A stretch of DNA of 64,000 nucleotides from NCBI RefSeq assembly GCF_029910095.1, contig NZ_CP094526.1, forward strand, positions 5,704,001-5,768,000, given 5' to 3'. This document shows, piece by piece, positions 1-64,000 of this stretch (position 1 is the first letter of the stretch; each line of letters opens with the position of its first letter). The notes under the pieces are model-generated. The model ran no database searches. It was given only the letters and a program-made list of their open reading frames with translations, and was not told the DNA's origin. Source of the stretch: Bradyrhizobium sp. ISRA464. Its GTDB lineage: Bacteria; Pseudomonadota; Alphaproteobacteria; Rhizobiales; Xanthobacteraceae. The translations under genes and the position numbers were made by a program.

Positions 1-545
1 TCGCGACGCGCACCGATGTGCTCTCGCCTCGCATGTTACGCATCATCGAGGATCTGGCGGGCGACTGGCGCCGGCTGGATGCGCGTATCGAGGGGCTGTC
101 TAGCGAGATCGAAACGCTGGCTCGTCAAGATAAGGCTTGCGAGCGACTGATGACAGTGCCCGGCATTGGACCGCTTATCTCGAGTGCAATGGTCGCCGCG
201 ATTGGCAGTGGAGACGTGTTCTCGAAAGGCCGCGACTTCGGCGCCTGGCTTGGACTGGTGCCGAAGCAGATATCGACCGGCGACCGCACGATCCTCGGCA
301 AGATATCAAGGCGCGGCAATCGCTACCTACGCGCGCTGTTCGTCCAAGCCGCATGGGTGGTGCTGGTCAGGGTGAAGTGCTGGGAGCGCTACGGCCTCAA
401 ATCTTGGATCGAAGCTGCCAAGAAGCGATTGCATCACAACGTGCTGGCGATTGCGCTCGCCAACAAGCTCGCCCGGATCGCCTGGGCGGTTCTCAACAAA
501 GGACGTGCCTTCGAGTGCGTCAAGGCTGAGGAGACGGCGTCCTGA
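1..545 (+). CDS. IS110-family transposase, C-terminal part (5' end outside window)
   Basis: The frame is open from the left edge of the window, so the GTG at 18 is probably internal rather than the true start. The visible 175 residues hold the C-terminal Transposase_20 region of IS110-type DEDD transposases: a VPGIGPLISSAMVAAIG helix-hairpin segment near residue 47, then GLVPKQISTGDRTILGKISRRG and RYLRALFVQAAW segments. The N-terminal RuvC-like DEDD domain must lie outside the window. These enzymes move the element without classical terminal inverted repeats. The GLVP..STG..LG.ISRRG pattern resembles the IS1111 branch, which is inferred from memory. The stop at 543-545 is followed by non-coding sequence that may be the right end of the element. 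Confidence 0.9.
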   Translation, partial: ATRTDVLSPRMLRIIEDLAGDWRRLDARIEGLSSEIETLARQDKACERLMTVPGIGPLISSAMVAAIGSGDVFSKGRDFGAWLGLVPKQISTGDRTILGKISRRGNRYLRALFVQAAWVVLVRVKCWERYGLKSWIEAAKKRLHHNVLAIALANKLARIAWAVLNKGRAFECVKAEETAS

Positions 546-570
546 CCTGGCCGATCCTCGCGCCGTGCTC

Positions 571-644
571 GGGGCCGTCAAGGCGCAGCCTGGCAGCGTA
601 GAGCAAGACGTCAGGACAGCACGACGGCCGGCCTTGACGGCCCC
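571..644. repeat. 14-bp perfect inverted repeat downstream of the IS110-type transposase gene
   Basis: GGGGCCGTCAAGGC at 571-584 is repeated as its exact reverse complement at 631-644, with a 46-bp spacer. It begins about 26 bp after the transposase stop. IS1111-group elements carry subterminal inverted repeats and encode their guide (bridge) RNA in the 3' non-coding end, so this could belong to either. A chance hairpin in GC-rich DNA cannot be excluded. Confidence 0.45.
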
Positions 645-1528
645 TTGCGCGCGGCGCGTCTGCGCGCGCAGGCCGGGACGAAGGAACGACCGCCAGGCAC
701 GAACAAAGGAACAGCGCGAAGTGAGGAGCTATCGAGATGATGTAACCAACATCCCTTACCCGCCGAGGTCTGCGAGAGGATGCGACGACGATGGAAGATC
801 GGTCTTCCCGGCGCATGCGAACACTGGTGACCCGAATGGCCCGTTCGAGGCCTGTCCGCTAATCAGCTCGAATGCGTGCTGATATCCATGATGGCCCGGA
901 GCACAGCACGCTCCAATCAGAGGCCGGATACATTGATGCAAGACCGCATCTGACAGGTTGCCGAAACCTCTTGCAACGCGCGGCCGGACCATACATTCGG
1001 GTCAGAATCTGCCGATGGCGGCCGAGCTGACCGATGTCCGTTCTACCCCCGCGAGCCGATGCCCCCGGATGGTCAAGGGGACCTTCGACCACGGGCCAAT
1101 GCCGGACGCTGCGCTCCAATCGCTCAAACTTTATTTATCCGTCCAGATACTCCTTTACGCGGTGGGGGCTAGGTAGGCGGCAAAACAAGCGAGACAAGGA
1201 CTAAAGCGGCTTTGGGACCTGAGTAGATGGGTGAGCGGTCGAGAGCGCCATACACTGAAAACGATGCCGGGAAGCTCAGCTTGAAGGAGCTTACCGGCTG
1301 GATCAGTATTGCCGAATTTCGTGCGACCAAATTGAAGCTTTCGGCATCGCTCAAGAAGTCCGCAATAAAGCGCCTCGTCTGGCTCGAATGTCAGCGCGAA
1401 AAGCTCCATGGCGTGCCTGCACCGAAACGCGGCCGCTTTTGATCGCGGATACGAGCCACAAAAAGACATGCTGCTGGACTTTGAATGGGCTTCTTGAGCG
1501 TCTAAGTTTTCGGGAACAGTATCCACAG
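645..1528. other. Intergenic stretch, no recognisable gene
   Basis: About 880 bp follow the IS110 end without a convincing gene. A 71-aa plus-strand ORF (1227-1442) has no family I recognise, and other short ORFs look like GC-driven shadows. The right boundary of the IS110 element is probably in the first few hundred bases but cannot be set from one copy. Confidence 0.4.
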
Positions 1529-3019
1529 ATGCGACGGCAATTGCTCATCTCAGTAGCGCTAAGTTTGACTACTCTGTACCTCGGGTCGCTACAAGCTGCG
1601 CGTGCTGTTGAGTGGATCAATTACAACGATCCTTATTACCACACGCTGGATCTGGCACCGGTCGGCGCAGGTCCCCTCGAGCTTACGAAGGTCTTTTTCC
1701 AGCGCGTTGAAGCCAATTTCAAAGGGACCGCTATGGTGTCGCCGGATGGCCGCGCGGTCATGTACCTTCAGGGTGGCAGCGACTACTCAGCGGAGCGCAA
1801 GGTATTGTACGTCGCACGGCTCGATGCGCGTGATAGCTGGAGCAGCTACGTGCTGAACATGGGCCCGTTGTGGCAATTCGGCCAGGCCAAGCGCTCGGTT
1901 CCGGCTTATGGATGGGCGTCGGACTCGTCGGGTATCTGGACTGCGACGCGGGAAAAGATCGGCCCCGGTGGAATTAACGGTTCGGGTTTGCAGCCCGCGT
2001 TCATCTCCCTGAAGGACGGTAGCATCCGTCTCTTTGAGCCACCTCGTCATAAGGCGGGCCCGCTGGACGGGCTCCTATGGGGGGACGGTGACGGATTGGC
2101 CCTCGCTTACTTCGGCGCAAGAGGCCAGTCATACCAGCCGCAACGTCACGATAAACATCCGACGTTTGCAATGATCGACGCAAAACGAGGCGTGATACTG
2201 GACACTGTCTTTGAAGGTCTCAAGGACGCCTACTACATCGCCAACGTCAACAACGCCGCGGTCACTCGACTGCAAAATGGCAAGCTACGCGCCTTGGTGA
2301 GTGCTCTCGACCAGTGGGTCGTGTGGACGCAAGGCGAGCCGCCGCGAATCTTGCCCAATCCTTATCCCGATCCCCAGGAGAGCAACAAGAAGATAGCGAT
2401 CTCCCGGGACGGATCACGTCTCCTGGTCGCCAGGCTCCGCTGCGATGCGGGCACCGTCGATGAAACAAGAGCGCGCCGTTTATGGATTAGCGAGCATTAC
2501 GAGCCCCCCTGCAAGCCGGTCGAAAGCGTCATCGCGGCCCTCTATGATCTCGACACGGGCCGCCAGCTTTGGGACGTTCGCGCGACCGTCCCTCGGCTCG
2601 ATTTTTATCCAAATCCGGCAATCAGCGAGGATGGACGCTATGCGCTCGTCGGACTTCCCTTCGATGGTCCCGATGCGCTCGTGCAAATTGCCCTGATTTC
2701 GATGGGCGATGGGAAAATCGTGCAACGTATTCGGGCGCCGGGACCGGGGTCGCTCGCCCCGGGCTTCCTTCAGGGAGATCGTGGCGTATGGGTCCGCACG
2801 AAGGCGCAACGTCGCTTTATGACCTTCGCGCTCCTGCGCAGTGACGGCGCGCGTCCGGATCTTTTTGTAGGCTGCTTGCCGCCGGTCCTAGAGGGCAAAC
2901 TTTATCCGGATTTGGAGTTTCGCGCGTCGAAAGGCAATTCCCAAACCAGCTATTCCAGAGGGTTGTTGAGGATGTCGGGGACGAACTATGTCCGGCGCTG
3001 CAGCCGGCTGTGGACGTAG
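1529..3019 (+). CDS. Secreted beta-propeller-like protein of unknown function
   Basis: The start is placed at the ATG at 1529 because it opens a standard Sec signal peptide (MRR, then hydrophobic LLISVALSLTTLYLG, then an AARA cleavage region). An in-frame ATG at 1388 would add 47 unrelated residues. The mature protein of about 470 residues shows WD40/TolB-like repeats: MVSPDGRAVMYLQGG, YGWASDSSGIW, IAISRDGSRLLVARL and AISEDGRYALVGLP each pair an SxDG turn with a strand. This suggests a periplasmic beta-propeller, for binding or scaffolding rather than a known reaction. The last 30 or so residues are rich in S and R and unlike a propeller, so the 3' end may have been replaced at a recombination junction near 2940. 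No partner gene is adjacent. Confidence 0.6.
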   Translation: MRRQLLISVALSLTTLYLGSLQAARAVEWINYNDPYYHTLDLAPVGAGPLELTKVFFQRVEANFKGTAMVSPDGRAVMYLQGGSDYSAERKVLYVARLDARDSWSSYVLNMGPLWQFGQAKRSVPAYGWASDSSGIWTATREKIGPGGINGSGLQPAFISLKDGSIRLFEPPRHKAGPLDGLLWGDGDGLALAYFGARGQSYQPQRHDKHPTFAMIDAKRGVILDTVFEGLKDAYYIANVNNAAVTRLQNGKLRALVSALDQWVVWTQGEPPRILPNPYPDPQESNKKIAISRDGSRLLVARLRCDAGTVDETRARRLWISEHYEPPCKPVESVIAALYDLDTGRQLWDVRATVPRLDFYPNPAISEDGRYALVGLPFDGPDALVQIALISMGDGKIVQRIRAPGPGSLAPGFLQGDRGVWVRTKAQRRFMTFALLRSDGARPDLFVGCLPPVLEGKLYPDLEFRASKGNSQTSYSRGLLRMSGTNYVRRCSRLWT

Positions 3020-3469
3020 TCGATGTCGATACGGCTGCGCATAACACAGCCTCCGGTCGGCATGAACAACGCCACCGGCAGGCCGACAGTAGCTCCCTCC
3101 GCAACTGATCGGGGCGCAGTTGGCGATTTTGAATAAAACCGGAGACCGCCGCTTTTGGCTATCTTGCGCGAGCGCTTGTTTTGACAACAGCGGGTCTTTG
3201 GTAGCGACCTTTGGCTATCCGCGACATGCGCCGGGTTGCTCACCAGCGAGCGGCGGTCTCATGGCTTCTAAAGTCCTGGCGTGGCTCTTCGTTCCCAATT
3301 CTGATCGCGAACGAAATGAGGAACCTATGGAGCGCAGTGCCGAAGCATTGATCATGCAAAGGCCGGGCAGCGATCCCTGCCGGCGATGCCCATGGAACTC
3401 ACTCGCGCTCGGGAACCAATTCTGAAAGTGTCCGGTTAATTCGTGGGACCGATGGGAGGGACCATCGCC
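3020..3469. other. Intergenic stretch, no recognisable gene
   Basis: No convincing coding region. A minus-strand ORF (2986-3243) overlaps the tail of the propeller gene and has no family I can name. It may be a gene remnant, which would fit the odd 3' end of the preceding gene. Confidence 0.35.
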
Positions 3470-3646
3470 ATGAGGATCGAATATCTTGCTGCAATTGCGA
3501 TCGCGGCCTTCACCGCTGGTGCTGCACTGGCGGTGCATCCCGTCGGCGCGCTAACGCTCGAAAAGCAGTCCACGCCGTCCGCCGCCGAATTGGCGACCCG
3601 GCTGGCTGCGTCCGTGGATACGTTTTTGCATCGGCCCGGTGGCTAA
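3470..3646 (+). CDS. Small putative secreted protein (58 aa)
   Basis: The ATG at 3470 follows a purine-rich GGGAGGG about 9 bp upstream and opens a signal-peptide-like segment (MRIEYLAAIAIAAFTAGAAL). The mature part would be only about 35 residues, with a short amphipathic stretch (SAAELATRLAASVDTFL). I recognise no family. The ribosome site and signal peptide support translation, but the length and isolated setting leave it uncertain. The roughly 325 bp that follow hold no recognised feature. Confidence 0.35.
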   Translation: MRIEYLAAIAIAAFTAGAALAVHPVGALTLEKQSTPSAAELATRLAASVDTFLHRPGG

Positions 3647-3973
3647 CAGCCGGCGCAACTCAAGCGCATAGGCGGCGTTCGGCCCCTACGGCAGTAAACA
3701 TCAATAGGCTGATCGCAAACAAGTTGTATCTGTTTATCATGCCGCCGCTGACGAATGCCATACAACCAGCCCCGCCCGCGCACCAAACACTAAGAGTAAG
3801 GTCGCCTTAGTTCGTGGCCTCTCGCGCACTGGCCAACCGCCCGCCGTTTAACGGTTTGGTACCAATTGGTGTCGGCATCTCATAATTGCAGATAGGCCGC
3901 GATCAGCGGCAGCGAATTCTCAAATGTCCTAACCCGACCAGCCCGGTTGGCGGTCTTTCCGAAGGAGAGGCCC

Positions 3974-4306
3974 ATGCTCAAAGGCTTCGCAATCAGTCTT
4001 CTCCACATGGCCAATTTGAGCTCGCGAAAGGTCAATGAGAAGAAGGTGCGGCGGATCTCGATCCGTGTTGGCGGTAAGCCGGAAACAGATGCTGATGGCA
4101 CCTACTTCTTCGAGTTCATGGAGCTCGTAAGAGCCTTCCAGGGAGCGCTCACCCGATGGATCGAGAGCTATAACCAGGACCGCTCGAAGTTTGTGAAGTT
4201 CGTGGAGCGATACGACGAGACCATCTCGGACAGCCGTATGGCTCAAAATGCGACCTCGCGTAAAGGGCAGCTCTTGGCGGATTGTGTTGAAAAACACCGC
4301 TGTTGA
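3974..4306 (+). pseudogene. Hypothetical gene truncated by the IS1182-type insertion
   Basis: The ATG at 3974 has a good ribosome site (GGAGAGG, 3 bp gap). The protein begins with a short hydrophobic stretch, then a basic segment (SSRKVNEKKVRRISIRVG) and an aromatic helix (TYFFEFMELVRAFQGALTRW). I recognise no family. From about residue 89 the reading frame runs into the left terminal inverted repeat of the IS element at about 4241, so the last 20 or so residues are IS-encoded. The native 3' end was not found on the far side of the element, so the gene is probably dead. Confidence 0.45.
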
Positions 4307-5843
4307 AGTCGAGTGAGATCGCTGATTCATTTCCCCATGTGGGTGGAGGCTTGAATCGATGATGGGTCCGCGGCAGATCGATCAGGCGGCGCTGTTCTAC
4401 GAGTTCTCACTTGAACGACATGTTCCCGCCGCGCACCTGCTGAGGGCAATCGACCGATTCGTCGATTTGTCCGACGTTCGGAGCCACCTGGCGCCATTTT
4501 ACGGCTCGACTGGCCGGCCTTCGATTGATCCCGAGCTGCTCGTCCGGATGCTGCTGGTTGGCTACTGTTACGGCATTCGTTCCGAACGGCGGCTGTGCGA
4601 GGAGGTGCACCTGATCCTTGCCTACCGCTGGTTCTGTCGGCTCGGGCTTGGCGGCGAGGTGCCGGACCACTCGATCTTCTCCAAAAACAGGCATGGCCGC
4701 TTCCGTGATTGCGATCTGCTGCGCAAGTTGTTCGAGACGGTGGTTCGGCGCTGCATGGCAGAAGGGTTGGTCGACGGGGCCGCTTTTGCGGTCGATGCCA
4801 GCCTGATTGCCGCTGATGCCAACAAGCAGCGTTCTGTTGCCGGGTCTGATGAGGTTGACTGGGAGGCCGTTGCCAGGACGCGCCGATCCGTCCGGGAGTA
4901 TCTCGACACTCTGGATAAGGCTGCTTGGGGCGCGGCGAGCGAAACGGTACCGAAGTTCATCTCGAAGTCGGATCCGGCCGCGCAATGGACCGGCGCTCAC
5001 AAAGGACATGCCTTCTTTGCCTACGCCAACAACTACCTCATCGACCTGAAGGTCGCGATCATCGTCGACGTCGAGGCGACGCGAGCGATCCGGCAGGCAG
5101 AGGTCGGCGCGGCACGCACAATGATTGAGCGTACTGAAGAGCACCTTGATCTCTGTCCCGGGCGCCTGGCCGCCGATAGTGCCTATGCATCGGCGGAGAT
5201 GCTGGGATGGCTAGTCAACGAGCGGGCGATCGAGCCGCACATCCCGGTGTTCGACAAGTCGGCCCACGCGGATGTGACGTTCTCGCGCGAAGCATTCGCC
5301 TACGATCAACAAAGCGACGTTTACATCTGCCCGGCAGGCAAGGTGCTGACTGCCACGGGGACGCTGGTGCATGATGGAGCAACACTGCTCTATCGGGCCA
5401 TCAAACATGTTTGCGATGCCTGCGAGCTTAAGCCACGTTGCTGTCCGAAGACGCCCGCCCGCAAGGTCGCACGTTCAATCCACGAAATGGCTCGAGACGT
5501 TGCGCGCGAGATCGCCAAGACTGATGCCTATGTCAGGTCCCGGTGCGAGAGAAAGAAGATTGAGACGCTCTTCGCGCACCTCAAGCGCATCCTGCGCCTC
5601 GACCGTCTCAGACTAAGCGGCCCGTTGGGCGCTCGAGACGAGCTCCTCCTTGCTGCCACGGCCCAGAACCTCCGGAAGCTGGCAAAGTTGATCCCGCTGC
5701 CCAGCCCACGTTCCAGCCCGCCTAAGCGCCGGTAAGCCTGCGCAGGCCACGCTCTCCGCGCTATCCCTGACGGCTCATTCGGTGACTTCTTCAACACAAT
5801 CCGCCAAGAGCTACCCTCCCCGCCAAGTCGCATTTTGGACCCT
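4239..5843 (+). mobile_element. IS1182-type insertion sequence (about 1.6 kb) with long imperfect terminal inverted repeats
   Basis: Both ends carry related inverted arms. The left arm (about 4241-4297) contains AAAATGCGAC and then AGCTCTTGGCGGATTGTG. The right arm (about 5781-5843) is its reverse complement, with a 23-bp perfect core (AGCTCTTGGC...TGTTGAA). The arms enclose one transposase gene. The exact outer ends are uncertain by a few bases and I could not identify a clear target duplication. Confidence 0.75.
4359..5735 (+). CDS. IS1182-family (DDE) transposase
   Basis: This 458-residue, full-length transposase has the N-terminal DUF772-like region (RPSIDPELLVRMLLVGY, residues about 50-70), the first catalytic Asp in FAVDASLIAADA near 145-150, then LAADSAYASAEMLGWL with the second acidic region. 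A cysteine-rich patch (YICPAG, CDACELKPRCC) follows, and the C-terminal RKKIETLFAHLKRIL segment carries the third acidic residue. It catalyses cut-and-paste movement of the surrounding element. The gene has no internal stops and sits between the inverted repeats, so the element may be active. The ATG at 4359 could be replaced by the second codon, also ATG. Confidence 0.9.
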   Translation: MMGPRQIDQAALFYEFSLERHVPAAHLLRAIDRFVDLSDVRSHLAPFYGSTGRPSIDPELLVRMLLVGYCYGIRSERRLCEEVHLILAYRWFCRLGLGGEVPDHSIFSKNRHGRFRDCDLLRKLFETVVRRCMAEGLVDGAAFAVDASLIAADANKQRSVAGSDEVDWEAVARTRRSVREYLDTLDKAAWGAASETVPKFISKSDPAAQWTGAHKGHAFFAYANNYLIDLKVAIIVDVEATRAIRQAEVGAARTMIERTEEHLDLCPGRLAADSAYASAEMLGWLVNERAIEPHIPVFDKSAHADVTFSREAFAYDQQSDVYICPAGKVLTATGTLVHDGATLLYRAIKHVCDACELKPRCCPKTPARKVARSIHEMARDVAREIAKTDAYVRSRCERKKIETLFAHLKRILRLDRLRLSGPLGARDELLLAATAQNLRKLAKLIPLPSPRSSPPKRR

Positions 5844-5870
5844 GAGCGGTCATTCAGCGCCAATTCAACT

Positions 5871-6824
5871 CTAGCGGCTTGATAGCGGATGCGCTGCGTC
5901 CAGTGTTTGAAGCTCCTGAGGTGTCAGTGTCAGTGACAGTGCGACGGCGTTTTCCTTTACATGTGCCACGGACCCGGATTCGGGAATTGCAATGACGTTA
6001 CCGCTGCGGATGGTCCAGGCCAGTGCCACAGCGGCTGCGGAGCAAGCGTGTGCTGCGGCAATGCGCCCAAGATTGGGATCACCCAGCAGGTTGGCGCCGA
6101 GGCCGCCAAGCGGCGAATAGGCCATCACCGGCATGCTGTGCCGTTCGCACCACGGCAGTAGGTCGCGTTCAATGCTGCGGCCGCCGAGGTTGTAAAAGAC
6201 CTGATTGGTCACGCAACGATCGCCTTGTGGAGTATGGAACAGATCTTCCATTTGGGTGACTGTGAAGTTGGACACGCCCCAGGCACGAATCTTGCCAGCT
6301 GCGCGTAGACTTTCGAACCCCGCTGCGACCTCGGAAAGTTCGGCGTTCGAAGTTGGCGAGTGCAGCAAATAGAGATCGAGATGATCAATACCGAGCCGGG
6401 TAAGGCTCGCCTCACAAGCACGTGCCATGGCATCTCCAGTGACCTCATCGGCTTCCACCTTGGAAACTACGAAGGCGCGGTCACGCTGACCGGCAATCAC
6501 GCGCCTAATCAACTCTTCGGAACGGCCTTCACCGTAATTTCCCGATGTGTCAATCAGCCTCATCCCAAGAGAAAGGCCCGTGCGTAACGCTTCTTCTTCG
6601 TCAGCTGCCGGATGTCTCCCCTGCCCGATATGCCAAGAGCCCTGACCGATCGCCGGGACAACGGTGCCGTCGCGAAACTTGACGGTCCGCGCCGTGCCCG
6701 TTGCCGCGACGGCAGTTGCTGCATCGAGAGCCAACGCGCCAGACAAAGTCACCAACGAACCAAGCGCGACGCAACGTTCATTGAATTCACGCCGGCTCAG
6801 AAATCTTGTATCGCTACTCTTCAC
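5871..6824 (-). CDS. Aldo/keto reductase with Tat signal
   Basis: This is a complete 317-aa AKR-superfamily protein. It starts at a GTG (6824) with AAGGA about 8 bp upstream. The N terminus carries a twin-arginine export motif (SRREFN at about residues 10-15) and a hydrophobic core ending in AVAA, so the mature enzyme is probably periplasmic. The catalytic tetrad is visible: Asp92 and Tyr97 (LIDTSGNYGEG), Lys122 (VVSKVEADE) and His155 (LYLLHSP). AKRs reduce carbonyls with NAD(P)H, and exported Tat-type members may bind the cofactor before export. It lies about 400 bp downstream of a second, IS-broken Tat-AKR on the same strand and may be the last member of that redox operon. The substrate is unknown. 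Confidence 0.85.
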   Translation of the reverse strand: MKSSDTRFLSRREFNERCVALGSLVTLSGALALDAATAVAATGTARTVKFRDGTVVPAIGQGSWHIGQGRHPAADEEEALRTGLSLGMRLIDTSGNYGEGRSEELIRRVIAGQRDRAFVVSKVEADEVTGDAMARACEASLTRLGIDHLDLYLLHSPTSNAELSEVAAGFESLRAAGKIRAWGVSNFTVTQMEDLFHTPQGDRCVTNQVFYNLGGRSIERDLLPWCERHSMPVMAYSPLGGLGANLLGDPNLGRIAAAHACSAAAVALAWTIRSGNVIAIPESGSVAHVKENAVALSLTLTPQELQTLDAAHPLSSR

Positions 6825-7221
6825 GACACTGTCCTTCGACTGCGTGCTCGATCTGAAGATCGATCAGCTGAGTTCCGATTGGCTGGCTCACCACGAAGAT
6901 TGAAGCCTCCGGCTGCTCAGTCAAGATATGCGGAATGGGTATTTGTGGCCCTTCGCGTCGGCGGGCAATGCCATAAGATTTGGTCGGCTTTTGGCAACCC
7001 CGGAGATGCGAGGGTGCGCCGCCTCGGGCGAAAACGTCGTGGATGACCCCTTCTCGAAGATAACTCCACAGTGAATCGATTTCCGCTTTCGGGGGCAGAG
7101 CTAGAGGCCAATGATGTCGCCGCTGGCTAAAATCGCATCAGGGTTGGCGAGGTTTCTAGTATCGATAACAAGCGGATTTTGGGGCAGGCTAAAGTTTTTC
7201 GTGCTTTGATGCGTGTCACGA
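6825..7221. other. Intergenic stretch holding one copy of a dispersed repeat
   Basis: The stretch lies between the intact AKR gene and the stop codon of the broken AKR. Apart from the repeat at 6952-7043, no gene or structure was recognised. Confidence 0.4.
6952..7043 (+). repeat. Dispersed repeat, copy 1 (about 92 bp)
   Basis: TTCGCGTCGGcGGGCAAtGC, AAGATTTGGTCGGCTTTTGG and GAAAACGTCG blocks occur here in the same order as at 13370-13461, with scattered substitutions. It is non-coding in both places and of unknown function. It may be a remnant of an old mobile sequence. Confidence 0.6.
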
Positions 7222-7352
7222 TCAAAGCGACTCGACAAACCCGATCATTCGACGGCGTTGATCAGGATCGGGCAACGGGCCGCGCATCGCGCCGGCGTTG
7301 TCCGTCATGTGGCCGGGATCGCCGGTCCCGGGGATCACCGCGGTCACACGCG
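7222..7352 (-). pseudogene. 3' fragment of the IS66-interrupted Tat aldo/keto reductase
   Basis: Read on the minus strand directly after the target duplication, this gives SRVTAVIPGTGDPGHMTDN... ending FVESL and a TGA at 7222-7224. The frame continues exactly from the 5' fragment at 9897-10674 once the IS66 element and one copy of the 8-bp duplication are removed: 778 + 131 = 909 bp, or 302 codons plus stop. VIPGTGDPGHMTDN is the conserved C-terminal AKR segment that binds the cofactor phosphate. Confidence 0.9.
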
Positions 7353-7360
7353 AGTCGCCG
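7353..7360. repeat. Target-site duplication, left copy (AGTCGCCG)
   Basis: AGTCGCCG abuts the left end of the IS66 element and is repeated at 9897-9904 at its right end. Eight base pairs is the normal IS66 duplication length. Confidence 0.92.
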
Positions 7361-7368
7361 GTAAGCGC

Positions 7369-8970
7369 TTAACCGCCACCCCATTGATGCTGGCTTGACG
7401 TTTTGCGGAACCGCCATGGCATTAAGTCGTCGATTTCGCTTTGGGGATGGCCGGCGATGATCGCCGTGAGCGTTTCGGCGATGTAGGCGGCCGGGTTGAC
7501 GTCGTTGAGCTTACAGGTCGCCACGATGGATGCGAGCAAGGCCCAGTTTTCGGCTCCGACCTCATGACCAGCGAAGAGTGCGTTTTTTCTGGTCAAGCAG
7601 ATCGGCCGGATCGCGTTTTCAACCGGATTGGTGTCGAGCTCGAGCCGCCCGTCATCGAGGAAGCGCGTCAGCCTCTGCCAATGATTGAGCGCGTAGCGGA
7701 TGTCATCAGCGAGCGTCGAGCCGCTGGAGATCATCGACAGCTGTTTCTCGAACCACGGCTTCAACGCCTCGACGAGGGGCCGCGAGTGTTCCTTGCGCGC
7801 GGCCAGCCTGATGTCCGGCGATGAACCGCGTGCCATGGCTTCGATGCCGTAGAGCTGTGCGATCTGCCGGACGGCGGCCTCGGCGATCGGCGATTTACTG
7901 TTGCGGGCCAATTTGACGAAGCGCCGGCGCAAATGGCTCCAGCAGTGTACGAGCGTCCAGGGTCCTTGCGGTCGAGCGACTTCGATCAGCCGATCATAGC
8001 CGTCGTAGGCATCGCATTGCAGGAAGCGTCCGGTGAAGCCGTCCAGGAACTGCTCAGCGAAGGCGCCGCTGCGACCGGGGGCATATCGGAACAGCACGAT
8101 CGGCGGACTTGGGCCGCTATGGCCGCGGTCGTCGGAGACGATCGCCCAGAAGTAACCCTTCTTCGTTTGACCACGCCCGGGATCGAGCACCGGCGCCGTG
8201 GTTTCATCCATGAACAGGCGATCCGCCGCTGCCAGATGGCAGCGCATGCGGTCGGCAACGGGCTGCAGATGGAAGCAGGCGCGACCGGACCAGTTGCCCA
8301 GTGTCGCCCGATCAAGTCGAATCCCCTGGCGCGCATAGATCTCGGCCTGACGGTAAAACGGCGTATGGTCGCCAAACTTGGAGACGATCACCTGCGCAAT
8401 CGCCGCTTCGGTCGGTAGTCCACCAGGCACGACATGCTCTGGTGCGTGCGCCTGCACGACAGGGCCGGAGCAGCGGCGGCAGATGTATTTCGGGCGACGC
8501 GTGACCAGCACGCGCCATTGTGCCGGGATCACGTCAAGGCGTTTGCTGACGTCCTCGCCGATCTTCGTCATCGCGCCGCAACCGCACGGACAGAACGTGC
8601 TCGCAGGCTCGAGGATCCGCTCCACCTGCGGCAAATGGGCGGGCAAGCAGCCCCGATTGCGATGACGGTCCTGATCCGATTCAGCACGCGATCGGCCCCT
8701 GATGACCGTCGCAGCCTTCTCTTGTGCCGCGTCCAGGACGCCTTGCGCGATCTCCACGTCTTCGAGCGGCAAATGATATTGATCTGGCCGCAGCTTCTCG
8801 GACTTCGCTCCGAACTTCTCTCGGCGTAGTTCCCCGAGAATGACCTCCAACCGGCGCCGCGCTTCTTCCGACGTTGCCAACGCCGCTTGATGTTCGCTCA
8901 ATGCTGCCTGCGTTTGCGCTAAAAGCGCCTTCAGGCGTTCATTCTCGTCGCGAAGCGTCGCGGTGCTCAT
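7369..8970 (-). CDS. tnpC: IS66 TnpC transposase
   Basis: This is the DDE transposase of the IS66 element. The start is put at the ATG at 8970 (MSTATLRDENERLKALLAQ), since the 14 residues added by the upstream GTG are not typical. The order is a leucine-zipper-like coiled coil (about residues 1-45), a helix-turn-helix region, a zinc-finger CPCGC-x-YICRRC motif around 125-170, and the catalytic core with FMDETTAPVL, FLQCDAYDGYDRLI and the NPVENAIRPICLTRKNALFAG segment near the C terminus. It ends with the usual PAAYIAETLTAI C-terminal domain. The frame is complete. Confidence 0.95.
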   Translation of the reverse strand: MSTATLRDENERLKALLAQTQAALSEHQAALATSEEARRRLEVILGELRREKFGAKSEKLRPDQYHLPLEDVEIAQGVLDAAQEKAATVIRGRSRAESDQDRHRNRGCLPAHLPQVERILEPASTFCPCGCGAMTKIGEDVSKRLDVIPAQWRVLVTRRPKYICRRCSGPVVQAHAPEHVVPGGLPTEAAIAQVIVSKFGDHTPFYRQAEIYARQGIRLDRATLGNWSGRACFHLQPVADRMRCHLAAADRLFMDETTAPVLDPGRGQTKKGYFWAIVSDDRGHSGPSPPIVLFRYAPGRSGAFAEQFLDGFTGRFLQCDAYDGYDRLIEVARPQGPWTLVHCWSHLRRRFVKLARNSKSPIAEAAVRQIAQLYGIEAMARGSSPDIRLAARKEHSRPLVEALKPWFEKQLSMISSGSTLADDIRYALNHWQRLTRFLDDGRLELDTNPVENAIRPICLTRKNALFAGHEVGAENWALLASIVATCKLNDVNPAAYIAETLTAIIAGHPQSEIDDLMPWRFRKTSSQHQWGGG

Positions 8971-9038
8971 GCGCCATGTCGAGCACATCTGCGCCGACGG
9001 CGCCATGCCCAACTCGGCACAGAGTCATTCTGCCGCAC

Positions 9039-9392
9039 TTATCCAGCGATCTGTGGACGCCGCGCTTCCTCCGGGCGGACCAACCGCCAATCCAGGCCCT
9101 CAAACAGCGCGGCGAACATCGCCGGCGATATCCGCATCACGCCGTCCGCAATCTTTGGCCACACGAACTTGCAACCCTCGAGGCGTTTATGCACCAGCAC
9201 CAGGCCCGTTCGATCCCACACCAGAATCTTGATCCGGTCCGCCCGTTTCGACCGGAACACGAAGGCTGCACCGCTGAACGGATCGAGGCCAAGCATCTCC
9301 TGCACCTTCGCAGCAAGCCCATCGTGCCCACAGCGGAAGTCGACGGGCCGCGTCGCGATATAAATCTTCAGTTCGGAGCCGGGGACAATCAT
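9039..9392 (-). CDS. tnpB: IS66 accessory protein TnpB
   Basis: This 117-aa protein is the IS66 Orf2. It has the conserved RPVDFRCGHDGLAAKVQ, GAAFVFRSKRADRIKILVWD and KRLEGCKFVWP blocks. The ATG at 9392 overlaps the tnpA stop in an ATGA (9389-9392), the usual coupled arrangement. TnpB is needed for efficient transposition of IS66 elements, but its biochemical role is unknown. Confidence 0.95.
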   Translation of the reverse strand: MIVPGSELKIYIATRPVDFRCGHDGLAAKVQEMLGLDPFSGAAFVFRSKRADRIKILVWDRTGLVLVHKRLEGCKFVWPKIADGVMRISPAMFAALFEGLDWRLVRPEEARRPQIAG

Positions 9393-9817
9393 CGCGACGC
9401 CCGCACCGCGCGGATCAATCGAGACAGCTGCTCCCCATCTATCGCCGCGTCCGTCCGCACGACGACGTCGCCAATCGCAATCTCGAGCTTGACTGCCGGA
9501 ACGTGACGCTCCTCTAACGGCCCGTCCACGACCAGCGGCGCGAACGGCGGCTGCGGAGCCTCGCACGACGGTAATTCGCCGCGCCGTCGGAAGCGTCGTC
9601 GCCAATCGTAAATTTGCCAGCGCGTCGCTCCGTGCTTGCGCGCTACCTCCGCCACCTGAGCGCCGGGCAGCAGACTTTCGCCGACGATCCGAGCCCACTC
9701 GGCATCTGAACGCACACGACGCCCGGACGGTCCCTCAAGCACTTCAAGCCGGCTGACTGCTCCAGACCCAACTGTTGAGCTGTCCAAATGGGCGTCTTTT
9801 TTGCCGTCCAATCCCAT
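9389..9817 (-). CDS. tnpA: IS66 accessory protein TnpA
   Basis: This protein of about 142 aa has the helix-turn-helix of the Tnp_1/IS3-type fold: WARIVGESLLPGAQVAEVARKHG followed by WQIYDWRRRFRR. The ATG at 9817 (MGLDGKKD) is preferred to the in-frame start at 9853 because GGAGG lies about 7 bp upstream. It is the first gene of the tnpABC set. Confidence 0.92.
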   Translation of the reverse strand: MGLDGKKDAHLDSSTVGSGAVSRLEVLEGPSGRRVRSDAEWARIVGESLLPGAQVAEVARKHGATRWQIYDWRRRFRRRGELPSCEAPQPPFAPLVVDGPLEERHVPAVKLEIAIGDVVVRTDAAIDGEQLSRLIRAVRASR

Positions 9818-9896
9818 CCCAAACCTCCGTTCAAGCCGGAGGCTTCTTCGCACATCTAATCCAATCCCGGAGCCAGGGTATTGGCTGAGCGCTTAC

Positions 9897-9904
9897 AGTC
9901 GCCG
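9897..9904. repeat. Target-site duplication, right copy (AGTCGCCG)
   Basis: Exact repeat of 7353-7360, directly outside the right end of the IS66 element. Confidence 0.92.
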
Positions 9905-10674
9905 AGCAAATATTTCAGGAAAAACTGTCCCCACGAGTTCGCGAACACCCGCGCCCAGTCTGGCAATTCCTTGCCGTGCACTGCCTTGAACAATCTGCCA
10001 TTGCCGTAAGGCAAGGCGGTCAGCACGCCGGCTCTGATTTGGGCAGCCATTGGCAGGATTGTTTTCTCAGCAGCGCGGTTATCGAGTGAATAGTCGATCT
10101 GGACGAAATCAGGCTTCTCGCGTTCCATCACGGCTTCGACGGCCGGATAGTCGCGGTGGAATGTCGAGGTGATGCCGACATAGCGGCAGATGCCCCGTTT
10201 CTTCCACTCGCGGAACCGTTGCAGGGATTGCTGCTTGCTCCTGACGTTATGGAGCTGCAGCAGATCGACGCTTGCCATCTTTAGTCGAGCCAACGACCGC
10301 TTGAGTTCTTGCGGGTCGGGCGATTCGAGCTTGGTGGCGATGAAGAGCCTGTCGCGCAAGTCGACAGTTGTCGTGACCTCGCCCAGCACGCTTTCCGCAT
10401 CGCCATAGGTTGAGGCCGTGTCGATGAGCCGTCCGCCGTTCTTAACCAGAGCCTGTACGACTGCATCGGCCTTGCTTCGCGTCGTTTCGTTATTCTCATC
10501 GAAAACATAGGCGGTGCCGAGGCCAACGGCGGGAATGCGCTCGCCGCTGCCCGGAATCGCACGGGTGAGAAACGGTGTCTCCGTTTGGGCAACGGCTCTG
10601 GTTGATACCAGAAATCCACCGGCGAGTGCGGCAAAGTCGCGGCGGGTCATTTGGCGAGTCATTCGGACTGCCAT
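9897..10674 (-). pseudogene. 5' fragment of the IS66-interrupted Tat aldo/keto reductase
   Basis: The N-terminal 259 codons of a second exported AKR. MTRQMTRRDFAALAGGFLV gives a twin-arginine motif (TRRDF) and hydrophobic core. The Asp/Tyr pair is in LIDTASTYGDAES, Lys in FIATKLES and His in LLQLHNV. The native sequence ends at KYLLGD, where the IS66 end supplies a short foreign tail (CKRSAN...LD, stop at 9856). The missing C terminus is at 7222-7352. The start overlaps the end of the upstream transporter gene by 16 bp, so it was the third gene of an operon. The loss of about 43 C-terminal residues, including part of the cofactor site, probably inactivates it. Confidence 0.92.
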
Positions 10675-11972
10675 CCTGGCGCTCCTTCGTCATCTGTTTT
10701 CGTCGCAAGACGCTCGTGCGTTCGCCCCAGCGCGGTTGAGAGAACGAGCCAGCCCGCTGCGACCGGCAGCGCGCAGAGCGCGATGGCGCCAAGCTTCAAC
10801 CCCAACGCTTGCAGGCTGTCATAGACCCAGCCATACAACGCGTCCGAGCCGCGATAGATCACCACGTCGATCAGGTTCTTGGCCTTGTACTTTTCCTCCC
10901 GCCCAACCACGGTGAAGAAGACCTGCCGCGCCGGATTTGCGATTGCAAAATTCATCCAGCGCTGCGCGACCTGGAGTGTCACCACGACCGACAGGCTCGG
11001 CGCGATCGCCAACGCCCCGAAGCCCGCGACATAGATGGCGGGCAAAGCTGCGGCCGAAATGCCGGTGCCGAAGCGCTTGAGGAACGCGGCGGTGGCGAAA
11101 ACCTGTGTTGCCAGGCTCAAGAGGCCTACCGCGAGATCGATACCTGCAAACAGCCTGGTTTGTGCTGCTGCATCGTGCATCATCGTTGCCGACACGATGT
11201 TGGCCTGCGCGAAATAGGCAATCGTCGCGCCGAACGAGAGCAAGCTGACCCAGCCGGCCACGCCCAGGAGATAGGGCGAGCGCATCAGTTCGGACAAGCC
11301 GGCGAACGCGCTGCCGCCAATACGCTGCCGTCGAGTATCTACCTCCGTCGGCGGCTCCGCCACGCGTTCAATTCGATGCACGCAGAGCACAGCCAGTTCG
11401 AGCAAGATAGCGGCCCCGATCAAGAGGTTGACCGGACCGAGCGGCCTCGACAGCCAGATTGTGATGATGGGACCAAGAAGCGCGCCAGCCGTTCCTCCAG
11501 CGCCGATGAACCCGAACAGCCGCTTGCCCTGCTCCGATGTAAACAGATCGGCCATGAACGACCAGAACACCGCGACCGCGAACAAGTTGAAGACGCTGAC
11601 CCATACGAAAAACACGCGCGCCACGATCACTTTTTCGATGTCAAAAAACAGCAACAGCCAAAACAGAATCAGGTTGGCGACAAAGAAGTGGTAGACGATC
11701 GGAATAAATCTGACCCGTGGCAATCTCGCCACCAGCGCGCCGTAGATGGGTTGTGCGACGAGCAGGCTGACAAACGTGGCCGTGAACAGCCAGGGCAGGT
11801 TTTTGGTCCCGCCCGCAATGCCCATCTGATCGCGCAGCGGACGCAGCACGTAGTAGCCGGCAAGCAGGGTGAAGAAATACGCGAACGACCACAGCGCTGT
11901 CGCCCGTTCGCGCGCGGTACCGGGCACCATGCGCTTCAACCAGCCCCCGAGAGCCGCCGCGGAAGTCATCAT
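10659..11972 (-). CDS. 12-TM transporter, MFS or NTP/NDP-translocase-like
   Basis: A 437-aa integral membrane protein with about 12 hydrophobic segments. ALWSFAYFFTLLAGYYVLRPLRDQMGI at the N terminus is characteristic of the ATP/ADP-translocase-like (NTT/TLC) branch of the major facilitator superfamily, as is the GFIGAGGTAGALLGP segment near residue 155. In free-living bacteria such proteins are uncharacterised and are not necessarily nucleotide carriers. The start overlaps the stop of the upstream reductase gene (ATGA, 11969-11972) and the end overlaps the following AKR gene, so translation is probably coupled. Its role may be to move a substrate or product of the redox enzymes. Confidence 0.75.
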   Translation of the reverse strand: MMTSAAALGGWLKRMVPGTARERATALWSFAYFFTLLAGYYVLRPLRDQMGIAGGTKNLPWLFTATFVSLLVAQPIYGALVARLPRVRFIPIVYHFFVANLILFWLLLFFDIEKVIVARVFFVWVSVFNLFAVAVFWSFMADLFTSEQGKRLFGFIGAGGTAGALLGPIITIWLSRPLGPVNLLIGAAILLELAVLCVHRIERVAEPPTEVDTRRQRIGGSAFAGLSELMRSPYLLGVAGWVSLLSFGATIAYFAQANIVSATMMHDAAAQTRLFAGIDLAVGLLSLATQVFATAAFLKRFGTGISAAALPAIYVAGFGALAIAPSLSVVVTLQVAQRWMNFAIANPARQVFFTVVGREEKYKAKNLIDVVIYRGSDALYGWVYDSLQALGLKLGAIALCALPVAAGWLVLSTALGRTHERLATKTDDEGAPGWQSE

Positions 11973-12724
11973 GGTGCCAGCGACAGCTTCTGCTTAAGTT
12001 CCGCTGCGCTCACTTTCTGGCCATATCCTGGCGCGCCGCGCTGGAAGCGGCTCGCATCGGCCAGTTTGCCGACCTCCACCGGATCAAAGCCGGCATCGCG
12101 TACCAGTTGCGCTGCGACCTGGACTGCCTTCTGATCATCGCCCGCAATCGGCACCGCGAGCCTCGGGGCAGGACGGCTCGCTTCGCGTTCAAAGATCGTG
12201 TAGGAGAGCGTGTTGAAGGCGCGCACCAGCCGCGCGCCCGGCAGGTATTTTTGCGACGTCACTCCGATGCCGTTCCGCTCGACCTCGTCGGCAATGGCGT
12301 CGTCACGGCTGGCCACCGCATTGTCGGCGTCGAGCACGATCTTCCCCGCTAGCGATTTGCCGTAATCTTTGCCGATCTGCGGCAGCGCGCCGTAAGGCAC
12401 CGCGATGAAGACGACGTCGCCAAATGCAATGGCCTGATCGACTGTGCCGGCCTGTGCAAGTGGCCCAAGGCGAGCCACAAGGTCTTGCAACTCCTCCGGA
12501 TGACGCGATGAAAGGAAGACTAGATGGCCTGCCTTGATCCAGAGGCCACCGATCGTGCCGCCGATATGGCCCGCACCGATAACGCCGATTTTCAACTTGG
12601 GACTTGGGGCGGTCTGACCCGATGCGGTAGTCGGTTGGAGTACCGATTGGAGGATGAGCGCGCCTGCGGCGCCTAACAGTGCGCGGCGGCGGCGATCAAC
12701 AGTGACATGCTTGAGCGTCAGCAC
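11969..12724 (-). CDS. NADPH-dependent F420-reductase-like (ProC/F420 type) oxidoreductase
   Basis: The frame is open to 12946, but that region overlaps the end of the next gene upstream, so I place the start at the GTG at 12724. This gives a signal-like N terminus (RRRRALLGAAGALILQSVL...ASGQ). The domain that follows is a Rossmann fold with GVIGAGHIGGTIGGLW (about residues 46-61), then FLSSRHPEEL, VVFIAVPYGALPQIG and VLDADNAV, the pattern of the F420_oxidored family. C-terminal KYLPGARLVRAFNTL is also typical of such proteins. Substrate and cofactor (NADP versus F420) are unknown. First gene of the coupled three-gene operon. Confidence 0.8.
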   Translation of the reverse strand: MLTLKHVTVDRRRRALLGAAGALILQSVLQPTTASGQTAPSPKLKIGVIGAGHIGGTIGGLWIKAGHLVFLSSRHPEELQDLVARLGPLAQAGTVDQAIAFGDVVFIAVPYGALPQIGKDYGKSLAGKIVLDADNAVASRDDAIADEVERNGIGVTSQKYLPGARLVRAFNTLSYTIFEREASRPAPRLAVPIAGDDQKAVQVAAQLVRDAGFDPVEVGKLADASRFQRGAPGYGQKVSAAELKQKLSLAP

Positions 12725-12881
12725 ACCAATTTGCGAATTGCAGCAATCGAGTCCCGCCTTAGAGTCGATAACGCGAAAAGTGTTATAAATAGTCGCCCGG
12801 AATTGGCGCTCGCACAGAGTTGATCCCTCGCCCCTCAATTTCAGGCGCTTGCCGCTATCGTCCTTTAGCGGCTCGGCGGAT

Positions 12882-13202
12882 CTATTTGGGTGCGGCCGAC
12901 GGAGCGGCATTCGCCTTCGGTTCCGAGGGAATAGCCGGTACGTCATCTTTTACGCTGCACTGTTCGACATAAGAATCTTCAGTCATACCGCCTTTCATCA
13001 TTGCCTCCTGATTGGCTCTCCATTCATCCTCGCAATCCTCCACAACTGTCTTCGAGCTTTGTCCGTCTGTTTTGAGTGGTGCGGACGAGGAAGCAGGGGC
13101 GGCGGCAGTCGAATTTGGCTTGGCAGTTTCCGCAAGTGCACTGCAATCCAGCATTGTTATCCCAACAAGCGCACCACAGACCAAATAAAGGCGCTTTTTC
13201 AC
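12882..13202 (-). CDS. Small exported PsiF-like protein
   Basis: About 106 aa, starting at the GTG at 13202 (VKKRLYLVCGALVG...). An N-terminal signal peptide ends near ALAE and is followed by a low-complexity Ala/Ser/Pro linker. The core VEDCEDEWRANQEAMMKGGMTEDSYVEQC has the Cys-EW-(x)n-Cys arrangement of PsiF-type and related small periplasmic proteins common in Bradyrhizobium. A Pro/Ala-rich tail follows. The function is unknown, and the family name reflects phosphate-starvation induction of E. coli PsiF. A longer in-frame ORF to 13616 runs through repeat DNA and is not used. Confidence 0.6.
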   Translation of the reverse strand: MKKRLYLVCGALVGITMLDCSALAETAKPNSTAAAPASSSAPLKTDGQSSKTVVEDCEDEWRANQEAMMKGGMTEDSYVEQCSVKDDVPAIPSEPKANAAPSAAPK

Positions 13203-13880
13203 CGTTCGACTCCTGTTGACATCGCTTGTATTGCGAAAAGCTTTTCTAAACGCGTGGCCGCACCTGCAACCGTTCCATTCGTGACCTCGCACGGACCAAT
13301 TCGAACTTTTCGCGCCTGTTCCCCCACAGCTGTCAATTGTTGAATTTAGTTGATGTCTCTTCATGGCCGTTCGCGTCGGACGGCAACGCCTCAAGATTTG
13401 GTTGGCTTTTGGGGAACTGCGGAAACGCGGGGGTGCGTCGCCGCCACCGAAAACGTCGGATAACAATTGCTGACCTAGGGGCTCTCTTCCAAGACCGGGA
13501 CCAGCCTCCATCCCGTCACGACCCCGGCCGATGCGTTCTCTCCCGCAACGGATCGCCGTGGAACAATCGGAACCCGCGGACAGTGTCCGAGGCATTCGGC
13601 CAGCCGGTTGTACCACCGTGTCTGATCATTCGGAGCAAAGTGGGCATTGGCCCTGCTCGGGTTGGGACGCATGGCACCAGGCCGCCAGAGCAACGCCCTT
13701 GCCGCCAATTGCAAGCACCAGCTTCATTGTGGCTCTAGACACACGTACTAGTTCTACACGCTGGCTGGCGTTTCGACGACTGCTATTCCAATACTGGCCC
13801 AACGCTCCAGCTCTCCGCGGAAACAGCATCGATCGCCAAACTGAGCCTTTGCTAGAGGCAACCGGCAACTATCGGGAGGC
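13203..13880. other. Intergenic stretch with a dispersed repeat; otherwise nothing recognised
   Basis: It contains the second copy of the 92-bp repeat (13370-13461). The remainder (13462-13880) holds only short, unrecognised ORFs, possibly degenerate sequence upstream of the porin fragment. Confidence 0.4.
13370..13461 (+). repeat. Dispersed repeat, copy 2 (about 92 bp)
   Basis: It shares TTCGCGTCGG, AAGATTTGGTtGGCTTTTGG and GAAAACGTCG blocks in order with 6952-7043. It lies upstream of the PsiF-like gene. Confidence 0.6.
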
Positions 13881-14108
13881 GTGTCCGCTCCGCATCCCGA
13901 TTTCCTTGCCGCCGACGGCCTCGGCCTGTTGATTGGTGACGGACGCTTGAACTACAGCCCCGAGCAATTCTTTGAGACCTACTACGCCTATCAGGTCACC
14001 AAGAATTTTACCGTGACCTCCGACTATCAGATCATCAACAACCCCGCCTATAACGCCGACCGCGGGCCGGTTTCGATCTTCTCCTGCCGCGTGCATGGTG
14101 AGTTCTAG
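13881..14108 (+). pseudogene. C-terminal remnant of an OprB-type carbohydrate porin
   Basis: About 75 codons give RLNYSPEQFFETYYAYQVTK, then NFTVTSDYQIINNPAYNADRGPVSIFSCRVHGEF and a stop. This is the last beta-strand pair of OprB-like outer-membrane porins, including the terminal Phe needed for outer-membrane insertion. The rest of the roughly 450-residue barrel and the signal peptide are missing upstream, so it is a remnant. Confidence 0.75.
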
Positions 14109-14228
14109 GCCAGGCGGCGGGTCCGATGATGCTGCACGACCTCCACAGCGATCGTCTACGCTTCAAGGGCACCTGAAAGTGGCTGAAAGTCTCCGGACGG
14201 TAGTAGCCAGACTACCCGACTAGGCTTT

Positions 14229-15066
14229 TTAGCGCCCCCAGCGATCCTGCCAGAGTTTTTCCCCGATCGTGCAACTTATGCGTGGCTCCTTTTCAGCGGC
14301 CGGAACAAGCGGATGTTCGGGAACTCTTCCCGCGACCTCGAAGCAGGAGCTTGGCGCGGATTGCCTCCTTGAACTTTTCGCGGTCCTTAATCGATACCAC
14401 AAACGAGCCCGGCCCGCCGATGACGCAATCTTCATAGTACCAATCAAGATTGTCGATATCCATCGTCGAATAGGACGGCTCCTTCACCATGATCGGCAAA
14501 CCGTTAATGACAATGCCCTTCGCCAACGCTTCTTGGCGAACGGGCGTGACCGGCGGGCCATTGTTGTTCGGACCGTCGCCTGAAATGTCGATGACACGAC
14601 GCAAGCCTCGATAGGGATCTTCGTCGAACAGCGGCATCGCGAAGAGGATGGCGCCCGAGATCGAGGTGCGCGACCCCCGCCGGACTGGTGTCTGCGTAAT
14701 TTCGTTGGCGACCGCGTCAGCCGTCTCGGGTCCATCGATCACGCGCCAAGGAATGATAATCTTCTGGTCACCGGACGCGGATCACTCGAAGTAGGTCAAT
14801 GAAATCTTGCTGTTTGGACCGCTCCTCAGCGCCTGCAAGAATTCCTTTGAAACAATGGCTTGGGCGTAACCCTCGCGCTGAACGGCGAGCTCGTCCAGAT
14901 CCATCGAATAGGAATCGTCGACAGCAATAATGAGTTCGACATCGACGGGCAGCGCGGTTTTCTTGTCCGCTATTTCCGGTCCTTGGCCCGGTGCGGCAGT
15001 GCTTGTGAGATCGCCACCGCCAAGGATGCCTGCAATAACCGCCGCTACGATAGAGACACACCGCAT
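14229..15066 (-). pseudogene. DUF1194 (VWA-like) secreted protein gene with a nonsense mutation and a frameshift
   Basis: The ATG at 15066 has GGAGG 7 bp upstream and opens a signal peptide (MRCVSIVAAVIAGILGGG). Next comes VDVELIIAVDDSYSMDLDE, a von Willebrand-A-like MIDAS (DxSxS), characteristic of DUF1194. At 14782-14784 a TGA follows ISLTYFE, where relatives have Trp (a TGG to TGA change would explain it). The same frame then resumes with SGDQKIIIPWRVIDGPETAD. Near 14340 the frame shifts by one base, after which FEVAGRVPEHPLVPAAEKEPRISC and EKLWQDRWGR complete the family C terminus, with the stop at 14229. Two independent lesions make this a clear pseudogene. Confidence 0.88.
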
Positions 15067-15692
15067 TGTGGACCTCCACATCTCGAATGCGATGGTGACA
15101 TGCAACCTGCGCCGCGCAAGTGGAACATGGGGGCTTCACGTTCAAGTTAGCGGGATTGCGTCCGAATTTCGGATATCTCGCCCGCAACCACTGCTTTGCC
15201 AATTCGTCTCGATAGCACTCTTCACCCCTGGAAGTGCTCTTCAAAAGGAAGCCGTCTTCGGACATAGAGCGATCCGGGGTGCTGGTGGTGGGTAATCAAT
15301 GCTGCGAGCCTTCGCCAGGCGCGGACTTGCGGACAACCCTTCCAGGTAGGTCCGCGATACATTCTGTTCGGCGGGCCTGACGAGCCAGTTCATTGGGTTC
15401 AAGCGCACTATCGAAAGCAGCCAAGATCCGCTTGAACCTCTCCTCCAACGAATGCCGTCCGTCGATGTGTGCGTGAAGATGGAAAGATCGTTGGGCCGCT
15501 ACACACGCTCAGGGACGTGCGCGGGATCCATGCCGGCTTTCAACCCGGCCGCGAGCGCGGCGCCTCCGACATTTAAGGCTGTTCGTCAGCACTCCCCTAT
15601 CTCCCCGCCCTCGGAAATCTTGGCCGTGCACGTGCGCCGACCCAAGGCGGCCCTGTCCGACTTCAAAGGGTCTGCTCACGTTGCCTGTCGCA
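15067..15692. other. Intergenic stretch, no recognisable gene
   Basis: About 625 bp between the DUF1194 pseudogene and the first copy of the 90-bp repeat. Only short, unsupported ORFs are present. Confidence 0.4.
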
Positions 15693-15770
15693 AGATTTCT
15701 CTTGATCTCCCGGTGCACACGCCGCCTCTAATCAGCTGAAAATCTTAAACTCTCGCTTCAATCCATCATG
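15693..15770 (+). repeat. 90-bp dispersed repeat, copy A (shortened)
   Basis: Blocks AGATTTcTCTTGATCTCCCG, GGTGCACACG, CTGAAAATCTTAAACT and TCGCTtCAATCCATCATG match copies B (50151-50240) and C (61969-62057) in order and orientation. This copy lacks one of the two tandem GTGCACACG units found in B and C. Its right end supplies the stop codon of the damaged livF frame. Confidence 0.8.
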
Positions 15771-16611
15771 AGCAAAATTGAGCCAAGTACATCCAACTAG
15801 CCGCAACGTCATCGAACGCGAAGTATCGCGGGTGGACCACGTTTGCCTCATCCCCTAATTCGATCGTGCTGGCGCAAGCCCGTCGCGAGGGCTTCCTCGA
15901 ATAGGCGCTCCCGAGCCCAGGAGACAAACGTTGATGGGAGCGGCTAGAATTGGGAATCGGAATGCCATGGAGCGGCATCGAGCGTCGGCGGCCCGAATGT
16001 GTCTCGCCCCTCCTCGTCGTGCAAGCGATCCCAACGGAGGCGACCCTCGTCTGCTCCACCATCAGAATCGTCAGCCCTTCGCGATCCTTCAGCACACCCA
16101 ATGTCTCGATAATCTCCCCGATAATCGATGGCTGGATGCCCTCCGTCGGTTCATCCAGCAGCATCAAGCGCGGCCCGGTGCAGAGGCAGCACGCAAGCGC
16201 GAGAAGCTGTTGCTCCCCTCCCGAAAGTGCGCCTCCAGGACGCCCGGTCAGCCGTTTCAGCCGGGGGAACATCGCCAGCACTTCTTCGATAGGACGCCCA
16301 CTGCGCGCCGCTGCTATGATCAGGTTCTCCATCACGCTGAGGGCGGGAAATATCCGCCGCCCCTCCGGCACGTATCCCAACCCCGCCCGCGAGCGAAGAT
16401 GGGGCGGCTTGCATGTCAAATCGACGCCATCAAACCTGACGCGACCGGCCGTCGCCGGAAGAAAGCCAGCTAGCGTCTTCAGCAGCGTGGTCTTTCCTGC
16501 CCCGTTGTGGCCCAATACGCCAAGGAATTTCCCGCGCCGAATATCGAGGTCCACACCGCGAATGACGGGGATGCGACCAAATCCGATCGCGATTGCCTTG
16601 ACCTCAAACAT
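15766..16611 (-). pseudogene. Damaged LivF-type (urea/amide-like) ABC ATPase with foreign C terminus
   Basis: Residues 1-186 are a good LivF/UrtE-type ATPase: Walker A GHNGAGKTT near 34-42, GLGYVPEGRRIFPALSVMENL, signature ALSGGEQQLLALA and Walker B RLMLLDEPTEGIQPSII. After ILMVEQ (about coordinate 16050) the sequence stops resembling the family, which should continue with an NLxxA.....VLE.G segment. Instead about 95 unrelated Arg/Ser-rich residues run into the 90-bp repeat. The ATPase has thus lost its C-terminal subdomain by recombination. The start overlaps the ancestral livG stop (ATGTTTGA). Confidence 0.85.
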
Positions 16612-17319
16612 GCGAAGTCAGCCCCTTCCCAAGGTAGATGTCCTTGACCACTTGGTCGAACAGAACCGCGTCGCAATCGCCTTGCTTGAAGACGCGACCT
16701 TGATGGAGCACGGTACCAGATCGGCGATGCTGCGGACAAACGTGATGTCGTGCTCAACAACGAGAAAGCTCTGCCGGCCACGCCGACGCAAGATCAGTTC
16801 GGCAAGATCGGCGACGTCGGCATCGCTCATGCCGGCGGCGGGCTCGTCCAGCAGCACCAGTTCTGGCTCGCTGGCAAGAACGCCGGCCACTTCGACCCTC
16901 TGCCTGATCCCATGAGCAAGAGTGCCGACGACCTTGTCCGCATGCGCGCCAAGAGCCAGCTCTTCCACCAGGGCCGCAGTCCGTTCCACAGCCTCGCGCG
17001 GTGCGAAGCGGCGATTGGCTCCAAGCCAGATGTTGTCGCGCGCGGTTTCCGTTTCGAAAAGCTGGGGCGTCTGCATCTTAACGCCGATACCCAGATTCAC
17101 GATGGCGTTCGTGCTGCGACCGGTGATGTCGATGCCGCGGAGACGGATGCTGCCCGCGCTAGGGCGAAGCTGGCCGGTCAGCATCTTGAAGAGGGTGCTC
17201 TTCCCTGCTCCATTCGGCCCGATCACGCAGTGGACATGGCCGGCGGACAACTCGAAATCGACGCCGTCGATCGCATGGACTCCGCCGAAACGCATGACGA
17301 GGTTGGCGCAGGTCAGCAT
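16604..17319 (-). pseudogene. LivG-type ABC ATPase with a single-base frameshift
   Basis: Residues 1-202 read as LivG: Walker A GPNGAGKST (34-42), TPQLFETETARDNIWLGA, signature-like GTLAHGIRQRVEVAGVLA and Walker B LVLLDEPAAGMSD. Near 16713 one base appears lost (GTACCG where GTCACCG is expected). In the next frame VLHQGRVFKQGDCDAVLFDQ and VVKDIYLGKG form the normal LivG tail, with a TGA at 16604-16606 overlapping the livF start. As sequenced, the protein ends with about 30 wrong residues at 16618. The start overlaps the livM stop by a few bases. Confidence 0.88.
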
Positions 17320-18354
17320 GCTGCGTCCTCCCCAACCGTCCGCGCCTCATCAGTCTGGACATCTGGCGCGCGGCGGAAAAGAGCAACCATTTCGGCAAGG
17401 GCCGGCACCAAGCCACGCGGCAGCAGTATCACCATCAACATCAGCAAGATTCCCAAGAAGACCGGGGGATTGAAAAGGCTGTTGCCGAGGCGTGAAGTCA
17501 TGTACTGCAGCGCCACCGCACCTATGATCGGACCGACGAAGGTCTCCCTTCCGCCTACGATCAACCAGATCAAGATCTGCGCGGTCGTCGATAACGAGAA
17601 CGCGCTAGGCGACAGGAAGCCGTTCCAGTTCACGAAAAGGCACCCCGCGTAGCCGGCAACGCCGCTTCCCAGCACGAAGATGCCAAGCTTCAGCGCGGCC
17701 GTGTCGTAACCGAAAAGCTCTGCGCGCAGTTCGTTCTGGCGGGCCGCGGCGATGGCTCTACCCCATCTCGATGTGGCGATGACCTTGCACAGCACATAGA
17801 TGACCAGCAATGAAATGCCGCAGAGCACGTAAATGTCGACCGGTGTCAGTGGTAGATCGGGTCGCCCCGGCACGTTGATCGGCGCAATCCCGGACATCCC
17901 ATTGAACCCGCCCAATCGAGCCTCGCCGATTCGGTACCAGGGATCGGAGGTGGAGTTCATCAGATTGTAGAGGATCAAGGAGCGTGACGACCCCGACGTA
18001 GAGATCGGAAAGTCGGCCCATGAACATGAACCATCCCAGCACCAGCGCGAACAACGCCGGCACGGCGATCGACAGCAGGACGGGGATCGTGCTTTCGCCG
18101 AAGTTGATCACCCCAACCGCGTACGCATACGCGCCTAGCCCGAAGAACGTCGCCTGCCCGAAGCACATGATGCCACCCAGGCCCCAGGTCAATGCCAGGC
18201 TCAAGGCCAGGATCGCCATGACCACAAAGACTGTCGCTTGGAGCATGGCGAAGAGGTCGAACAGCATCGGCGGCAGGACCGTAGCCGCAAGCAGAAGCAC
18301 CGCCGTCAGCCAGGTCCCTCGTCCGAGCCGCGCGAGAACGGGAGTGCTCATCAC
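17313..18354 (-). pseudogene. LivM-type permease gene split by a frameshift
   Basis: The first part (18354 to about 17980) gives LivM transmembrane segments and the GLGGIMCFGQATFFGLGAYAYAVG and LSDLYVGVVTL blocks. There a small deletion changes frame. The second part (about 17978 to 17313) resumes with LILYNLMNSTSDPWYR, GGFNGM and LGSGVAGYAGCLFVNWNGFLSP, finishing with a hydrophilic tail. Together they make a permease of about 345 residues, so the lesion is internal. The start overlaps the livH stop (ATGA, 18351-18354). Confidence 0.88.
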
Positions 18355-19217
18355 ATGCCTCCCCTGGCAAGGCGGCTCGAGAGCCCATTCGGGAAGATCC
18401 GCAACAGCAGGATCGCGACCAGCAGCATCGCGGCTTCCCCAATCACGGGGGTGGAGAGGAACGTTGTCGCCTGATTGACCTTACCGAGAAGCGCTGCGGC
18501 CGCTGTGGTGCCGAAGATGACCGCGGAGCCGCCCGATATGACAGTGATGAAGGCCTTGGCGACGAATGCCGTGCCCATGGACGGGATGACCCCGGTCAAC
18601 GGGGCAAGCACCCCGCCGGCCAGGCCCGCCAGTCCGGCTCCGGTTGCGAAAGTCACTGCATAGACCGTTCGGGGATTGTAGCCGAGCGCGGCGACCATCT
18701 CGGCGTCCTGCATCGTGCCGCGCGCGATCAGGCCGACATTTGTTCTTCTCAGGGCCCAATAAGCGACCAGCACCACCGCCAGCGTTACGGCCACGACGAC
18801 TAGATTATAGGCCCCGAAACCGTACTGGCCGATTTGGATCGTACCGCTGGGGGTCGGAACCCCACGTGTCGTATTGCCGAAGACCATGGTTGCAGCACCG
18901 ACCGTGAAAAGGCTCAACCCCCATGTCGCCAACAGCGTATCGATCAGCCGACCGTAAAGGCGGCGGATCAGAACGCGCTCGACAACAACGCCGTAAAGCG
19001 CGACCCCGGCGGGCGCGGCCACCAGCATGGCGGCCCACAGGTTCAACCCGGCTTCGTAGCTCTTCACTGCGGTAAATGCGCCCAGCATGATGAACTCGCC
19101 ATGGGCGAGATTGATGACCCGCATCATCCCGAAGACGACAGCCAACCCCATGCTGAAAAGCACGATAGTCGCTATCGCGATGACGACTTGCAGAAAAAGA
19201 ACTGCGACGAAATCCAT
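18351..19217 (-). CDS. livH: LivH-type permease, intact member of a decayed operon
   Basis: A complete permease of about 288 aa with 8 or so membrane segments. The start is put at the ATG at 19217 (MDFVAVLFLQVV), which makes the gene follow the binding-protein stop (19234) by 17 bp. Family blocks: GMMRVINLAHGEFIMLGAF (HAAT-family EAA-like region), GVVVERVLIRRLYGR, LIDTLLATWGLSLF and GLAGLAGGVLAPL. LivH and LivM form the channel of branched-chain amino acid/amide/urea ABC importers in the inner membrane. With livM, livG and livF broken it cannot function in its original complex, although its own frame is intact. Confidence 0.85.
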   Translation of the reverse strand: MDFVAVLFLQVVIAIATIVLFSMGLAVVFGMMRVINLAHGEFIMLGAFTAVKSYEAGLNLWAAMLVAAPAGVALYGVVVERVLIRRLYGRLIDTLLATWGLSLFTVGAATMVFGNTTRGVPTPSGTIQIGQYGFGAYNLVVVAVTLAVVLVAYWALRRTNVGLIARGTMQDAEMVAALGYNPRTVYAVTFATGAGLAGLAGGVLAPLTGVIPSMGTAFVAKAFITVISGGSAVIFGTTAAAALLGKVNQATTFLSTPVIGEAAMLLVAILLLRIFPNGLSSRLARGGM

Positions 19218-19233
19218 GTCTGCCCTTGCTGAC

Positions 19234-20097
19234 TTATTTTGCGCCAAACACGACGTTGGTATCGGGATTCGCGATCAGGTCGCATTTCCCGATCGAGTCG
19301 AGCGGCTTCTGGCTCGGATAGCTGTCGAAAATCTTCCAGCGGCCACCGGTGCACCTTCCCATGAAGACGTCACGCACCGCCGAATGGGTCGGGCCGTCTA
19401 TGGCGAGCGTCCCGCCGGGGCCTTTCCAGGTCGTGCCGCTTTCCAGCTCGGTGATCACCGCCTTGCGTTCGGCCGTGCGCGCGTTGCGCACTGCGGTTGC
19501 CCACAACCATGTGCCTTCGTAGCCGCCGAAAGAAATTGCGGTCTGGTCCGGCGCCTCGGGCCCGAATGCGGCACGATAGCGCTCGGTGAAGGCCTTGTTC
19601 AGCGGATTGTCGAGTTCGGGAAAGTAACTATAGGCGGCGACGATTCCCTCACTGGCCTCCGGAGGCAGCAGCTTGTGCTCATTGCCGCTGCCAAAGGTGA
19701 AGGACAATAGCGGAATCTTTCCGATCATGCCGGCCGCCGCCCACTGCCGGAAAAAACGCAGATGCGCCGCGCCGACCAGACAAGCCGAGACGAAGTCGGG
19801 CCTCGCATTCTGGATCTTCGTGATGAGAGGGCCGAATTCGGTCACGTCGAGGGGGAAGAACTCGTTGGCGATCTGCGTCGCGCCCAGTTTCTCACCGTAG
19901 ACCCGGCTCCAGTCGGCCATGATGCGCGGCGCGCTATAGTCGGCGCCGATGGAATAGAACCTCTTGCCCCACTGCCCGACAGCCCACGCCATCGGCTTCT
20001 GTTCGCTCATCGCGGGCGTCGTTCCGGTGCAGAACGTGTTGCGGTCGCAGACGCCACCCTCATAGAGAACGGAATTGATGTAGAGTGTGTTGTAACG
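19234..20097 (-). pseudogene. Periplasmic amide/urea-type substrate-binding protein lacking its N terminus
   Basis: The frame from about 20097 downward reads NTLYINSVLYEGGVCDRNTF, CTGTTPA, RFYSIGADYSAPRIMADWS, GYEGTWLWATAVRNA and KPLDSIGKCDLIANPDTNVVFGAK. These belong to the peripla_BP_6 family of short-chain amide/urea-type binding proteins. The signal peptide and roughly the first 120 residues are missing. At about 20097-20100 the homology stops abruptly and a CobW fragment begins on the other strand. An in-frame start at 20130 uses CobW antisense sequence, so any product would stay in the cytoplasm. This was the first gene of the operon. Confidence 0.82.
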
Positions 20098-20099
20098 GC

Positions 20100-20575
20100 G
20101 CAGGGTTCCCGAAACGAAAGAGTACGGCATTTCGAGCTTCGTCTATCGCGCACGGCGCCCGTTTGATCCGACCCGGTTTTCAGAATTCCTCGCCAGTCCT
20201 TGGAACGGGGTCCTGCGGGCAAAAGGCTTTTTCTGGCTTGCAAGCCGCCCCCGATGGGTCGGCGAACTCAGTCAATGCGGCGCTCTTGTGCGGACAACCG
20301 GAAGGAGTTGGTGGTGGTCGGCAATCAGCAAGACCCTTTGGCCCAGCGATGCCCAATGGCGCCGCGAGCTTGAGGCCTCGTCGGACGCCAAATATGGCGA
20401 TCGCAAGCAGGAGCTCGTGTTTATCGGCACGGATATTGATATCGACGATCTATGTAGAAGGCTGGATCTGTGCCTGACGGAATCTCGCCTCCCTCAAGTG
20501 CATTCAGAGCTGGTCGACGAGGAAGACTGCTTTCCAGTTTGGTTCGCGAAAGCCGATCTCCATAGCGGCGCCTAG
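20100..20575 (+). pseudogene. C-terminal remnant of a CobW/COG0523-family GTPase
   Basis: The plus strand reads from VPETKEYGISSFVYRARRPF through FLASPWNGVLRAKGFFWLAS, RPRWVGELSQCGALV, WWSAISKTLWPSDAQWRRE and YGDRKQELVFIGTDID to a stop at 20575. This is the CobW C-terminal domain (RAKGFFWLA and GDRxQELVFIG are diagnostic). The N-terminal GTPase domain with the GxxGxGKT and CxCC motifs is absent. It joins the truncated binding-protein gene head-on, so the fragment marks a deletion or rearrangement junction. An internal GTG at 20288 gives a 95-aa ORF, which is unlikely to be functional. Confidence 0.85.
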
Positions 20576-20999
20576 GTGCCGCCGCGACCTTATTCCGAGA
20601 TGGAAGGCCGGCCGGCTTTCGAGGCGACTGAACGCTGGCGGTCAACCCGCTGTCCTCGGACCACGAAGGTCCATCGTCGCGGTTCGTGGGAGATAGGGCA
20701 GGTTTGCTTGCGTCGAGAGCCGAGCAGGCGTCGGCGGAGCACCGCAATTCAAGGCGAGCTGCGCGCGGCGAGCGCGCGAAATCGCAGAAGATCGTAGTTT
20801 GGCGTGGAAAATCAGGGCCCATGGTAGCGGGGGTCCTCTACATCGCGAAACCCACTACCTGTCCAAGCTTATTTTCGTTTCACAGGCAGCTTGACGGCGC
20901 CTTCACGTCTTCAGGTCCAAGCCGGCGGGCGTGGTCACTATGCCGGACGGTTGAGCACGACCGCAACTGCGCTGGCAACTGCTTTGGGCCAAAACAACT
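20576..20999. other. Intergenic stretch containing a dispersed repeat
   Basis: Between the CobW remnant and the chemotaxis operon end. Apart from the repeat at 20771-20857, nothing was recognised. Confidence 0.4.
20771..20857 (+). repeat. Second dispersed repeat family, copy D1
   Basis: GCGAAATCGC, ATCGTAGTTTGGCGT, GTAGCGGGGGTCC and CTACAtCGCgAAACC blocks match D2 (32065-32200) in order. The last block also matches D3 (50356-50435). Non-coding and of unknown origin. Confidence 0.65.
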
Positions 21000-22724
21000 T
21001 CAGAAGAGCTCTACACCGTCGTCGAAAGTCGGGGCTTCGAGTCGGGACGGCACGCCGGCCTGGGCCAGACCGAAATGTTGCATGAATTCCCGATGCACTT
21101 GCCGCTCACGTTCCATCGTATAGCGGGCGAACAGCCCATCGAGCACTACCTGATCGCCGGAGCCCAGGGACAGGCTCGGCCCCGTTGCGCTGGCGGCACT
21201 CAGGCGCGTTGCGACAGCCGGCAATGTCGCAGATCCGTCGTTTAGCACCCGCATTGCTCCCTGAGCCGAATTCATCAGAACTTCAAATTCGCTGCTCTCT
21301 TGGACCAGGCGACTGATCAGTCGGCCAAGTCGGTCATTCCCCGCCTCCACCTCGCGCAAGGCATGCAGGATCGAAGGCTCAAGCTTGGCCAATTGCGATG
21401 GATCTCCGCGCACACGAAGCTCTCTGAGATCATTCGCGGACTGCTCGATCGCGCCGAGAGCAGGTTTCAGCCTCGACACGCCGCTGGCGACCTGGTCTGC
21501 AGTAGACTTGAGTTCGTTAGCGATCACGACAAACGCGCTGCCCCTGCTGCCAAGATGCCCGGCCTTCAGGCTGGCATTCATGCCAACGAGAGTGATATCG
21601 ACGACGGCCTCCGAAAGCCCAGATATGGCATAGCGAAACTTGCCGAGCGTCTCTTCCACGATCGTCAGGGCGTCATCAACGGATTTGCCGGCGCTCTCGC
21701 ACATTGCAATCAACGTCGAGGCTTGTGAAAGGGTTTGCTTGATGCGGCCAAGGAATGACGAGGAGCCGCTGTCCTCGCCACCATATAAGGAACGACCTTG
21801 GCCGACGACGCCAATCGCGTCAGAAAGAATCGCCGAGAGCGAGCAAAGGATCTGGTCGATATTGGCCTCAAACTCGTGCTGGGCGTCCTTTAGCTGTGCC
21901 GCCTGCAGCTGCGAGATCACGCGCACGCCGTCGGGGTTGTCGACCATATCAGGCAGAATCTCGGGTTCCGAGGCAGCGGCCAGGCGCAGCGCGTGGCAAA
22001 TATGCTCCAGGCGTTGCCTCGTGGCGTCGCCAGCTTGCAAGGAAATGATCGAGCGTCCCACCGCTTCGGCGATCTTCTTGGTGCTTGTGCCGGCGAGATC
22101 AGCCAGATGGATGCTCTTGTCTCTTTGCCTGCGCATCTCGGAATGCGCAGAAATCAGGTCGGTACCGGCTGAAAGCAATTGAGCGCAGTATCTCTTCTGG
22201 AAATCCTTCTGCCTGTCGAGGGCGGTTTCGACCGACTGCGAAAGGAGCTCCTGATCTCGCGCGCTGCCTTCGATCAAACGCTGCACCGCCGTCCCGAGTT
22301 CGTAGGCTTCGCTGGTGAAAGCAAGAAAGTGCCCGCGGTCGCCGTCGAGCGAGGCTGCTTCGATTCTGGCGCTCCGGGCGATGATCGTGATCATCTGGAT
22401 GTGTTTGAAGAGAGGTTTCAGCAGCGAGGATGCTTCGGTCGCCCACCTTTCGATATTGTCCAGCAAGGCGCTTTCGGCAGGCAGCGCTTCTGCCAGCCCG
22501 TTCAAACTCTCCGCGACTTCCCGGAGAGCTATTGATGCTCCCTCGATCTCCTCACCGAAAAGTTCGCCGGATAGCGCGGTAAGGTCGTCGTTCAGCTCCT
22601 GGAACATCGTGTGGCCACGACCGAGCTGACGGCCGACCTGCGCAAAGACATCTTCGATACGGGACGCAACGTCCTCGATCGAAGCGACCCCATCGACAAG
22701 CGTATCGGTTGGGAGTGGGGACAT
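21000..22724 (-). CDS. Soluble MCP-like chemotaxis signalling protein
   Basis: A 574-residue protein without transmembrane segments, placed last in the chemotaxis operon (8 bp after cheB). Long helices (about 10-270) rich in Ala, Glu, Leu and Gln form coiled coils. The region around residues 375-430 (SEAVVDITLVGMNASLKAGHLGSRGSAFVVIANELKS) resembles the hairpin tip of methyl-accepting chemotaxis receptors but is divergent (canonical: [12 protein letters not shown]...FAVVA.EVR). It may be a cytoplasmic receptor or a regulator of the CheA array. The ATG at 22724 is near the cheB stop. Divergence of the tip makes its ability to bind CheA/CheW uncertain. Confidence 0.7.
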   Translation of the reverse strand: MSPLPTDTLVDGVASIEDVASRIEDVFAQVGRQLGRGHTMFQELNDDLTALSGELFGEEIEGASIALREVAESLNGLAEALPAESALLDNIERWATEASSLLKPLFKHIQMITIIARSARIEAASLDGDRGHFLAFTSEAYELGTAVQRLIEGSARDQELLSQSVETALDRQKDFQKRYCAQLLSAGTDLISAHSEMRRQRDKSIHLADLAGTSTKKIAEAVGRSIISLQAGDATRQRLEHICHALRLAAASEPEILPDMVDNPDGVRVISQLQAAQLKDAQHEFEANIDQILCSLSAILSDAIGVVGQGRSLYGGEDSGSSSFLGRIKQTLSQASTLIAMCESAGKSVDDALTIVEETLGKFRYAISGLSEAVVDITLVGMNASLKAGHLGSRGSAFVVIANELKSTADQVASGVSRLKPALGAIEQSANDLRELRVRGDPSQLAKLEPSILHALREVEAGNDRLGRLISRLVQESSEFEVLMNSAQGAMRVLNDGSATLPAVATRLSAASATGPSLSLGSGDQVVLDGLFARYTMERERQVHREFMQHFGLAQAGVPSRLEAPTFDDGVELF

Positions 22725-22731
22725 CGCGCTA

Positions 22732-23823
22732 TCAACTCATCGCCGCGGCCTGTCCGGCCTGATACCAGAGCATGATCTCGCGCGGGATTTGGTGCAGGGA
22801 GACCACTTTTTCCACTGCACCGCAGGCGATGGCTTCCTTGGGCATGCCGAAGACCACGCTGCTTTCCTCGTCCTGTGCGCGCGTCGCGGCGCCGAGCCTG
22901 CGCATCTCCAGAAGCCCGCGCGCGCCGTCGTCCCCCATTCCGGTCATGATAATGCCGAGCGCATTACTGCCCGCATATTGGGCCGCCGACCGGAACAGCA
23001 CGTCGGCGGATGGGCGATGCCGCGACACCGGCGGGCCGTCCTTGATGGCGATGTGGTAGCGCAAGCCTGTCCGCTGCAGCAGCGTATGGCGGGCGCCGGG
23101 CGCGATATAGGCGTAGCCCGGCAACACCGGCTCGCCGTCTTCGGCCTCCTTGACCTGGATCTGACAGACGCCGTTGAGTCGCCTCGCAAAGGCGGCGGTA
23201 AAGCCCTGCGGCATGTGCTGGACGATGAGAATGCCCGGACAATTCTGCGGCAGCACCTCCAGCACGTCATTGAGGGCTTCCGTTCCGCCAGTCGACACTC
23301 CGATGCAGACGATGCGTTCGGTCGTCGCACGCGACCTACCCTGCACCGGCGGCGGGATGATGGCATCCGCGGTGAGCTTCTTCTCGATCATTCTCCGCTC
23401 GGTGCGGGGACGCACGCGCGCACGCGCCGCCGATTTGACGGCCTCCCGCAACCGGGTGGAGCACTCCAGCAGTGCCTGTCGCGTGTCGATCCGCGGCTTG
23501 GGAACGATATCCACGGCGCCGGCCTCGAAGGCCTCGAACATCAAGCTTGACCCCTCCACCGTGAGCGAGGAGCAGATGATCACCGGGATCGGGCGCTGCG
23601 CCATGATCTTGCGCAGGAAGGTCATGCCGTCCATCCGCGGCATCTCGATATCCAGGATGATCACGTCGGGCAGCTCTCTCTCGAGGCGGCGGGCGGCGGC
23701 GAAGGGATCTGACGCCGTGCCTATCACTTCGATATCGGGATCTTCAGCCAGGATCGCGTTGAGGATTTGGCGCACGGACGCCGAATCGTCCACGATCAGC
23801 ACGCGAACCTTCTGCCTGGCCAT
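22732..23823 (-). CDS. cheB: CheB, receptor methylesterase/deamidase response regulator
   Basis: 363 aa. N-terminal receiver: VDDSASVRQ (acidic pocket at 12-13), phospho-acceptor Asp58 in VIILDIEMPRMDG, and Lys109 in VPKP. A linker follows, then the C-terminal methylesterase with Ser177 (IGVSTGG), His203 (VQHMPQG) and Asp298 (MTGMGDDG) as the catalytic triad. It removes methyl groups from glutamates on chemoreceptors and deamidates glutamines, providing adaptation together with CheR. It lies 16 bp downstream of cheR. Confidence 0.96.
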   Translation of the reverse strand: MARQKVRVLIVDDSASVRQILNAILAEDPDIEVIGTASDPFAAARRLERELPDVIILDIEMPRMDGMTFLRKIMAQRPIPVIICSSLTVEGSSLMFEAFEAGAVDIVPKPRIDTRQALLECSTRLREAVKSAARARVRPRTERRMIEKKLTADAIIPPPVQGRSRATTERIVCIGVSTGGTEALNDVLEVLPQNCPGILIVQHMPQGFTAAFARRLNGVCQIQVKEAEDGEPVLPGYAYIAPGARHTLLQRTGLRYHIAIKDGPPVSRHRPSADVLFRSAAQYAGSNALGIIMTGMGDDGARGLLEMRRLGAATRAQDEESSVVFGMPKEAIACGAVEKVVSLHQIPREIMLWYQAGQAAAMS

Positions 23824-23839
23824 CGTCGATGCGCTCCGA

Positions 23840-24682
23840 TCAGACCCTGAAGATTGTTGGTTGAACCTGCCTCAACCTCGGCACCGCGCTATGGATCATC
23901 GATTCCGAATGCCCCACCATGAGGTAACCGCCGGGCCGCAAATGGCTCGCCAGCTGCTCGACCACCTTGCGCTGTGTCTCCCGATCGAAATAGATGAGTA
24001 CGTTGCGACAGAAGATGATGTCGACGTCCCGGTCCACCGGATAGGCTCCATCAATCAGGTTCATTCGCATGAAGTTGGTCAAGCGCCGTAGTTCCGGCAC
24101 TACCCGCACTTCGCCGCGCGCTTCATCCTTCGACGACAGGAAATATCGCTTAACGAAGTTGTTCGGTACGGACGCGATGGTGTCGCGCGTGTAAATCGCG
24201 GCTTTGGCTACACGCAGGACCGCGGTCGAAATATCGGTACCCAGAATGCGGAACCGAAACCTCGCGCCGGCCCTGTTCATGTCGTCGAGGACCATCGACG
24301 CGGTATAGGCTTCCATCCCCGTGGAGCAGGCCGAGCTCCAGATCTTCAGATCGTGCGATCTTCGCACGCGCGACCTGAGCAGCTCGGGAACCGCGATATC
24401 CCTCATGAAAGCAAAATGCTGCGGCTCGCGGAAAAAGTCCGTCTTGTTGGTCGTCACTACATCGATCAGATGTGTGAGCTCCCTATCGAACTCGGTCTTC
24501 TCGAACAGATGGTCGACATACTGGCCGAGATCTGAATAGTTAAGCGCGCGGGCGCGCTTGTGCAGGCGCCCCTCCAGCATCACGCGTTTGCCGGGCGGCA
24601 GCTTGATGCCGACCTGCCCCTCGATCAGCTCGGCAATCGTTCTGAAATTCTGATCGGAAAGCTGTAGCACGGCGTCAGACAT
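23840..24682 (-). CDS. cheR: CheR, receptor methyltransferase
   Basis: 280 aa. The N-terminal all-helical domain includes GIKLPPGKRVMLEGRLHKR. The SAM-binding domain has TTNKTDFFREPQHF, WSSACSTGMEAYT (motif I), ILGTDIS and DIIFCRNVLIYFD, finishing with GGYLMVGHSES. It uses S-adenosylmethionine to methylate receptor glutamates. The SSACSTGME loop has Thr-Gly-Met where many homologues have GEE(P/A), a small deviation. Length and order fit the family, and cheB follows directly. Confidence 0.95.
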   Translation of the reverse strand: MSDAVLQLSDQNFRTIAELIEGQVGIKLPPGKRVMLEGRLHKRARALNYSDLGQYVDHLFEKTEFDRELTHLIDVVTTNKTDFFREPQHFAFMRDIAVPELLRSRVRRSHDLKIWSSACSTGMEAYTASMVLDDMNRAGARFRFRILGTDISTAVLRVAKAAIYTRDTIASVPNNFVKRYFLSSKDEARGEVRVVPELRRLTNFMRMNLIDGAYPVDRDVDIIFCRNVLIYFDRETQRKVVEQLASHLRPGGYLMVGHSESMIHSAVPRLRQVQPTIFRV

Positions 24683-24699
24683 TTGCGCGGACGACCAGT

Positions 24700-25188
24700 T
24701 CAGGCCGCAGCGGATGCGTCGCCCTGGAGCTCTCGCTCTGCGGGCAACCGGGCATTGGCCATCAGCCGCGCGAGATCGAACAAGATGATGAACTTCTCGC
24801 CCTTGCGGCCGATACCGCCGATGTAGTCGGATTTCCAGCGCCCGCCTACAGCGGGCACAGGCTCGATTGCGTCTTCATCGATGTCGGTCACTTCGAATAC
24901 GCAATCGGCCACTAAACCGACGCCCAGCAGGCGATCGTTCATCGGAACGTCAAGGATGATGATACGGGTCGCCTCTGTTGCGGGCACGCTTGGCAGGTCG
25001 AGCTTCAGCCGCAAGTCGACGATGGGATAGCCACTGCCGCGTACGTCGATCATACCGAGCATGAAATGCGGCGCATGGGGCAGCCGCGAGATCGGGCGCA
25101 TGTCCAGGATCTCCCGAACGTTGCGGATGCCGATACCGAAAGTCTCGCCGGCCAGACCGAGCGTCAGATATTGAGTCGTTTCGGCCAT
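24700..25188 (-). CDS. cheW: CheW coupling protein (second copy)
   Basis: 162 aa from the ATG at 25188, chosen because GAGGAAC lies 6 bp upstream (the frame extends to 25203). A single CheW domain: TQYLTLGLAGETFGIGIRNVREIL, LMLGMIDVRGSGYPIVDLR and the C-terminal GRKGEKFIILFDLARLM. It links receptors to CheA. Two cheW genes flank the mcp gene in this operon, and this copy is the more canonical. Confidence 0.93.
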   Translation of the reverse strand: MAETTQYLTLGLAGETFGIGIRNVREILDMRPISRLPHAPHFMLGMIDVRGSGYPIVDLRLKLDLPSVPATEATRIIILDVPMNDRLLGVGLVADCVFEVTDIDEDAIEPVPAVGGRWKSDYIGGIGRKGEKFIILFDLARLMANARLPAERELQGDASAAA

Positions 25189-25250
25189 CTTTACGTTCCT
25201 CATCGTGCGGACTGGAAGAGGTCCGGTCCCCCCCAGGACCGGACGTCTAT

Positions 25251-26945
25251 CTAGCGTTTAAAGTCGACGTCGTGATCGTCCTCGCCGTTATCCATGCTGA
25301 AGGCGAAACCGCCACCGCCAGCGACCTTGAGCGCGCGCGCCGGCTTGGATATCGGCTTTTTCACGCCGCGCTCGGCTGCCGCCATGCTCGCTGCCTTCGC
25401 CTTAAGCTGGCTGACTGCCTGATCGATCGGCGCCACGCGGGTCGACTTCTCCTTCGAGCCCTCGTCAATACGGAAGAAGGCGATCGTCGATTGCAGCTGT
25501 TCGGCTTGCGATGCAAGTTCCTCCGAGGTCGATGACACCTGCTCCGAAGCGCTCGCATTCTGCTGGCCGACCTTGTCGAGCTGCTGGATCGCCTGGTTAA
25601 TCTGCGCCGAGCCGACATCCTGCTCACGGCAAGCTGCGGTAATTTCGGCCACGAGTTCCGCCGTCTTCTTGATGTCCGGAACCAGCTTCGACAGCATAGC
25701 ACCAGCTTCCTGTGCAGCCTTCACCGTCTCGCCGGACAGCATCCCGATTTCGGCCGCAGCAGCCTGGCTGCGTTCGGCGAGCTTGCGCACTTCGGACGCC
25801 ACAACTGCAAAGCCCTTGCCGTGCTCACCAGCCCGCGCGGCTTCGACTGCGGCGTTCAGGGCCAACAGATCAGTCTGCCGCGCGATCTCCTGCACGATTG
25901 TAATCTTCTCCGCAATCGTCTGCATCGCCTCCACCGCGCGGCTGACCGCGCCGCCGCTCGCCTCTGCATCCTTCGCCGATTGCACCGCGATCTTTTCGGT
26001 TTCGTTGGCGTTGTCTGCATTCTGCTTAACGTTTGCTGCCATTTCCTCCATCGAAGAGGACGCTTCCTCTGCCGAGGACGCCTGCTCGGTTGCGCCTTGC
26101 GAGAGCTGCTCAGCGCTCGCCGATAACTCCTGGCTCCCAGCCGAGACATTCTGGGCCGCTGTTAGCGCTTCCGAAACGATCTGACGCAGCCTCTCGACCA
26201 TCGAGTTCAGCGATTTGACCAAATCGCCAATCTCGTCATTGCTGGTAATGTTGATAGTCTGAGCGAGATCTCCGTTTGAGACCGCGGCGGCCAATCCAAC
26301 GGCCCGACCAATGGCGCGGCTAATTCCAAGCGCGATCCACGTTGCTGCAGCAACCGCGATGATGAGCGATGCAACGATAATGCTGAGCAGCAGTGTCTGG
26401 GCACGAGCACCGTCCTCGCGGGCAAGTTCGGATCGATCGGCCACCTGCTTGTTAACGAGCGCAATGTACTCGTCCGCCGCCGCGATCGCTTCGTTTCCGA
26501 CCTTTCGTACCTCGCTGGAAGAGTGCGCCGCCGCCTTCGCCCGGTCGACCTTCGCGAGTTTGAATCCCTCGTCCTGGGCGGACATCATCCGAGCCTGGGA
26601 GGAAGAGAGCTTGTCAATCAGCTTCTTGCCGTTGTCCGAAGCGATAGCATAGAGCTCGTCCCTCTTCTTTGCGAAAGCGCTCCGAAGATTGCCGATGTCG
26701 CCCACGATACGGTCGGTCTCCGCGTCGGACGGTGCCAGGATGGCGTTCTTCTCGGCACGAATCTGCAACAAGATATCCTTTTGCAGATCCGCCGCTTTCT
26801 GGATACGGCTCGCTGACATAACCAGCGCGTCGGTCGCACCGATCAGATCGCTGAGCTTCACATAGGCAACGCCGCCCGCAATCATGGATAGCACAATGAT
26901 AACGCCGAAGGCGCTCGCCAGCTTCGCTTTGACAGTAAATCTCAT
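25251..26945 (-). CDS. Methyl-accepting chemotaxis protein
   Basis: 564 aa. TM1 at about residues 9-30, a periplasmic four-helix-bundle domain of about 155 residues (Ala/Lys/Asp-rich with [13 protein letters not shown]), TM2 at about 187-210, HAMP at about 212-265 ([24 protein letters not shown]), then the MA signalling domain with the conserved tip [41 protein letters not shown]. There is no C-terminal pentapeptide for CheR tethering. The long Lys/Arg tail is basic. The small periplasmic domain suggests direct ligand sensing, ligand unknown. Confidence 0.94.
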
Positions 26946-26996
26946 AATTGACCCCCTACAATTAGCCCTTGCCTCTGGAGCCCAGCCAGAGGCCGT

Positions 26997-27464
26997 TCAA
27001 TTCAGGATGCGTTCCATGTTCGGAACGATGACAAACTCTCCACGCCACTTGCTGATGAAACGGATGTATTCCGGATCCCACTGGATACCGACGCGCGGCG
27101 TCTGTTGCGCGTCGGTCCGCGAAATCTCAGTGACCTCGTAAACCTTGTCGGCGGTGACGCCGACCAACACGGACTCGTTGTCGATCTCAATTTCGATGAC
27201 GACGATGCGCGTGTCGGCCGAACTCTCAACCTGCGGCATGCCGAAGCGGATGCGTAAATCCGCAAGAGGGATGACGTTGCCGCGTACATTGATCACGCTA
27301 GGGACGAAGGATCTGGCGCCCGCGACCTTCGTGGCCGGCACCGGATCGATGATTTCCCGCACCAACCCGGCATCGAACGCGAATTTCTCGTCGCTCAGGC
27401 CGATCATCACGACCTGCATCGAAGCCCCGTCGTGCTCGCTCGCTTCTCCAAGCCCCTGCTTCAT
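26997..27464 (-). CDS. cheW: CheW coupling protein (first copy)
   Basis: 155 aa. The ATG at 27464 overlaps the cheA stop in TGATG, with GAGGCGG just upstream. CheW fold: VVMIGLSDEKFAFDAGLVREI, SFVPSVINVRGNVIPLADLR, VLVGVTADKVYEVTEI and the terminal EFVIVPNMERIL. It probably forms the CheA-receptor bridge with the other CheW. It differs from the second copy in the ligand-binding grooves, so the two may favour different receptors. Confidence 0.92.
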   Translation of the reverse strand: MKQGLGEASEHDGASMQVVMIGLSDEKFAFDAGLVREIIDPVPATKVAGARSFVPSVINVRGNVIPLADLRIRFGMPQVESSADTRIVVIEIEIDNESVLVGVTADKVYEVTEISRTDAQQTPRVGIQWDPEYIRFISKWRGEFVIVPNMERILN

Positions 27465-29554
27465 CACGCCGCCTCGCTGATATGCTTTTCTGTCTGCGAC
27501 TGCGCCAATGCGACCAGCTGCGCCACATCGAGGATCAGCGCCGCGGTGCCGTCACCGAGGATGGTCGCGCCGGAGAAGATCGTGACATCGGAATGCAGCT
27601 TGGACAGCGATTTTATGACGGTCTGGTGGTTGCCGATGATCTGGTCGGCGACCAGCCCCACGCGCGTCTCGCCGGTTGATATGATGATCGTCTTCTGGTG
27701 CTGATCCGGGGCGCCAGGAACGGTCAGGATCTCGCGCAAGCGTAGGAACGGCACGAGGTTGCCGCGCACATTAAGGAAGTTGCGTCCGCGCGAGCGCTCG
27801 TCCTCGGCGGTCAGTTCGACGCATTCCTCCACCGCCGAGAGCGGAATGATGTAGCGGCCTTCCCCGACACCGATTAAGAGCCCTTCTATGATCGCTAGCG
27901 TCAGCGGCAGGCGCAGCGTGACGGTGGTGCCCTGGCCCGGCCTGGTCGCAAGATCGATCGAGCCCCGCATGTTTTCGATGGTGCGCTTGACCACGTCCAT
28001 GCCGACGCCACGGCCGGACAGCGCCGAGATGGTCTGCGCGGTCGAGAAGCCCGGATGGAACAGGAATTGGTGGATTTCGTGGTCGGAGAGCGCAGCACCC
28101 GGCGCGATCAGCCCCTGCTCTTCGGCCTTGGCGCGGATCCGCACGGTATTGAGACCACCGCCATTGTCCTTCACGGTCACCAGCACCTGTGCGCCGGAGT
28201 GAATGGCGTGCAACTCAATCCGCCCCTGCGCGGTCTTGCCGGCGGCGGCGCGACTTGCCGCGTCCTCGATGCCATGGTCGATGGCGTTGCGGATCAGGTG
28301 CACCAAGGGATCCGCCAGGCATTCGATCATGGTTTTGTCGAGTTCGGTGTCTTCACCAACGGTGACGAGTTCGACGGGCTTGGAAAGATCCCGCGACAGG
28401 TCGTGCACCAGGCGGCGGAAACGGCCGAAGAGCGAACCGATCGGCACCATCCGCGCGCTCATGGTGGTGTCGCGCAGACTTGCGGCCAGACGCTCGATTT
28501 CCTCCGCGATCATCTTGATCGAGAGGTCGGAACCTGAGGCGGCCAACTGGCTCAGCCGCGCCTGCGCGATGACGAGTTCGCCGACCCGGTCCATTAATTC
28601 ATCGAGGCGCTCGGCCTGCACCCGGACGGTGGCAATACCGCGCTCCTCGCGCTTTGCTTCCTCTCGCCGCACGTTGGGCTCTCCTTCGCGCTTTCGCGCG
28701 GGCTGTGCCGCGCTGTCCGTTGCGAGTGGCTGTTTGGGCGAGGCGGCTAACTCGGTAAGGGGGGCTAGCGCTTCCGCCGGCGGCGCGGTGGCCGGCTCAT
28801 CTTCAAGGAGCTGCAGGATCGGCACCGCCACTGGCGGCGACGCTTCCACTGGCGCCAGCGGCGACAGCGTCAGCTTCATCTCATCCTGTACAAACATGAA
28901 TACGTCGTCGATCGCGGCCCTATCGCAATCGGCGTGCAGGGTGACGTTCCATTTCAGGTAGCAATATTCCGGCTCCAGCTCGTCCAGGAACGGCACGTCC
29001 TCAGTGACCGGAACGACAAAACAGGGGCCGAGCTGGCAGAGATCCTCCAACAGATCGAGCGGATTCGAGCCGTTACGCAGGATATGGGAATCGAATTCCA
29101 GATGTAGTTGCCAGCCGGCAGGCTTGCTTTCGCGCGCTACCGGCGTATCGACCTTCTCCACCACCGCGGCGCTCTGCCCCGGCGAAGAGACGAAGCGTTT
29201 GAGGTCATCCAGGATGGCGTCACCGATGATCTCGTTGGTGGAATCCGGCGTCTCGATCAGGGCGCGAATGTAGTCCTTGGCGGCGAGCGCGACCGAGATC
29301 AGCTCCCGCGTCGGCTTGATTTCACCCTTGCGGACAAGGTCGAAGGCCGTTTCGAATTCGTGGGTGAAGGCAGCGACCTTGTCGAAGCCGAACATCGCAC
29401 CCGAGCCCTTGATGGTGTGCAGGGCGCGAAAGGCAGAATCGATCAGTTCTCGATCGTCGGGACGATCCCCAAGGTCGAGCAGAGCCCCTTCCAGGATATC
29501 AAAGAGCTCGCTGGCTTCCTGACGAAAGACTTCCGCGGGGTCCATGACGTTCAT
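27464..29554 (-). CDS. cheA: CheA chemotaxis histidine kinase
   Basis: 696 aa, all CheA domains. HPt with phospho-acceptor His46 (RALHTIKGSGAMFGF). A P2-like region with LEFDSHILRNGSNPLDLLEDL and a Pro/Ala linker (about 230-300). P3 dimerisation (VQAERLDELMDRVGELVIAQARLSQL). HATPase with DPLVHLIRNAIDHGIE (N box), VTVKDNGGGLN (G1) and SGRGVGMDVVK (G2). C-terminal CheW-like P5. It phosphorylates CheY and CheB in response to receptors. Start and stop overlap cheY and cheW by 4 and 1 bp, respectively, so translation is coupled. Confidence 0.97.
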   Translation of the reverse strand: MNVMDPAEVFRQEASELFDILEGALLDLGDRPDDRELIDSAFRALHTIKGSGAMFGFDKVAAFTHEFETAFDLVRKGEIKPTRELISVALAAKDYIRALIETPDSTNEIIGDAILDDLKRFVSSPGQSAAVVEKVDTPVARESKPAGWQLHLEFDSHILRNGSNPLDLLEDLCQLGPCFVVPVTEDVPFLDELEPEYCYLKWNVTLHADCDRAAIDDVFMFVQDEMKLTLSPLAPVEASPPVAVPILQLLEDEPATAPPAEALAPLTELAASPKQPLATDSAAQPARKREGEPNVRREEAKREERGIATVRVQAERLDELMDRVGELVIAQARLSQLAASGSDLSIKMIAEEIERLAASLRDTTMSARMVPIGSLFGRFRRLVHDLSRDLSKPVELVTVGEDTELDKTMIECLADPLVHLIRNAIDHGIEDAASRAAAGKTAQGRIELHAIHSGAQVLVTVKDNGGGLNTVRIRAKAEEQGLIAPGAALSDHEIHQFLFHPGFSTAQTISALSGRGVGMDVVKRTIENMRGSIDLATRPGQGTTVTLRLPLTLAIIEGLLIGVGEGRYIIPLSAVEECVELTAEDERSRGRNFLNVRGNLVPFLRLREILTVPGAPDQHQKTIIISTGETRVGLVADQIIGNHQTVIKSLSKLHSDVTIFSGATILGDGTAALILDVAQLVALAQSQTEKHISEAA

Positions 29555-29916
29555 GACCGCACCAATTTAGCGACAACGCCGAGCAGCTGCTCAGGCTTGA
29601 AGGGTTTGGTGATCCAACCCGTGGCACCCGCGCTCTTGGCTTCCTGTTTGAGCGCGTCATTGGATTCGGTGGTCAGGAACAAGATCGGCATGCCGACCGC
29701 CGTCGGCAATTTGCGCAAGGCCCGGATCAAGTCCAGGCCGTTCATGACCGGCATGTTGAGATCGGTGATCACGAGATCCAGCTTGCCGGCTCGCGCCCTG
29801 GCAAGCCCCTGCGCCCCGTCGCTGGCCTCGACCACGGTGTGGCCGGCCGGCTCGAGCACCACCTTGATCATCTGCCGAATGCTGGAGGAGTCGTCGACCG
29901 TCAGAATCGTGGCCAT
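29551..29916 (-). CDS. cheY: CheY response regulator
   Basis: 121 aa, single receiver domain: acidic pair Asp8/Asp9 (VDDSSS), phospho-acceptor Asp52 (VITDLNMPVMNG), Thr82/Thr83 and Lys104 (ITKPFKPEQL). It carries the signal from CheA to the flagellar motor or, in a multi-cluster organism, acts as a phosphate sink. It overlaps cheA by 4 bp and follows the STAS gene by 11 bp. Confidence 0.96.
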   Translation of the reverse strand: MATILTVDDSSSIRQMIKVVLEPAGHTVVEASDGAQGLARARAGKLDLVITDLNMPVMNGLDLIRALRKLPTAVGMPILFLTTESNDALKQEAKSAGATGWITKPFKPEQLLGVVAKLVRS

Positions 29917-29927
29917 CAGGTGCCATC

Positions 29928-30242
29928 TTATGTCTTTGGTGGGAAATGCCGCTCGATCATCGCGTCGCCGACAAAGCCGGCGCGACCAATCGTCTTGCGT
30001 AGGGCCTGGGAAAATGCGGTAAGGACTACCGGACGGCCTTGCGCCTGACCCGTTCTTGCAGTCGAGAGCAGAAGCTGGATCGAGGTCACGTCGGCCTTGT
30101 CGACGCTCGAACAGTCGATCTCAAGACGGTCCTGCCGGCCGAAAGCTTCCCGGATCAGGTCATAGACGCCCCGAATTGCCGCAATGCTGCAATCGGCGGG
30201 AAGCCGCAACAACCGCTTCGGCTCCGTGGGATTAGACGTCAT
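29928..30242 (-). CDS. STAS-domain protein at the head of the chemotaxis operon
   Basis: About 104 aa from the ATG at 30242 (MTSNPTEPK); the frame is open to 30302. It has the STAS/anti-anti-sigma pattern: LPADCSIAAIRGVYDLIREAF, RLEIDCSSVDKADVTSIQLLLSTART and RPVVLTAFSQALRKTIGRAG. In SpoIIAA-like proteins a Ser or Thr in the D.S.VT.AD/IQLL region is phosphorylated. Such small STAS proteins are common first genes of alphaproteobacterial che operons (CheX-like position), where they modulate CheA array signalling by an unknown mechanism. Confidence 0.8.
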   Translation of the reverse strand: MTSNPTEPKRLLRLPADCSIAAIRGVYDLIREAFGRQDRLEIDCSSVDKADVTSIQLLLSTARTGQAQGRPVVLTAFSQALRKTIGRAGFVGDAMIERHFPPKT

Positions 30243-30514
30243 CGCGGCCCCCAGTCTCTCGCGAATCGGATACGCGCGCTGCGCGAACCGAATGAAAGGC
30301 ACTATTGGCGGGATACATGATTAAAATCTTAATTCAGAAGCCCCGTACAACTACTGGTTTCCTTCAAATCGGTATTCTAGTGCGACCTTATCGCGAAAGA
30401 TCTCGTATAGCGCTGCCTTCAAGAGGCCCCCTTCGACCGAAACCCATTTGCTCCACGTTAAATTCCGCTGCGATACTTTGCCCGATGTGTCCGCCATCCG
30501 AGAAAGCCACGGCC
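30243..30514. promoter_or_regulatory. Divergent promoter region between the che operon and the HD-GYP regulator
   Basis: A 272-bp gap separates the minus-strand STAS gene and the plus-strand HD-GYP gene. It is AT-richer than its flanks (TTAAAATCTTAATTC around 30319-30334) and must hold promoters for both directions. No specific sigma or regulator site was recognised. Confidence 0.5.
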
Positions 30515-31690
30515 ATGCTGACTCAAGCGCTTCTGGTTGATGACAGCCGTTCCGTCCTCGATTTTCTGAAACGACACATCGAAGCCGACGGTATGGTGCA
30601 GGCGACGGCGTTCTTAGACCCGCTGGAGGCAATCGCCTGCGCACGCGAGCGGGATTTCGACATCGTGCTCGTCGACTACGAGATGCCGAAGCTGGACGGC
30701 ATCAGCTTCATCCGTGCGCTTCGCGTATTGCCGAAATTTGCCGACATCCCGGTCGTGATGATCACCTCGGAGCAGACGGACAAGGTCAAAATGCAGGCCC
30801 TGCAGGCCGGGGCCACAGATTTCTTGCCGAAACGGCCGCAGAGCGTGGAGATGAACGTCCGCCTCCGCAACCTCATCAGGCTCGGCTTTGCCGTGAGAAA
30901 GCTCAACGACCGCGCCGCCGACCTCGCTAGTGAAGTTGCCGCCGCCACGCAGAAGCTGCAGGAGCGCGAGGAAGAAATCATCCTTCGGCTCGCGCTCGCA
31001 GTCGAATACCGCGACAACGATACCGGCGAGCACACGCTGCGCGTCGCCAAATACAGCCGCATCATCGCTGAACAGCTCGGGCTGCCGCCCCGGATGTGCC
31101 GCGACATTTATCTGGCAGCGCCGCTGCACGACGTCGGCAAGGTCGCCATCCCCGACAGCGTTCTGCTGAAGGCCGGACGGCTGAACGAAGACGAGATGGC
31201 CGTTATCCGAACGCACGCGATAATCGGCGGACGGATATTGGCGGACAGCGGCTGCGAGTTGATCCAGCTCGGCGCAGCTATCGCGGCGGCTCATCACGAG
31301 CGATGGGATGGTGCCGGCTACCCCCGCGGCCTGAAGCATGCGGAAATTCCGATCGCGGCCCGGGTGGTTGCGGTCGCAGACGTCTTTGATGCACTGACGA
31401 CCAAGCGGCCCTATAAGCAGCCAATGCCGCTGCCGGCGGCTCGCGATTACCTCATCGAAAATAAGGGGCGGCAATTTGACCCGGCTTGCGTCGAGGCTTT
31501 CTTGTCGCGCTGGGACGCAGTGGTGGCGATCGCCAGACGGCATAACCGGACGCCGATCCAGAAAGCGAATCAATCGGCGCATTCGTCAGCGGCCGAGCGG
31601 GAGGTCGATGGCGCGGAGGAAGGGCGTTTGCTGACGGCTTGCCCAGCGGCTTGCGCGCAGGGCGATTTCGTTCGACGACCCACTACCTGA
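30515..31690 (+). CDS. Response regulator with HD-GYP cyclic-di-GMP phosphodiesterase domain
   Basis: About 391 aa from the ATG at 30515 (MLTQALLVDDSRSVL). The frame is open to 30305, but the added 70 residues look non-coding. Receiver: Asp9/Asp10, phospho-acceptor Asp54 (VLVDYEMPKLDG) and Lys near 106. A coiled coil (LASEVAAATQKLQEREEEI) links to HD-GYP: EHTLRVAKYSRIIAEQLGL, HDVGKVAIPDSVLLKAG, HHERWDGAGYPRGL (the GYP loop is present) and VADVFDALTTKRPYK. The enzyme probably hydrolyses c-di-GMP when phosphorylated, coupling chemotaxis or a sensory input to motility. It is divergent from the che operon. Confidence 0.93.
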   Translation: MLTQALLVDDSRSVLDFLKRHIEADGMVQATAFLDPLEAIACARERDFDIVLVDYEMPKLDGISFIRALRVLPKFADIPVVMITSEQTDKVKMQALQAGATDFLPKRPQSVEMNVRLRNLIRLGFAVRKLNDRAADLASEVAAATQKLQEREEEIILRLALAVEYRDNDTGEHTLRVAKYSRIIAEQLGLPPRMCRDIYLAAPLHDVGKVAIPDSVLLKAGRLNEDEMAVIRTHAIIGGRILADSGCELIQLGAAIAAAHHERWDGAGYPRGLKHAEIPIAARVVAVADVFDALTTKRPYKQPMPLPAARDYLIENKGRQFDPACVEAFLSRWDAVVAIARRHNRTPIQKANQSAHSSAAEREVDGAEEGRLLTACPAACAQGDFVRRPTT

Positions 31691-32393
31691 AGAGAAACCT
31701 AATTCCGCATCGTCCGTCAGCGGCTGGTGACGCACCGCAAGGCTCGTCGGATGAATATGAAGTATCGTCTTGGCAGTAAGTGTGTGAGCGGACATCGCCG
31801 CTGGAGGCTATCCCAGCGTTTCGCTGACCAGACGCTACGATCAGTCGAACATATTTGTATCGGAGGCGCCCCCAGCGGCTACGATTTTTGTTTTAGGATT
31901 CTCTGTTCTCAAGTTCAGCCAGCGCAGCGAGCAACCCACATCAAAGCAAGTCTGACCAAGCTCTTGTCCCAGACCGGCTTTCCTAACCCCGGCTTCTTTT
32001 TGTCATGGCAACTGAGGCCTGTGCGGGATGTGAGGAATCGCAGATACTCGCGGCGCTACCATCGAGCGTGCGAAATCGCGGGAAATCGTAGTTTGGCGTA
32101 CAAAATCGTGGCCCGTGGTAGCGGGGGTCCGCTACACCGCTAAACCTACTAATTCGGAAGCGCTGTTTTCCTATCGGCGAGCAGCCTAGCTGGCCCAGTC
32201 ACGCCTTGATAGCGCGCCGAAAGCCGCTTTTTGTACGTAATCCGACGCGCCTCGAATGTGGATTGGGCAACTTCAGATACAGGAGGCGCAAACACCCGAT
32301 CTCTGCGAAACGGCTCCCAAAACGCGAATCCGTCCTCCGACCCCACGCTCAGAAGCTACGGTTTGCGCAGCGACTAAGGGCAACATCGTTGAA
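31691..32393. other. Intergenic stretch containing a dispersed repeat
   Basis: About 700 bp between the HD-GYP gene and the CitE-like pseudogene. It holds repeat D2 (32065-32200). The rest shows only short unsupported ORFs. Confidence 0.4.
32065..32200 (+). repeat. Second dispersed repeat family, copy D2 (longest)
   Basis: The left half (GCGAAATCGC, ATCGTAGTTTGGCGT, GTAGCGGGGGTCC) matches D1 at 20771-20857. The right half (GGGTCCGCTACACCGC, TTCGGAAGCGCTGTTT, CAGCCTAGCTGG) matches D3 at 50356-50435 with substitutions. This copy links the other two into one family. Confidence 0.65.
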
Positions 32394-33237
32394 CTAGCCG
32401 CAACAGCGTTGTCGCGGTACTTGTTGTTTGGTCGTCGGTTCGAACGATCGGATACAGAGGAGATCGGGCGGCGTCAAACCATCGATGATCGCCTGCGCAC
32501 GTGTGAGTTCATCGGCGGCGGGGGTGAGCACCTCATTCAGCGCCTTCGCATGGTCCGGCCGAACCAAGGATTTGCTGCGATAGCCCAGGCGGCGAGCAAA
32601 TTTCGCCTCGCGCACCGCCCCCTCAAGATCGGTGAACGTGTAGGGCGCATCGATAGGCTCAATCCCGGCCGCACGGGTTTCCAGAACAAAGCGTCTGCGC
32701 GCATGGTCTTAGCTCTACGGCATCGGTGCCGCGTTCCGCACAAAGATCGTTGGCCAGGTCCTCGGCTCCCAGCAAGGCACAGCGAATACGCGGACTTCCC
32801 GCGGCGATCGCGCGGACATCGACAACGCCCAGTGCGGTTTCACACACCGGCAGTATTTCGGTGCTGTTCTCTGCGATATCGAGTGCGGCTTCCCAATGCG
32901 TTATCGCCGCATGCAACGCATGCATCTGCGCCGCGCTTTCACTCATCGGGTAAGCGATGACATCGGGCCGCGCCCTCATCGCCGCTGCCAGGTCAAGCAT
33001 GCCATCTGCTTCCCGGGCATTGATGCGTATGGCCGCGACGCGCTGGCGCGTTCGACAATCCTCGACCTAAGCCTCCAGCAGCTCGCTGCGCCTCACTCCG
33101 TCTTTGTGGCGGCGGAAGTCCTCAAGATCCACGATCAGCGCATCGGCACCGCTATCCAGCATGGCAACGTGCGCCGTACGGTCCGCGGCAGCTCCGAAGA
33201 TCCATGTGCGACGAAGGTCAGGATCGATGATAGCCAT
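32394..33237 (-). pseudogene. CitE/HpcH-HpaI-like lyase gene with stop codon and frameshift
   Basis: From the ATG at 33237: MAIIDPDLRRTWIFGAAADR, MLDSGADALIVDLEDF, then an in-frame TAG (33067-33069). The same frame continues with RQRVAAIRINAREADGM, RARPDVIAYPMSES and ALGVVDVRAIAAG...CALLGAEDLANDL. Near 32710 the frame shifts. In the new frame RRLGYRSKSLVRPDHAKALN and DELTRAQAIIDGL follow, the CitE-like C-terminal region. The final part is degenerate. The family contains citrate-lyase beta-like and malyl/citramalyl-CoA lyases with an (alpha/beta)8 barrel. Two lesions indicate a pseudogene. Confidence 0.82.
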
Positions 33238-33573
33238 CTGAAACACCGTCTTGCGCGATCAAAGACTATTTTTGTAGCACAGCCGCGGAGAGATCGCATA
33301 TCGCCGCTCGCCAGCGCGTGGATCCCGCTCAATGGTCGCCCAGCGCCAAACGCTGCCCATCACTTCCATCAGCTTGTTTGGAGAAAGGGCAGCCGCCGAA
33401 AGGCAGCGGCCAACTCAGCGAAGGAAGCAGACTGCTGGTCTGCTAGCGGAACTTGTATCTGTGATTCCAAACCACATAGAAGCTCGAGCGGCTGCTGACT
33501 AGTAGCCCCATCGAGGTTCTGCCATCACACATTGATACGTAGAGCACACCTCGCACGTGAGGTGGAGGACAAG
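33238..33573. other. Intergenic stretch with a short hairpin
   Basis: No gene recognised between the CitE-like pseudogene and the end of the amidase operon. A hairpin lies at 33547-33564. Confidence 0.4.
33547..33564 (-). terminator. Candidate hairpin terminator after the amidase operon
   Basis: CACCTC-GCACGT-GAGGTG forms a 6-bp stem with a 6-base loop, 10 bp past the stop of the last operon gene (minus strand). There is no T-tract, so this is weak evidence of transcription termination. Confidence 0.3.
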
Positions 33574-35910
33574 CTAGGCGACGTTCTCAGTCCTTCCCGT
33601 GCTCGGCTGGAGCTTGTGCAGTAAGCTTGGTAACGGACCCGGCCTGACGAAGGCGTTCACCACGTTGCTTAGGAGCTGCGAGACGTTGTTCTCGAAGCCG
33701 TTGATGGGCAGGGCACTGCCGAATGCGATAGATCCAGTCGCAAACACCGCACCGTCATTCGGCGCCTCGAAGTACACCATATCGGCCCGCAGGATATAGT
33801 TGTGCGTCCCGCTGAAACCCTGATGCGCGTGCGCCCCCTCCTCGTCGTGGGCGATGTAGTTGTCGGGGTGACCACCCGACGATGCGATGATTTTGGTGTT
33901 GGGCGGTGTGCCGAACCCCAGCTTATAGCAGTCGATCTCGATGCCCGCCGCTCCGCCGTTGCCCAAGCCGAAATCGCCGATAAGCTCCCCCTCGATTCCC
34001 TCGGTGATCCAGGCCAGCGCGGGATCATAGCTGTCAGGCATCCGCCGGTAAGGCTGGCTATGGGCGAAGCCCTCGCCGGCAAACGTGTTGCCGACCAGCT
34101 TCTGGCCCCAGCGCTGGAAGCCGGTCCAGATTCCGCCCATCTGCCCCGTCGTGGCGAGGTAATACTCGCCCGGCCGTGCCGCCCAGGCGATCCAGTGTCC
34201 ACCGGTTTTGCGGCATTCCATGATCCACGGTTCGTCGTCGCGAAACGCCACATTACAGCAGAAGCTGTTCGCACCCATGCAGATGAAGCGCCCACCACCG
34301 GCGATATAGTCCTCGTGTGCATCGAGCATGCGTTCGGAATGATATTCCGGATGCGTGGAATTGAGAATGCATGCATAGGGGGCCATCGCGGCGACACCCT
34401 CGCGATGAACATCTTCATCGGTCAAGACGTCGTAGTCGTATCCCTTGTGCTCAAGCCATGCCAAGATCGAGAGATCCGCTGGGAAATTCCAAGGCAGATC
34501 GAAGGCGGAGATCCGGTATTTCGGCCGCATGTTCACCATCGGGCGACGATAGCTCGAATAGCAGATGCCCGCGCCATCCGCGTGCGAGTCGTAACAGCCT
34601 CCGCCAAATTCCGGATTTTCGTAGATTTCAATGTCGACCTCGGAGATCGTCGGTGGCTGACCGGCCATTGGCTGCACAATGTGGCCGTCGGTCGCGAAGC
34701 GCTCATTGGCATAGGCGATATAGGTGGCGGTGGAAAACAGCAGAGCGATTCGCCCGCTTGGCACGCGCGGCCGGACGAAGAAGACGATGTACTCCTCGGC
34801 CAGGCCCTTGCCGTCGCCACCGCGTACTCGCATCGCGTAGGCGCCGCTGCGCAGCGTTTCGGGCAGCTCAAGCCTCTTTGTGACTTTCCAGTTGCTGTCG
34901 ATCATTGCGTCGGCGTGGAATTCGATGCCGCCGTATTCATGCGGGGCGAGACGGAAGCAGTCATTACGGCCGTTCCAGTTGTAGCCGGTCTGCGCTCGCA
35001 CCGGCCTGTTGTGGCCGTTCGCATTTAGCCGGTTTGGTCCGATGTCGACCACGACATCGCCGATGCCGTGATCCGTGTAACCCTTCGTGGTGTCCCAATA
35101 TGCCACCATGCCGTATGACGGAGGCTGCCCGCCCGAGCGGATCACGTCGAGCTCATCGCGACCCAATGGGCGATCGAACACACCACATCGGTCGATCTTC
35201 CCGCAGTAGAGCTGCGACACGAAGTGACCGCGCAGTGCGTGCCAATCGCGCGAACCGGCCACGAGGAACGGCGTATCGGACAGGTTGTTTTGCCCGAACC
35301 GAAACACCTCTGACACATGCGATCGATATTCGACCGGCGCGACCTTGCTGAGCAAGCTATTGTAGCGGTTCATGACCCCTTCTTGGTAGAGGGTGGCGCG
35401 ACCGCTTCGCGCATCGAAGGTGGCCGCGACGAAATACCAGGCCTGTTTCTGCAACGGCAGCTCCGTCTGCAGATAATCGACCTCGTTCCCGCTCCCGACC
35501 CAGAACTCCAGCCTGCCGCTCGGATTGATCCCGAGGCCGTAGCCGCGGTTCTTGTCATTGTCCCAGCGGCCGAGCAGACATTGGCGATGCCCGACATCCG
35601 GCCATGTCGGCCAGATGAATGCACAAAGCGTGATGCTGCCATCCAGCGCGAGCTTGCGGTCGGGGTCGGCGACCTCGAGAAAGGATCCGACCTGCGTGAA
35701 CTGCTTCTCGACCCGCCAGGTGCCGTTTGCGACGCAGTCGATTTCCTCCTCGATGAATCCCGGACCATGCGGGTGCTCGTCGCCATGGATCAGACGCACG
35801 AGATGGGCTTCAGCGGTGGACGTGCCGTCGGCGCTGACATGGAACTGGATGGTATCCCCGGGCTTCACCGAGATCTTGTCTGCGTAACCGAATATCTTGA
35901 TCTGCGCCAT
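33574..35910 (-). CDS. dmfA2: N,N-dimethylformamidase large (beta) subunit-like protein, copy 1
   Basis: 778 aa, close to the roughly 760 of known DMFase large subunits. Order: a beta-sandwich start (KIFGYADKISVKPGDTIQF, 4-23), a LamG/concanavalin-like domain (about 70-255: TLCAFIWPTWP, LLGRWDNDKNRGYGLGI, AWYFVAATFDARSGRATLY), then the catalytic region (385-750). Known DMFases use a mononuclear iron held by two Tyr and one Glu (recalled as Tyr399, Tyr440, Glu521). Here Tyr397 or Tyr400 (STATYIAYANER), Tyr440 (GGGCYDSHADG) and Glu522 (THPEYHSERM) fall at matching positions. DMFase hydrolyses N-substituted formamides to formate plus amine. Last gene of the operon, 68 bp after the small subunit. 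The true substrate is unknown. Confidence 0.85.
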   Translation of the reverse strand: MAQIKIFGYADKISVKPGDTIQFHVSADGTSTAEAHLVRLIHGDEHPHGPGFIEEEIDCVANGTWRVEKQFTQVGSFLEVADPDRKLALDGSITLCAFIWPTWPDVGHRQCLLGRWDNDKNRGYGLGINPSGRLEFWVGSGNEVDYLQTELPLQKQAWYFVAATFDARSGRATLYQEGVMNRYNSLLSKVAPVEYRSHVSEVFRFGQNNLSDTPFLVAGSRDWHALRGHFVSQLYCGKIDRCGVFDRPLGRDELDVIRSGGQPPSYGMVAYWDTTKGYTDHGIGDVVVDIGPNRLNANGHNRPVRAQTGYNWNGRNDCFRLAPHEYGGIEFHADAMIDSNWKVTKRLELPETLRSGAYAMRVRGGDGKGLAEEYIVFFVRPRVPSGRIALLFSTATYIAYANERFATDGHIVQPMAGQPPTISEVDIEIYENPEFGGGCYDSHADGAGICYSSYRRPMVNMRPKYRISAFDLPWNFPADLSILAWLEHKGYDYDVLTDEDVHREGVAAMAPYACILNSTHPEYHSERMLDAHEDYIAGGGRFICMGANSFCCNVAFRDDEPWIMECRKTGGHWIAWAARPGEYYLATTGQMGGIWTGFQRWGQKLVGNTFAGEGFAHSQPYRRMPDSYDPALAWITEGIEGELIGDFGLGNGGAAGIEIDCYKLGFGTPPNTKIIASSGGHPDNYIAHDEEGAHAHQGFSGTHNYILRADMVYFEAPNDGAVFATGSIAFGSALPINGFENNVSQLLSNVVNAFVRPGPLPSLLHKLQPSTGRTENVA

Positions 35911-35978
35911 GGTGCGGAGTTTCCAATCGAGAAGCTGAGCGAGGCGCCTGCCCCATCCAGCGTGTTGCAGCTATATCT

Positions 35979-36344
35979 CTAGGCTTCGAGAAGGTCGCGA
36001 ATGCAGCGCAGGAAGAGGCCATGACAGGCCTCGTTCGCCGAGGCGTAGATGGCCTCGTCAACCACGCGCGGGGAGGTCCCTCGATGCCCCGACAGCCTGA
36101 CCACCTGATACTTGCGGAACGGCTCGACGACCTTGACCGCATATCTTTCGTCCAGCGGTCGTTGACGGAAATAGATCAACAATCGCTCGAGCCGCTCGCT
36201 GTGCTGGCCCAGCGGCGACCGCCGGTGCTCCTCGATCATCTCGGGCGTCACAAGGGTCCGCAGAAAGTCGCGGCGGAAGTTGTCAAAGCGATCCCGAACG
36301 ACAATGTCGCGGTCCTGAGATCTGTCGTACTCGAGAGGCAGCAT
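35979..36344 (-). CDS. dmfA1: N,N-dimethylformamidase small (alpha) subunit-like protein
   Basis: 121 aa from the ATG at 36344 (MLPLEYDRSQDRD). Conserved DMFase small-subunit blocks: LVTPEMIEEHRRSPLGQHSE, RLERLLIYFRQRPLDERYAV, YQVVRLSGHRG and DEAIYASANEACHGLFLRCI. It packs on the large subunit in an alpha2beta2 complex. An upstream in-frame ORF to 36596 overlaps the end of the preceding gene and is not used. It is the free-standing counterpart of the domain fused to the LivM permease upstream, with the same length (121 aa) and the same MLP start. Confidence 0.85.
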   Translation of the reverse strand: MLPLEYDRSQDRDIVVRDRFDNFRRDFLRTLVTPEMIEEHRRSPLGQHSERLERLLIYFRQRPLDERYAVKVVEPFRKYQVVRLSGHRGTSPRVVDEAIYASANEACHGLFLRCIRDLLEA

Positions 36345-36426
36345 CCTCAACTCCCCGGAATCTGCAAATGTCTGTCGTGAACGGTGCCGGCCGGGCGTAC
36401 CGGCACGGCATCCTGAGACGGATGTT

Positions 36427-38751
36427 TCAAGCCCACTGCTTTTCCTCATTGACCCAGGCGAACCCGGGCAACCTGCCCGCCCGGACGAACGCCTCGACAA
36501 CGTTGGCCAGCACGCAGGACGAGTTGTTTCTGAAATTGTTGACCGGCAGCGATTGCGCGAACGCGACCGAGCCGCACGCGAACACAGCCCCTCCATGGGG
36601 CGCCGTGAAGTAGGTCATGTCGGCATGAACGCGCCAGTCATACGAGCCATAGAGGCCAAGATAGGAATAAAGAACGAGTTGCTGGTTCACGACATAGCTG
36701 TCGGTGTGCCCCCCCGACGAAGCGATGATCCTGGTGTGCGGCGGTGTGCCCAGGGCGCGGTCGTAATAGTCAAGGGCCAGCCCCGCCGCGCCGTTGTTGG
36801 CAAGGCCGAAGTCGCCGATGATCTCGCCATCGACACCTTTGGTGATCCAGGACACGGTGCGGTGATAGCTGTCCGGCATCCGCCGGTACGGCTCGCTTCG
36901 TCCACCGCCCGAGCTGCTTAGGCCGATCCCGACCAGCTTCTGGGTCGCCCGTCCAAGCACCTTCCAGGGGCCGCCGCGCATCCCGTCCGTGGCCATGTAG
37001 TGCTCGCCATAGCGCGATATCCACGGCTTGTACCCGTCATCACGGCGGCGACACTCCACGATCCACGGTTCGCCATCGCGAACGCCCGCAGTGGCGTTGA
37101 ATCCGTTGCCGCCCGCATAGATGTAGCGGCCGCCGCCGGCGATATAATCCTCGGTCGCATCCAGCATGCGCTCGGTGTAGTATTCAGGCCGCGTGCCGCT
37201 GATGACGCAGGCGTACGGCGACAATGCCGCCGACCCATCGCGATGCAGATCCTCGTCGGTCAGGACCTCGTAGTCGAAGTCGCTCTGGTCGAGCCATGCG
37301 ATGATCGAGAGATCCGCAGCCAACCCCGACGCCACGTCGAAACTCGGCGTTCTGTATTTCGGCCGCATGTTCATAATCGGCCGGTGATAGGAGCTGTAGC
37401 ACACGCCGCTGCCGTCGGCGTGCATGTCGTAGGTCGACAGCCCGAAATCGGCCCGCATGTACATCTCGATATCGATGTCGGACAGCACGGCCGGCTGGCC
37501 CGTCAGGGCTTCGCGCTCAGGATGATCGAAGCTCAGCCGCTCGTTCGCAAAGGCAAGGTAAGTCAGCGTCGGAAACAGGAATGCAATGCGCGCCTGCGGC
37601 TTTTCCGGCCGCACGAAAAAGACGACGTGCTCCTCGCTCAACCTCGTTCCGCTACCTGAGCGCAGTCGCATGGCATAGCAGCCGCTTTTGAGACCGCGTG
37701 GCAGCGTGACGACCCTGGTCGACGTCCAATTGCAGTCCGTCAGCGCGTCGGCATGAAATTCGATCCCCCCGAACTCGTGCGGAGCCAGACGGAAGCAGTC
37801 GGTGAAGCCGTTCCAGTTCCAGCCGGTCTGGCCGCGAACGGGCCGGTTGTATCCTCTGGCATTCAGCTTGTGCCACCCGACGTCGACCACGAGATCGCCG
37901 ATGCCGCGGTCGGTGTATCCTGCGCTCGTGTCCCAGAAAGCAACCAGGTTTTCCATTGCGGGGACAAGGCCGCTCCTGATCGTGTCGAGCTCGGCGGGCT
38001 GTAGGGGCTGATCAAACGCGCCGCACCGATCGATCTTGCCCCAATAAAGCTCCGACGCGCATGCACGCTGTTGCGCATCGCGGCCGCGCGAGCCTGCCAT
38101 CAGGAACGGAGTTGAGGCGAGGTTGCCAGGCTTGCTCCGGAAGATCGCTGAGGTGTGGGAGTCGTAATCAACCAGTGCAACTTTGCCCAACAGGCCGTTG
38201 TACCTGTTGCCAACGCCGACCTGATACAAGGTCGCTTGCCGAGTCCTGGCATCGAAGGTCGCGGCCACGAAATACCACATCTGCACCTGCAGAGGGACGT
38301 CGGCGGCCAAGCGCTCGACGGTCTCTTCGCCGCGTCCGATCCAGAACTGCAAGCAACCCTTCTCGTCGAGGCCGATCCCATAGCCCTGCTTCCGGTCGCC
38401 GTCCCACCGGCCGATGATGGTTTGGCGCTTTCCGGACGCCGGCCAGGTCGGGTGGATGAAGGCGAACAGGGTGAAGCTGTCAGCGAACGCCAGCCGGCCT
38501 TCGGGGTCATCGACCTCGAGGAACGATCCCACTTGGGTGAACTGCCGCTCGACCCGCCACGTACCATTCGCGGTGCACGCTACCTCTTGCTCGACGAAGC
38601 CGGGTCCTGCGGGGTTTTGATCGCCATGGATCAGGCGCACCAGTTGCGCTTCGGCCGTTTCCGTTCCCTCGGCGCTGACATAAAACTGGATGGCCTCGCC
38701 CGGCTTGACCGAGATCCTGTCCGTGTAGCCAAATAGCCTGACCGGTGTCAC
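36427..38751 (-). CDS. dmfA2: N,N-dimethylformamidase large subunit-like protein, copy 2
   Basis: 774 aa from the GTG at 38751, picked because GGGAG lies 6 bp upstream; the longer frame to 38814 adds an unlikely Cys/Pro leader. It is paralogous to copy 1 throughout: LFGYTDRISVKPGEAIQFYV, LamG-like domain with FAFIHPTWP and GRWDGDRKQGYGIGL, then FLFPTLTYLAFANERLS, STYDMHADGSGVCYSSYHRP, RPEYYTERMLDATEDYIAGG and IIGDFGLANNGAAGLALDYY. The Tyr (TYLAFANER), Tyr (STYDMHADG) and Glu (RPEYYTERM) iron-ligand positions are kept. In the first Tyr region one Tyr of copy 1 is Phe here, which narrows the likely ligand to the remaining Tyr. It follows the permease-small-subunit fusion by 74 bp, so each large subunit has its own small subunit. 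Confidence 0.85.
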   Translation of the reverse strand: MTPVRLFGYTDRISVKPGEAIQFYVSAEGTETAEAQLVRLIHGDQNPAGPGFVEQEVACTANGTWRVERQFTQVGSFLEVDDPEGRLAFADSFTLFAFIHPTWPASGKRQTIIGRWDGDRKQGYGIGLDEKGCLQFWIGRGEETVERLAADVPLQVQMWYFVAATFDARTRQATLYQVGVGNRYNGLLGKVALVDYDSHTSAIFRSKPGNLASTPFLMAGSRGRDAQQRACASELYWGKIDRCGAFDQPLQPAELDTIRSGLVPAMENLVAFWDTSAGYTDRGIGDLVVDVGWHKLNARGYNRPVRGQTGWNWNGFTDCFRLAPHEFGGIEFHADALTDCNWTSTRVVTLPRGLKSGCYAMRLRSGSGTRLSEEHVVFFVRPEKPQARIAFLFPTLTYLAFANERLSFDHPEREALTGQPAVLSDIDIEMYMRADFGLSTYDMHADGSGVCYSSYHRPIMNMRPKYRTPSFDVASGLAADLSIIAWLDQSDFDYEVLTDEDLHRDGSAALSPYACVISGTRPEYYTERMLDATEDYIAGGGRYIYAGGNGFNATAGVRDGEPWIVECRRRDDGYKPWISRYGEHYMATDGMRGGPWKVLGRATQKLVGIGLSSSGGGRSEPYRRMPDSYHRTVSWITKGVDGEIIGDFGLANNGAAGLALDYYDRALGTPPHTRIIASSGGHTDSYVVNQQLVLYSYLGLYGSYDWRVHADMTYFTAPHGGAVFACGSVAFAQSLPVNNFRNNSSCVLANVVEAFVRAGRLPGFAWVNEEKQWA

Positions 38752-38825
38752 CACCAACTCCCTCGTTTGCGATCGTCCCGAAGTCCGTCCCGCAGGCGGA
38801 CACAACTTCTTCATTTCAAGTTCGA

Positions 38826-40475
38826 TCAGGATTCCAGCAGATCCTGAACGCGCCGCATGAAGACGCCGTGGCAGGCCTCATCCGGTGTTGAGTAAATCCT
38901 GTCCTCAACCACGCGCGGCGCCACGCCGCGATGGCCGGACAGCGCCACGATGCGGTACCCCTCGAAGCGCTCCACAGCCATGATGGCGTACTTCTCCACC
39001 TGAGGACGGGTGCGGAAATAGATCAGCAGCCGTTCGAGTGCCTCGCTGTGCTGTCCATTGAGGGAGTGGCGATGCTCCTCGATGATCTCCGGCGACACCA
39101 GCGTCTTGAGATGGTCGCGGGTCATCTTGTCGTAGCGACGCTGATAGATGATGCTCTTGTCGTCGGTCTCGGTCGCCTCCTCCGGCAGCATCTCGCCGCC
39201 CTTTTCCGCCCGCGTCGACCTCCGCTCGCTCTTCTTCTTGTCGCGCCATGCACGGAACTGCGCCTTGATCCCGAACAGCCCGTTGCGGAGGTAGAGAACG
39301 ACCAGCAGCATGATGAGGCCGATGATTATGAAGCGGGCCGGCCCCCATGTGTTCAGCACCTGATCGAAGAACACGACTATGAGGGTACCGACCACCGCGC
39401 CTTCCGCACGTCCGACGCCGCCGATTACCAGCATGGCGAGGCCGAGCAGGACGGTGTCGAAGTTGAAGATCGAGAACGCCACGCCGCCGAAATTCGAGGT
39501 GTAGAATCCGCCGATGAAGCCCAGCGCCGTCGACGAGATGAGGAACACCCAGACACGCGCCTGGCGAAAGTTCACTCCGGTCGCCTCGGCGAACGCCTCG
39601 CGCTTTTCGGGCGCCATGCGAAGGATTCGGCCAAGCCTGCGGCCGTTGACGAACCGGTAGAGCAGCAGCGCGAGCAGCATCAGGCCGAAGCAGGCGTAAT
39701 AGGCCAAAAGCAGCTGACCCAACTGCGACCAATCTTCCGGCACGTAGGTCGTTGCGCCATACAAACCGCCGTTGGCGGACCCAAACTCCTTCGAGGTGAC
39801 GAAGTAGACCCGGCAGAGCTCGTTAAGCCCGAGGGTAAGAAGCGCGTAGTAGAAGCCATCCAGCCGCGTGGCCGGCAGTGCGATGATCCCGCCGAAGACC
39901 AGCCCCACCAGCGCGCCGATGGGCGGCAACAGCCACCAAGGCAATGAGATCTTGATCGCAAGCAGTGCCGTAACGAACGCGGCCGTCCCAACCACTGCAT
40001 AGGTGGCGAGCGAGAAGACACCCGCGGTGCCCATGATGAGCATCCAGCACAGGCTGATGGCCGAATAGATGCCGAACGTGGCTCCCGCTGTCAGCAGCGT
40101 GTTCTGCAGGTCGCCGGGCGTGAACAGGGGAGCGATCGCCAGCGCAAGAAGCCCCAGCACCCACCAGATCGGCCGCTTGTCGACGATCGTCTTCTCCGCG
40201 CGCAAGGTCTTGGGATTGTATTCCCCGCGCACGCGCAGCACCCGACGGCGCGTCGGCCAGTAGCGAAGGCGGTTCCACATCGTTCTGCCATGGCCCGGCC
40301 ATTTGTAGTAGTAGCGCAGGCGGCCGACCGGGATCAGCTTCGTCTTCGATTGGCGCGTCTTTTCCCAGACCTCCTGATGGCTTCGGAACGGAATGGTCGG
40401 AAGTTCTTCAACGTCGCGCTTGCCACCCCAGACGAAGAGTGGATTGCGCCATTTGATGCCGCTATCAGGGGACAT
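38826..40475 (-). CDS. LivM-type permease fused to an N,N-dimethylformamidase small subunit
   Basis: 549 aa in one uninterrupted frame. Residues 1-104 are a long cytoplasmic extension (MSPDSGIKWRNPLFVWGG, basic and aromatic). Residues 105-400 are a LivM-type permease: LNTL-like GATFGIYSAISLCWMLIMG, LATYAVVGTAAFVTALL, ALPATRLDGFYYALLTLGLN, GFIGGFYTSNFGGVAFS and LVIGGVGRAEGAVVGTLIVV. After a charged linker (RDKKKSERRSTRAEKGGE) residues 429-549 form a complete 121-aa DMFase small subunit: LVSPEIIEEHRHSLNGQHSE, RLLIYFRTRPQVEKYAI, ALSGHRG and DEACHGVFMRRVQDLLES. Residue 429 is an ATG (39191) with AAGG 8 bp upstream, so a free small subunit could also be made internally. It would anchor the hydrolase to the transporter on the cytoplasmic face. 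No such fusion is known to me. Confidence 0.85.
   Translation of the reverse strand: MSPDSGIKWRNPLFVWGGKRDVEELPTIPFRSHQEVWEKTRQSKTKLIPVGRLRYYYKWPGHGRTMWNRLRYWPTRRRVLRVRGEYNPKTLRAEKTIVDKRPIWWVLGLLALAIAPLFTPGDLQNTLLTAGATFGIYSAISLCWMLIMGTAGVFSLATYAVVGTAAFVTALLAIKISLPWWLLPPIGALVGLVFGGIIALPATRLDGFYYALLTLGLNELCRVYFVTSKEFGSANGGLYGATTYVPEDWSQLGQLLLAYYACFGLMLLALLLYRFVNGRRLGRILRMAPEKREAFAEATGVNFRQARVWVFLISSTALGFIGGFYTSNFGGVAFSIFNFDTVLLGLAMLVIGGVGRAEGAVVGTLIVVFFDQVLNTWGPARFIIIGLIMLLVVLYLRNGLFGIKAQFRAWRDKKKSERRSTRAEKGGEMLPEEATETDDKSIIYQRRYDKMTRDHLKTLVSPEIIEEHRHSLNGQHSEALERLLIYFRTRPQVEKYAIMAVERFEGYRIVALSGHRGVAPRVVEDRIYSTPDEACHGVFMRRVQDLLES
39191..39203 (-). promoter_or_regulatory. Possible internal ribosome site and start for a free small subunit
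   Basis: On the minus strand AAGGGCGGCGAG precedes the in-frame ATG at 39191. That ATG opens MLPEEA, the position equivalent to the start of the separate small-subunit gene (MLPLEY). If used, it would yield a 121-aa protein from within the fusion gene. Whether initiation occurs is not known. Confidence 0.4.
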
Positions 40476-40478
40476 TGC

Positions 40479-41360
40479 TCAGGCCTCCCTCGCCTTGTCG
40501 AGCAGCCCGGCGATGCCGCGCGGTCGGACCAAGAGGATGACGATAATCACAACGAACTGGGTGATAAGAACGTAGCGGCCGCCGATCGACATGCCTGTCA
40601 GCGCCTCGTTGAGGCCGAGCACGATCGCGGCGATAACGGCGCCGCGCACGCTGCCAAGTCCGCCACAAAGCGCAATGCTGACGCCCTTGATCATTGGCAT
40701 CAGTCCACCGAACGGCGAGATGTAGTAGGTCTGGGAGAGCAGGACGGCCGCGAGACCCGCCAATCCGCCCGTGATGCCCATGACGTAGAAGGAGGTCCGC
40801 CGCACGCCGATGCCGACAATGGAGGCGGCGTGAGGATTCATCATCATCGCTCGGATTTCGAGGCCGCGCCGGCTCGACTGCATCCACCTCAGAACGACTG
40901 CGAGCATCAGGACCGACGTCACCACGTTGCCGACCTTGTCGGCCGTGAAGACAGCACCCGGCAGGGACACCGACCAATTGCCGAAAATCTCGGGAAGGCT
41001 CTTCGAACGCGGACCGAACCACCAGAGCAGGAACTGCGTGCCGATCAGATTGATCGCGAGCGTCGCAATCAGGCCGCGAATGGTGAAGTTCGGCTTGTCG
41101 TGGATCGGTATAAAGCCGACAGCGCAGATGATCACACCCCCGAGAGCACCGGCGAGGATACCCGCAGCCAGCACTGCTGGGCCCCAAGCGGAGACATACT
41201 GGGCAAACATCCAAGCGCCATACCCTGCGAATGCGAATATGAAGCCGTAGGACAGGTTGAGCAGACCGAGGCTCGACCACGTGATCGAAATTCCGATCGC
41301 GAGCGTGCCGTAAATGCACGCAAGAACGATGGTGTTGCTGACAATGAACCAGATATCCAT
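40479..41360 (-). CDS. livH: LivH-type permease of the amide transporter
   Basis: 293 aa with about 8 membrane segments: IVLACIYGTLAIGISITWSSL, LNLSYGFIFAFAGYGAWMFA, PNFTIRGLIATLAINLIGTQ, GLEIRAMMMNPHAAS, GITGGLAGLAAVLLSQTYY and LCGGLGSVRGAVIAAIVLGL. It pairs with the LivM fusion to form the inner-membrane channel. The gene is 4 bp after livF (41364) and 3 bp before the fusion. Some positions in the usual LNLAHG and GxxGS motifs are changed (LNLSYG), typical of the amide/urea-type branch. Confidence 0.9.
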   Translation of the reverse strand: MDIWFIVSNTIVLACIYGTLAIGISITWSSLGLLNLSYGFIFAFAGYGAWMFAQYVSAWGPAVLAAGILAGALGGVIICAVGFIPIHDKPNFTIRGLIATLAINLIGTQFLLWWFGPRSKSLPEIFGNWSVSLPGAVFTADKVGNVVTSVLMLAVVLRWMQSSRRGLEIRAMMMNPHAASIVGIGVRRTSFYVMGITGGLAGLAAVLLSQTYYISPFGGLMPMIKGVSIALCGGLGSVRGAVIAAIVLGLNEALTGMSIGGRYVLITQFVVIIVILLVRPRGIAGLLDKAREA

Positions 41361-41363
41361 GTC

Positions 41364-42131
41364 TTACGCCTTTCGATAAACGTTCAACGCGAGCGCGGCG
41401 GAGGCCTCACCCTTGAGCTTGCCGACATGCATACCGATAACGCGGTCGACCCGCCCCTCGAGCAGTACAACGTTCTGCTCTGCAATGATCATGGCGGCAT
41501 CACCGAGCTTGACCGCCATCAGCGCGTTGATCACGCTCTTGCCGATCTTGGGCGCCAGCCCGAGCGACGGCTCGTCTACCAAGAACAAGGACGCATCGGT
41601 CATCAGGCCGCGACCGATCGACACCATGCGCCGTTCGCCGCCCGACAGGCGACCCACCGGTACACCCATCAGCTTCCGCAAGGGTGGAAAGATCTCCAGG
41701 ATGCGAAGCTTGCGCGTGGCGCGATCGCGCCACGCCGCCGCGGTGTAGGCACCGGAATCGAGATGCTCCTCGACTGTCAGGCCATGGAAAATCTCGTCAC
41801 CCTGGGGAATCAGCGCTAATCCTGCGCGCACGATTTCGTGGGTGTAGCGCCCGGGCCCCTGGCTTCGCGTACGCCCAACCTCCCTGCCATTCAGCTTAAT
41901 CGAGCCGCGCTGCCAGCCGGTGAGCCCCGCGATTGCGTAGAACAGCGTCGACTTGCCGTGACCGTTCAAGCCGACAATGCCGATCCGCTCCCCACACTGA
42001 ACAACGAGATCGAGATCGTGGATGACGCGAACCGGTCCGTAGCCTGCAGACAAGCCCCTGACGTTCAGCACCTCGCGCTGGGGCTGACGCGCCGGATCGC
42101 CCTGCAGATGATTGCTTACCGAGATATTCAT
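41364..42131 (-). CDS. livF: LivF-type ABC ATPase of the amide transporter
   Basis: 255 aa. Walker A GLNGHGKST (about 53-61), Q-loop LALIPQGDEIFHGLTVEEHL, signature RLSGGERRMVSIGRGL, Walker B ASLFLVDEPSLGLAPKI and an EQN switch region (AAMIIAEQNVVLL). It energises import from the cytoplasmic side. The ATG at 42131 overlaps the livG stop (ATGA). A 20-residue N-terminal extension (NHLQGDPARQPQRE) precedes the core. All catalytic motifs are intact. Confidence 0.93.
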   Translation of the reverse strand: MNISVSNHLQGDPARQPQREVLNVRGLSAGYGPVRVIHDLDLVVQCGERIGIVGLNGHGKSTLFYAIAGLTGWQRGSIKLNGREVGRTRSQGPGRYTHEIVRAGLALIPQGDEIFHGLTVEEHLDSGAYTAAAWRDRATRKLRILEIFPPLRKLMGVPVGRLSGGERRMVSIGRGLMTDASLFLVDEPSLGLAPKIGKSVINALMAVKLGDAAMIIAEQNVVLLEGRVDRVIGMHVGKLKGEASAALALNVYRKA

Positions 42132-42904
42132 GCTTCGGCCTCTTCGCTGAAATCCTCGAAATAGGCCGCGTGGACCTTCGGATCCGCCATCACATCGTCC
42201 ATCAAGCCCTCGGAGATGACCTCGCCGGCATCCATCACCAGAATGCGGTCGGCAATTGTCCCGAGGAGTTCGATGCGGTGCTCGACGATCAGAATCGCGA
42301 TATTCATCTCCTTGGCGAGGATGCGCAGCAGCGTGTCGATCTCGTCGACCTCCGAATTGATCAGGCCCGCCGCCGGCTCATCCAGCAGCAGCAGAGACGG
42401 CCGGCGCATCAACAGACAGGCCAGCAGCAATTTGCGCCGGTTGAAGGTTTCGAGCTGCGTAGCCGGCGTATCCTCGCTGACCTTCAGGCCGACGAGGTCG
42501 GCGCCATATTCCGCGTCGAACCTGGTGAGGAAGGGACGATGCGCCTGCCTCGCGGCCTTGAACGTCTCGCCGACGGTCAACTCGTCAGGCACGACCGGCG
42601 TCTGGAACGTGCGGCCGATTCCTAGGCGGGAGCGGGAATACAACGGCAGACCGGTGACGTTCTCGCCCTTGAACCACACCGTGCCACTCTTCGGCGACAT
42701 CCGTCCGGAGAGGATTTCAAACAGGCTGGTCTTCCCCGCGCCGTTCGGCCCGATGATGCCCAGCACTTCCCCGGCCTGGACGTGCAGGCTGATGTCGCGG
42801 AGAATTTCGCGGCCGCCGAGATCGAGCGAAATGCCGCTGCAGGAGAACAGGACAGGCTTCCCGCCCCGTTCAGCCTTGTCGCTCGAGGAGAGTTGCCTGA
42901 GCAT
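42128..42904 (-). CDS. livG: LivG-type ABC ATPase of the amide transporter with atypical signature motif
   Basis: 258 aa from the ATG at 42904, which overlaps the binding-protein stop (TGATG); an upstream GTG at 42916 is possible. Walker A GPNGAGKTS, LGIGRTFQTPVVPDELTVGE (LivG-specific loop), Walker B SLLLLDEPAAGL and H-loop AILIVEHRIELLG are clear. The ABC signature, normally LSxGQ, is replaced by LETFNRRKLLLA. Two-ATPase importers often have one degenerate site, so the complex may hydrolyse ATP asymmetrically. The other ATPase keeps LSGGE. Confidence 0.9.
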   Translation of the reverse strand: MLRQLSSSDKAERGGKPVLFSCSGISLDLGGREILRDISLHVQAGEVLGIIGPNGAGKTSLFEILSGRMSPKSGTVWFKGENVTGLPLYSRSRLGIGRTFQTPVVPDELTVGETFKAARQAHRPFLTRFDAEYGADLVGLKVSEDTPATQLETFNRRKLLLACLLMRRPSLLLLDEPAAGLINSEVDEIDTLLRILAKEMNIAILIVEHRIELLGTIADRILVMDAGEVISEGLMDDVMADPKVHAAYFEDFSEEAEA

Positions 42905-44187
42905 CAGCTCCACCACGGCGCAGAGATGAGCTTCGTTTCCGAGACAGGACCGGGATAGACGATCTTGTGCTCACCGCCCTGAACCTGCACATAGAGCTGC
43001 GCGACGCCGGCCTCGAGCTTGCGCGCCTGCAGTTCGTCTCCGCCGTTGTCGGGGAAATGAAGTGCCTCCTGGTAGGGATTGCCCATGTCGACGTAGCCGC
43101 AGACGCCGCGCTGCGGATTGGCGCGGATCCAGTCGCAGACCTCGCTGAACTTCCGGGGATCGCCGACGGCCTCCCAGGCCTTCTTGAGGTAATAGGTTTG
43201 ATCGTACGCAATGCCGGTGTAGGCGAGCCCCGCGATACCGGGAAAACGTTTCTTGTATTTCTGCCTGTAGGCGCGACCTCTCTCGTCGCCATAAATGCCC
43301 ATGGTCGTGCCCCAGACGAAGCCGTTCGCAGCCGATCCGGCAAGCTCGAGGAATTCTGGCTGCGATGGCCCGTACTGGAGATAGACAAGCGAGTCGCGCA
43401 CCGGGCTTGCAACGAACTGCTTGCAAAACGCGGCGTATTCAGCGGCCACCCAATGGTCCACCAGGATTGCGGCGGCGTCGACTTCCTTCATCTCGCGAAT
43501 GACCGGCGCCCAGTCCTGCACGGGATACTGGATGTCCGTAATGCGGGCGACTTCGAACTTGCCGCGCCGCTTGATCGCCTGCTGCGCGGCGCGCGAAATG
43601 GTCTGGCAGTAACCGATCTGCTCCTGAATGATATGAACCTTGCGGTTCTTCGGCTTCCAGATGCCCCGCTGCTCCTCGTCCTCCAGCCAGAGAGCATAGG
43701 TCCATCCGTAGTTCACCTCCGACGGGCAGAACTGGAAGATGTGGTTGTATTTATCCGGATGCTCCTTGACCGCAGAGGTCCCGGCGCGTTGCGCGTTGCC
43801 GTTGATGTACGGACATTTGTACTTCACGGTTGCGTCCATCGCCGGCAGCGGGACGAGCGTGAAAGCAAACGAGATCGCGTCGACCTTGGCGTCAACGCAG
43901 GCGGCAAGCGCCTGCTTGGAGGATTCCGGCGACAGAACGTTCATGTCCGTCGTGGATAGCTTCAGCGGCCTGCCGAGAATGCCGCCCGCGGCATTGATCT
44001 CCTCCATCGCGAGCGTCGTGCCGTTTAGGAAGTCCTGATGGTCCGCGACACCCGCCGCAGCCGTCTGGCAGTAGGGAACGCCGAGAACGATCGGCTGGGC
44101 CGCAAATGCCGTCCGTCCAACAAATGGTGCCGCGATGGCCGCGCCGATGCCCGCGGTCACTGAACGCCTGGTGAGTTTGAAGACCAT
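42904..44187 (-). CDS. Tat-exported amide-type substrate-binding protein
   Basis: 427 aa from the ATG at 44187; the upstream frame to 44358 is not used. The N terminus FKLTRRSVTAGIGAAIAAPF carries a twin-arginine motif (TRRSV), so the protein may be folded before export. The peripla_BP_6 domain has IVLGVPYCQTAAAGVADHQD, TTLAMEEINAAGGILGRPLK, KVDAISFAFTLVPLPAMDAT, WTYALWLEDEE, VDAAAILVDHWVAAEYAAFC and ANGFVWGTTMGIYG. It captures the substrate in the periplasm for the permease fusion and LivH. First gene of the eight-gene operon. A Tat signal on a binding protein of this family is unusual. Confidence 0.85.
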   Translation of the reverse strand: MVFKLTRRSVTAGIGAAIAAPFVGRTAFAAQPIVLGVPYCQTAAAGVADHQDFLNGTTLAMEEINAAGGILGRPLKLSTTDMNVLSPESSKQALAACVDAKVDAISFAFTLVPLPAMDATVKYKCPYINGNAQRAGTSAVKEHPDKYNHIFQFCPSEVNYGWTYALWLEDEEQRGIWKPKNRKVHIIQEQIGYCQTISRAAQQAIKRRGKFEVARITDIQYPVQDWAPVIREMKEVDAAAILVDHWVAAEYAAFCKQFVASPVRDSLVYLQYGPSQPEFLELAGSAANGFVWGTTMGIYGDERGRAYRQKYKKRFPGIAGLAYTGIAYDQTYYLKKAWEAVGDPRKFSEVCDWIRANPQRGVCGYVDMGNPYQEALHFPDNGGDELQARKLEAGVAQLYVQVQGGEHKIVYPGPVSETKLISAPWWS

Positions 44188-44836
44188 CTGAGCAACCTCT
44201 CCTGCAATCGCGCGCGGGTGCTCGGCATCGCGACCGAGACCGGGCCGGATTTCCTGTTGGGCTAAGACGGTGCGGTCAGGCGACCGTCGGGTGATAGCGG
44301 CCTCGATCCGTATCCCTACGGGCTGAGACGGTGGATGCGGCCGAACCGCATGGATCAAAGCCTCGGTTTTCTGCCGATTTTCAGCAATACGTCAGCTGAC
44401 CGATTTTGAAGGCCGGTCTGGAGGGACCCGGAGTGATCCAGAACTACGCTGCGGGTGCGAACAGGGCTCGGGGGGACAACTTGCGCAGCAAGCCAAGCCC
44501 AGATTTTCATCAATCGACGGCGCTGCGGGTCCTCTCGCGTCAGAATTGCTGGCCCTGAATGAGGCGAAGTGTGACACTGCTTTGACTAGAGGAGCGACCG
44601 CTTCTAACATGCAATTGCAGCTTTCAGCTCGGTGTCTGACTTCGATCCAGGACAGTCGAGATCAGCAGAGCGAATGGCCACCGTAGTGATGTGGCACCTC
44701 GCGTTGGTTGGCGCGGTCCTTGCTCTGAGGCCGCGGAGGTCTCCGCAATCCCGCCGGGCTAACGGATCGTTAGCGGCCAAGAAGAAGATTCGATCACGAA
44801 CCGTCGGCAAGATCTTTCACGAGCTGGAGGCTCACC
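44188..44836. promoter_or_regulatory. Divergent regulatory region between the amide operon and the LuxR-type regulator
   Basis: 649 bp without a supported gene, between the minus-strand binding-protein gene and the plus-strand regulator. It contains the 35-bp motif at 44374-44408, shared with the amine oxidase upstream region. No promoter hexamers stand out with confidence. Confidence 0.55.
44374..44408 (+). promoter_or_regulatory. Putative shared operator, copy 1 (upstream of the amide operon)
   Basis: A 35-bp segment: CCGATTTTCAGCAATACGTC then AGCTGACCGATTTTG. It contains the palindrome GTCAGCTGAC (44391-44400) flanked by direct CCGATTTT repeats 26 bp apart. It matches 49271-49305 at 30 of 35 positions by direct comparison. 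It lies about 190 bp upstream of the binding-protein start. Confidence 0.7.
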
Positions 44837-45874
44837 GTGAACTCGGCAGCGATCGACCATACGATGTCAGCCACCGTCCGGCTCGACAAACCAGCGGCAG
44901 CCCTGAATGATCAGATCATCGATCAAGCGACCCAGGTCACCCGTCTGTTACGCGAGTTCGTGAGGAGCGAGGCAATCGCTCTGGTCGCGATGGATCCGAT
45001 ATCCCGAACCCACCGGTCTCTTGCCGACGACGGATATACGGACAGAACGATGTCCTACGTGCTCGACGGATTCCCTGCCGCTTGCCCCGCTTACGCCATC
45101 GCGCGCGAAAAGGACACGCACTCGCTGCGCTGGCGAGACTACAAGCGTGACTGGAATCTCTATCTGCCGGATACATTCACCGCCCAAGAATACCTGATGC
45201 CCGATGGATTCAGGGAAGGTTCGACGATGTGCCTGCGCGTCGCAGATGGCCGCTACATCGGGGCCATCCATATGAGCTGGTCCAGGGAGGCGCACGCCAC
45301 CGACGAACGCCGCGAGATGACGGAGCGCTTCCGCCCGATTCTGCTGAACATCTGCGATCAGCTCAGGACACCACAGCTTCTGGCCGATGAGCTGGCGCCA
45401 GGCTCGTATGCGCTCGCCGTCTCCCCGAACGGTTTTGCATTTCACCTGCCCAACCGCAGTCCGGGGCCGCATCTCGGGGAAGGCGGAGAGCTTCGCCGGC
45501 TCGTGCTGGAGAAGGCGAAGTCCTCAAAACCGCAACGCTTCGTCTGGCCGGACGACGCCGGCCGCTGCCACCAGGTCACGATCACGCCCTGCCGCGGAAA
45601 CATCCTCCTGATCACCGAAGAATGTATTCGCTGGCCGTACAATCTCTCGCTCCGCGAGATTCAGATCCTGCACCTCGTGACAAGCGGCGCCTCAAATCCC
45701 AACATCGCCGAGCAGCTCTTCGTGTCGCCCCGCACCGTCTCCACGCACATCGAGCACATCCTCGCAAAGATGGGTTGCGACTCGCGCACGCGGCTCGCGG
45801 CGCTGGCGGTGTCCGAAGGACTACTGCTGGCTGAGAACCCTTCGCGGCGCTCCCGAAAGCTCGCCGGCCATTGA
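44837..45874 (+). CDS. LuxR-type transcriptional regulator
   Basis: 345 aa from the GTG at 44837 (GGAGG about 7 bp upstream). The N-terminal 250 or so residues are a GAF/PAS-like sensory region without a recognisable autoinducer-binding motif (VTRLLREFVRSEAIALVAMDP, GSTMCLRVADGRYIGAIHMSW). The C-terminal LuxR helix-turn-helix is at about 270-330: LSLREIQILHLVTSGASNPN, IAEQLFVSPRTVSTHIEHIL and AKMGCDSRTRLAAL. It is divergent from the amide operon and faces the amine oxidase group, so it is the natural candidate to control both. The shared 35-bp motif may be its site. Its ligand is unknown. Confidence 0.85.
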   Translation: MNSAAIDHTMSATVRLDKPAAALNDQIIDQATQVTRLLREFVRSEAIALVAMDPISRTHRSLADDGYTDRTMSYVLDGFPAACPAYAIAREKDTHSLRWRDYKRDWNLYLPDTFTAQEYLMPDGFREGSTMCLRVADGRYIGAIHMSWSREAHATDERREMTERFRPILLNICDQLRTPQLLADELAPGSYALAVSPNGFAFHLPNRSPGPHLGEGGELRRLVLEKAKSSKPQRFVWPDDAGRCHQVTITPCRGNILLITEECIRWPYNLSLREIQILHLVTSGASNPNIAEQLFVSPRTVSTHIEHILAKMGCDSRTRLAALAVSEGLLLAENPSRRSRKLAGH

Positions 45875-45891
45875 CCGGTCCCGCGACCGCA

Positions 45892-47184
45892 TCAGCCGGA
45901 TAGCCCGTCCTCCTTCGACGGTCCCTTCAGCAGTATCGCGAGCCCCGCGGCCACGAGGCAGGTAAGGCCAACACTCGCGAACTCGAGCGCATAGCCTGCA
46001 GGGCCGAGGGCCCCGACGCAGGCAGAAGCGATCGTAGCTCCTGCCACGTGCGCTGCCATCATCCAACCCATCGCCGTGCCGGTGCGGTGACTGCCGAGGT
46101 TTGCGGACATCAGCCTTACGAGCGCTGGAAACGTCAGCGCCGCATCGAGGCCGTAGAGCGCGCCGAGTCGCGCCAGCTCGACAAAGCTGAGGCCAGTGAA
46201 TGGCAGCCACAGTAGCGCGAGCGCGCGGGCGACAAAGTAAATGGCCAGCAGCATGTGTGCGGGATAGCGATCCGCGAGATACCCGCTCGTCACACTTCCG
46301 ATCGCACCGCCGAGCAGGACGATGGCCATCACGTCGGCGCTCCATGAGAGACCGAGACCCGAGCCCATGCAGAGGATGCCTTGTCCGCCGTCGATCAAGC
46401 CGGATGTCGACGCGCCACAGATGCAGAAGATCGCAGCCAGCGCCCAGAACTGCCAACACCTCGCTTCCGGACAAGACGGCGAGTGCCCGCTCAATGCCGA
46501 CCGCTGCGGTGTGACTCTCTGTCCGGATGCCGGGACAAGTAGGATGACCGCGAAGGCTGCGGCCAGTACGACGACTGCAGCGGCATGGAACGCAATGCGC
46601 CAACCGAGCGCCTCGACCGCGCGCGATCCGAGCAGCAGTCCTGCCGCCGACCCGAGGAACTGCATCGACGTCAGAAGGCCAAAGCGCGTGCCGCAATGCG
46701 CCGCGCTGCCACGACTGCCGACCATCGCGCCCAGGATAGATGCGCTCAAGGCCCCGCTGAAGGCAACGCCTACCCCCCAGGCCAGAGCAAGGTGCCAGGG
46801 CGACGTCGCGCGCATCGTTGATGCAAGCGATACCGCGAGGAGGACCAGACTGGCGAACAGCGGCAATCGAACGCCCCATCGTTCAAGGCCATGCGCCGCC
46901 AGCTGCGACGCAAATGCAGAGACGGCGATGCCGAGCGTGATCGGCGAGGCGACGTCGGAGATTTGCCAGCCCAGGTCCCGCTGGATGGGGACGGCCAGCA
47001 GCGCGGGGAGGACACGCGCGGCCGAGCTGACAAAGACCGCTAAAGCGACGACGACAGAGGTCGTCGACGTCGCGCGCAGAACTCGTCGGACCGACGGGAG
47101 GCGGCCGGTCCACGATGCCGGCCGGATGAGCTGCGATGCGACGGGTGCGGTGGCGAGCCGTGCCTTACTCGGCGGCCTGCGCAT
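45892..47184 (-). CDS. MFS transporter
   Basis: About 430 aa with 12 predicted segments. Start taken at the ATG at 47184 (MRRPPSKAR), overlapping the amine oxidase stop by 20 bp; the ORF can extend to 47220. MFS features: VALAVFVSSAARVLPALLAV, PIQRDLGW, TGTAMGWMMAAHVAGAT near the C terminus and a GSRGSAAHCGTRFGLL loop. It resembles the CynX/NreB/arabinose-efflux-like group. It overlaps the copper amine oxidase gene, so it may carry the amine substrate or an oxidation product. Convergent with the LuxR gene (18 bp gap). Confidence 0.8.
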   Translation of the reverse strand: MRRPPSKARLATAPVASQLIRPASWTGRLPSVRRVLRATSTTSVVVALAVFVSSAARVLPALLAVPIQRDLGWQISDVASPITLGIAVSAFASQLAAHGLERWGVRLPLFASLVLLAVSLASTMRATSPWHLALAWGVGVAFSGALSASILGAMVGSRGSAAHCGTRFGLLTSMQFLGSAAGLLLGSRAVEALGWRIAFHAAAVVVLAAAFAVILLVPASGQRVTPQRSALSGHSPSCPEARCWQFWALAAIFCICGASTSGLIDGGQGILCMGSGLGLSWSADVMAIVLLGGAIGSVTSGYLADRYPAHMLLAIYFVARALALLWLPFTGLSFVELARLGALYGLDAALTFPALVRLMSANLGSHRTGTAMGWMMAAHVAGATIASACVGALGPAGYALEFASVGLTCLVAAGLAILLKGPSKEDGLSG

Positions 47185-49123
47185 GACAACTCGCGGTGTT
47201 CCTGTCGGGCGCGAGATCAATGCCGGGATTACGATCGAAAAAGCCGCTGGGCATCAGCTTGAAGCCGGTGAAGATGCAGGGTTGAACGGGAAAGTCTTCG
47301 GGACGCACCTGATGGTGAAGGCCGAAGACGTGCCAGAGCACGATGTCCGTGTTCTCGATGTTCCGGTTCTTCCTGACGAAATCGGAGACGCCTCCCGTGC
47401 CATCGGAGTGGTTCATGTGTTCGCCGGCCGGATAACGCTCTTCGGGATCGAAGGCGGTGACCCAGAGCTGGTTCTTGATGAAAGTCGATCGCCTACCCGA
47501 CGGCGACTCGGGATGGATGAACGGCATCACCGGATGACTGGCCTCGAGCTTGTAGCCCGTCGTCGTGCCGACCCAATTCTTGCGGCTGGGATTGATGATC
47601 TTCCAGGCCCTATGTGTCGCCGGGTTCGCCTGACGACAACCGCCCAGCTCGGTCTTCAGAACCGTTTCATCCTCGTAGAAGCCGTTGCCATAGGCATTGT
47701 CCGGCCCCCAGGGATCGGCCTGCGTATTGAGCTCGACGACGCTATTGTCGTCGCCATCAACGTTCATGTCCAGCCGCGCGCAGAAGATGTGCTGGTGAAT
47801 GTGGCCCACAACTCCAGGCGCGACCTCCTTCCCGTATTTGCCTGGTCGCCCCGGATGACACGCGGCCGTGTTGATAATGCCGGTTGCCTTGAGCTCGAAT
47901 TGGATCGAGCCATCCGTGTGGAAGTACCAGAACAGGCCATATTCGTAGTTGGCGACCGTCGCGATGCAGGAGATGACCAGCCTGCGAGCACGGCGCGATT
48001 CGACCTTGTTGGAGCGGAAGTCCCAATGCTTCCACAGCAGGCCGGCATCCTCCTCGTGGATGCAGATGGCATTTTCGATGGTAACCACGTTGCCGTCCAT
48101 CGTCGCGAGGTGCGCGTCGAGATAGGCGATGGCGCCGAGGCAGTCGCAGCCGAGCTTCAGCGAGTTGGCCAGCTTTCCGATACCGTATTCGCCGATGTCG
48201 AACACATTCTTCCGGAAGTGCCCCTTGTCGGTGGTGCCGTACGGCACGACCATCTCCACCAGCGATGCACGGTGCGCGATCGGCCGGCCGTCATAGCTAA
48301 TGTCATGCAGGGTCAGGCCTTCGCGAGAATTGAAACCCACGAGCACCGACCAGCGGTCCCATTCCAGCCGATGTCCATCAAGCCTGAATGACACGCCCTC
48401 AGGCTGGACGATGTTGAGCGGCTTGTAGGGAGTTCGTGGGTTTTTGATGAACTCCACCTCGTAGTTCACCTCAGCTGTGGGGATCGGAATGATCTCGTGA
48501 TCGTCGACACGGATGATTTCGTAAGTCTTGATGTCCACGATGGCGTTAAGTCCGCCGATCGGGTGCGCATAAAGGTTATCGTTCTCTCGTAGACGTACCC
48601 ATGCGAAAACGTGGGCGAGATAACGACCGTCTTCCCCCGGAATATCGAAATTGCCGGCCGACCACGGATCGATGCAGACAAGCGACATGTCTTCGATGCC
48701 GCGCTTCCTGCAGGCCACAATGAACTGAGGATCTGCGCGCACGGCATCTTCAATGGCGGTGAACTGCTCGAGCTGGATCATCGGCTTGGCAGTTGGCAGA
48801 TACTTCGACGTGAGCACCTTCCCTTCCGACAACGAGACCGTCAGGCGCCAGATGCCATCCTCTTTGACTTTGAAGAGATTGACCCTTGCCGCCCTCCTTA
48901 TCGGATCTCCGCGCTTGTACTGACGCACGACCGCCTTCTCCGGCTCCAGGAGCTCGATCGTCTCAAAAAGGAAATCCGGGCCATACTGCGGATCATTGCG
49001 GACGATCTCCACAATTGAACGAATTTCTGCTGCCTTCAAAGGATCCAGAGGATGGCGCAACTCGTCCGCTCGGTCGTTCCTGGAAGCGCAGGCGCAGGAT
49101 GACTCACAGGTGACTTTATCCAT
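47165..49123 (-). CDS. Copper-containing (primary) amine oxidase
   Basis: 652 aa, full length for a cytoplasmic-type bacterial copper amine oxidase (no signal peptide). Start ATG at 49123 with AAGGAG 6 bp upstream. The topaquinone precursor Tyr393 is in ANYEYG (N-Y-E/D motif). Catalytic base Asp309 is in VFDIGEYG. The copper ligands are His441 and His443 (HIHQH) plus a distal His603/604 (GLHHQVRPEDFPV). The family oxidises primary amines to aldehydes with release of NH3 and H2O2. Its upstream region shares a 35-bp motif with the amide operon, so it may oxidise the amine released by the amidase. A secondary amine such as dimethylamine would not be a normal substrate. Confidence 0.93.
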   Translation of the reverse strand: MDKVTCESSCACASRNDRADELRHPLDPLKAAEIRSIVEIVRNDPQYGPDFLFETIELLEPEKAVVRQYKRGDPIRRAARVNLFKVKEDGIWRLTVSLSEGKVLTSKYLPTAKPMIQLEQFTAIEDAVRADPQFIVACRKRGIEDMSLVCIDPWSAGNFDIPGEDGRYLAHVFAWVRLRENDNLYAHPIGGLNAIVDIKTYEIIRVDDHEIIPIPTAEVNYEVEFIKNPRTPYKPLNIVQPEGVSFRLDGHRLEWDRWSVLVGFNSREGLTLHDISYDGRPIAHRASLVEMVVPYGTTDKGHFRKNVFDIGEYGIGKLANSLKLGCDCLGAIAYLDAHLATMDGNVVTIENAICIHEEDAGLLWKHWDFRSNKVESRRARRLVISCIATVANYEYGLFWYFHTDGSIQFELKATGIINTAACHPGRPGKYGKEVAPGVVGHIHQHIFCARLDMNVDGDDNSVVELNTQADPWGPDNAYGNGFYEDETVLKTELGGCRQANPATHRAWKIINPSRKNWVGTTTGYKLEASHPVMPFIHPESPSGRRSTFIKNQLWVTAFDPEERYPAGEHMNHSDGTGGVSDFVRKNRNIENTDIVLWHVFGLHHQVRPEDFPVQPCIFTGFKLMPSGFFDRNPGIDLAPDRNTASCHAQAAE

Positions 49124-49270
49124 TTGCTGTCTCCTTGCAGTGCTGCCCGCGGCTTCTACGAAGCCCGGGATGCTGGCTCCGACGTTCGCGATCCTTTTCC
49201 GGCACTACCGATCACTCCATCCGAACTGGATGGCTTGCGGCCAATCGCATTTCCATGCTTCCGATGCTCA

Positions 49271-49305
49271 CCGATCTTGGGCAATACGTCAGTCGACCGA
49301 TTTTG
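49271..49305 (+). promoter_or_regulatory. Putative shared operator, copy 2 (upstream of the copper amine oxidase)
   Basis: CCGATCTTGGGCAATACGTC then AGTCGACCGATTTTG. It matches the amide-operon copy (44374-44408) at 30 of 35 positions, including the GCAATACGTCAG and GACCGATTTTG cores. It lies about 150 bp upstream of the amine oxidase start, in the same orientation relative to the gene. Confidence 0.7.
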
Positions 49306-49409
49306 CGCATCCACCGGATTTGGCACCCTGCGATTCAAATGTGGCGTGGTGACTGGATGAGGCTCAAGCTGACTCGCCCTTTGATCCTAACGTCACTTTC
49401 TCTCCCCCG
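49306..49409. other. Short gap before the enoyl-CoA hydratase pseudogene
   Basis: No feature recognised. Confidence 0.3.
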
Positions 49410-49863
49410 AACAGCGAAACCCCGCATGGGACTCGGTGCCACGTCGCCCTGTTCTGCGACATCATCTACATGGCGGACGACGCGCCTATCGGAGATACGC
49501 ACGTCAGGGCCGGCGTGGTGGCGGGTGATGGTGGTACCATCATCTGGCCCCAGCTATTTGGATACGCTCGCGCCAACGAATTTCTCATGAATGCGCGCGC
49601 GGCGGAACGCATGGGTCTGGTCAACCACGTGGTTCCGCGAGCCGATCTCGATCGCATTGTACTCGAGATGGCACAACGACTTGCAAACGGGCCGAGAGAT
49701 GCGATCCGTTGGAGCAAAGTGTGCGCGAATGTAGGGGCAATTGTCGCACTCGATTCTCGATGCCTCCATGGCCTACGAATTCCTGACTCTTCGTAGCCCG
49801 ACGCGCAAGGAGGCAATCAGAGCGCTTATCGAAAAGCGCAAGCCGCACTTCCACGGACCCTGA
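49410..49863 (+). pseudogene. Enoyl-CoA hydratase/isomerase remnant with two frameshifts
   Basis: Frame 1 gives MGLGA near 49427. After a shift, VALFCDIIYMADDAPIGDTH, VRAGVVAGDGGTIIWPQLFG, YARANEFLMNARAAERMGLV and NHVVPRADLDRIVLEMAQRL form the crotonase core (GDGGT oxyanion/Glu region, AERMGLVNHVV). After a second shift near 49756, SILDASMAYEFLTLRSPTRK and EAIRALIEKRKPHF reach a TGA at 49861-49863. The N-terminal roughly 100 residues are missing. Clear pseudogene. Confidence 0.83.
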
Positions 49864-50150
49864 GCGCTTTCGTGATTACTCGGCCCACACACGTCGAGGA
49901 ATTACTGGAGTTATTGTGCAACCGGTCGCCATTGAAGCGGTTCAGCTCCCTTGCCGGCGAACAAGTCGCCTCAACTGTCTCGATCGCACTTTGGAGTTGA
50001 GCAAAGGCGGAGCGAGGAGTGCGAACTTTCCAGACCGAGGTTCGCTCGTCAGCGCCCGAGTCGCCCCTTGGGGGCTCTTATCGTCGTTCACAGCCACCAA
50101 TTAAAGCGGTTTGGCCGCACTCGAAGAGCATGCTCACGCTATCGCTGGTG

Positions 50151-50240
50151 AGATTTTCTTTGATCTCCCGGTGCACACGTCGTGCACACGCTGCCTTCTA
50201 ACCGACTGAAACTGCTGAACTATCGCTCCAATCCATCATG
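50151..50240 (+). repeat. 90-bp dispersed repeat, copy B
   Basis: AGATTTTCTTTGATCTCCCG, GTGCACACGtcGTGCACACG (tandem 9-mer), GACTGAAACTGCTGAACTAT and CGCTCCAATCCATCATG. Same orientation as A and C. With C (61969-62057) it brackets the 50.7-61.8 kb catabolic cluster. Confidence 0.82.
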
Positions 50241-50355
50241 GGCTAGTTTGAGCCAGTTCCAGCCAAACTACAGAAATTAGAATAAGCTTCAGGAAAAAGC
50301 CGCCGCACAGATCGGGAGCATTGATACTCTGACGGCCTATCGGGGCGTCAAGTCT

Positions 50356-50435
50356 CGGATCCGCCACATCGCGACACCCGCTATTGCGGAAGCCCTGTTT
50401 CTTTGTCGAAGGACAGCTAGCTTGGAATTCGGCGT
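50356..50435 (+). repeat. Second dispersed repeat family, copy D3
   Basis: CGGATCCGCCACATCGCGACACCC and TTGCGGAAGCCCTGTTT...GGACAGCTAGCTTGG segments align with the right half of D2 (32124-32200), and the first part with D1. More diverged than the D1/D2 pair. Confidence 0.5.
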
Positions 50436-50667
50436 CCTGGCAGCGCACCGAAACTCGCCCTTTGTCCACTATCTCTCGCCGTCCAGCAGCAAGCCTTGTC
50501 CCTCGAGGCGCAACATCCAGTTGATAGGATTGATTCAATCACGACACGCTGGCCGACCACCAGTACTCGGACCGGCGCGGAATATGTGGGGCCAACGATG
50601 GGATGAAAAGCACGATACCGAACATCCCGCGATATGAATGGCGCGACGCGTCCGTAACGCAAAGGCA

Positions 50668-51693
50668 TTAGCGCGCGGCTTCGAATCCACCGAGCACCGC
50701 CGTCAGATTGGCGCCGAGGATGTCGGAAAGATAGCCGCCCTCCTGCACCAGCACCGTCGGCAGCCCGAACCGGGCCAGCTCCTCGCCGATGCGGCGGAAG
50801 CCGTCGGTGGTGACGGCGAGGCCCGCAAGCGGATCCTTTTCGGAGGCATCGAGGCCGAGAGCGACCACGAGCGCGGTCGGCGCGAAGGAACGGATCGCCT
50901 TCTCCGCAACCGCGAGCGCCTTCATGTAGTCGTCGTTGCCGGTGCCTTTGGCCAGGGGAATGTTCAGGTTGGCACCGAGGCCGGGTCCGGCGCCGCGCTC
51001 ATGCGCATAGCCCCAGACGAACGGATAGAAGAACGACGGATCGGCGTGGATCGACACCGTAAAGACATCCGGCCGTTCGTAGAAGATGCCCTGTGTGCCG
51101 TTGCCGTGATGCACGTCGACGTCGAGGATCGCGACGCGCTCGTGCTTCTGGCGCAGATGCTCGGCCGCGATCGCGCTGTTGTTGAGGAAGCAGAAGCCGC
51201 CGGCCATATCGCGATAGGCATGGTGGCCCGGCGGACGGCACAACGCGTAGACGGCGTCCTCGCCGTCGAGCACCATCTGCGCGGCGGTAACCGCGACATC
51301 GCTCGAGGCGCAGGCGCCGGCCCAGGTACCGGGGCCGATCGGTGCCGCGGTGTCGACCGTGTGCCAGCCGAGCTTGCCGACAATATGGGTCGGATAGGTG
51401 GCGGCGTTGCGCACCGGGTGGATGTTCGCGATCATTTCCGGCCCGGCATCGCCAAGCGCGGACCACGCCTCCCAGGCCTCGGCGAGAAAGCTCAGATATT
51501 CCGGACTGTGCACGCGCGCGCGCGGTCCCTGCCCGAACGCAGTTGGCTCGACCAGCGTGTGCCTGTCGGCCTTCAGCCCTGCCAGCAGGCGATCCGCACG
51601 CTCGGGTTGCTCGGTGGTGCGCTGAACCACGCCGCGCACCAGAAAGAATTGCGGATCATGGCTGCGATGCAGTTCACTATAGACGGCCTTCAC
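50668..51693 (-). CDS. Histone-deacetylase-family amidohydrolase (acetylpolyamine deacetylase-like)
   Basis: 341 aa from the GTG at 51693 (VKAVYSELHRSHDP; AGGAG 6 bp upstream), the usual length of AphA-type acetylpolyamine amidohydrolases. An upstream in-frame start at 51738 is less likely. Arginase/deacetylase fold with CRPPGHHAYRDMAGGFCFLN (catalytic His pair), AILDVDVHHGNGTQGIFY (zinc Asp and His), GLDASEKDPLAGL (zinc Asp) and VQEGGYL. SELHRSHDPQFFLVRG at the start is typical of AphA homologues. It removes acetyl or similar acyl groups from an amine. It is divergent from the transporter genes across the regulator. Confidence 0.9.
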   Translation of the reverse strand: MKAVYSELHRSHDPQFFLVRGVVQRTTEQPERADRLLAGLKADRHTLVEPTAFGQGPRARVHSPEYLSFLAEAWEAWSALGDAGPEMIANIHPVRNAATYPTHIVGKLGWHTVDTAAPIGPGTWAGACASSDVAVTAAQMVLDGEDAVYALCRPPGHHAYRDMAGGFCFLNNSAIAAEHLRQKHERVAILDVDVHHGNGTQGIFYERPDVFTVSIHADPSFFYPFVWGYAHERGAGPGLGANLNIPLAKGTGNDDYMKALAVAEKAIRSFAPTALVVALGLDASEKDPLAGLAVTTDGFRRIGEELARFGLPTVLVQEGGYLSDILGANLTAVLGGFEAAR

Positions 51694-51763
51694 GGGATAC
51701 TCCTGTTCGATGAATGAGTGAGATGGATCGCGCGACATCGCGCCTGAGCAAGATCACGCGCGT

Positions 51764-52468
51764 CTATTTCGCCGCCACTGGCCACGGCGGAATCTCACGC
51801 ACCAGCCGTCCGACTTCGCGCCAGGCATGACCGATGTGATAGTCGACATGCGCGACGATGCGTTCGGGATGGCCCGCCTCGATCGCGGCGAGCACCGGCT
51901 CATGCGTGCGCGCGATCTCGTGCGGATCGTCGTAGAGGCGGCCGATCAGGCCGATCACCATGCGCAGCTCCGAGGCGAGGTCGTCGAACAGCCGCAGCAT
52001 CCGCCGGTTGCCGGCGATCTCGCAGATCAGGCGATGAAAGCGGTAATCCTCCTCGACCTGCCGCGCCGGATCGTCGAGATCCGCCGTCTCGTGCAGCACC
52101 TCGATCTGCCGGCGCAGCATGTCGCGCGTCTCCGGCGTCAGGTTGCGTGCCGCGAGCACCGCGGCGTGCCGTTCGACGCAGAGACGCAGATCGTAGATCT
52201 CGTCGATATCATCGGCGGCAAACTGCCGGACAAAGAAACCGCGGCGTGGATTGGCGACGAGCAGACCTTGCTGCTCGAGCAGCCGCGCCGCCTCCCGCAC
52301 CGGAGCCCGGCTCACCCCCAGTTCGCGCGCGATTCCAGCTTCGACGACCTTCGATCCCGGCGGCAACTGTCCCTGAACGATGGCTTGGGTCAGGCGACGG
52401 GCGACCTGGCCAACCAGGTCTGTCTCGTTGAGGGCCGGCAAGCCGACCGGAGGGGAAATCGTGCGCAT
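51764..52468 (-). CDS. GntR-family (FCD) transcriptional regulator
   Basis: About 234 aa from the ATG at 52468. Winged HTH at 20-75: TQAIVQGQLPPGSKVVEAGI, ARELGVSRAPVREAARLLEQ and GLLVANPRRGFFVRQF. C-terminal FCD ligand domain (about 80-225) with DEIYDLRLCVERHAAVLAAR, metal-binding-type DYRFHRLICEIAGN (Asp/His) and HEPVLAAIEAGHPERIVAHV (His). It lies between the deacetylase and the divergent aldolase/ABC cluster, 71 bp from the deacetylase start. The TGTCGACAGTTTAG repeats upstream are its likely operator. It probably responds to a small acid intermediate. Confidence 0.93.
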   Translation of the reverse strand: MRTISPPVGLPALNETDLVGQVARRLTQAIVQGQLPPGSKVVEAGIARELGVSRAPVREAARLLEQQGLLVANPRRGFFVRQFAADDIDEIYDLRLCVERHAAVLAARNLTPETRDMLRRQIEVLHETADLDDPARQVEEDYRFHRLICEIAGNRRMLRLFDDLASELRMVIGLIGRLYDDPHEIARTHEPVLAAIEAGHPERIVAHVDYHIGHAWREVGRLVREIPPWPVAAK

Positions 52469-52512
52469 CAAAAGGGTCCGTTTTGACCCTTGTACATCAT
52501 TTAATCGCCGAC

Positions 52513-52559
52513 TGTCGACAGTTTAGGCTTGATCAATTCTTAGATTGTCGACAGTTTAG
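52513..52559. promoter_or_regulatory. Twin operator-like repeats TGTCGACAGTTTAG in the divergent promoter region
   Basis: The 14-bp sequence TGTCGACAGTTTAG occurs at 52513-52526 and 52546-52559, spaced 33 bp (about three helical turns). The first centres on the perfect palindrome CTGTCGACAG. FCD-type GntR regulators bind short palindromes in pairs, so these are strong candidate sites for the adjacent regulator. Confidence 0.7.
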
Positions 52560-52616
52560 TGACGCGGGCATTGCAACGCAACAAGAACGGCCCGCGGACA
52601 GGGACTAGCAGCAACG

Positions 52617-53390
52617 ATGACGACGCATGTGCGGCCCGACGCCGTAAAGGACCAAAACCAGCAATTCCGCATCGACCTCGCCGCAGCCTACCGGTTGATT
52701 CACCGGCTCGGTCTCGATGACAGCATCTACACCCACATCTCGGTGCGGCTGCCCGGCAGCCATGACCGCTTCCTGATCAATCCCTACGGCATGCGCTTCG
52801 AGGAGGTGACGGCCTCCAACCTTGTCACCGTCGATCTCGATGGTGTCGTTATCGACGATCCGCTCGGGCTCGGCATCAATCCGGCCGGCTTCACCATCCA
52901 CAGCGCGGTCCATGCGGCGCGCCCGGATGTCGCCTGCGTGCTGCACACCCACACCGTCGCCGGCGTCGCGGTGTCCTGCCAGAGGCAGGGACTGTTGCCG
53001 CTCAATCAATGGTCGATGCAGTTCACCGGCTGTCTCGCCTATCACGACTATGAAGGCATCGCGCTCGATCTCGACGAACGGCAGCGTCTGGTCGCCGACC
53101 TCGGCGACAAGTTCGTGATGGTGCTGCGCAATCACGGCATGCTGACCTGCGGCCGTTCGGTCGCCGAGGCCTTCAAGCTGATGCACAATCTGGAACGGTC
53201 CTGCCGCGCGCAGCTCGCGATCCAGGCCGCCGGCGCCGAGATCGCGCCGCTGTCCGATGCGGTCGCGCGCAAGACCGCCGGTCAATACGCGACCTTCTAC
53301 GACGCCATCGAGACCAACGGCGTGCCCGACGGCGAATGGGACGCCTTCAAGCGCATGCTCGCGCGCACCGATCCGGACTTCGTGAACTAG
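52617..53390 (+). CDS. Class II aldolase/adducin-family protein
   Basis: 257 aa, ATG at 52617. Aldolase II fold: AAYRLIHRLGLDDSIYTHIS, FLINPYGMRFEEVTASNLV, FTIHSAVHAARPDVACVLHT, HTHTVAGVAVSCQ (zinc His pair) and VLRNHGMLTCGRSVAEAF (third His). This branch includes fuculose-phosphate aldolase-like and many uncharacterised enzymes, and the Glu typical of true aldolases is not evident, so activity is uncertain. First gene of the plus-strand cluster; it follows the putative GntR operators. Confidence 0.88.
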   Translation: MTTHVRPDAVKDQNQQFRIDLAAAYRLIHRLGLDDSIYTHISVRLPGSHDRFLINPYGMRFEEVTASNLVTVDLDGVVIDDPLGLGINPAGFTIHSAVHAARPDVACVLHTHTVAGVAVSCQRQGLLPLNQWSMQFTGCLAYHDYEGIALDLDERQRLVADLGDKFVMVLRNHGMLTCGRSVAEAFKLMHNLERSCRAQLAIQAAGAEIAPLSDAVARKTAGQYATFYDAIETNGVPDGEWDAFKRMLARTDPDFVN

Positions 53391-53445
53391 TTGCCAGCCA
53401 TAGCCCGGAGCTGCCGCCGGGACATTCCAGCAAGAGAGATTGGAC

Positions 53446-54996
53446 ATGTTGAAACGAGTGTTGCTGAGTCTTTTGGTGGCGAGTGCCCTGAGCACCGCGG
53501 CATTCGCCGAGGAACCGAAATCCGGCGGCGTGATCAACGCGGTGATCCAGCCGGAGCCGCCGGGCCTGATGGTCGGCCTGGTGCAGAACGGACCGACCCA
53601 GATGGTCGCCGGCAACATCTATGAAGGCCTGCTCCGCTACTCGCCGAAGCTCGAGCCGCTGCCCGGTCTCGCCGAAAGCTGGAGCGTCAGCGAAGACGGC
53701 AAAGTCTATACGTTCAAGCTGCGCAAGGGCGTCACCTGGCACGACAACAAGCCGTTCACCTCGGCCGACGTCGCCTTCTCGATCGATTTCCTCAAGCAGA
53801 CCCATCCGCGCGCCCGCGGCAACCTCGCCCAGCTCGACAAGGTCGAGACGCCGGATGATTACACGGTCGTGTTCACGCTGAAGCAGCCATTCGGCCCGTT
53901 CCTCGGCATCTTCGAGGTCGGCTCGCTGCCGATTATCCCCAAGCACATCTACGAAGGCACCGACTACAAGACCAATCCCGCGAACAACACGCCGATCGGC
54001 ACCGGCCCCTTCATGTTCAAGGAATGGCAGAAGGGCTCGTTCATCCGCCTGGTCAAGAATCCGAACTACTACATCAAGGGCTTGCCTCATCTCGACGAGA
54101 TCTACTGGCATGTGATCCCCGACGCCGCCGCACGCGCGGTGGCATTCGAGACCGGCAAGATCGACGTGCTGCCCGGCGGTTCGGTCGAAAACTTCGATGT
54201 GCCGCGCCTCACCAAGCTGAAGAATGTCTGCGTCACCGGCGCCGGCTGGGAGTTCTTCAGCCCGCACTCCTGGCTGTGGCTCAACAACCGTTCCGGCCCG
54301 ACCGCGAACAAGAAATTCCGCCAGGCGCTGATGTATGCGATCGACCGCAACTTCGCCAAGGACGTGATCTGGAACGGTCTCGCGAAGGTCGCAACCGGCC
54401 CGTCGGCCTCCACGATCAAGTACTACACCGACAAGGTGACCACCTACGACTACGACCCGGCCAAGGCCAAGGCGCTGTTGAAGGAAGCCGGCTACAATGG
54501 CGAGAAGGTCCGCCTGCTGCCGCTGCCCTATGGCGAAACCTGGCAGCGCTGGGCCGAAGCCGTGAAGCAGAATCTGCAGGACGTCGGCATCAATGTCGAG
54601 ATGATCGCAACCGACGTGCCCGGCTGGAACCAGAAGGTGTCCGACTGGGACTACGACATCGCCTTCACCTATCTCTACCAGTATGGCGATCCCGCGCTCG
54701 GCGTCGGCCGCAACTACATATCGAGCCAGATTTCCAAGGGCTCGCCGTTCAACAACGTCGAAGGCTATTCGAACCCCGAGATCGATCAGCTGTTCGCCGA
54801 CGGCGCCACCGCCTTCCCCGACTCCAAGCGCGAGGAGATCTACCTCAAGGCGCAGAAGATCCTGACCGACGACGTGCCGGTGGCCTGGCAGCTCGAACTG
54901 CAGTTCCCGACCATCACCCGTTGCAACGTCAAGAACCTCGTCACGACAGCGATCGGCGTCAACGACGGCTTCCGCGACGCCTGGCTCGACAAGTAA
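53446..54996 (+). CDS. Dipeptide/oligopeptide-type ABC substrate-binding protein (family 5)
   Basis: 516 aa, ATG at 53446 (an in-frame TTG at 53440 is less likely). Signal peptide MLKRVLLSLLVASALSTAAFA. SBP_bac_5 core with LLRYSPKLEPLPGLAESWSV, YTFKLRKGVTWHDNKPFTSA, DVAFSIDFLKQTHPRARG, GTGPFMFKEWQKGSFIRL, NKKFRQALMYAIDRNFAKDV and EWFF-like NGLAKVATGPSAST. It binds the transported solute in the periplasm. Such proteins also bind amino-sugar derivatives, opines and modified amino acids. 55 bp after the aldolase gene. Confidence 0.92.
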   Translation: MLKRVLLSLLVASALSTAAFAEEPKSGGVINAVIQPEPPGLMVGLVQNGPTQMVAGNIYEGLLRYSPKLEPLPGLAESWSVSEDGKVYTFKLRKGVTWHDNKPFTSADVAFSIDFLKQTHPRARGNLAQLDKVETPDDYTVVFTLKQPFGPFLGIFEVGSLPIIPKHIYEGTDYKTNPANNTPIGTGPFMFKEWQKGSFIRLVKNPNYYIKGLPHLDEIYWHVIPDAAARAVAFETGKIDVLPGGSVENFDVPRLTKLKNVCVTGAGWEFFSPHSWLWLNNRSGPTANKKFRQALMYAIDRNFAKDVIWNGLAKVATGPSASTIKYYTDKVTTYDYDPAKAKALLKEAGYNGEKVRLLPLPYGETWQRWAEAVKQNLQDVGINVEMIATDVPGWNQKVSDWDYDIAFTYLYQYGDPALGVGRNYISSQISKGSPFNNVEGYSNPEIDQLFADGATAFPDSKREEIYLKAQKILTDDVPVAWQLELQFPTITRCNVKNLVTTAIGVNDGFRDAWLDK

Positions 54997-55068
54997 CGAC
55001 GCTTCCCACCGCGGCGCCATCCAGCGCCCCGGTTTCCGCCGTTTCCTCGAACGCAACCGACCCCACCG

Positions 55069-56040
55069 ATGCTCGCATTCATTGCCCAGAGACTTGCCAA
55101 GGCCGTTGTCGTCCTGCTCGCGATCGTGGTCTTCAACTTCATGCTGATCCGCATGGCGCCGGGCGACCCGGCGATGGTGATGGCGGGCGAGGCCGGCGCC
55201 AGCGACAAGATCTTCGTCGCGCAATTGCGCGAGAAGTTCGGGCTCGACCAGCCGCTGCCGGTCCAGCTCTACCGCTACGTCAAGGGTATCGTGACGCTCG
55301 ATCTCGGCTTCTCGTTCCGCCAGCAGATGCCGGTGGCAAAGTTGATCGCCGAGCGGCTGCCCGCGACGCTGCTGCTGACCGTCACAGCCTTCGCCATTTC
55401 GTTGCTGCTCGGCGTTCTGTTCGGCACGCTGGCCGCACGCTTTGCCGGCACCTGGGCCGACACCGCGATCACGATACTGGCGCTGATCTTCTACGCCACA
55501 CCGCTGTTCTGGGTGGCGCTGATGGCCATCCTGCTCTTTTCGGTCTCGATGGATTGGCTACCGAGCTTCGGTTACGAGACCGTCGGCGCCAATTACACCG
55601 GCTTCGCCCATGTGCTCGACGTCGGCGCCCATCTGATTTTGCCGGCAACAACGATGGGCCTGTTCTTCATGGCCACCTATGCCCGCATGACCCGCGCCTC
55701 GATGCTCGAGGTGAAGCGGCACGACTTCGTCAAGACCGCGCGCGCCAAGGGCCTGCGCGATGCCGTGATCCAGCGGCGCCACGTGCTACGCAACGCGCTG
55801 CTGCCGGTGGTGACGCTGGCGGGCTTGCAGGCTGGCACGCTGGTCGGCGGCGCCGTGCTGACGGAAACCGTATTCGCCTGGCCCGGCATCGGCCGCCTGA
55901 TGTACGAGGCGCTGTTGCAGCGTGACTACAATCTGCTGCTCGGTGTTTTCGTGGTGTGCTCGGCGATGGTACTCGCCTTCAACCTGATCACCGACCTGAT
56001 CTACCGCGCGGTCGATCCCCGCATCGAGTTCGCCTCATGA
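55069..56040 (+). CDS. dppB: DppB-type ABC permease
   Basis: 323 aa. First TM at about 10-30 (LAKAVVVLLAIVVFNFMLIRMAPGDP), EAA-loop ARAKGLRDAVIQRRHVLRNALLP, and TM segments ending in AVDPRIEFAS. Conserved GDPA and LGLDQPLPVQ regions are present. Forms the channel with the next gene. The stop overlaps the following start by 4 bp (ATGA). Confidence 0.92.
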   Translation: MLAFIAQRLAKAVVVLLAIVVFNFMLIRMAPGDPAMVMAGEAGASDKIFVAQLREKFGLDQPLPVQLYRYVKGIVTLDLGFSFRQQMPVAKLIAERLPATLLLTVTAFAISLLLGVLFGTLAARFAGTWADTAITILALIFYATPLFWVALMAILLFSVSMDWLPSFGYETVGANYTGFAHVLDVGAHLILPATTMGLFFMATYARMTRASMLEVKRHDFVKTARAKGLRDAVIQRRHVLRNALLPVVTLAGLQAGTLVGGAVLTETVFAWPGIGRLMYEALLQRDYNLLLGVFVVCSAMVLAFNLITDLIYRAVDPRIEFAS

Positions 56041-56876
56041 GCAAGTTCTGGCGCACGATGCTGCGCAACCCCGGTGGCGTGATCGGCCTCGTGATCCTGC
56101 TGCTGGCGATTGCGATCGCGATTTTCGCACCCCTGCTGTTTCCCACCTCGCCCTGGCGCATGGTGCAGCGGCCGTTCCTGCCGCCGTTTACGGTGCCCGG
56201 CCTGCCGCTCGGCACCGATGCGCTCGGCCGCGACGTGCTCGCCGGCATCATCTATGGCGCCCGCGTCTCGCTGCTGGTCGGCCTCGTCTCGACCATGGCC
56301 GCGCTCGCGGTCGGGATTCCCGTCGGCGCCCTCGCGGGCTATTTCGGCGGCAAGATCGGCGACGCGCTGATGCGCTTCACCGAATTCTTCCAGACCGTGC
56401 CGAGCTTCGCACTCGCAATCGTGCTGGTCGCGATCCTGCAGCCCTCGATCGTCTCGATCGTGCTGGCGATCGCGATCGTGAGCTGGCCGCCGGTCGCCCG
56501 CCTGGTCCGCGGCGAGGTGCTGTCGCTGCGGACCCGCGAATACGTCCAGGCCGCAATCGTCACCGGACAGTCGAACGGCTGGATCATCTGGCGCGAGATC
56601 CTGCCCAATGCGCTGTCGCCGGTGATCGTGCTGGCCTCGCTGATGGTCGCAACCGCGATCCTGCTGGAATCCTCGCTCTCGTTTCTCGGCCTCGGCGATC
56701 CCAATTTGATGTCCTGGGGCTACATGGTCGGCGCCGGCCGTACCGTGATCCGCCAGGCCTGGTGGATCACGCTATTCCCAGGCATCGCTATCCTGCTCTC
56801 GGTGCTGGCGCTGAACCTGATCGGCGAAGGGCTCAACGACGCGCTTAATCCGCGCCTCAACAAGGAAGGGCGTTGA
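56037..56876 (+). CDS. dppC: DppC-type ABC permease
   Basis: 279 aa from the ATG at 56037, overlapping dppB. LRNPGGVIGLVILLLAIAIAIFAP start, LGTDALGRDVLAGIIYGARVSL (DppC-specific), EAA-loop VTGQSNGWIIWREILPNALSP and LGLGDPNLMSWGYMVGAGR. A complete second channel subunit of the peptide-type importer. Confidence 0.92.
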   Translation: MSKFWRTMLRNPGGVIGLVILLLAIAIAIFAPLLFPTSPWRMVQRPFLPPFTVPGLPLGTDALGRDVLAGIIYGARVSLLVGLVSTMAALAVGIPVGALAGYFGGKIGDALMRFTEFFQTVPSFALAIVLVAILQPSIVSIVLAIAIVSWPPVARLVRGEVLSLRTREYVQAAIVTGQSNGWIIWREILPNALSPVIVLASLMVATAILLESSLSFLGLGDPNLMSWGYMVGAGRTVIRQAWWITLFPGIAILLSVLALNLIGEGLNDALNPRLNKEGR

Positions 56877-56879
56877 CGC

Positions 56880-58499
56880 ATGTCGGCCGCGACAATCGTT
56901 TCGATCAGGAATCTGAAGCTCGCACTGCCGCCGGGCTCCGACCGTCCCTACGCCGTCGACGACGTCTCCTTCGATCTTGTGCCTGGCAAGATTCTCTGCG
57001 TGGTCGGCGAGTCCGGCTCCGGCAAGTCGATGTGCGCGCACGCGCTGATGGGGCTGTTGCCGGACACCATCATCCGCGAGGCTGGCGAGATCGCCTATGA
57101 CGGCCAGAACCTGCTCACCCTCGACGACGCCGGCTGGCTTGCGCTGCGCGGCCGCCATATCGCGATGGTGTTTCAGGAGCCGATGACTGCGCTCAATCCG
57201 CTGATGCGGATCGGCGACCAGATCGCCGAGATGTTCGAGGCGCACAATCTGCTGACGCCCCGACAACGCAAGCAGAAGGCGTTGCAGCTGCTGCGCGAGG
57301 TCGGCCTGCCCGAGCCCGAGCGTTCGGTGCGTGCCTACCCGCATCAGCTGTCCGGCGGCCAGCGCCAGCGTGCGATGATCGCGATGGCCCTGGCGCTGGA
57401 GCCCGCGATCCTGGTGGCGGACGAGCCGACCACCGCGCTCGACGTCACGACACAGGCGCAGATCCTCGAGCTGATCCGCGACCTGCAGCGCCGCCGCAAC
57501 ATGGCGGTCATGTTCATCACCCACGATTTCGGTGTCGTCTCCGACATCGCCGACCGCGTCGTCGTGCTCCAGCACGGCAAGGTGGTCGAACAGGGCGCGG
57601 CTGACGACGTGTTGCGGCGGCCACAACATCCCTACACTAGGGCGCTGCTCGCGGCCGTGCCCTCGATGCAGCCGCCGGTGCGCGCGCCGCTTGCGGATCG
57701 CGCCAGAGCCGTCGAAGTGGTTGGCCTCGACAAGACCTATGTCAGCGGCGGCGGCTGGTTCCAGCCGGAACGCCGCGTCCAGGCTGCGAAGCAGGTCAAT
57801 TTCGACATTCTGCAAGGCGAGACTGTCGGCCTGGTCGGAGAATCCGGCTCGGGCAAATCGTCCGTCGCCCGGCTCGTCATGCGGCTGATCGAGCCCGATC
57901 AGGGCACGGTGCGCCTTGGCGACACCGATTTCACCCGTATCGCCGGCAAGGCGCTGCGCAAGGAGCGCAGCCGTATCCAGATGATCTTCCAGGATCCATT
58001 CGCGTCGCTCAACCCGCGCCGCAAGGTCGGCAACATCATCGCCGACGGGTCGATAGCGCACGGCACTGATCCTGCGGTCGCACATAAGCGCGCCGCCGAA
58101 CTGCTCGGCCTTGTCGGTCTGAATGCCAGTGCGATGGAACGCTATCCGCACGAATTCTCCGGCGGCCAGCGCCAACGCATCGGGATTGCGCGCGCGCTCG
58201 CGCTCGAGCCGGAAATCATCGTGGCGGACGAAGCGGTCTCTGCGCTCGATGTCTCGGTACAGGCACAGGTGCTGAACCTGCTGGAAGACCTCAAGGCGCG
58301 GCTCGGCCTGTCGATGCTGTTCATCACCCACGATCTGCGGGTGGCGGCGCAAATCTGCGACCGGATCGCGGTGATGCAGCGCGGCGCGATCGTCGAGCTG
58401 AAGCCGACCGCCGCGCTGTTCACGGCGCCCGAACATACCTACACGCGCGAGCTCCTCGCCGCGGTGCCCGGCCAGATTTCCTCATCGCGTGCGGCCTGA
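56880..58499 (+). CDS. Fused double ABC ATPase (DppD-DppF)
   Basis: 539 aa, two ATPase halves in one polypeptide. N half (about 1-265): Walker [31 protein letters not shown] and [14 protein letters not shown] half (about 275-535): [44 protein letters not shown] and [13 protein letters not shown]. Both nucleotide-binding sites look intact. The DppD-type tail after the first half ([13 protein letters not shown]) is kept. It powers the DppBC channel. 3 bp after dppC. Confidence 0.93.
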
Positions 58500-58502
58500 G
58501 CC

Positions 58503-59432
58503 ATGCGTTGCGTCTTGATCAGCAGCAGCCTCGATCTTCGCGACTATTTCGGCGCGGAGCTGGCACGCATTGCGCCACGCGTCGAGGTAGTCGATCATGC
58601 CGGCGGTGCCGCGGATGTCCGTCTCGCTTTGGCCTGGCACCCGCCCGACGACGCGTTCGAACGCTATCCCGACCTGCAGGCGGTGTGCTCGATCGCCGCC
58701 GGCGTCGACAACATCATGGCCTGCCCGAGCCTGCCGCCCGGCGTCGACGTGGTGCGCGTGGTCGATCCCGGACAGGCGCAGATGATGTCGGGCTTCATCG
58801 CCTGGCATGCAATCGGGCATCAGCGCGGCCTTGCCGCCTTCAGCGCCCAGCAGCGTGACCGGATCTGGCAACGCCGCGCCCAGCGGCGCCCGCAGGATGT
58901 TCCGGTCGGCATCCTCGGCAATGGCGAGATCGGCCGGCGCGTCGCCGTCGACCTCGCCCATCTCGGCTTTCCCGTGATGTCCTGGAGCCGGACCGCCAAG
59001 GTCATTTCATCGGCGAGCCGCAGTTTCCACGGGCCGGCCGGTCTTGCCGCGATGCTCGACGAGACCGAAGTGCTGGTCAACCTGCTGCCGCTGACGGCGG
59101 AGACGCGCAACATCCTCAACGGTAATCTGTTCGGCAGGATGCGCCGCGGCGGTTACCTGATCCAGGTCGGCCGCGGCGAACATCTGGTGGAGGCCGATCT
59201 GCTCACGGCGCTCGACAGCGGTCACCTGTCCGGCGCGGCGCTCGACGTCTTCGCGACCGAACCGTTGCCCAAGGCGCATCCGTTCTGGCATCATCCCCAG
59301 ATCGCCATCACGCCGCATGACGCCAGCGACGTCAGTATCAGCGCCGTCGCGACCACGCTTGCCACGACCGCGGACGCGATCCGCGCCGGACGGCGCCCCC
59401 CGCATGCGATCGACCGCGCACGCGGTTATTGA
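58503..59432 (+). CDS. D-2-hydroxyacid dehydrogenase (GhrA-like)
   Basis: 309 aa. Rossmann motif GILGNGEIGRRVAVDLAHLG, VNLLPLTAETRNILNG and the catalytic residues: Arg in QVGRGEHLVE, Glu in FATEPLPKAHPFW and His in HHPQIAITPHDAS. The family reduces glyoxylate, hydroxypyruvate or related 2-oxo acids with NAD(P)H. Here it could process an oxo-acid product of the amine pathway. Begins 3 bp after the ATPase stop, so it is in the same operon. Confidence 0.9.
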   Translation: MRCVLISSSLDLRDYFGAELARIAPRVEVVDHAGGAADVRLALAWHPPDDAFERYPDLQAVCSIAAGVDNIMACPSLPPGVDVVRVVDPGQAQMMSGFIAWHAIGHQRGLAAFSAQQRDRIWQRRAQRRPQDVPVGILGNGEIGRRVAVDLAHLGFPVMSWSRTAKVISSASRSFHGPAGLAAMLDETEVLVNLLPLTAETRNILNGNLFGRMRRGGYLIQVGRGEHLVEADLLTALDSGHLSGAALDVFATEPLPKAHPFWHHPQIAITPHDASDVSISAVATTLATTADAIRAGRRPPHAIDRARGY

Positions 59433-59454
59433 TTGCGACACGGAGGAGCGTCAG

Positions 59455-60519
59455 ATGCAGAACTCGCGTTTGTCCGCCGATGCCGTGCACCCGCTCGACG
59501 GGCTGCGCGCCGCCGGGCCGATTGTGGAGGCGCGGGCGCAGACGCTGGCCAGGGACTATTACGGCCTGGCGGCCGAGATCCGCCGGCTCGATAGCGAGCG
59601 GGACCAGAATTTCCGGCTGCGCACGCAGGACGGAGGCGAATACGTCCTCAAGATCGCCAATCCCGCCGAAGACCGTGCCGTCACCAATCTGCAGACCGAA
59701 GCGCTGCGCCACATCGCGGACCGTGATCCGCTGCTGCCGATCCCACGCGTCATTCCCGCACAGGACGGCGCGGTCGAGCTCGAAATCGGCTTCGACGACG
59801 GCTCGATGCGGGTCGTACGGCTGTTGTCATTCCTTGCCGGAACGCCGATGCATCAGGCGCCACCATCGGCGACGCTGCGCCGCCACGTCGGCCAATGCGC
59901 AGCGCGGCTTGCGCTTGCGCTGCGCGACTTCGTTCATCCCGGCGCGGGCCACAAATTGCTCTGGGACATCCAGCATGCCGCCGAGTTGCGGCCGCTGCTC
60001 GACGCGGTACCGTCTGCCCAGCGCCATCTCGTCGAGCGTGTCCTCAACCATTTCGAGGCCGACGCCATGCCTGTGCTGGCGCAGCTTCCAAAGCAAGCGC
60101 TGCATAACGATCTCAATCCGCACAACATCGTCGTCGACGCGGCCTCGCAGGCCCGCGTCTGCGGGATCATCGATTTCGGCGACCTGACTGCGACCGCCCG
60201 CATCAACGACCTCGCGATCGCGGCTGCCTATCAGGTGACCGACAGCGAGGATCCGCTGGCGCCGGCGCTCGATCTGGTTGCGGCCTATCACGCGGTCTCG
60301 CCGCTCGAACCGCGCGAGCGCGGCATCCTGTTCGACCTGATCGCGACCCGCATGGTCATGACGATCGTGATCAGCAACATCAGGGCCGCTCGCTATCGGG
60401 AGAACAGCGCGTATATTCTGCGCAACAACAGACAGGCGTCGGCCCGGCTCGCCCGGATCGCGACGCTGACGCGAACACAGGCTACGCAGCAGATCGAGCG
60501 TGCCTGCCAGGGGGAGTGA
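59455..60519 (+). CDS. APH-family small-molecule kinase (hydroxylysine kinase-like)
   Basis: 354 aa from the ATG at 59455 (AGGAG upstream); a longer frame to 59317 overlaps the preceding gene. Aminoglycoside/choline/hydroxylysine kinase fold: RLRTQDGGEYVLKIANPAED (Lys and Gly-loop), Brenner motif ALHNDLNPHNIVVD (catalytic Asp) and GIIDFGDLTATARINDLAIA (DFG). It phosphorylates a hydroxyl on an amine-containing substrate. With the class III PLP enzyme next door it matches the hydroxylysine or phosphoethanolamine kinase/phospho-lyase pairing seen in other organisms. Substrate unproven. Confidence 0.88.
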   Translation: MQNSRLSADAVHPLDGLRAAGPIVEARAQTLARDYYGLAAEIRRLDSERDQNFRLRTQDGGEYVLKIANPAEDRAVTNLQTEALRHIADRDPLLPIPRVIPAQDGAVELEIGFDDGSMRVVRLLSFLAGTPMHQAPPSATLRRHVGQCAARLALALRDFVHPGAGHKLLWDIQHAAELRPLLDAVPSAQRHLVERVLNHFEADAMPVLAQLPKQALHNDLNPHNIVVDAASQARVCGIIDFGDLTATARINDLAIAAAYQVTDSEDPLAPALDLVAAYHAVSPLEPRERGILFDLIATRMVMTIVISNIRAARYRENSAYILRNNRQASARLARIATLTRTQATQQIERACQGE

Positions 60520-60523
60520 TACA

Positions 60524-61795
60524 ATGCCGGCCGAAGCCTCGACCCAGGAGCTGATCGCACGCCGAAACCGTCTGCTCGGGCCCGCCTACCGGTTGTTCTA
60601 CGAGCAGCCGCTGCATGTGGTGCGTGGCGAAGGTGTCTGGCTGTACGACGCCGCAGGCAACCGCTATCTCGACGCCTACAACAACGTCGCCTGCGTCGGC
60701 CACTGCCACTCGCATGTCATCGAGGCCATCGCGCGGCAGGCCGCGGTGCTCAACACCCACACCCGCTATCTGCACGAGACCATCCTCGATTACGCCGAGC
60801 GGCTGCTCGCGACCTTTCCGGCCGAGCTCGGCCAGGTGATGTTCACCTGCACCGGCAGCGAGGCCAACGATCTGGCGCTCCGCGTCGCCCGCACCTGCAC
60901 CGGCGGGACCGGCGTCGTCGTCACCCGGACCGCCTATCACGGCGTCACCGGCGCGCTCGCCGAGTTGTCGCCGTCGCTCGGCCTGCCCGAGCCGACCGCT
61001 CCCCATGTCCGGCTGGTGCCTGCGCCGCAGTCCGCCGACGATGACACGGGCGAGACCTTTGCAAGCCACGTCCGTGCAGCATTCGAGGATATGGCACGCA
61101 GCGGCATTCGCCCGGCCGCGCTGCTGGTCGACACGATCTTCTCCAGCGACGGCGTATTCGCCGATCCGCCGGGCTTCCTGCGGCCGGCGGTGGATGCCGC
61201 GCGTGCGGCCGGCGCGTTGTTCATCACCGACGAGGTGCAGCCAGGCTTTGGTCGCTGTGGCGAGGGCATGTGGGGCTTTGCCCGCCACGGCGTGGTCCCC
61301 GACATGGTCACGATGGGCAAGCCGATGGGCAACGGCCATCCGATCGCGGCGATGGCGGCGCGACCGGAGTTGCTGAAGGAATTCGGCGCGCGCTCACGCT
61401 ATTTCAACACCTTTGGCGGCAATCCCGTGTCCGCCGCCGCCGGCATGGCCGTGCTCGACGTAATCGAGCGGCAAAGCCTGGTCGAGAACGCCAGGCGCAC
61501 CGGCACTTATTTGCGCGAGCGGCTCACCGCGCTGCGCGCGAGGCATGAGCTCGTGGCGGAGGTTCGGGGTGCTGGTCTCTTCATCGGTGTCGAGCTCCGC
61601 CGCGGCGACTCGGCCGCCGCGGGTGAGACGACGAAACTGGTCAATGCAATGCGCAGACGGCATATTCTGATCAGCGCGGCCGGTCCCGGCGCCAATGTGC
61701 TGAAGATTCGTCCGCCCCTGACATTCGGCATGGAGCACGGCGATCTACTGGTCGAGGCGCTCGATCAAGCGCTACAAGAGAATTCGATAGACTGA
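60524..61795 (+). CDS. Class III PLP enzyme, phospho-lyase/aminotransferase-like
   Basis: 423 aa, ATG at 60524, 5 bp after the kinase stop. Fold type I PLP enzyme: GNRYLDAYNNVACVGHCHSH, FTCTGSEANDLALRVART, TAYHGVTGALAEL, LFITDEVQPGFGR (Asp236) and the PLP Lys266 in MGKPMGNGHPIAAM. FNTFGGNPVSAAAGMAVLD follows. AGXT2L1/2-type phospho-lyases of this family release phosphate and ammonia from O-phosphoethanolamine or 5-phosphohydroxylysine. An ordinary aminotransferase is the alternative. The direct pairing with a kinase makes the lyase role more likely. Confidence 0.88.
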   Translation: MPAEASTQELIARRNRLLGPAYRLFYEQPLHVVRGEGVWLYDAAGNRYLDAYNNVACVGHCHSHVIEAIARQAAVLNTHTRYLHETILDYAERLLATFPAELGQVMFTCTGSEANDLALRVARTCTGGTGVVVTRTAYHGVTGALAELSPSLGLPEPTAPHVRLVPAPQSADDDTGETFASHVRAAFEDMARSGIRPAALLVDTIFSSDGVFADPPGFLRPAVDAARAAGALFITDEVQPGFGRCGEGMWGFARHGVVPDMVTMGKPMGNGHPIAAMAARPELLKEFGARSRYFNTFGGNPVSAAAGMAVLDVIERQSLVENARRTGTYLRERLTALRARHELVAEVRGAGLFIGVELRRGDSAAAGETTKLVNAMRRRHILISAAGPGANVLKIRPPLTFGMEHGDLLVEALDQALQENSID

Positions 61796-62234
61796 CGATC
61801 TCGCGGATTGCTGGTCTTCGTCAGCAGCGGGCAATACCTTCATGCCGCCCTTCAGCCTTACCCCGCTGATACCGGCCTTGAGCATTTCCGCAACCAACCA
61901 CACCGTCCGGTCCGTCGCAGCGTCGATCCCGAGGCCACGCGAGGACGCAGCTCATACTGGATGGGATGAGATTTTTCTTGATTTCTCGGTGCACACGTCA
62001 TGCACACGCAGCCCTCTAAACATCTGAAGAATTTAAGCTTTCGCTCCAATCCATCATCGGAGCGACGGAGAATTTCCATTTCATCTCAATTGCTTACCCG
62101 CTACGCCGGTTCAATGCAACATGATGCTTTTGATAACCTTGCCCGTCTGATCCAACTAAAATATCGAAAACAACCCCATGCAAAGTAGCACCCCAGTTGG
62201 GAGTCGTTCGTGAAGAACTGGCGCGGCGCCCGCC
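61796..62234. other. Intergenic stretch holding repeat copy C
   Basis: Between the PLP-enzyme gene and the IS5-like remnant. No gene recognised. Repeat C is at 61969-62057. Confidence 0.4.
61969..62057 (+). repeat. 90-bp dispersed repeat, copy C
   Basis: AGATTTTTCTTGATTTCTCG, GTGCACACGtcaTGCACACG (tandem 9-mer), CTGAAGAATTTAAGCT and TTCGCTCCAATCCATCAT. Same orientation as copies A and B. Lies just past the last gene of the catabolic cluster. Confidence 0.82.
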
Positions 62235-62790
62235 TCAAGCGATGTTTCGAGCCGGGACGGTCTCGAAGAAGGCTCGGATGATGACACGCAAGAGCTCTGC
62301 GAGCCCGAAGTTATAGCCGGCAGCGGCGAGAACAGCGTTGATGCGGTCGCCGAGGCGTCCCTTGAGATAATTTCGGTCCATGCGGTGCTCGGCCTTGACG
62401 TGGCCGATGACGGGCTCGACAGCCGCGCAACGCTTCATCTCGCGACGGATGGAAGCTGTGACGCGGCGGACCTGACCCGAGATCCAGACCCTGAACCGAT
62501 GCGGGTGGTTGTGACCGCGATATCCTTTGTCGACGTGGATACGGCGAGCCTCGACGCCGATGAGCTTCTCCATGTCGGCGATTACGGGACCGAGCGTGTG
62601 CCCATCGAAGGGATTGCCATGCAGGGCCTTGGCATGGAGCACGAACTGGCCGCCCTTCGGAGACGTCACGGGGGTGGCGATGCTGACCTTGCAGCCGAAC
62701 TCGTAGGGCGCGCGGGCTTTACCCTTGCCGATGCACTCAACCTCCGGAGCATGTAGCGCATAGACCGTACGTATCCGAGCAAGGCCGCCT
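62235..62790 (-). pseudogene. IS5-like transposase, C-terminal remnant
   Basis: The frame opens at about 62790 (IRTVYALHAPEVECIGKGKA, then RAPYEFGCKVSIATPVTSPK) and runs to a stop at 62235. HVDKGYRGHNHPHRFRVWIS, MKRCAAVEPVIGHVKAEHRM and KGRLGDRINAVLAAAGYNFG form the DDE C-terminal part with GYRGH and the RRxxVEPVIGH Glu. The N-terminal roughly 250 residues are missing. The break is next to the IS66 element that starts near 62800. Confidence 0.85.
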
Positions 62791-62824
62791 TGTGAAAAGG
62801 TTGGGAGCGTAGCTGACTGTCCTT

Positions 62825-63220
62825 ATGGATGTGCATAAGGACAGTGCGGTGCTGAGCCGCATAGAGGTGGTGGAGACCGGTCGGCGGCGCCGGTGGACGA
62901 GTGGGGAGAAGCTCCGGATCGTAGAAGAGAGCTTCGCGGGGCCACGACTGGTTTCGGCGACCGCTCGCCGGTACGGGATCTCACGCCAGCTTCTGCTGAA
63001 TTGGCGCAAGACTTTGGCCTCCAATCATGGGGCTGGAGAGGGTTCGATCGGCCCGACATTTGTCCCTGCGATAGTTGTGCCGAGCCCGCCCCCAACGACG
63101 GAAGCTGTTGAGGCAGGTCAGATTGAAATCGTAAGCGCGAAAGGGCTGCGCGTGGTCTTCGGTCCCGGCGTGGACGTCGAGGTGGTGGTTCGAATTGCTC
63201 GCGGACTGGAGCGCCGATGA
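62825..63220 (+). CDS. tnpA: IS66-family TnpA
   Basis: 131 aa, ATG at 62825 (MDVHKDSAVLSRIEVVETGR). HTH with WTSGEKLRIVEESFAGPRLV, SATARRYGISRQLLLNWRKT, then a Pro/Ala-rich tail and GLRVVFGPGVDVEVVVRIAR. First gene of a second IS66 element, distinct in sequence from the one at 7361-9896. The stop overlaps tnpB (ATGA, 63217-63220). Confidence 0.93.
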   Translation: MDVHKDSAVLSRIEVVETGRRRRWTSGEKLRIVEESFAGPRLVSATARRYGISRQLLLNWRKTLASNHGAGEGSIGPTFVPAIVVPSPPPTTEAVEAGQIEIVSAKGLRVVFGPGVDVEVVVRIARGLERR

Positions 63221-63564
63221 TCCCGATCCCGACGGGCGTGCGGGTGTGGCTGGCGACGGGCTACACGGATATGCGCAGAGGCTTCCCCTCCTTGGCGCTG
63301 CAGGTTCAGGAAGTGCTTGGTCAGGACGCGCTGGGCGGCCACTTATTCTGCTTCCGCGGTCGCAGAGGTGACCTGCTGAAGGTGATTTGGCACGACTCCC
63401 AGGGAGCCTGCCTATTTACGAAACGTTTGGAGCGGGGGCGATTTATTTGGCCTTCGGCGGTAGATGGCGCGGTATCGATCTCGCCGGCGCAGTTGTCTTA
63501 CTTGCTGTCCGGCATCGACTGGAGGCATCCTCAAGAAACTCAACGTCCGACGCGGGTCGGATAG
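63217..63564 (+). CDS. tnpB: IS66-family TnpB
   Basis: 115 aa, ATG at 63217. Typical TnpB: GVRVWLATGYTDMRRGFPSL, LQVQEVLGQDALGGHLFCFR, GRRGDLLKVIWHDSQGACLF and KRLERGRFIWP. Overlaps tnpA by 4 bp. Confidence 0.94.
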   Translation: MIPIPTGVRVWLATGYTDMRRGFPSLALQVQEVLGQDALGGHLFCFRGRRGDLLKVIWHDSQGACLFTKRLERGRFIWPSAVDGAVSISPAQLSYLLSGIDWRHPQETQRPTRVG

Positions 63565-63610
63565 TCGTTTTACGGTTTGAATCTGCGGCTTGATCTGATT
63601 CAATGGCTTC

Positions 63611-64000
63611 ATGATATCGAAGCCGGACGATCTTCCATCGGACCTTGAGAGTGCCCTGGCGGCGCTGCAGGCCGAGCGTGAAGCGCGGCTACACGCCGAG
63701 GCGGTGGCGGCCAGTGCGCGGGCGGAGCTGTCAGACAACGAGGCGCTGATCGCGCATCTGGAGCTGCGGATCGAGAAGCTCAAACGCGAACTGTACGGAC
63801 CGCGCTCCGAGCGCACGGCGCGGCTGCTCGAGCAGCTGGAATTGGAGCTCGAAGAACTCGTCACCACGGCGAGCGAGGATGAGCTTGCCGCGCAGGCCGC
63901 GGCGGCGAAGACGCAGACCGTGCGCGCCTTCACGCGCAAGCGGCCGGTGCGCAAGCCATGGCCGGATGACATCGAACACGAGCGCGTCGTCATTGAGGCT
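63611..64000 (+). CDS. tnpC: IS66-family TnpC, N-terminal part (3' end outside window)
   Basis: The ATG at 63611 opens a frame with no stop to the window edge. It begins MISKPDDLPSDLESALAALQ, with a coiled coil (AEREARLHAEAVAASARAEL, AHLELRIEKLKRELYGPRSE) and RKRPVRKPWPDDIEHERVVI, the normal TnpC N terminus. At least 130 residues are visible. The zinc-binding and catalytic parts lie to the right of the window. Confidence 0.92.
   Translation, partial: MISKPDDLPSDLESALAALQAEREARLHAEAVAASARAELSDNEALIAHLELRIEKLKRELYGPRSERTARLLEQLELELEELVTTASEDELAAQAAAAKTQTVRAFTRKRPVRKPWPDDIEHERVVIEA

What the first reader, a model, noticed from the sequence alone, without database searches (positions are those of the whole stretch)
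38826..40475. LivM permease fused to a formamidase small subunit
One uninterrupted 549-aa frame joins a complete LivM-type permease (about residues 105-400) to a complete 121-aa N,N-dimethylformamidase small subunit (residues 429-549). The following gene is a DMFase large subunit. This would tether the hydrolase to the cytoplasmic mouth of its own ABC importer, a direct channel from uptake to hydrolysis. I know of no described permease-amidase fusion of this kind.
Basis: partly seen in the sequence, partly recalled or inferred. Interest (0 to 1): 0.92.

Follow-up and report, generated by a model that had tools for sequence, protein, structure and literature searches.

The report
Amide importer fused to hydrolase subunit
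A soil bacterium, and many relatives, carry one gene that joins the membrane part of a nutrient importer to a subunit of an amide-splitting enzyme, which would hold the enzyme at the import site; in this genome the enzyme's main subunit is also doubled, and one copy has lost residues needed for catalysis.

Summary
The fusion is real and conserved. On the minus strand, 38826-40475 is one 549-aa frame: N-extension, LivM-type permease, conserved basic linker and dimethylformamidase (DMFase) small subunit. It is not an assembly error: of 240 listed relatives of the small-subunit part, sought at fusion length, 239 also carry the permease domain, and I read the one-frame fusion in 21 of 265 genomes of the genus, in other families and in one other class. 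Five genomes hold one large-subunit gene, directly downstream, and no detected small subunit but the fused one, so the hydrolase there is probably importer-bound. My literature searches found no description. All 15 tandem operons fetched have exactly one degenerate copy, still under purifying selection; all 20 single operons are intact. Tethering, the heteromer and the substrate are inferred. Internal initiation at residue 429/430 is not excluded. 'Direct channel' is unproven.

The parts
38826..40475 (-). Fused gene: N-extension (res 1-104), LivM-type permease (about 105-403), basic linker helix (about 400-430), DMFase small-subunit domain (429-549)
   Evidence: relatives
39186..39275 (-). Junction/linker, codons 401-430: AAG GGC GGC GAG ATG at codons 425-429, a possible internal ribosome-binding site and start
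36427..38814 (-). Large subunit copy D (DMFA2_C; length of relatives suggests a start near 38754). Phe at Y399 and Arg at H519 equivalents: degenerate catalytic site
35979..36344 (-). Free small subunit, 121 aa from the MLP start (the ORF can be extended upstream to 36596)
33574..35910 (-). Large subunit copy I (DMFA2_C), catalytic residues Y, Y, H, E complete
40479..41360 (-). LivH-type permease, partner of the fused permease
   Evidence: (PF02653)
41364..42131 (-). LivF-type ATPase
42128..42916 (-). LivG-type ATPase with altered signature motif (LETFNRRKLLLA)
42904..44358 (-). Periplasmic substrate-binding protein (Peripla_BP_6); true start probably downstream of the ORF start (by eye)
44837..45874 (+). 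LuxR-type regulator, divergent; a LuxR-type gene also lies near the operon in many relatives

Best explanation
A LIV/urea-type ABC importer carries, as the C-terminal domain of its LivM-like permease, the small (beta) subunit of an iron-dependent DMFase-type amide hydrolase. The beta domain sits in the cytoplasm behind a basic linker and binds the large (alpha) subunit encoded next in the operon, so that the hydrolase is assembled at the cytoplasmic face of the importer and splits the amide as it enters. SHOWN at sequence or model level: the fusion, its conservation, the operon order, the fold of both parts, and five genomes in which the fused beta is the only beta detected. INFERRED: binding of alpha by the fused beta, membrane location, coupling of uptake to hydrolysis, and the substrate (a small N-substituted formamide or amide). 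In the window's lineage the alpha(-beta) unit was duplicated. One alpha (copy D) lost catalytic residues but stays under purifying selection, and the other (copy I) kept them. The likeliest arrangement there (inference) is an I/D alpha heterodimer with one fused and one free beta: one active site and one membrane anchor for each importer, instead of the two anchors that a homodimeric alpha2beta2 would have.
For: Domains and fold. Conservation: listed hits span many genera; fused frames read in 21 of 265 genus genomes (ORFs read), in other families (read) and in the other-class genome G1188 (read). The linker core 410-434 ties for the most conserved 25-residue window among 80 fused proteins (mean 0.96). 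Purifying selection on the fused small domain is like that on the permease (median omega 0.044 against 0.039 in clade A, 0.040 against 0.045 in clade B). Five genomes (G064, G017, G158, G065, G781) have one PF20254 gene and one small-subunit match, the fused one. [quoted passage not shown] Pseudoenzyme copy: exactly one degenerate alpha in 15 of 15 tandem operons and none in 20 of 20 single operons fetched; median omega of D 0.113 (A) and 0.073 (B). Residue F693, which the neighbouring alpha donates to the pocket in Paracoccus, is aromatic in 20 of 20 singles and 15 of 15 D copies but His in 13 of 15 I copies.
Against: No experiment shows the fused protein, its location or any activity. Internal initiation at codon 429/430 could supply free beta, so the enzyme need not be wholly membrane-bound. 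In the window itself the intact alpha has its own free beta, so a soluble enzyme (I + free beta) is possible. G622 has a fused gene plus a free small subunit just before its clustered, intact large subunit, so there the fused domain may not be the catalytic partner. Copy I also changed many residues invariant in the singles (in clade A 21 of 225 columns, against 23 for D), so single-site differences must be read with care. The F693 asymmetry is weak when tested over windows: rank 148 of 768 in clade A, 11 of 768 in clade B. Independent duplications in the two tandem clades are not rejected (p-AU 0.117 and 0.143). The linker no longer ranks among the most conserved windows when distant fusions are added (A2). 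D is somewhat less constrained than I.
Confidence: 0.65

Rival explanations
1. Dual-output gene: besides the full-length permease-beta, ribosomes start inside the frame at residue 429/430 and make a free 121-aa small subunit. The enzyme is then mostly soluble, or holds one anchored and one free beta.
For: AAR-GGN-GGN-GAR precedes residue 429 in the 38 loci read, and ATG stands at codon 429 or 430 in 34 of 38; Met stands at one of them in 233 of the 237 fused proteins where the motif was found, out of 240. The 3 of 38 loci without ATG, GTG or TTG there (L040, L042, L120) all have a separate free small gene. Two of the four listed proteins without Met there (P0093, P0099) share their longest-contig length with a listed free small subunit (P0208, P0232), which suggests the same; the other two (P0247, P0252) are unknown. 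In clade A the free small genes carry an MLP start like that of the fused domain in most loci. AAA at codon 425 (20 of 38, 5.9 expected) and GGA at 427 (12 of 38, 4.5 expected) are enriched.
Against: Fisher test of start loss against presence of a free small gene is only p 0.088 (3 of 17 against 0 of 20). No lowered synonymous variation at the junction in clade A (rank 449 of 534), no GGA enrichment at codon 426, none of GAA at 424 or 428. The loci are related, so the enrichment p-values are too small. Amino-acid constraint can explain KGGE.
Confidence: 0.3
2. The small-subunit tail regulates transport rather than anchoring catalysis: with the catalytically dead large subunit it senses the substrate in the cytoplasm and gates the importer.
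For: In the window's clade the neighbour of the fused gene is the degenerate alpha, and it is under purifying selection. A paper title in a search listing says that inactive carbonic-anhydrase-related proteins enhance lactate transport by MCT1 (PMC6609565, title and start of abstract only).
Against: In clade B the degenerate copy sits next to the free small subunit instead, and 20 of 20 single operons have an intact alpha next to the fusion.
Confidence: 0.15
3. Copy D is not a dead subunit but has changed its metal site or substrate and catalyses a different reaction.
For: It keeps Y440 and E521 equivalents in clade A and low omega. Both copies changed residues that are invariant in the singles.
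Against: In Paracoccus DMFase H519A and Y440A are inactive (PMC7686228). The lost residues differ between clades A and B, which fits decay better than one new function.
Confidence: 0.15
4. Assembly or sequencing artefact joining two genes.
For: None found.
Against: The window lies in a single 8.46-Mb contig and the same junction is in independent genomes.
Confidence: 0.01

Closest known systems
Paracoccus N,N-dimethylformamidase (DmfA1/DmfA2; PDB 6LVB; PMC7686228)
   Same: Small-subunit fold; large subunit alignable over nearly its whole length; catalytic Tyr, Tyr, His, Glu in copy I
   Different: There the small subunit is a separate chain in alpha2beta2 or (alpha2beta2)2; here it is the tail of a permease, and the large subunit is duplicated with one copy degenerate
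LIV/urea-type ABC importers (LivHMGF, UrtBCDE)
   Same: Gene set of binding protein, two ATPases, two PF02653 permeases
   Different: LivM carries a cytoplasmic N-extension and an enzyme subunit at its C-terminus; scores far below the NCBIfam LivM and UrtC cut-offs; LivG signature altered
Unfused importer-DMFase clusters (G761/L106, G773/L107; also L109, L110, L115)
   Same: Same gene set; in L106 and L107 the order LivG-LivF-LivH-LivM-small-large with LivM and small overlapping
   Different: LivM and small subunit are separate genes; permease only 26-31% identical to the fused one
Transporter-enzyme fusions such as SulP-carbonic anhydrase (recalled, from no call; one search found nothing usable)
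   Same: A transporter in one chain with an enzyme domain
   Different: There a whole enzyme is the domain (recalled); here only the non-catalytic subunit is fused and must recruit the catalytic one

Membership tests
DMFase small subunit | Sequence similarity to DmfA1 over the domain | tested here: met
   6lvb_B, E 3.8e-10, residues 435-546
DMFase small subunit | Fold of the solved small subunit | tested here: met
DMFase small subunit | Binds and is needed by the large subunit | not testable with these tools
   Only genomic: large subunit gene downstream
LIV/HAAT ABC permease | BPD_transp_2 domain | tested here: met
   83.5 bits against 26.8
LivM or UrtC proper (NCBIfam) | Score above the curated cut-off | tested here: not met
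   NF008450 54.7 of 366, TIGR03408 47.4 of 296.2
LIV-type importer | Second permease, two ATPases and binding protein in the operon | tested here: met
DMFase large subunit (catalytic), copy I 33574-35910 | Y399, Y440, H519, E521 equivalents | tested here: met
   also kept in 8huy_A by its alignment
DMFase large subunit (catalytic), copy D 36427-38814 | Y399, Y440, H519, E521 equivalents | tested here: not met
   F, Y, R, E
N,N-dimethylformamidase (activity) | Hydrolyses DMF | not testable with these tools
   No assay possible

The most novel reading that the evidence does not exclude
An importer-docked metallo-amidase that evolved by gene duplication into an asymmetric machine: a catalytic alpha completed in trans by a pseudoenzyme alpha, with one beta built into the permease and one free beta. 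Single-operon ancestors would get both beta forms from one gene by internal initiation.
Probability: 0.25. Interest if true: 0.82.

Novelty: new variant of a known kind. Interest (0 to 1): 0.62.

Why it matters
If true, it is a genetically fixed bacterial transport metabolon: uptake and first catabolic step joined through an ABC permease, in a large protein family that sources usually name just a branched-chain amino acid permease. It makes coupling of import to hydrolysis testable by deleting one domain, and offers a conserved pseudoenzyme/enzyme pair for studying why an inactive subunit is kept.

Tried and rejected
Fusion-like long frames in G438 (L123) and G541 (L124), 480 and 560 aa, do not match LivM; the upstream part reads as spurious high-GC frame, so they were not counted as fusions. 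P0321 (glutaminase plus small subunit) is set aside as a probable metagenome chimera.

The F693 loop as proof of an alpha heterodimer: residue counts fit but the sliding-window control does not single the loop out in clade A. Kept as weak support.

One or two duplications: the best tree, on 33 of the large subunits (8 of 12 clade A loci, 3 of 3 clade B, 11 of 20 singles), joins D copies of both clades (95/98), but separate duplications are not rejected. If there was one, gene order was swapped between clades.

Internal start: mixed results, kept as a rival. L121 (G612) and L162 (G1393) read CCA TTG at codons 429-430, and L161 (G1392) reads GCT TTG next to a second small-subunit match; TTG was counted as a possible start. 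The Fisher test used 17 loci with a free small gene and the 20 single loci only; L122, L142, L162 and G726 were left out because their downstream context is cut off or was not read.

Rows left out of counts: L103 (157-aa fused remnant), L122 and L142 (contig ends) and L120 (fused plus extra free small, intact large subunit) are in neither the 15 tandem nor the 20 single operons; L161 and L162 had no large subunit read. The unfused loci L106-L110, L123, L124 and L143 are not in those counts either; the large subunits read there were intact. The rates leave out L111 in clade A. The tree left out the L124 row.

Literature: ten searches of one open-access library; absence there does not show that the fusion is unpublished. 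The search for SulP-carbonic anhydrase fusions returned nothing usable. VIA-align rows below rank 11 are not interpreted.

Full report

CONSERVATION. I searched the protein database with the small-subunit part only, while candidates had to be of fusion length (0.55 to 1.75 times the query protein): 509 proteins at E <= 0.01, 120 listed, 120 of 120 carrying PF26354 and PF02653. A second query from a diverged fusion (G025) gave 286, 120 listed, 119 of 120 with both. The totals may overlap; the listed ids do not. Names among the listed rows include Bradyrhizobium, Rhodopseudomonas, Methylocella, Methylopila, Methyloligella, Chelatococcus, Mesorhizobium, Aminobacter, Hoeflea and Verminephrobacter; many rows carry no name, and those that do are usually called a branched-chain amino acid permease. 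In whole genomes, small-subunit matches occur in 36 of 265 held genomes of the genus (the 195-genome draw gave 27). Elsewhere, the window's own genome included each time, matches were in 38 of 397 order, 18 of 387 class and 7 of 397 phylum genomes; many of these are short, unfused, distant small subunits. Family draws around G702, G952, G622, G612 and G1188 gave 9 of 18, 6 of 89, 2 of 5, 4 of 4 and 2 of 187. In G1188, of another class, a 383-aa frame lies between the fusion and the large subunit.

OPERON. In the fetched fused loci that are not cut off, the order is binding protein, LivG, LivF, LivH, fused permease-small, large subunit, often with a LuxR-type gene nearby. Two genomes (G761, G773) show LivM and small subunit as separate, overlapping neighbours in the same order, and other LIV-linked DMFase clusters are unfused too (L109, L110, L115). 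A link between LIV importers and DMFases is thus wider than the fusion. In a tree of permeases the 38 fused ones lie on one side of a branch (92, three unfused). The free small subunits of the tandem operons fall among fused ones in the small-subunit tree (few columns, midpoint root), as expected if they were copied from the fused gene.

ONLY PARTNER. G064, G017, G158, G065 and G781 each have one PF20254 gene, directly after the fused gene, and one detectable small subunit, the fused one. Paracoccus DMFase needs its small subunit: the large one alone is inactive, and both form the entrance of the active site (PMC7686228, parts 1-2 of 3 of the text read). If this holds for the family, the enzyme in these five organisms is attached to the permease, unless free small subunit is also made from the same gene. 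A very divergent second small subunit could have been missed.

The Paracoccus enzyme uses Y399, Y440 and E521 as iron ligands and needs H519. The window's large subunit beside the fusion (36427-38814) has F, Y, R, E at Y399, Y440, H519, E521; the second (33574-35910) has Y, Y, H, E. In the fetched set, 15 of 15 tandem operons have exactly one degenerate copy: 12 like the window (F, once L, at 399 and R at 519, in the copy next to the fusion) and 3 with Y440C in the copy next to the free small subunit. All 20 single fused operons are intact. The degenerate copies of both kinds form one clade (95/98), though independent duplications are not rejected (p-AU 0.117, 0.143). Copy D is under purifying selection (median omega 0.113 and 0.073, against 0.071 and 0.043 for copy I, in clades A and B; pairwise values). 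It is therefore a kept subunit, not a decaying gene. The free small subunit is the least constrained part (0.163 and 0.218). The residue that one large subunit lends to its neighbour's pocket in Paracoccus (F693) stays aromatic in D (15 of 15) and is mostly His in I (13 of 15), as an I/D heterodimer would predict. The window-wise control is weak, and I itself changed 21 of the 225 columns invariant in the singles (D 23, clade A), so I count this as suggestive.

INTERNAL START. The codons before residue 429 spell a plausible ribosome-binding site. Met stands at 429 or 430 in 233 of the 237 proteins in which the motif was found (of 240), and ATG in 34 of 38 loci. The 3 loci without ATG, GTG or TTG there all have a separate free small gene, but the test is only p 0.088 (3 of 17 against 0 of 20), and synonymous variation at the junction is not reduced. 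A dual-product gene is therefore an open rival; combined with tethering it would give alpha2beta2 one anchored and one free beta.

MECHANISM. Inferred: the fused domain recruits the large subunit to the cytoplasmic face of the importer and the amide is hydrolysed on entry. The basic N-extension and linker fit the cytoplasmic side (positive-inside rule, recalled); no topology experiment was possible. The substrate is unknown. A copper amine oxidase gene near the operon in the window and in 4 relatives would fit release of a primary amine. Several hosts bear names of methylotroph genera, which would fit small formamides (recalled knowledge).

NOVELTY. Searches of the open-access library found no description. 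Except for PMC7686228, papers were seen as listings only, or by passages in the case of PMC4543880, which describe a plasmid-borne dmfA1-dmfA2 operon under the LuxR-family DmfR. The architecture is visible in databases (PF26354 with PF02653), so I call it a new variant of a known kind rather than a new category.

Noticed in passing
window 42128-42916 and fused loci: The LivG-type ATPase of fused operons replaces the ABC signature by L-[E/D/K]-T-x-x-RRKLL (36 of 36 fused loci whose LivG was read), while the unfused DMFase clusters there keep LSYG, LPYG or LSHG; this would make one ATP site non-canonical.
   Followed up: partly
window 47165-49123 (-): Copper amine oxidase gene upstream of the cluster, also found in L105 and, in part at locus ends, in L104, L140 and L039; an MFS transporter (45892-47220) lies between.
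   Followed up: partly
window 50671-51738 (-): Histone-deacetylase-like protein (PF00850) with a GntR/FCD regulator beside it (51767-52471).
   Followed up: no
L141 8912-10063: A 383-aa frame with a signal-peptide-like start (by eye) stands between the fused gene and the large subunit in G1188.
   Followed up: no
L103 9278-9751; L130 10143-10628: Short remnants of fused permease-small genes (157 and 161 aa) in G004 and G025, signs of loss.
   Followed up: no
L120 9626-10015; L161/L164: G622 has a free small subunit directly after the fused gene, and G1392 a second small-subunit match beside the fused one; function of the doubling unknown.
   Followed up: partly
window codons 398-420 of the fused gene (39216-39284, -): Lowest synonymous variation of the whole gene among 11 close relatives, possibly just biased two-fold codons.
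   Followed up: no
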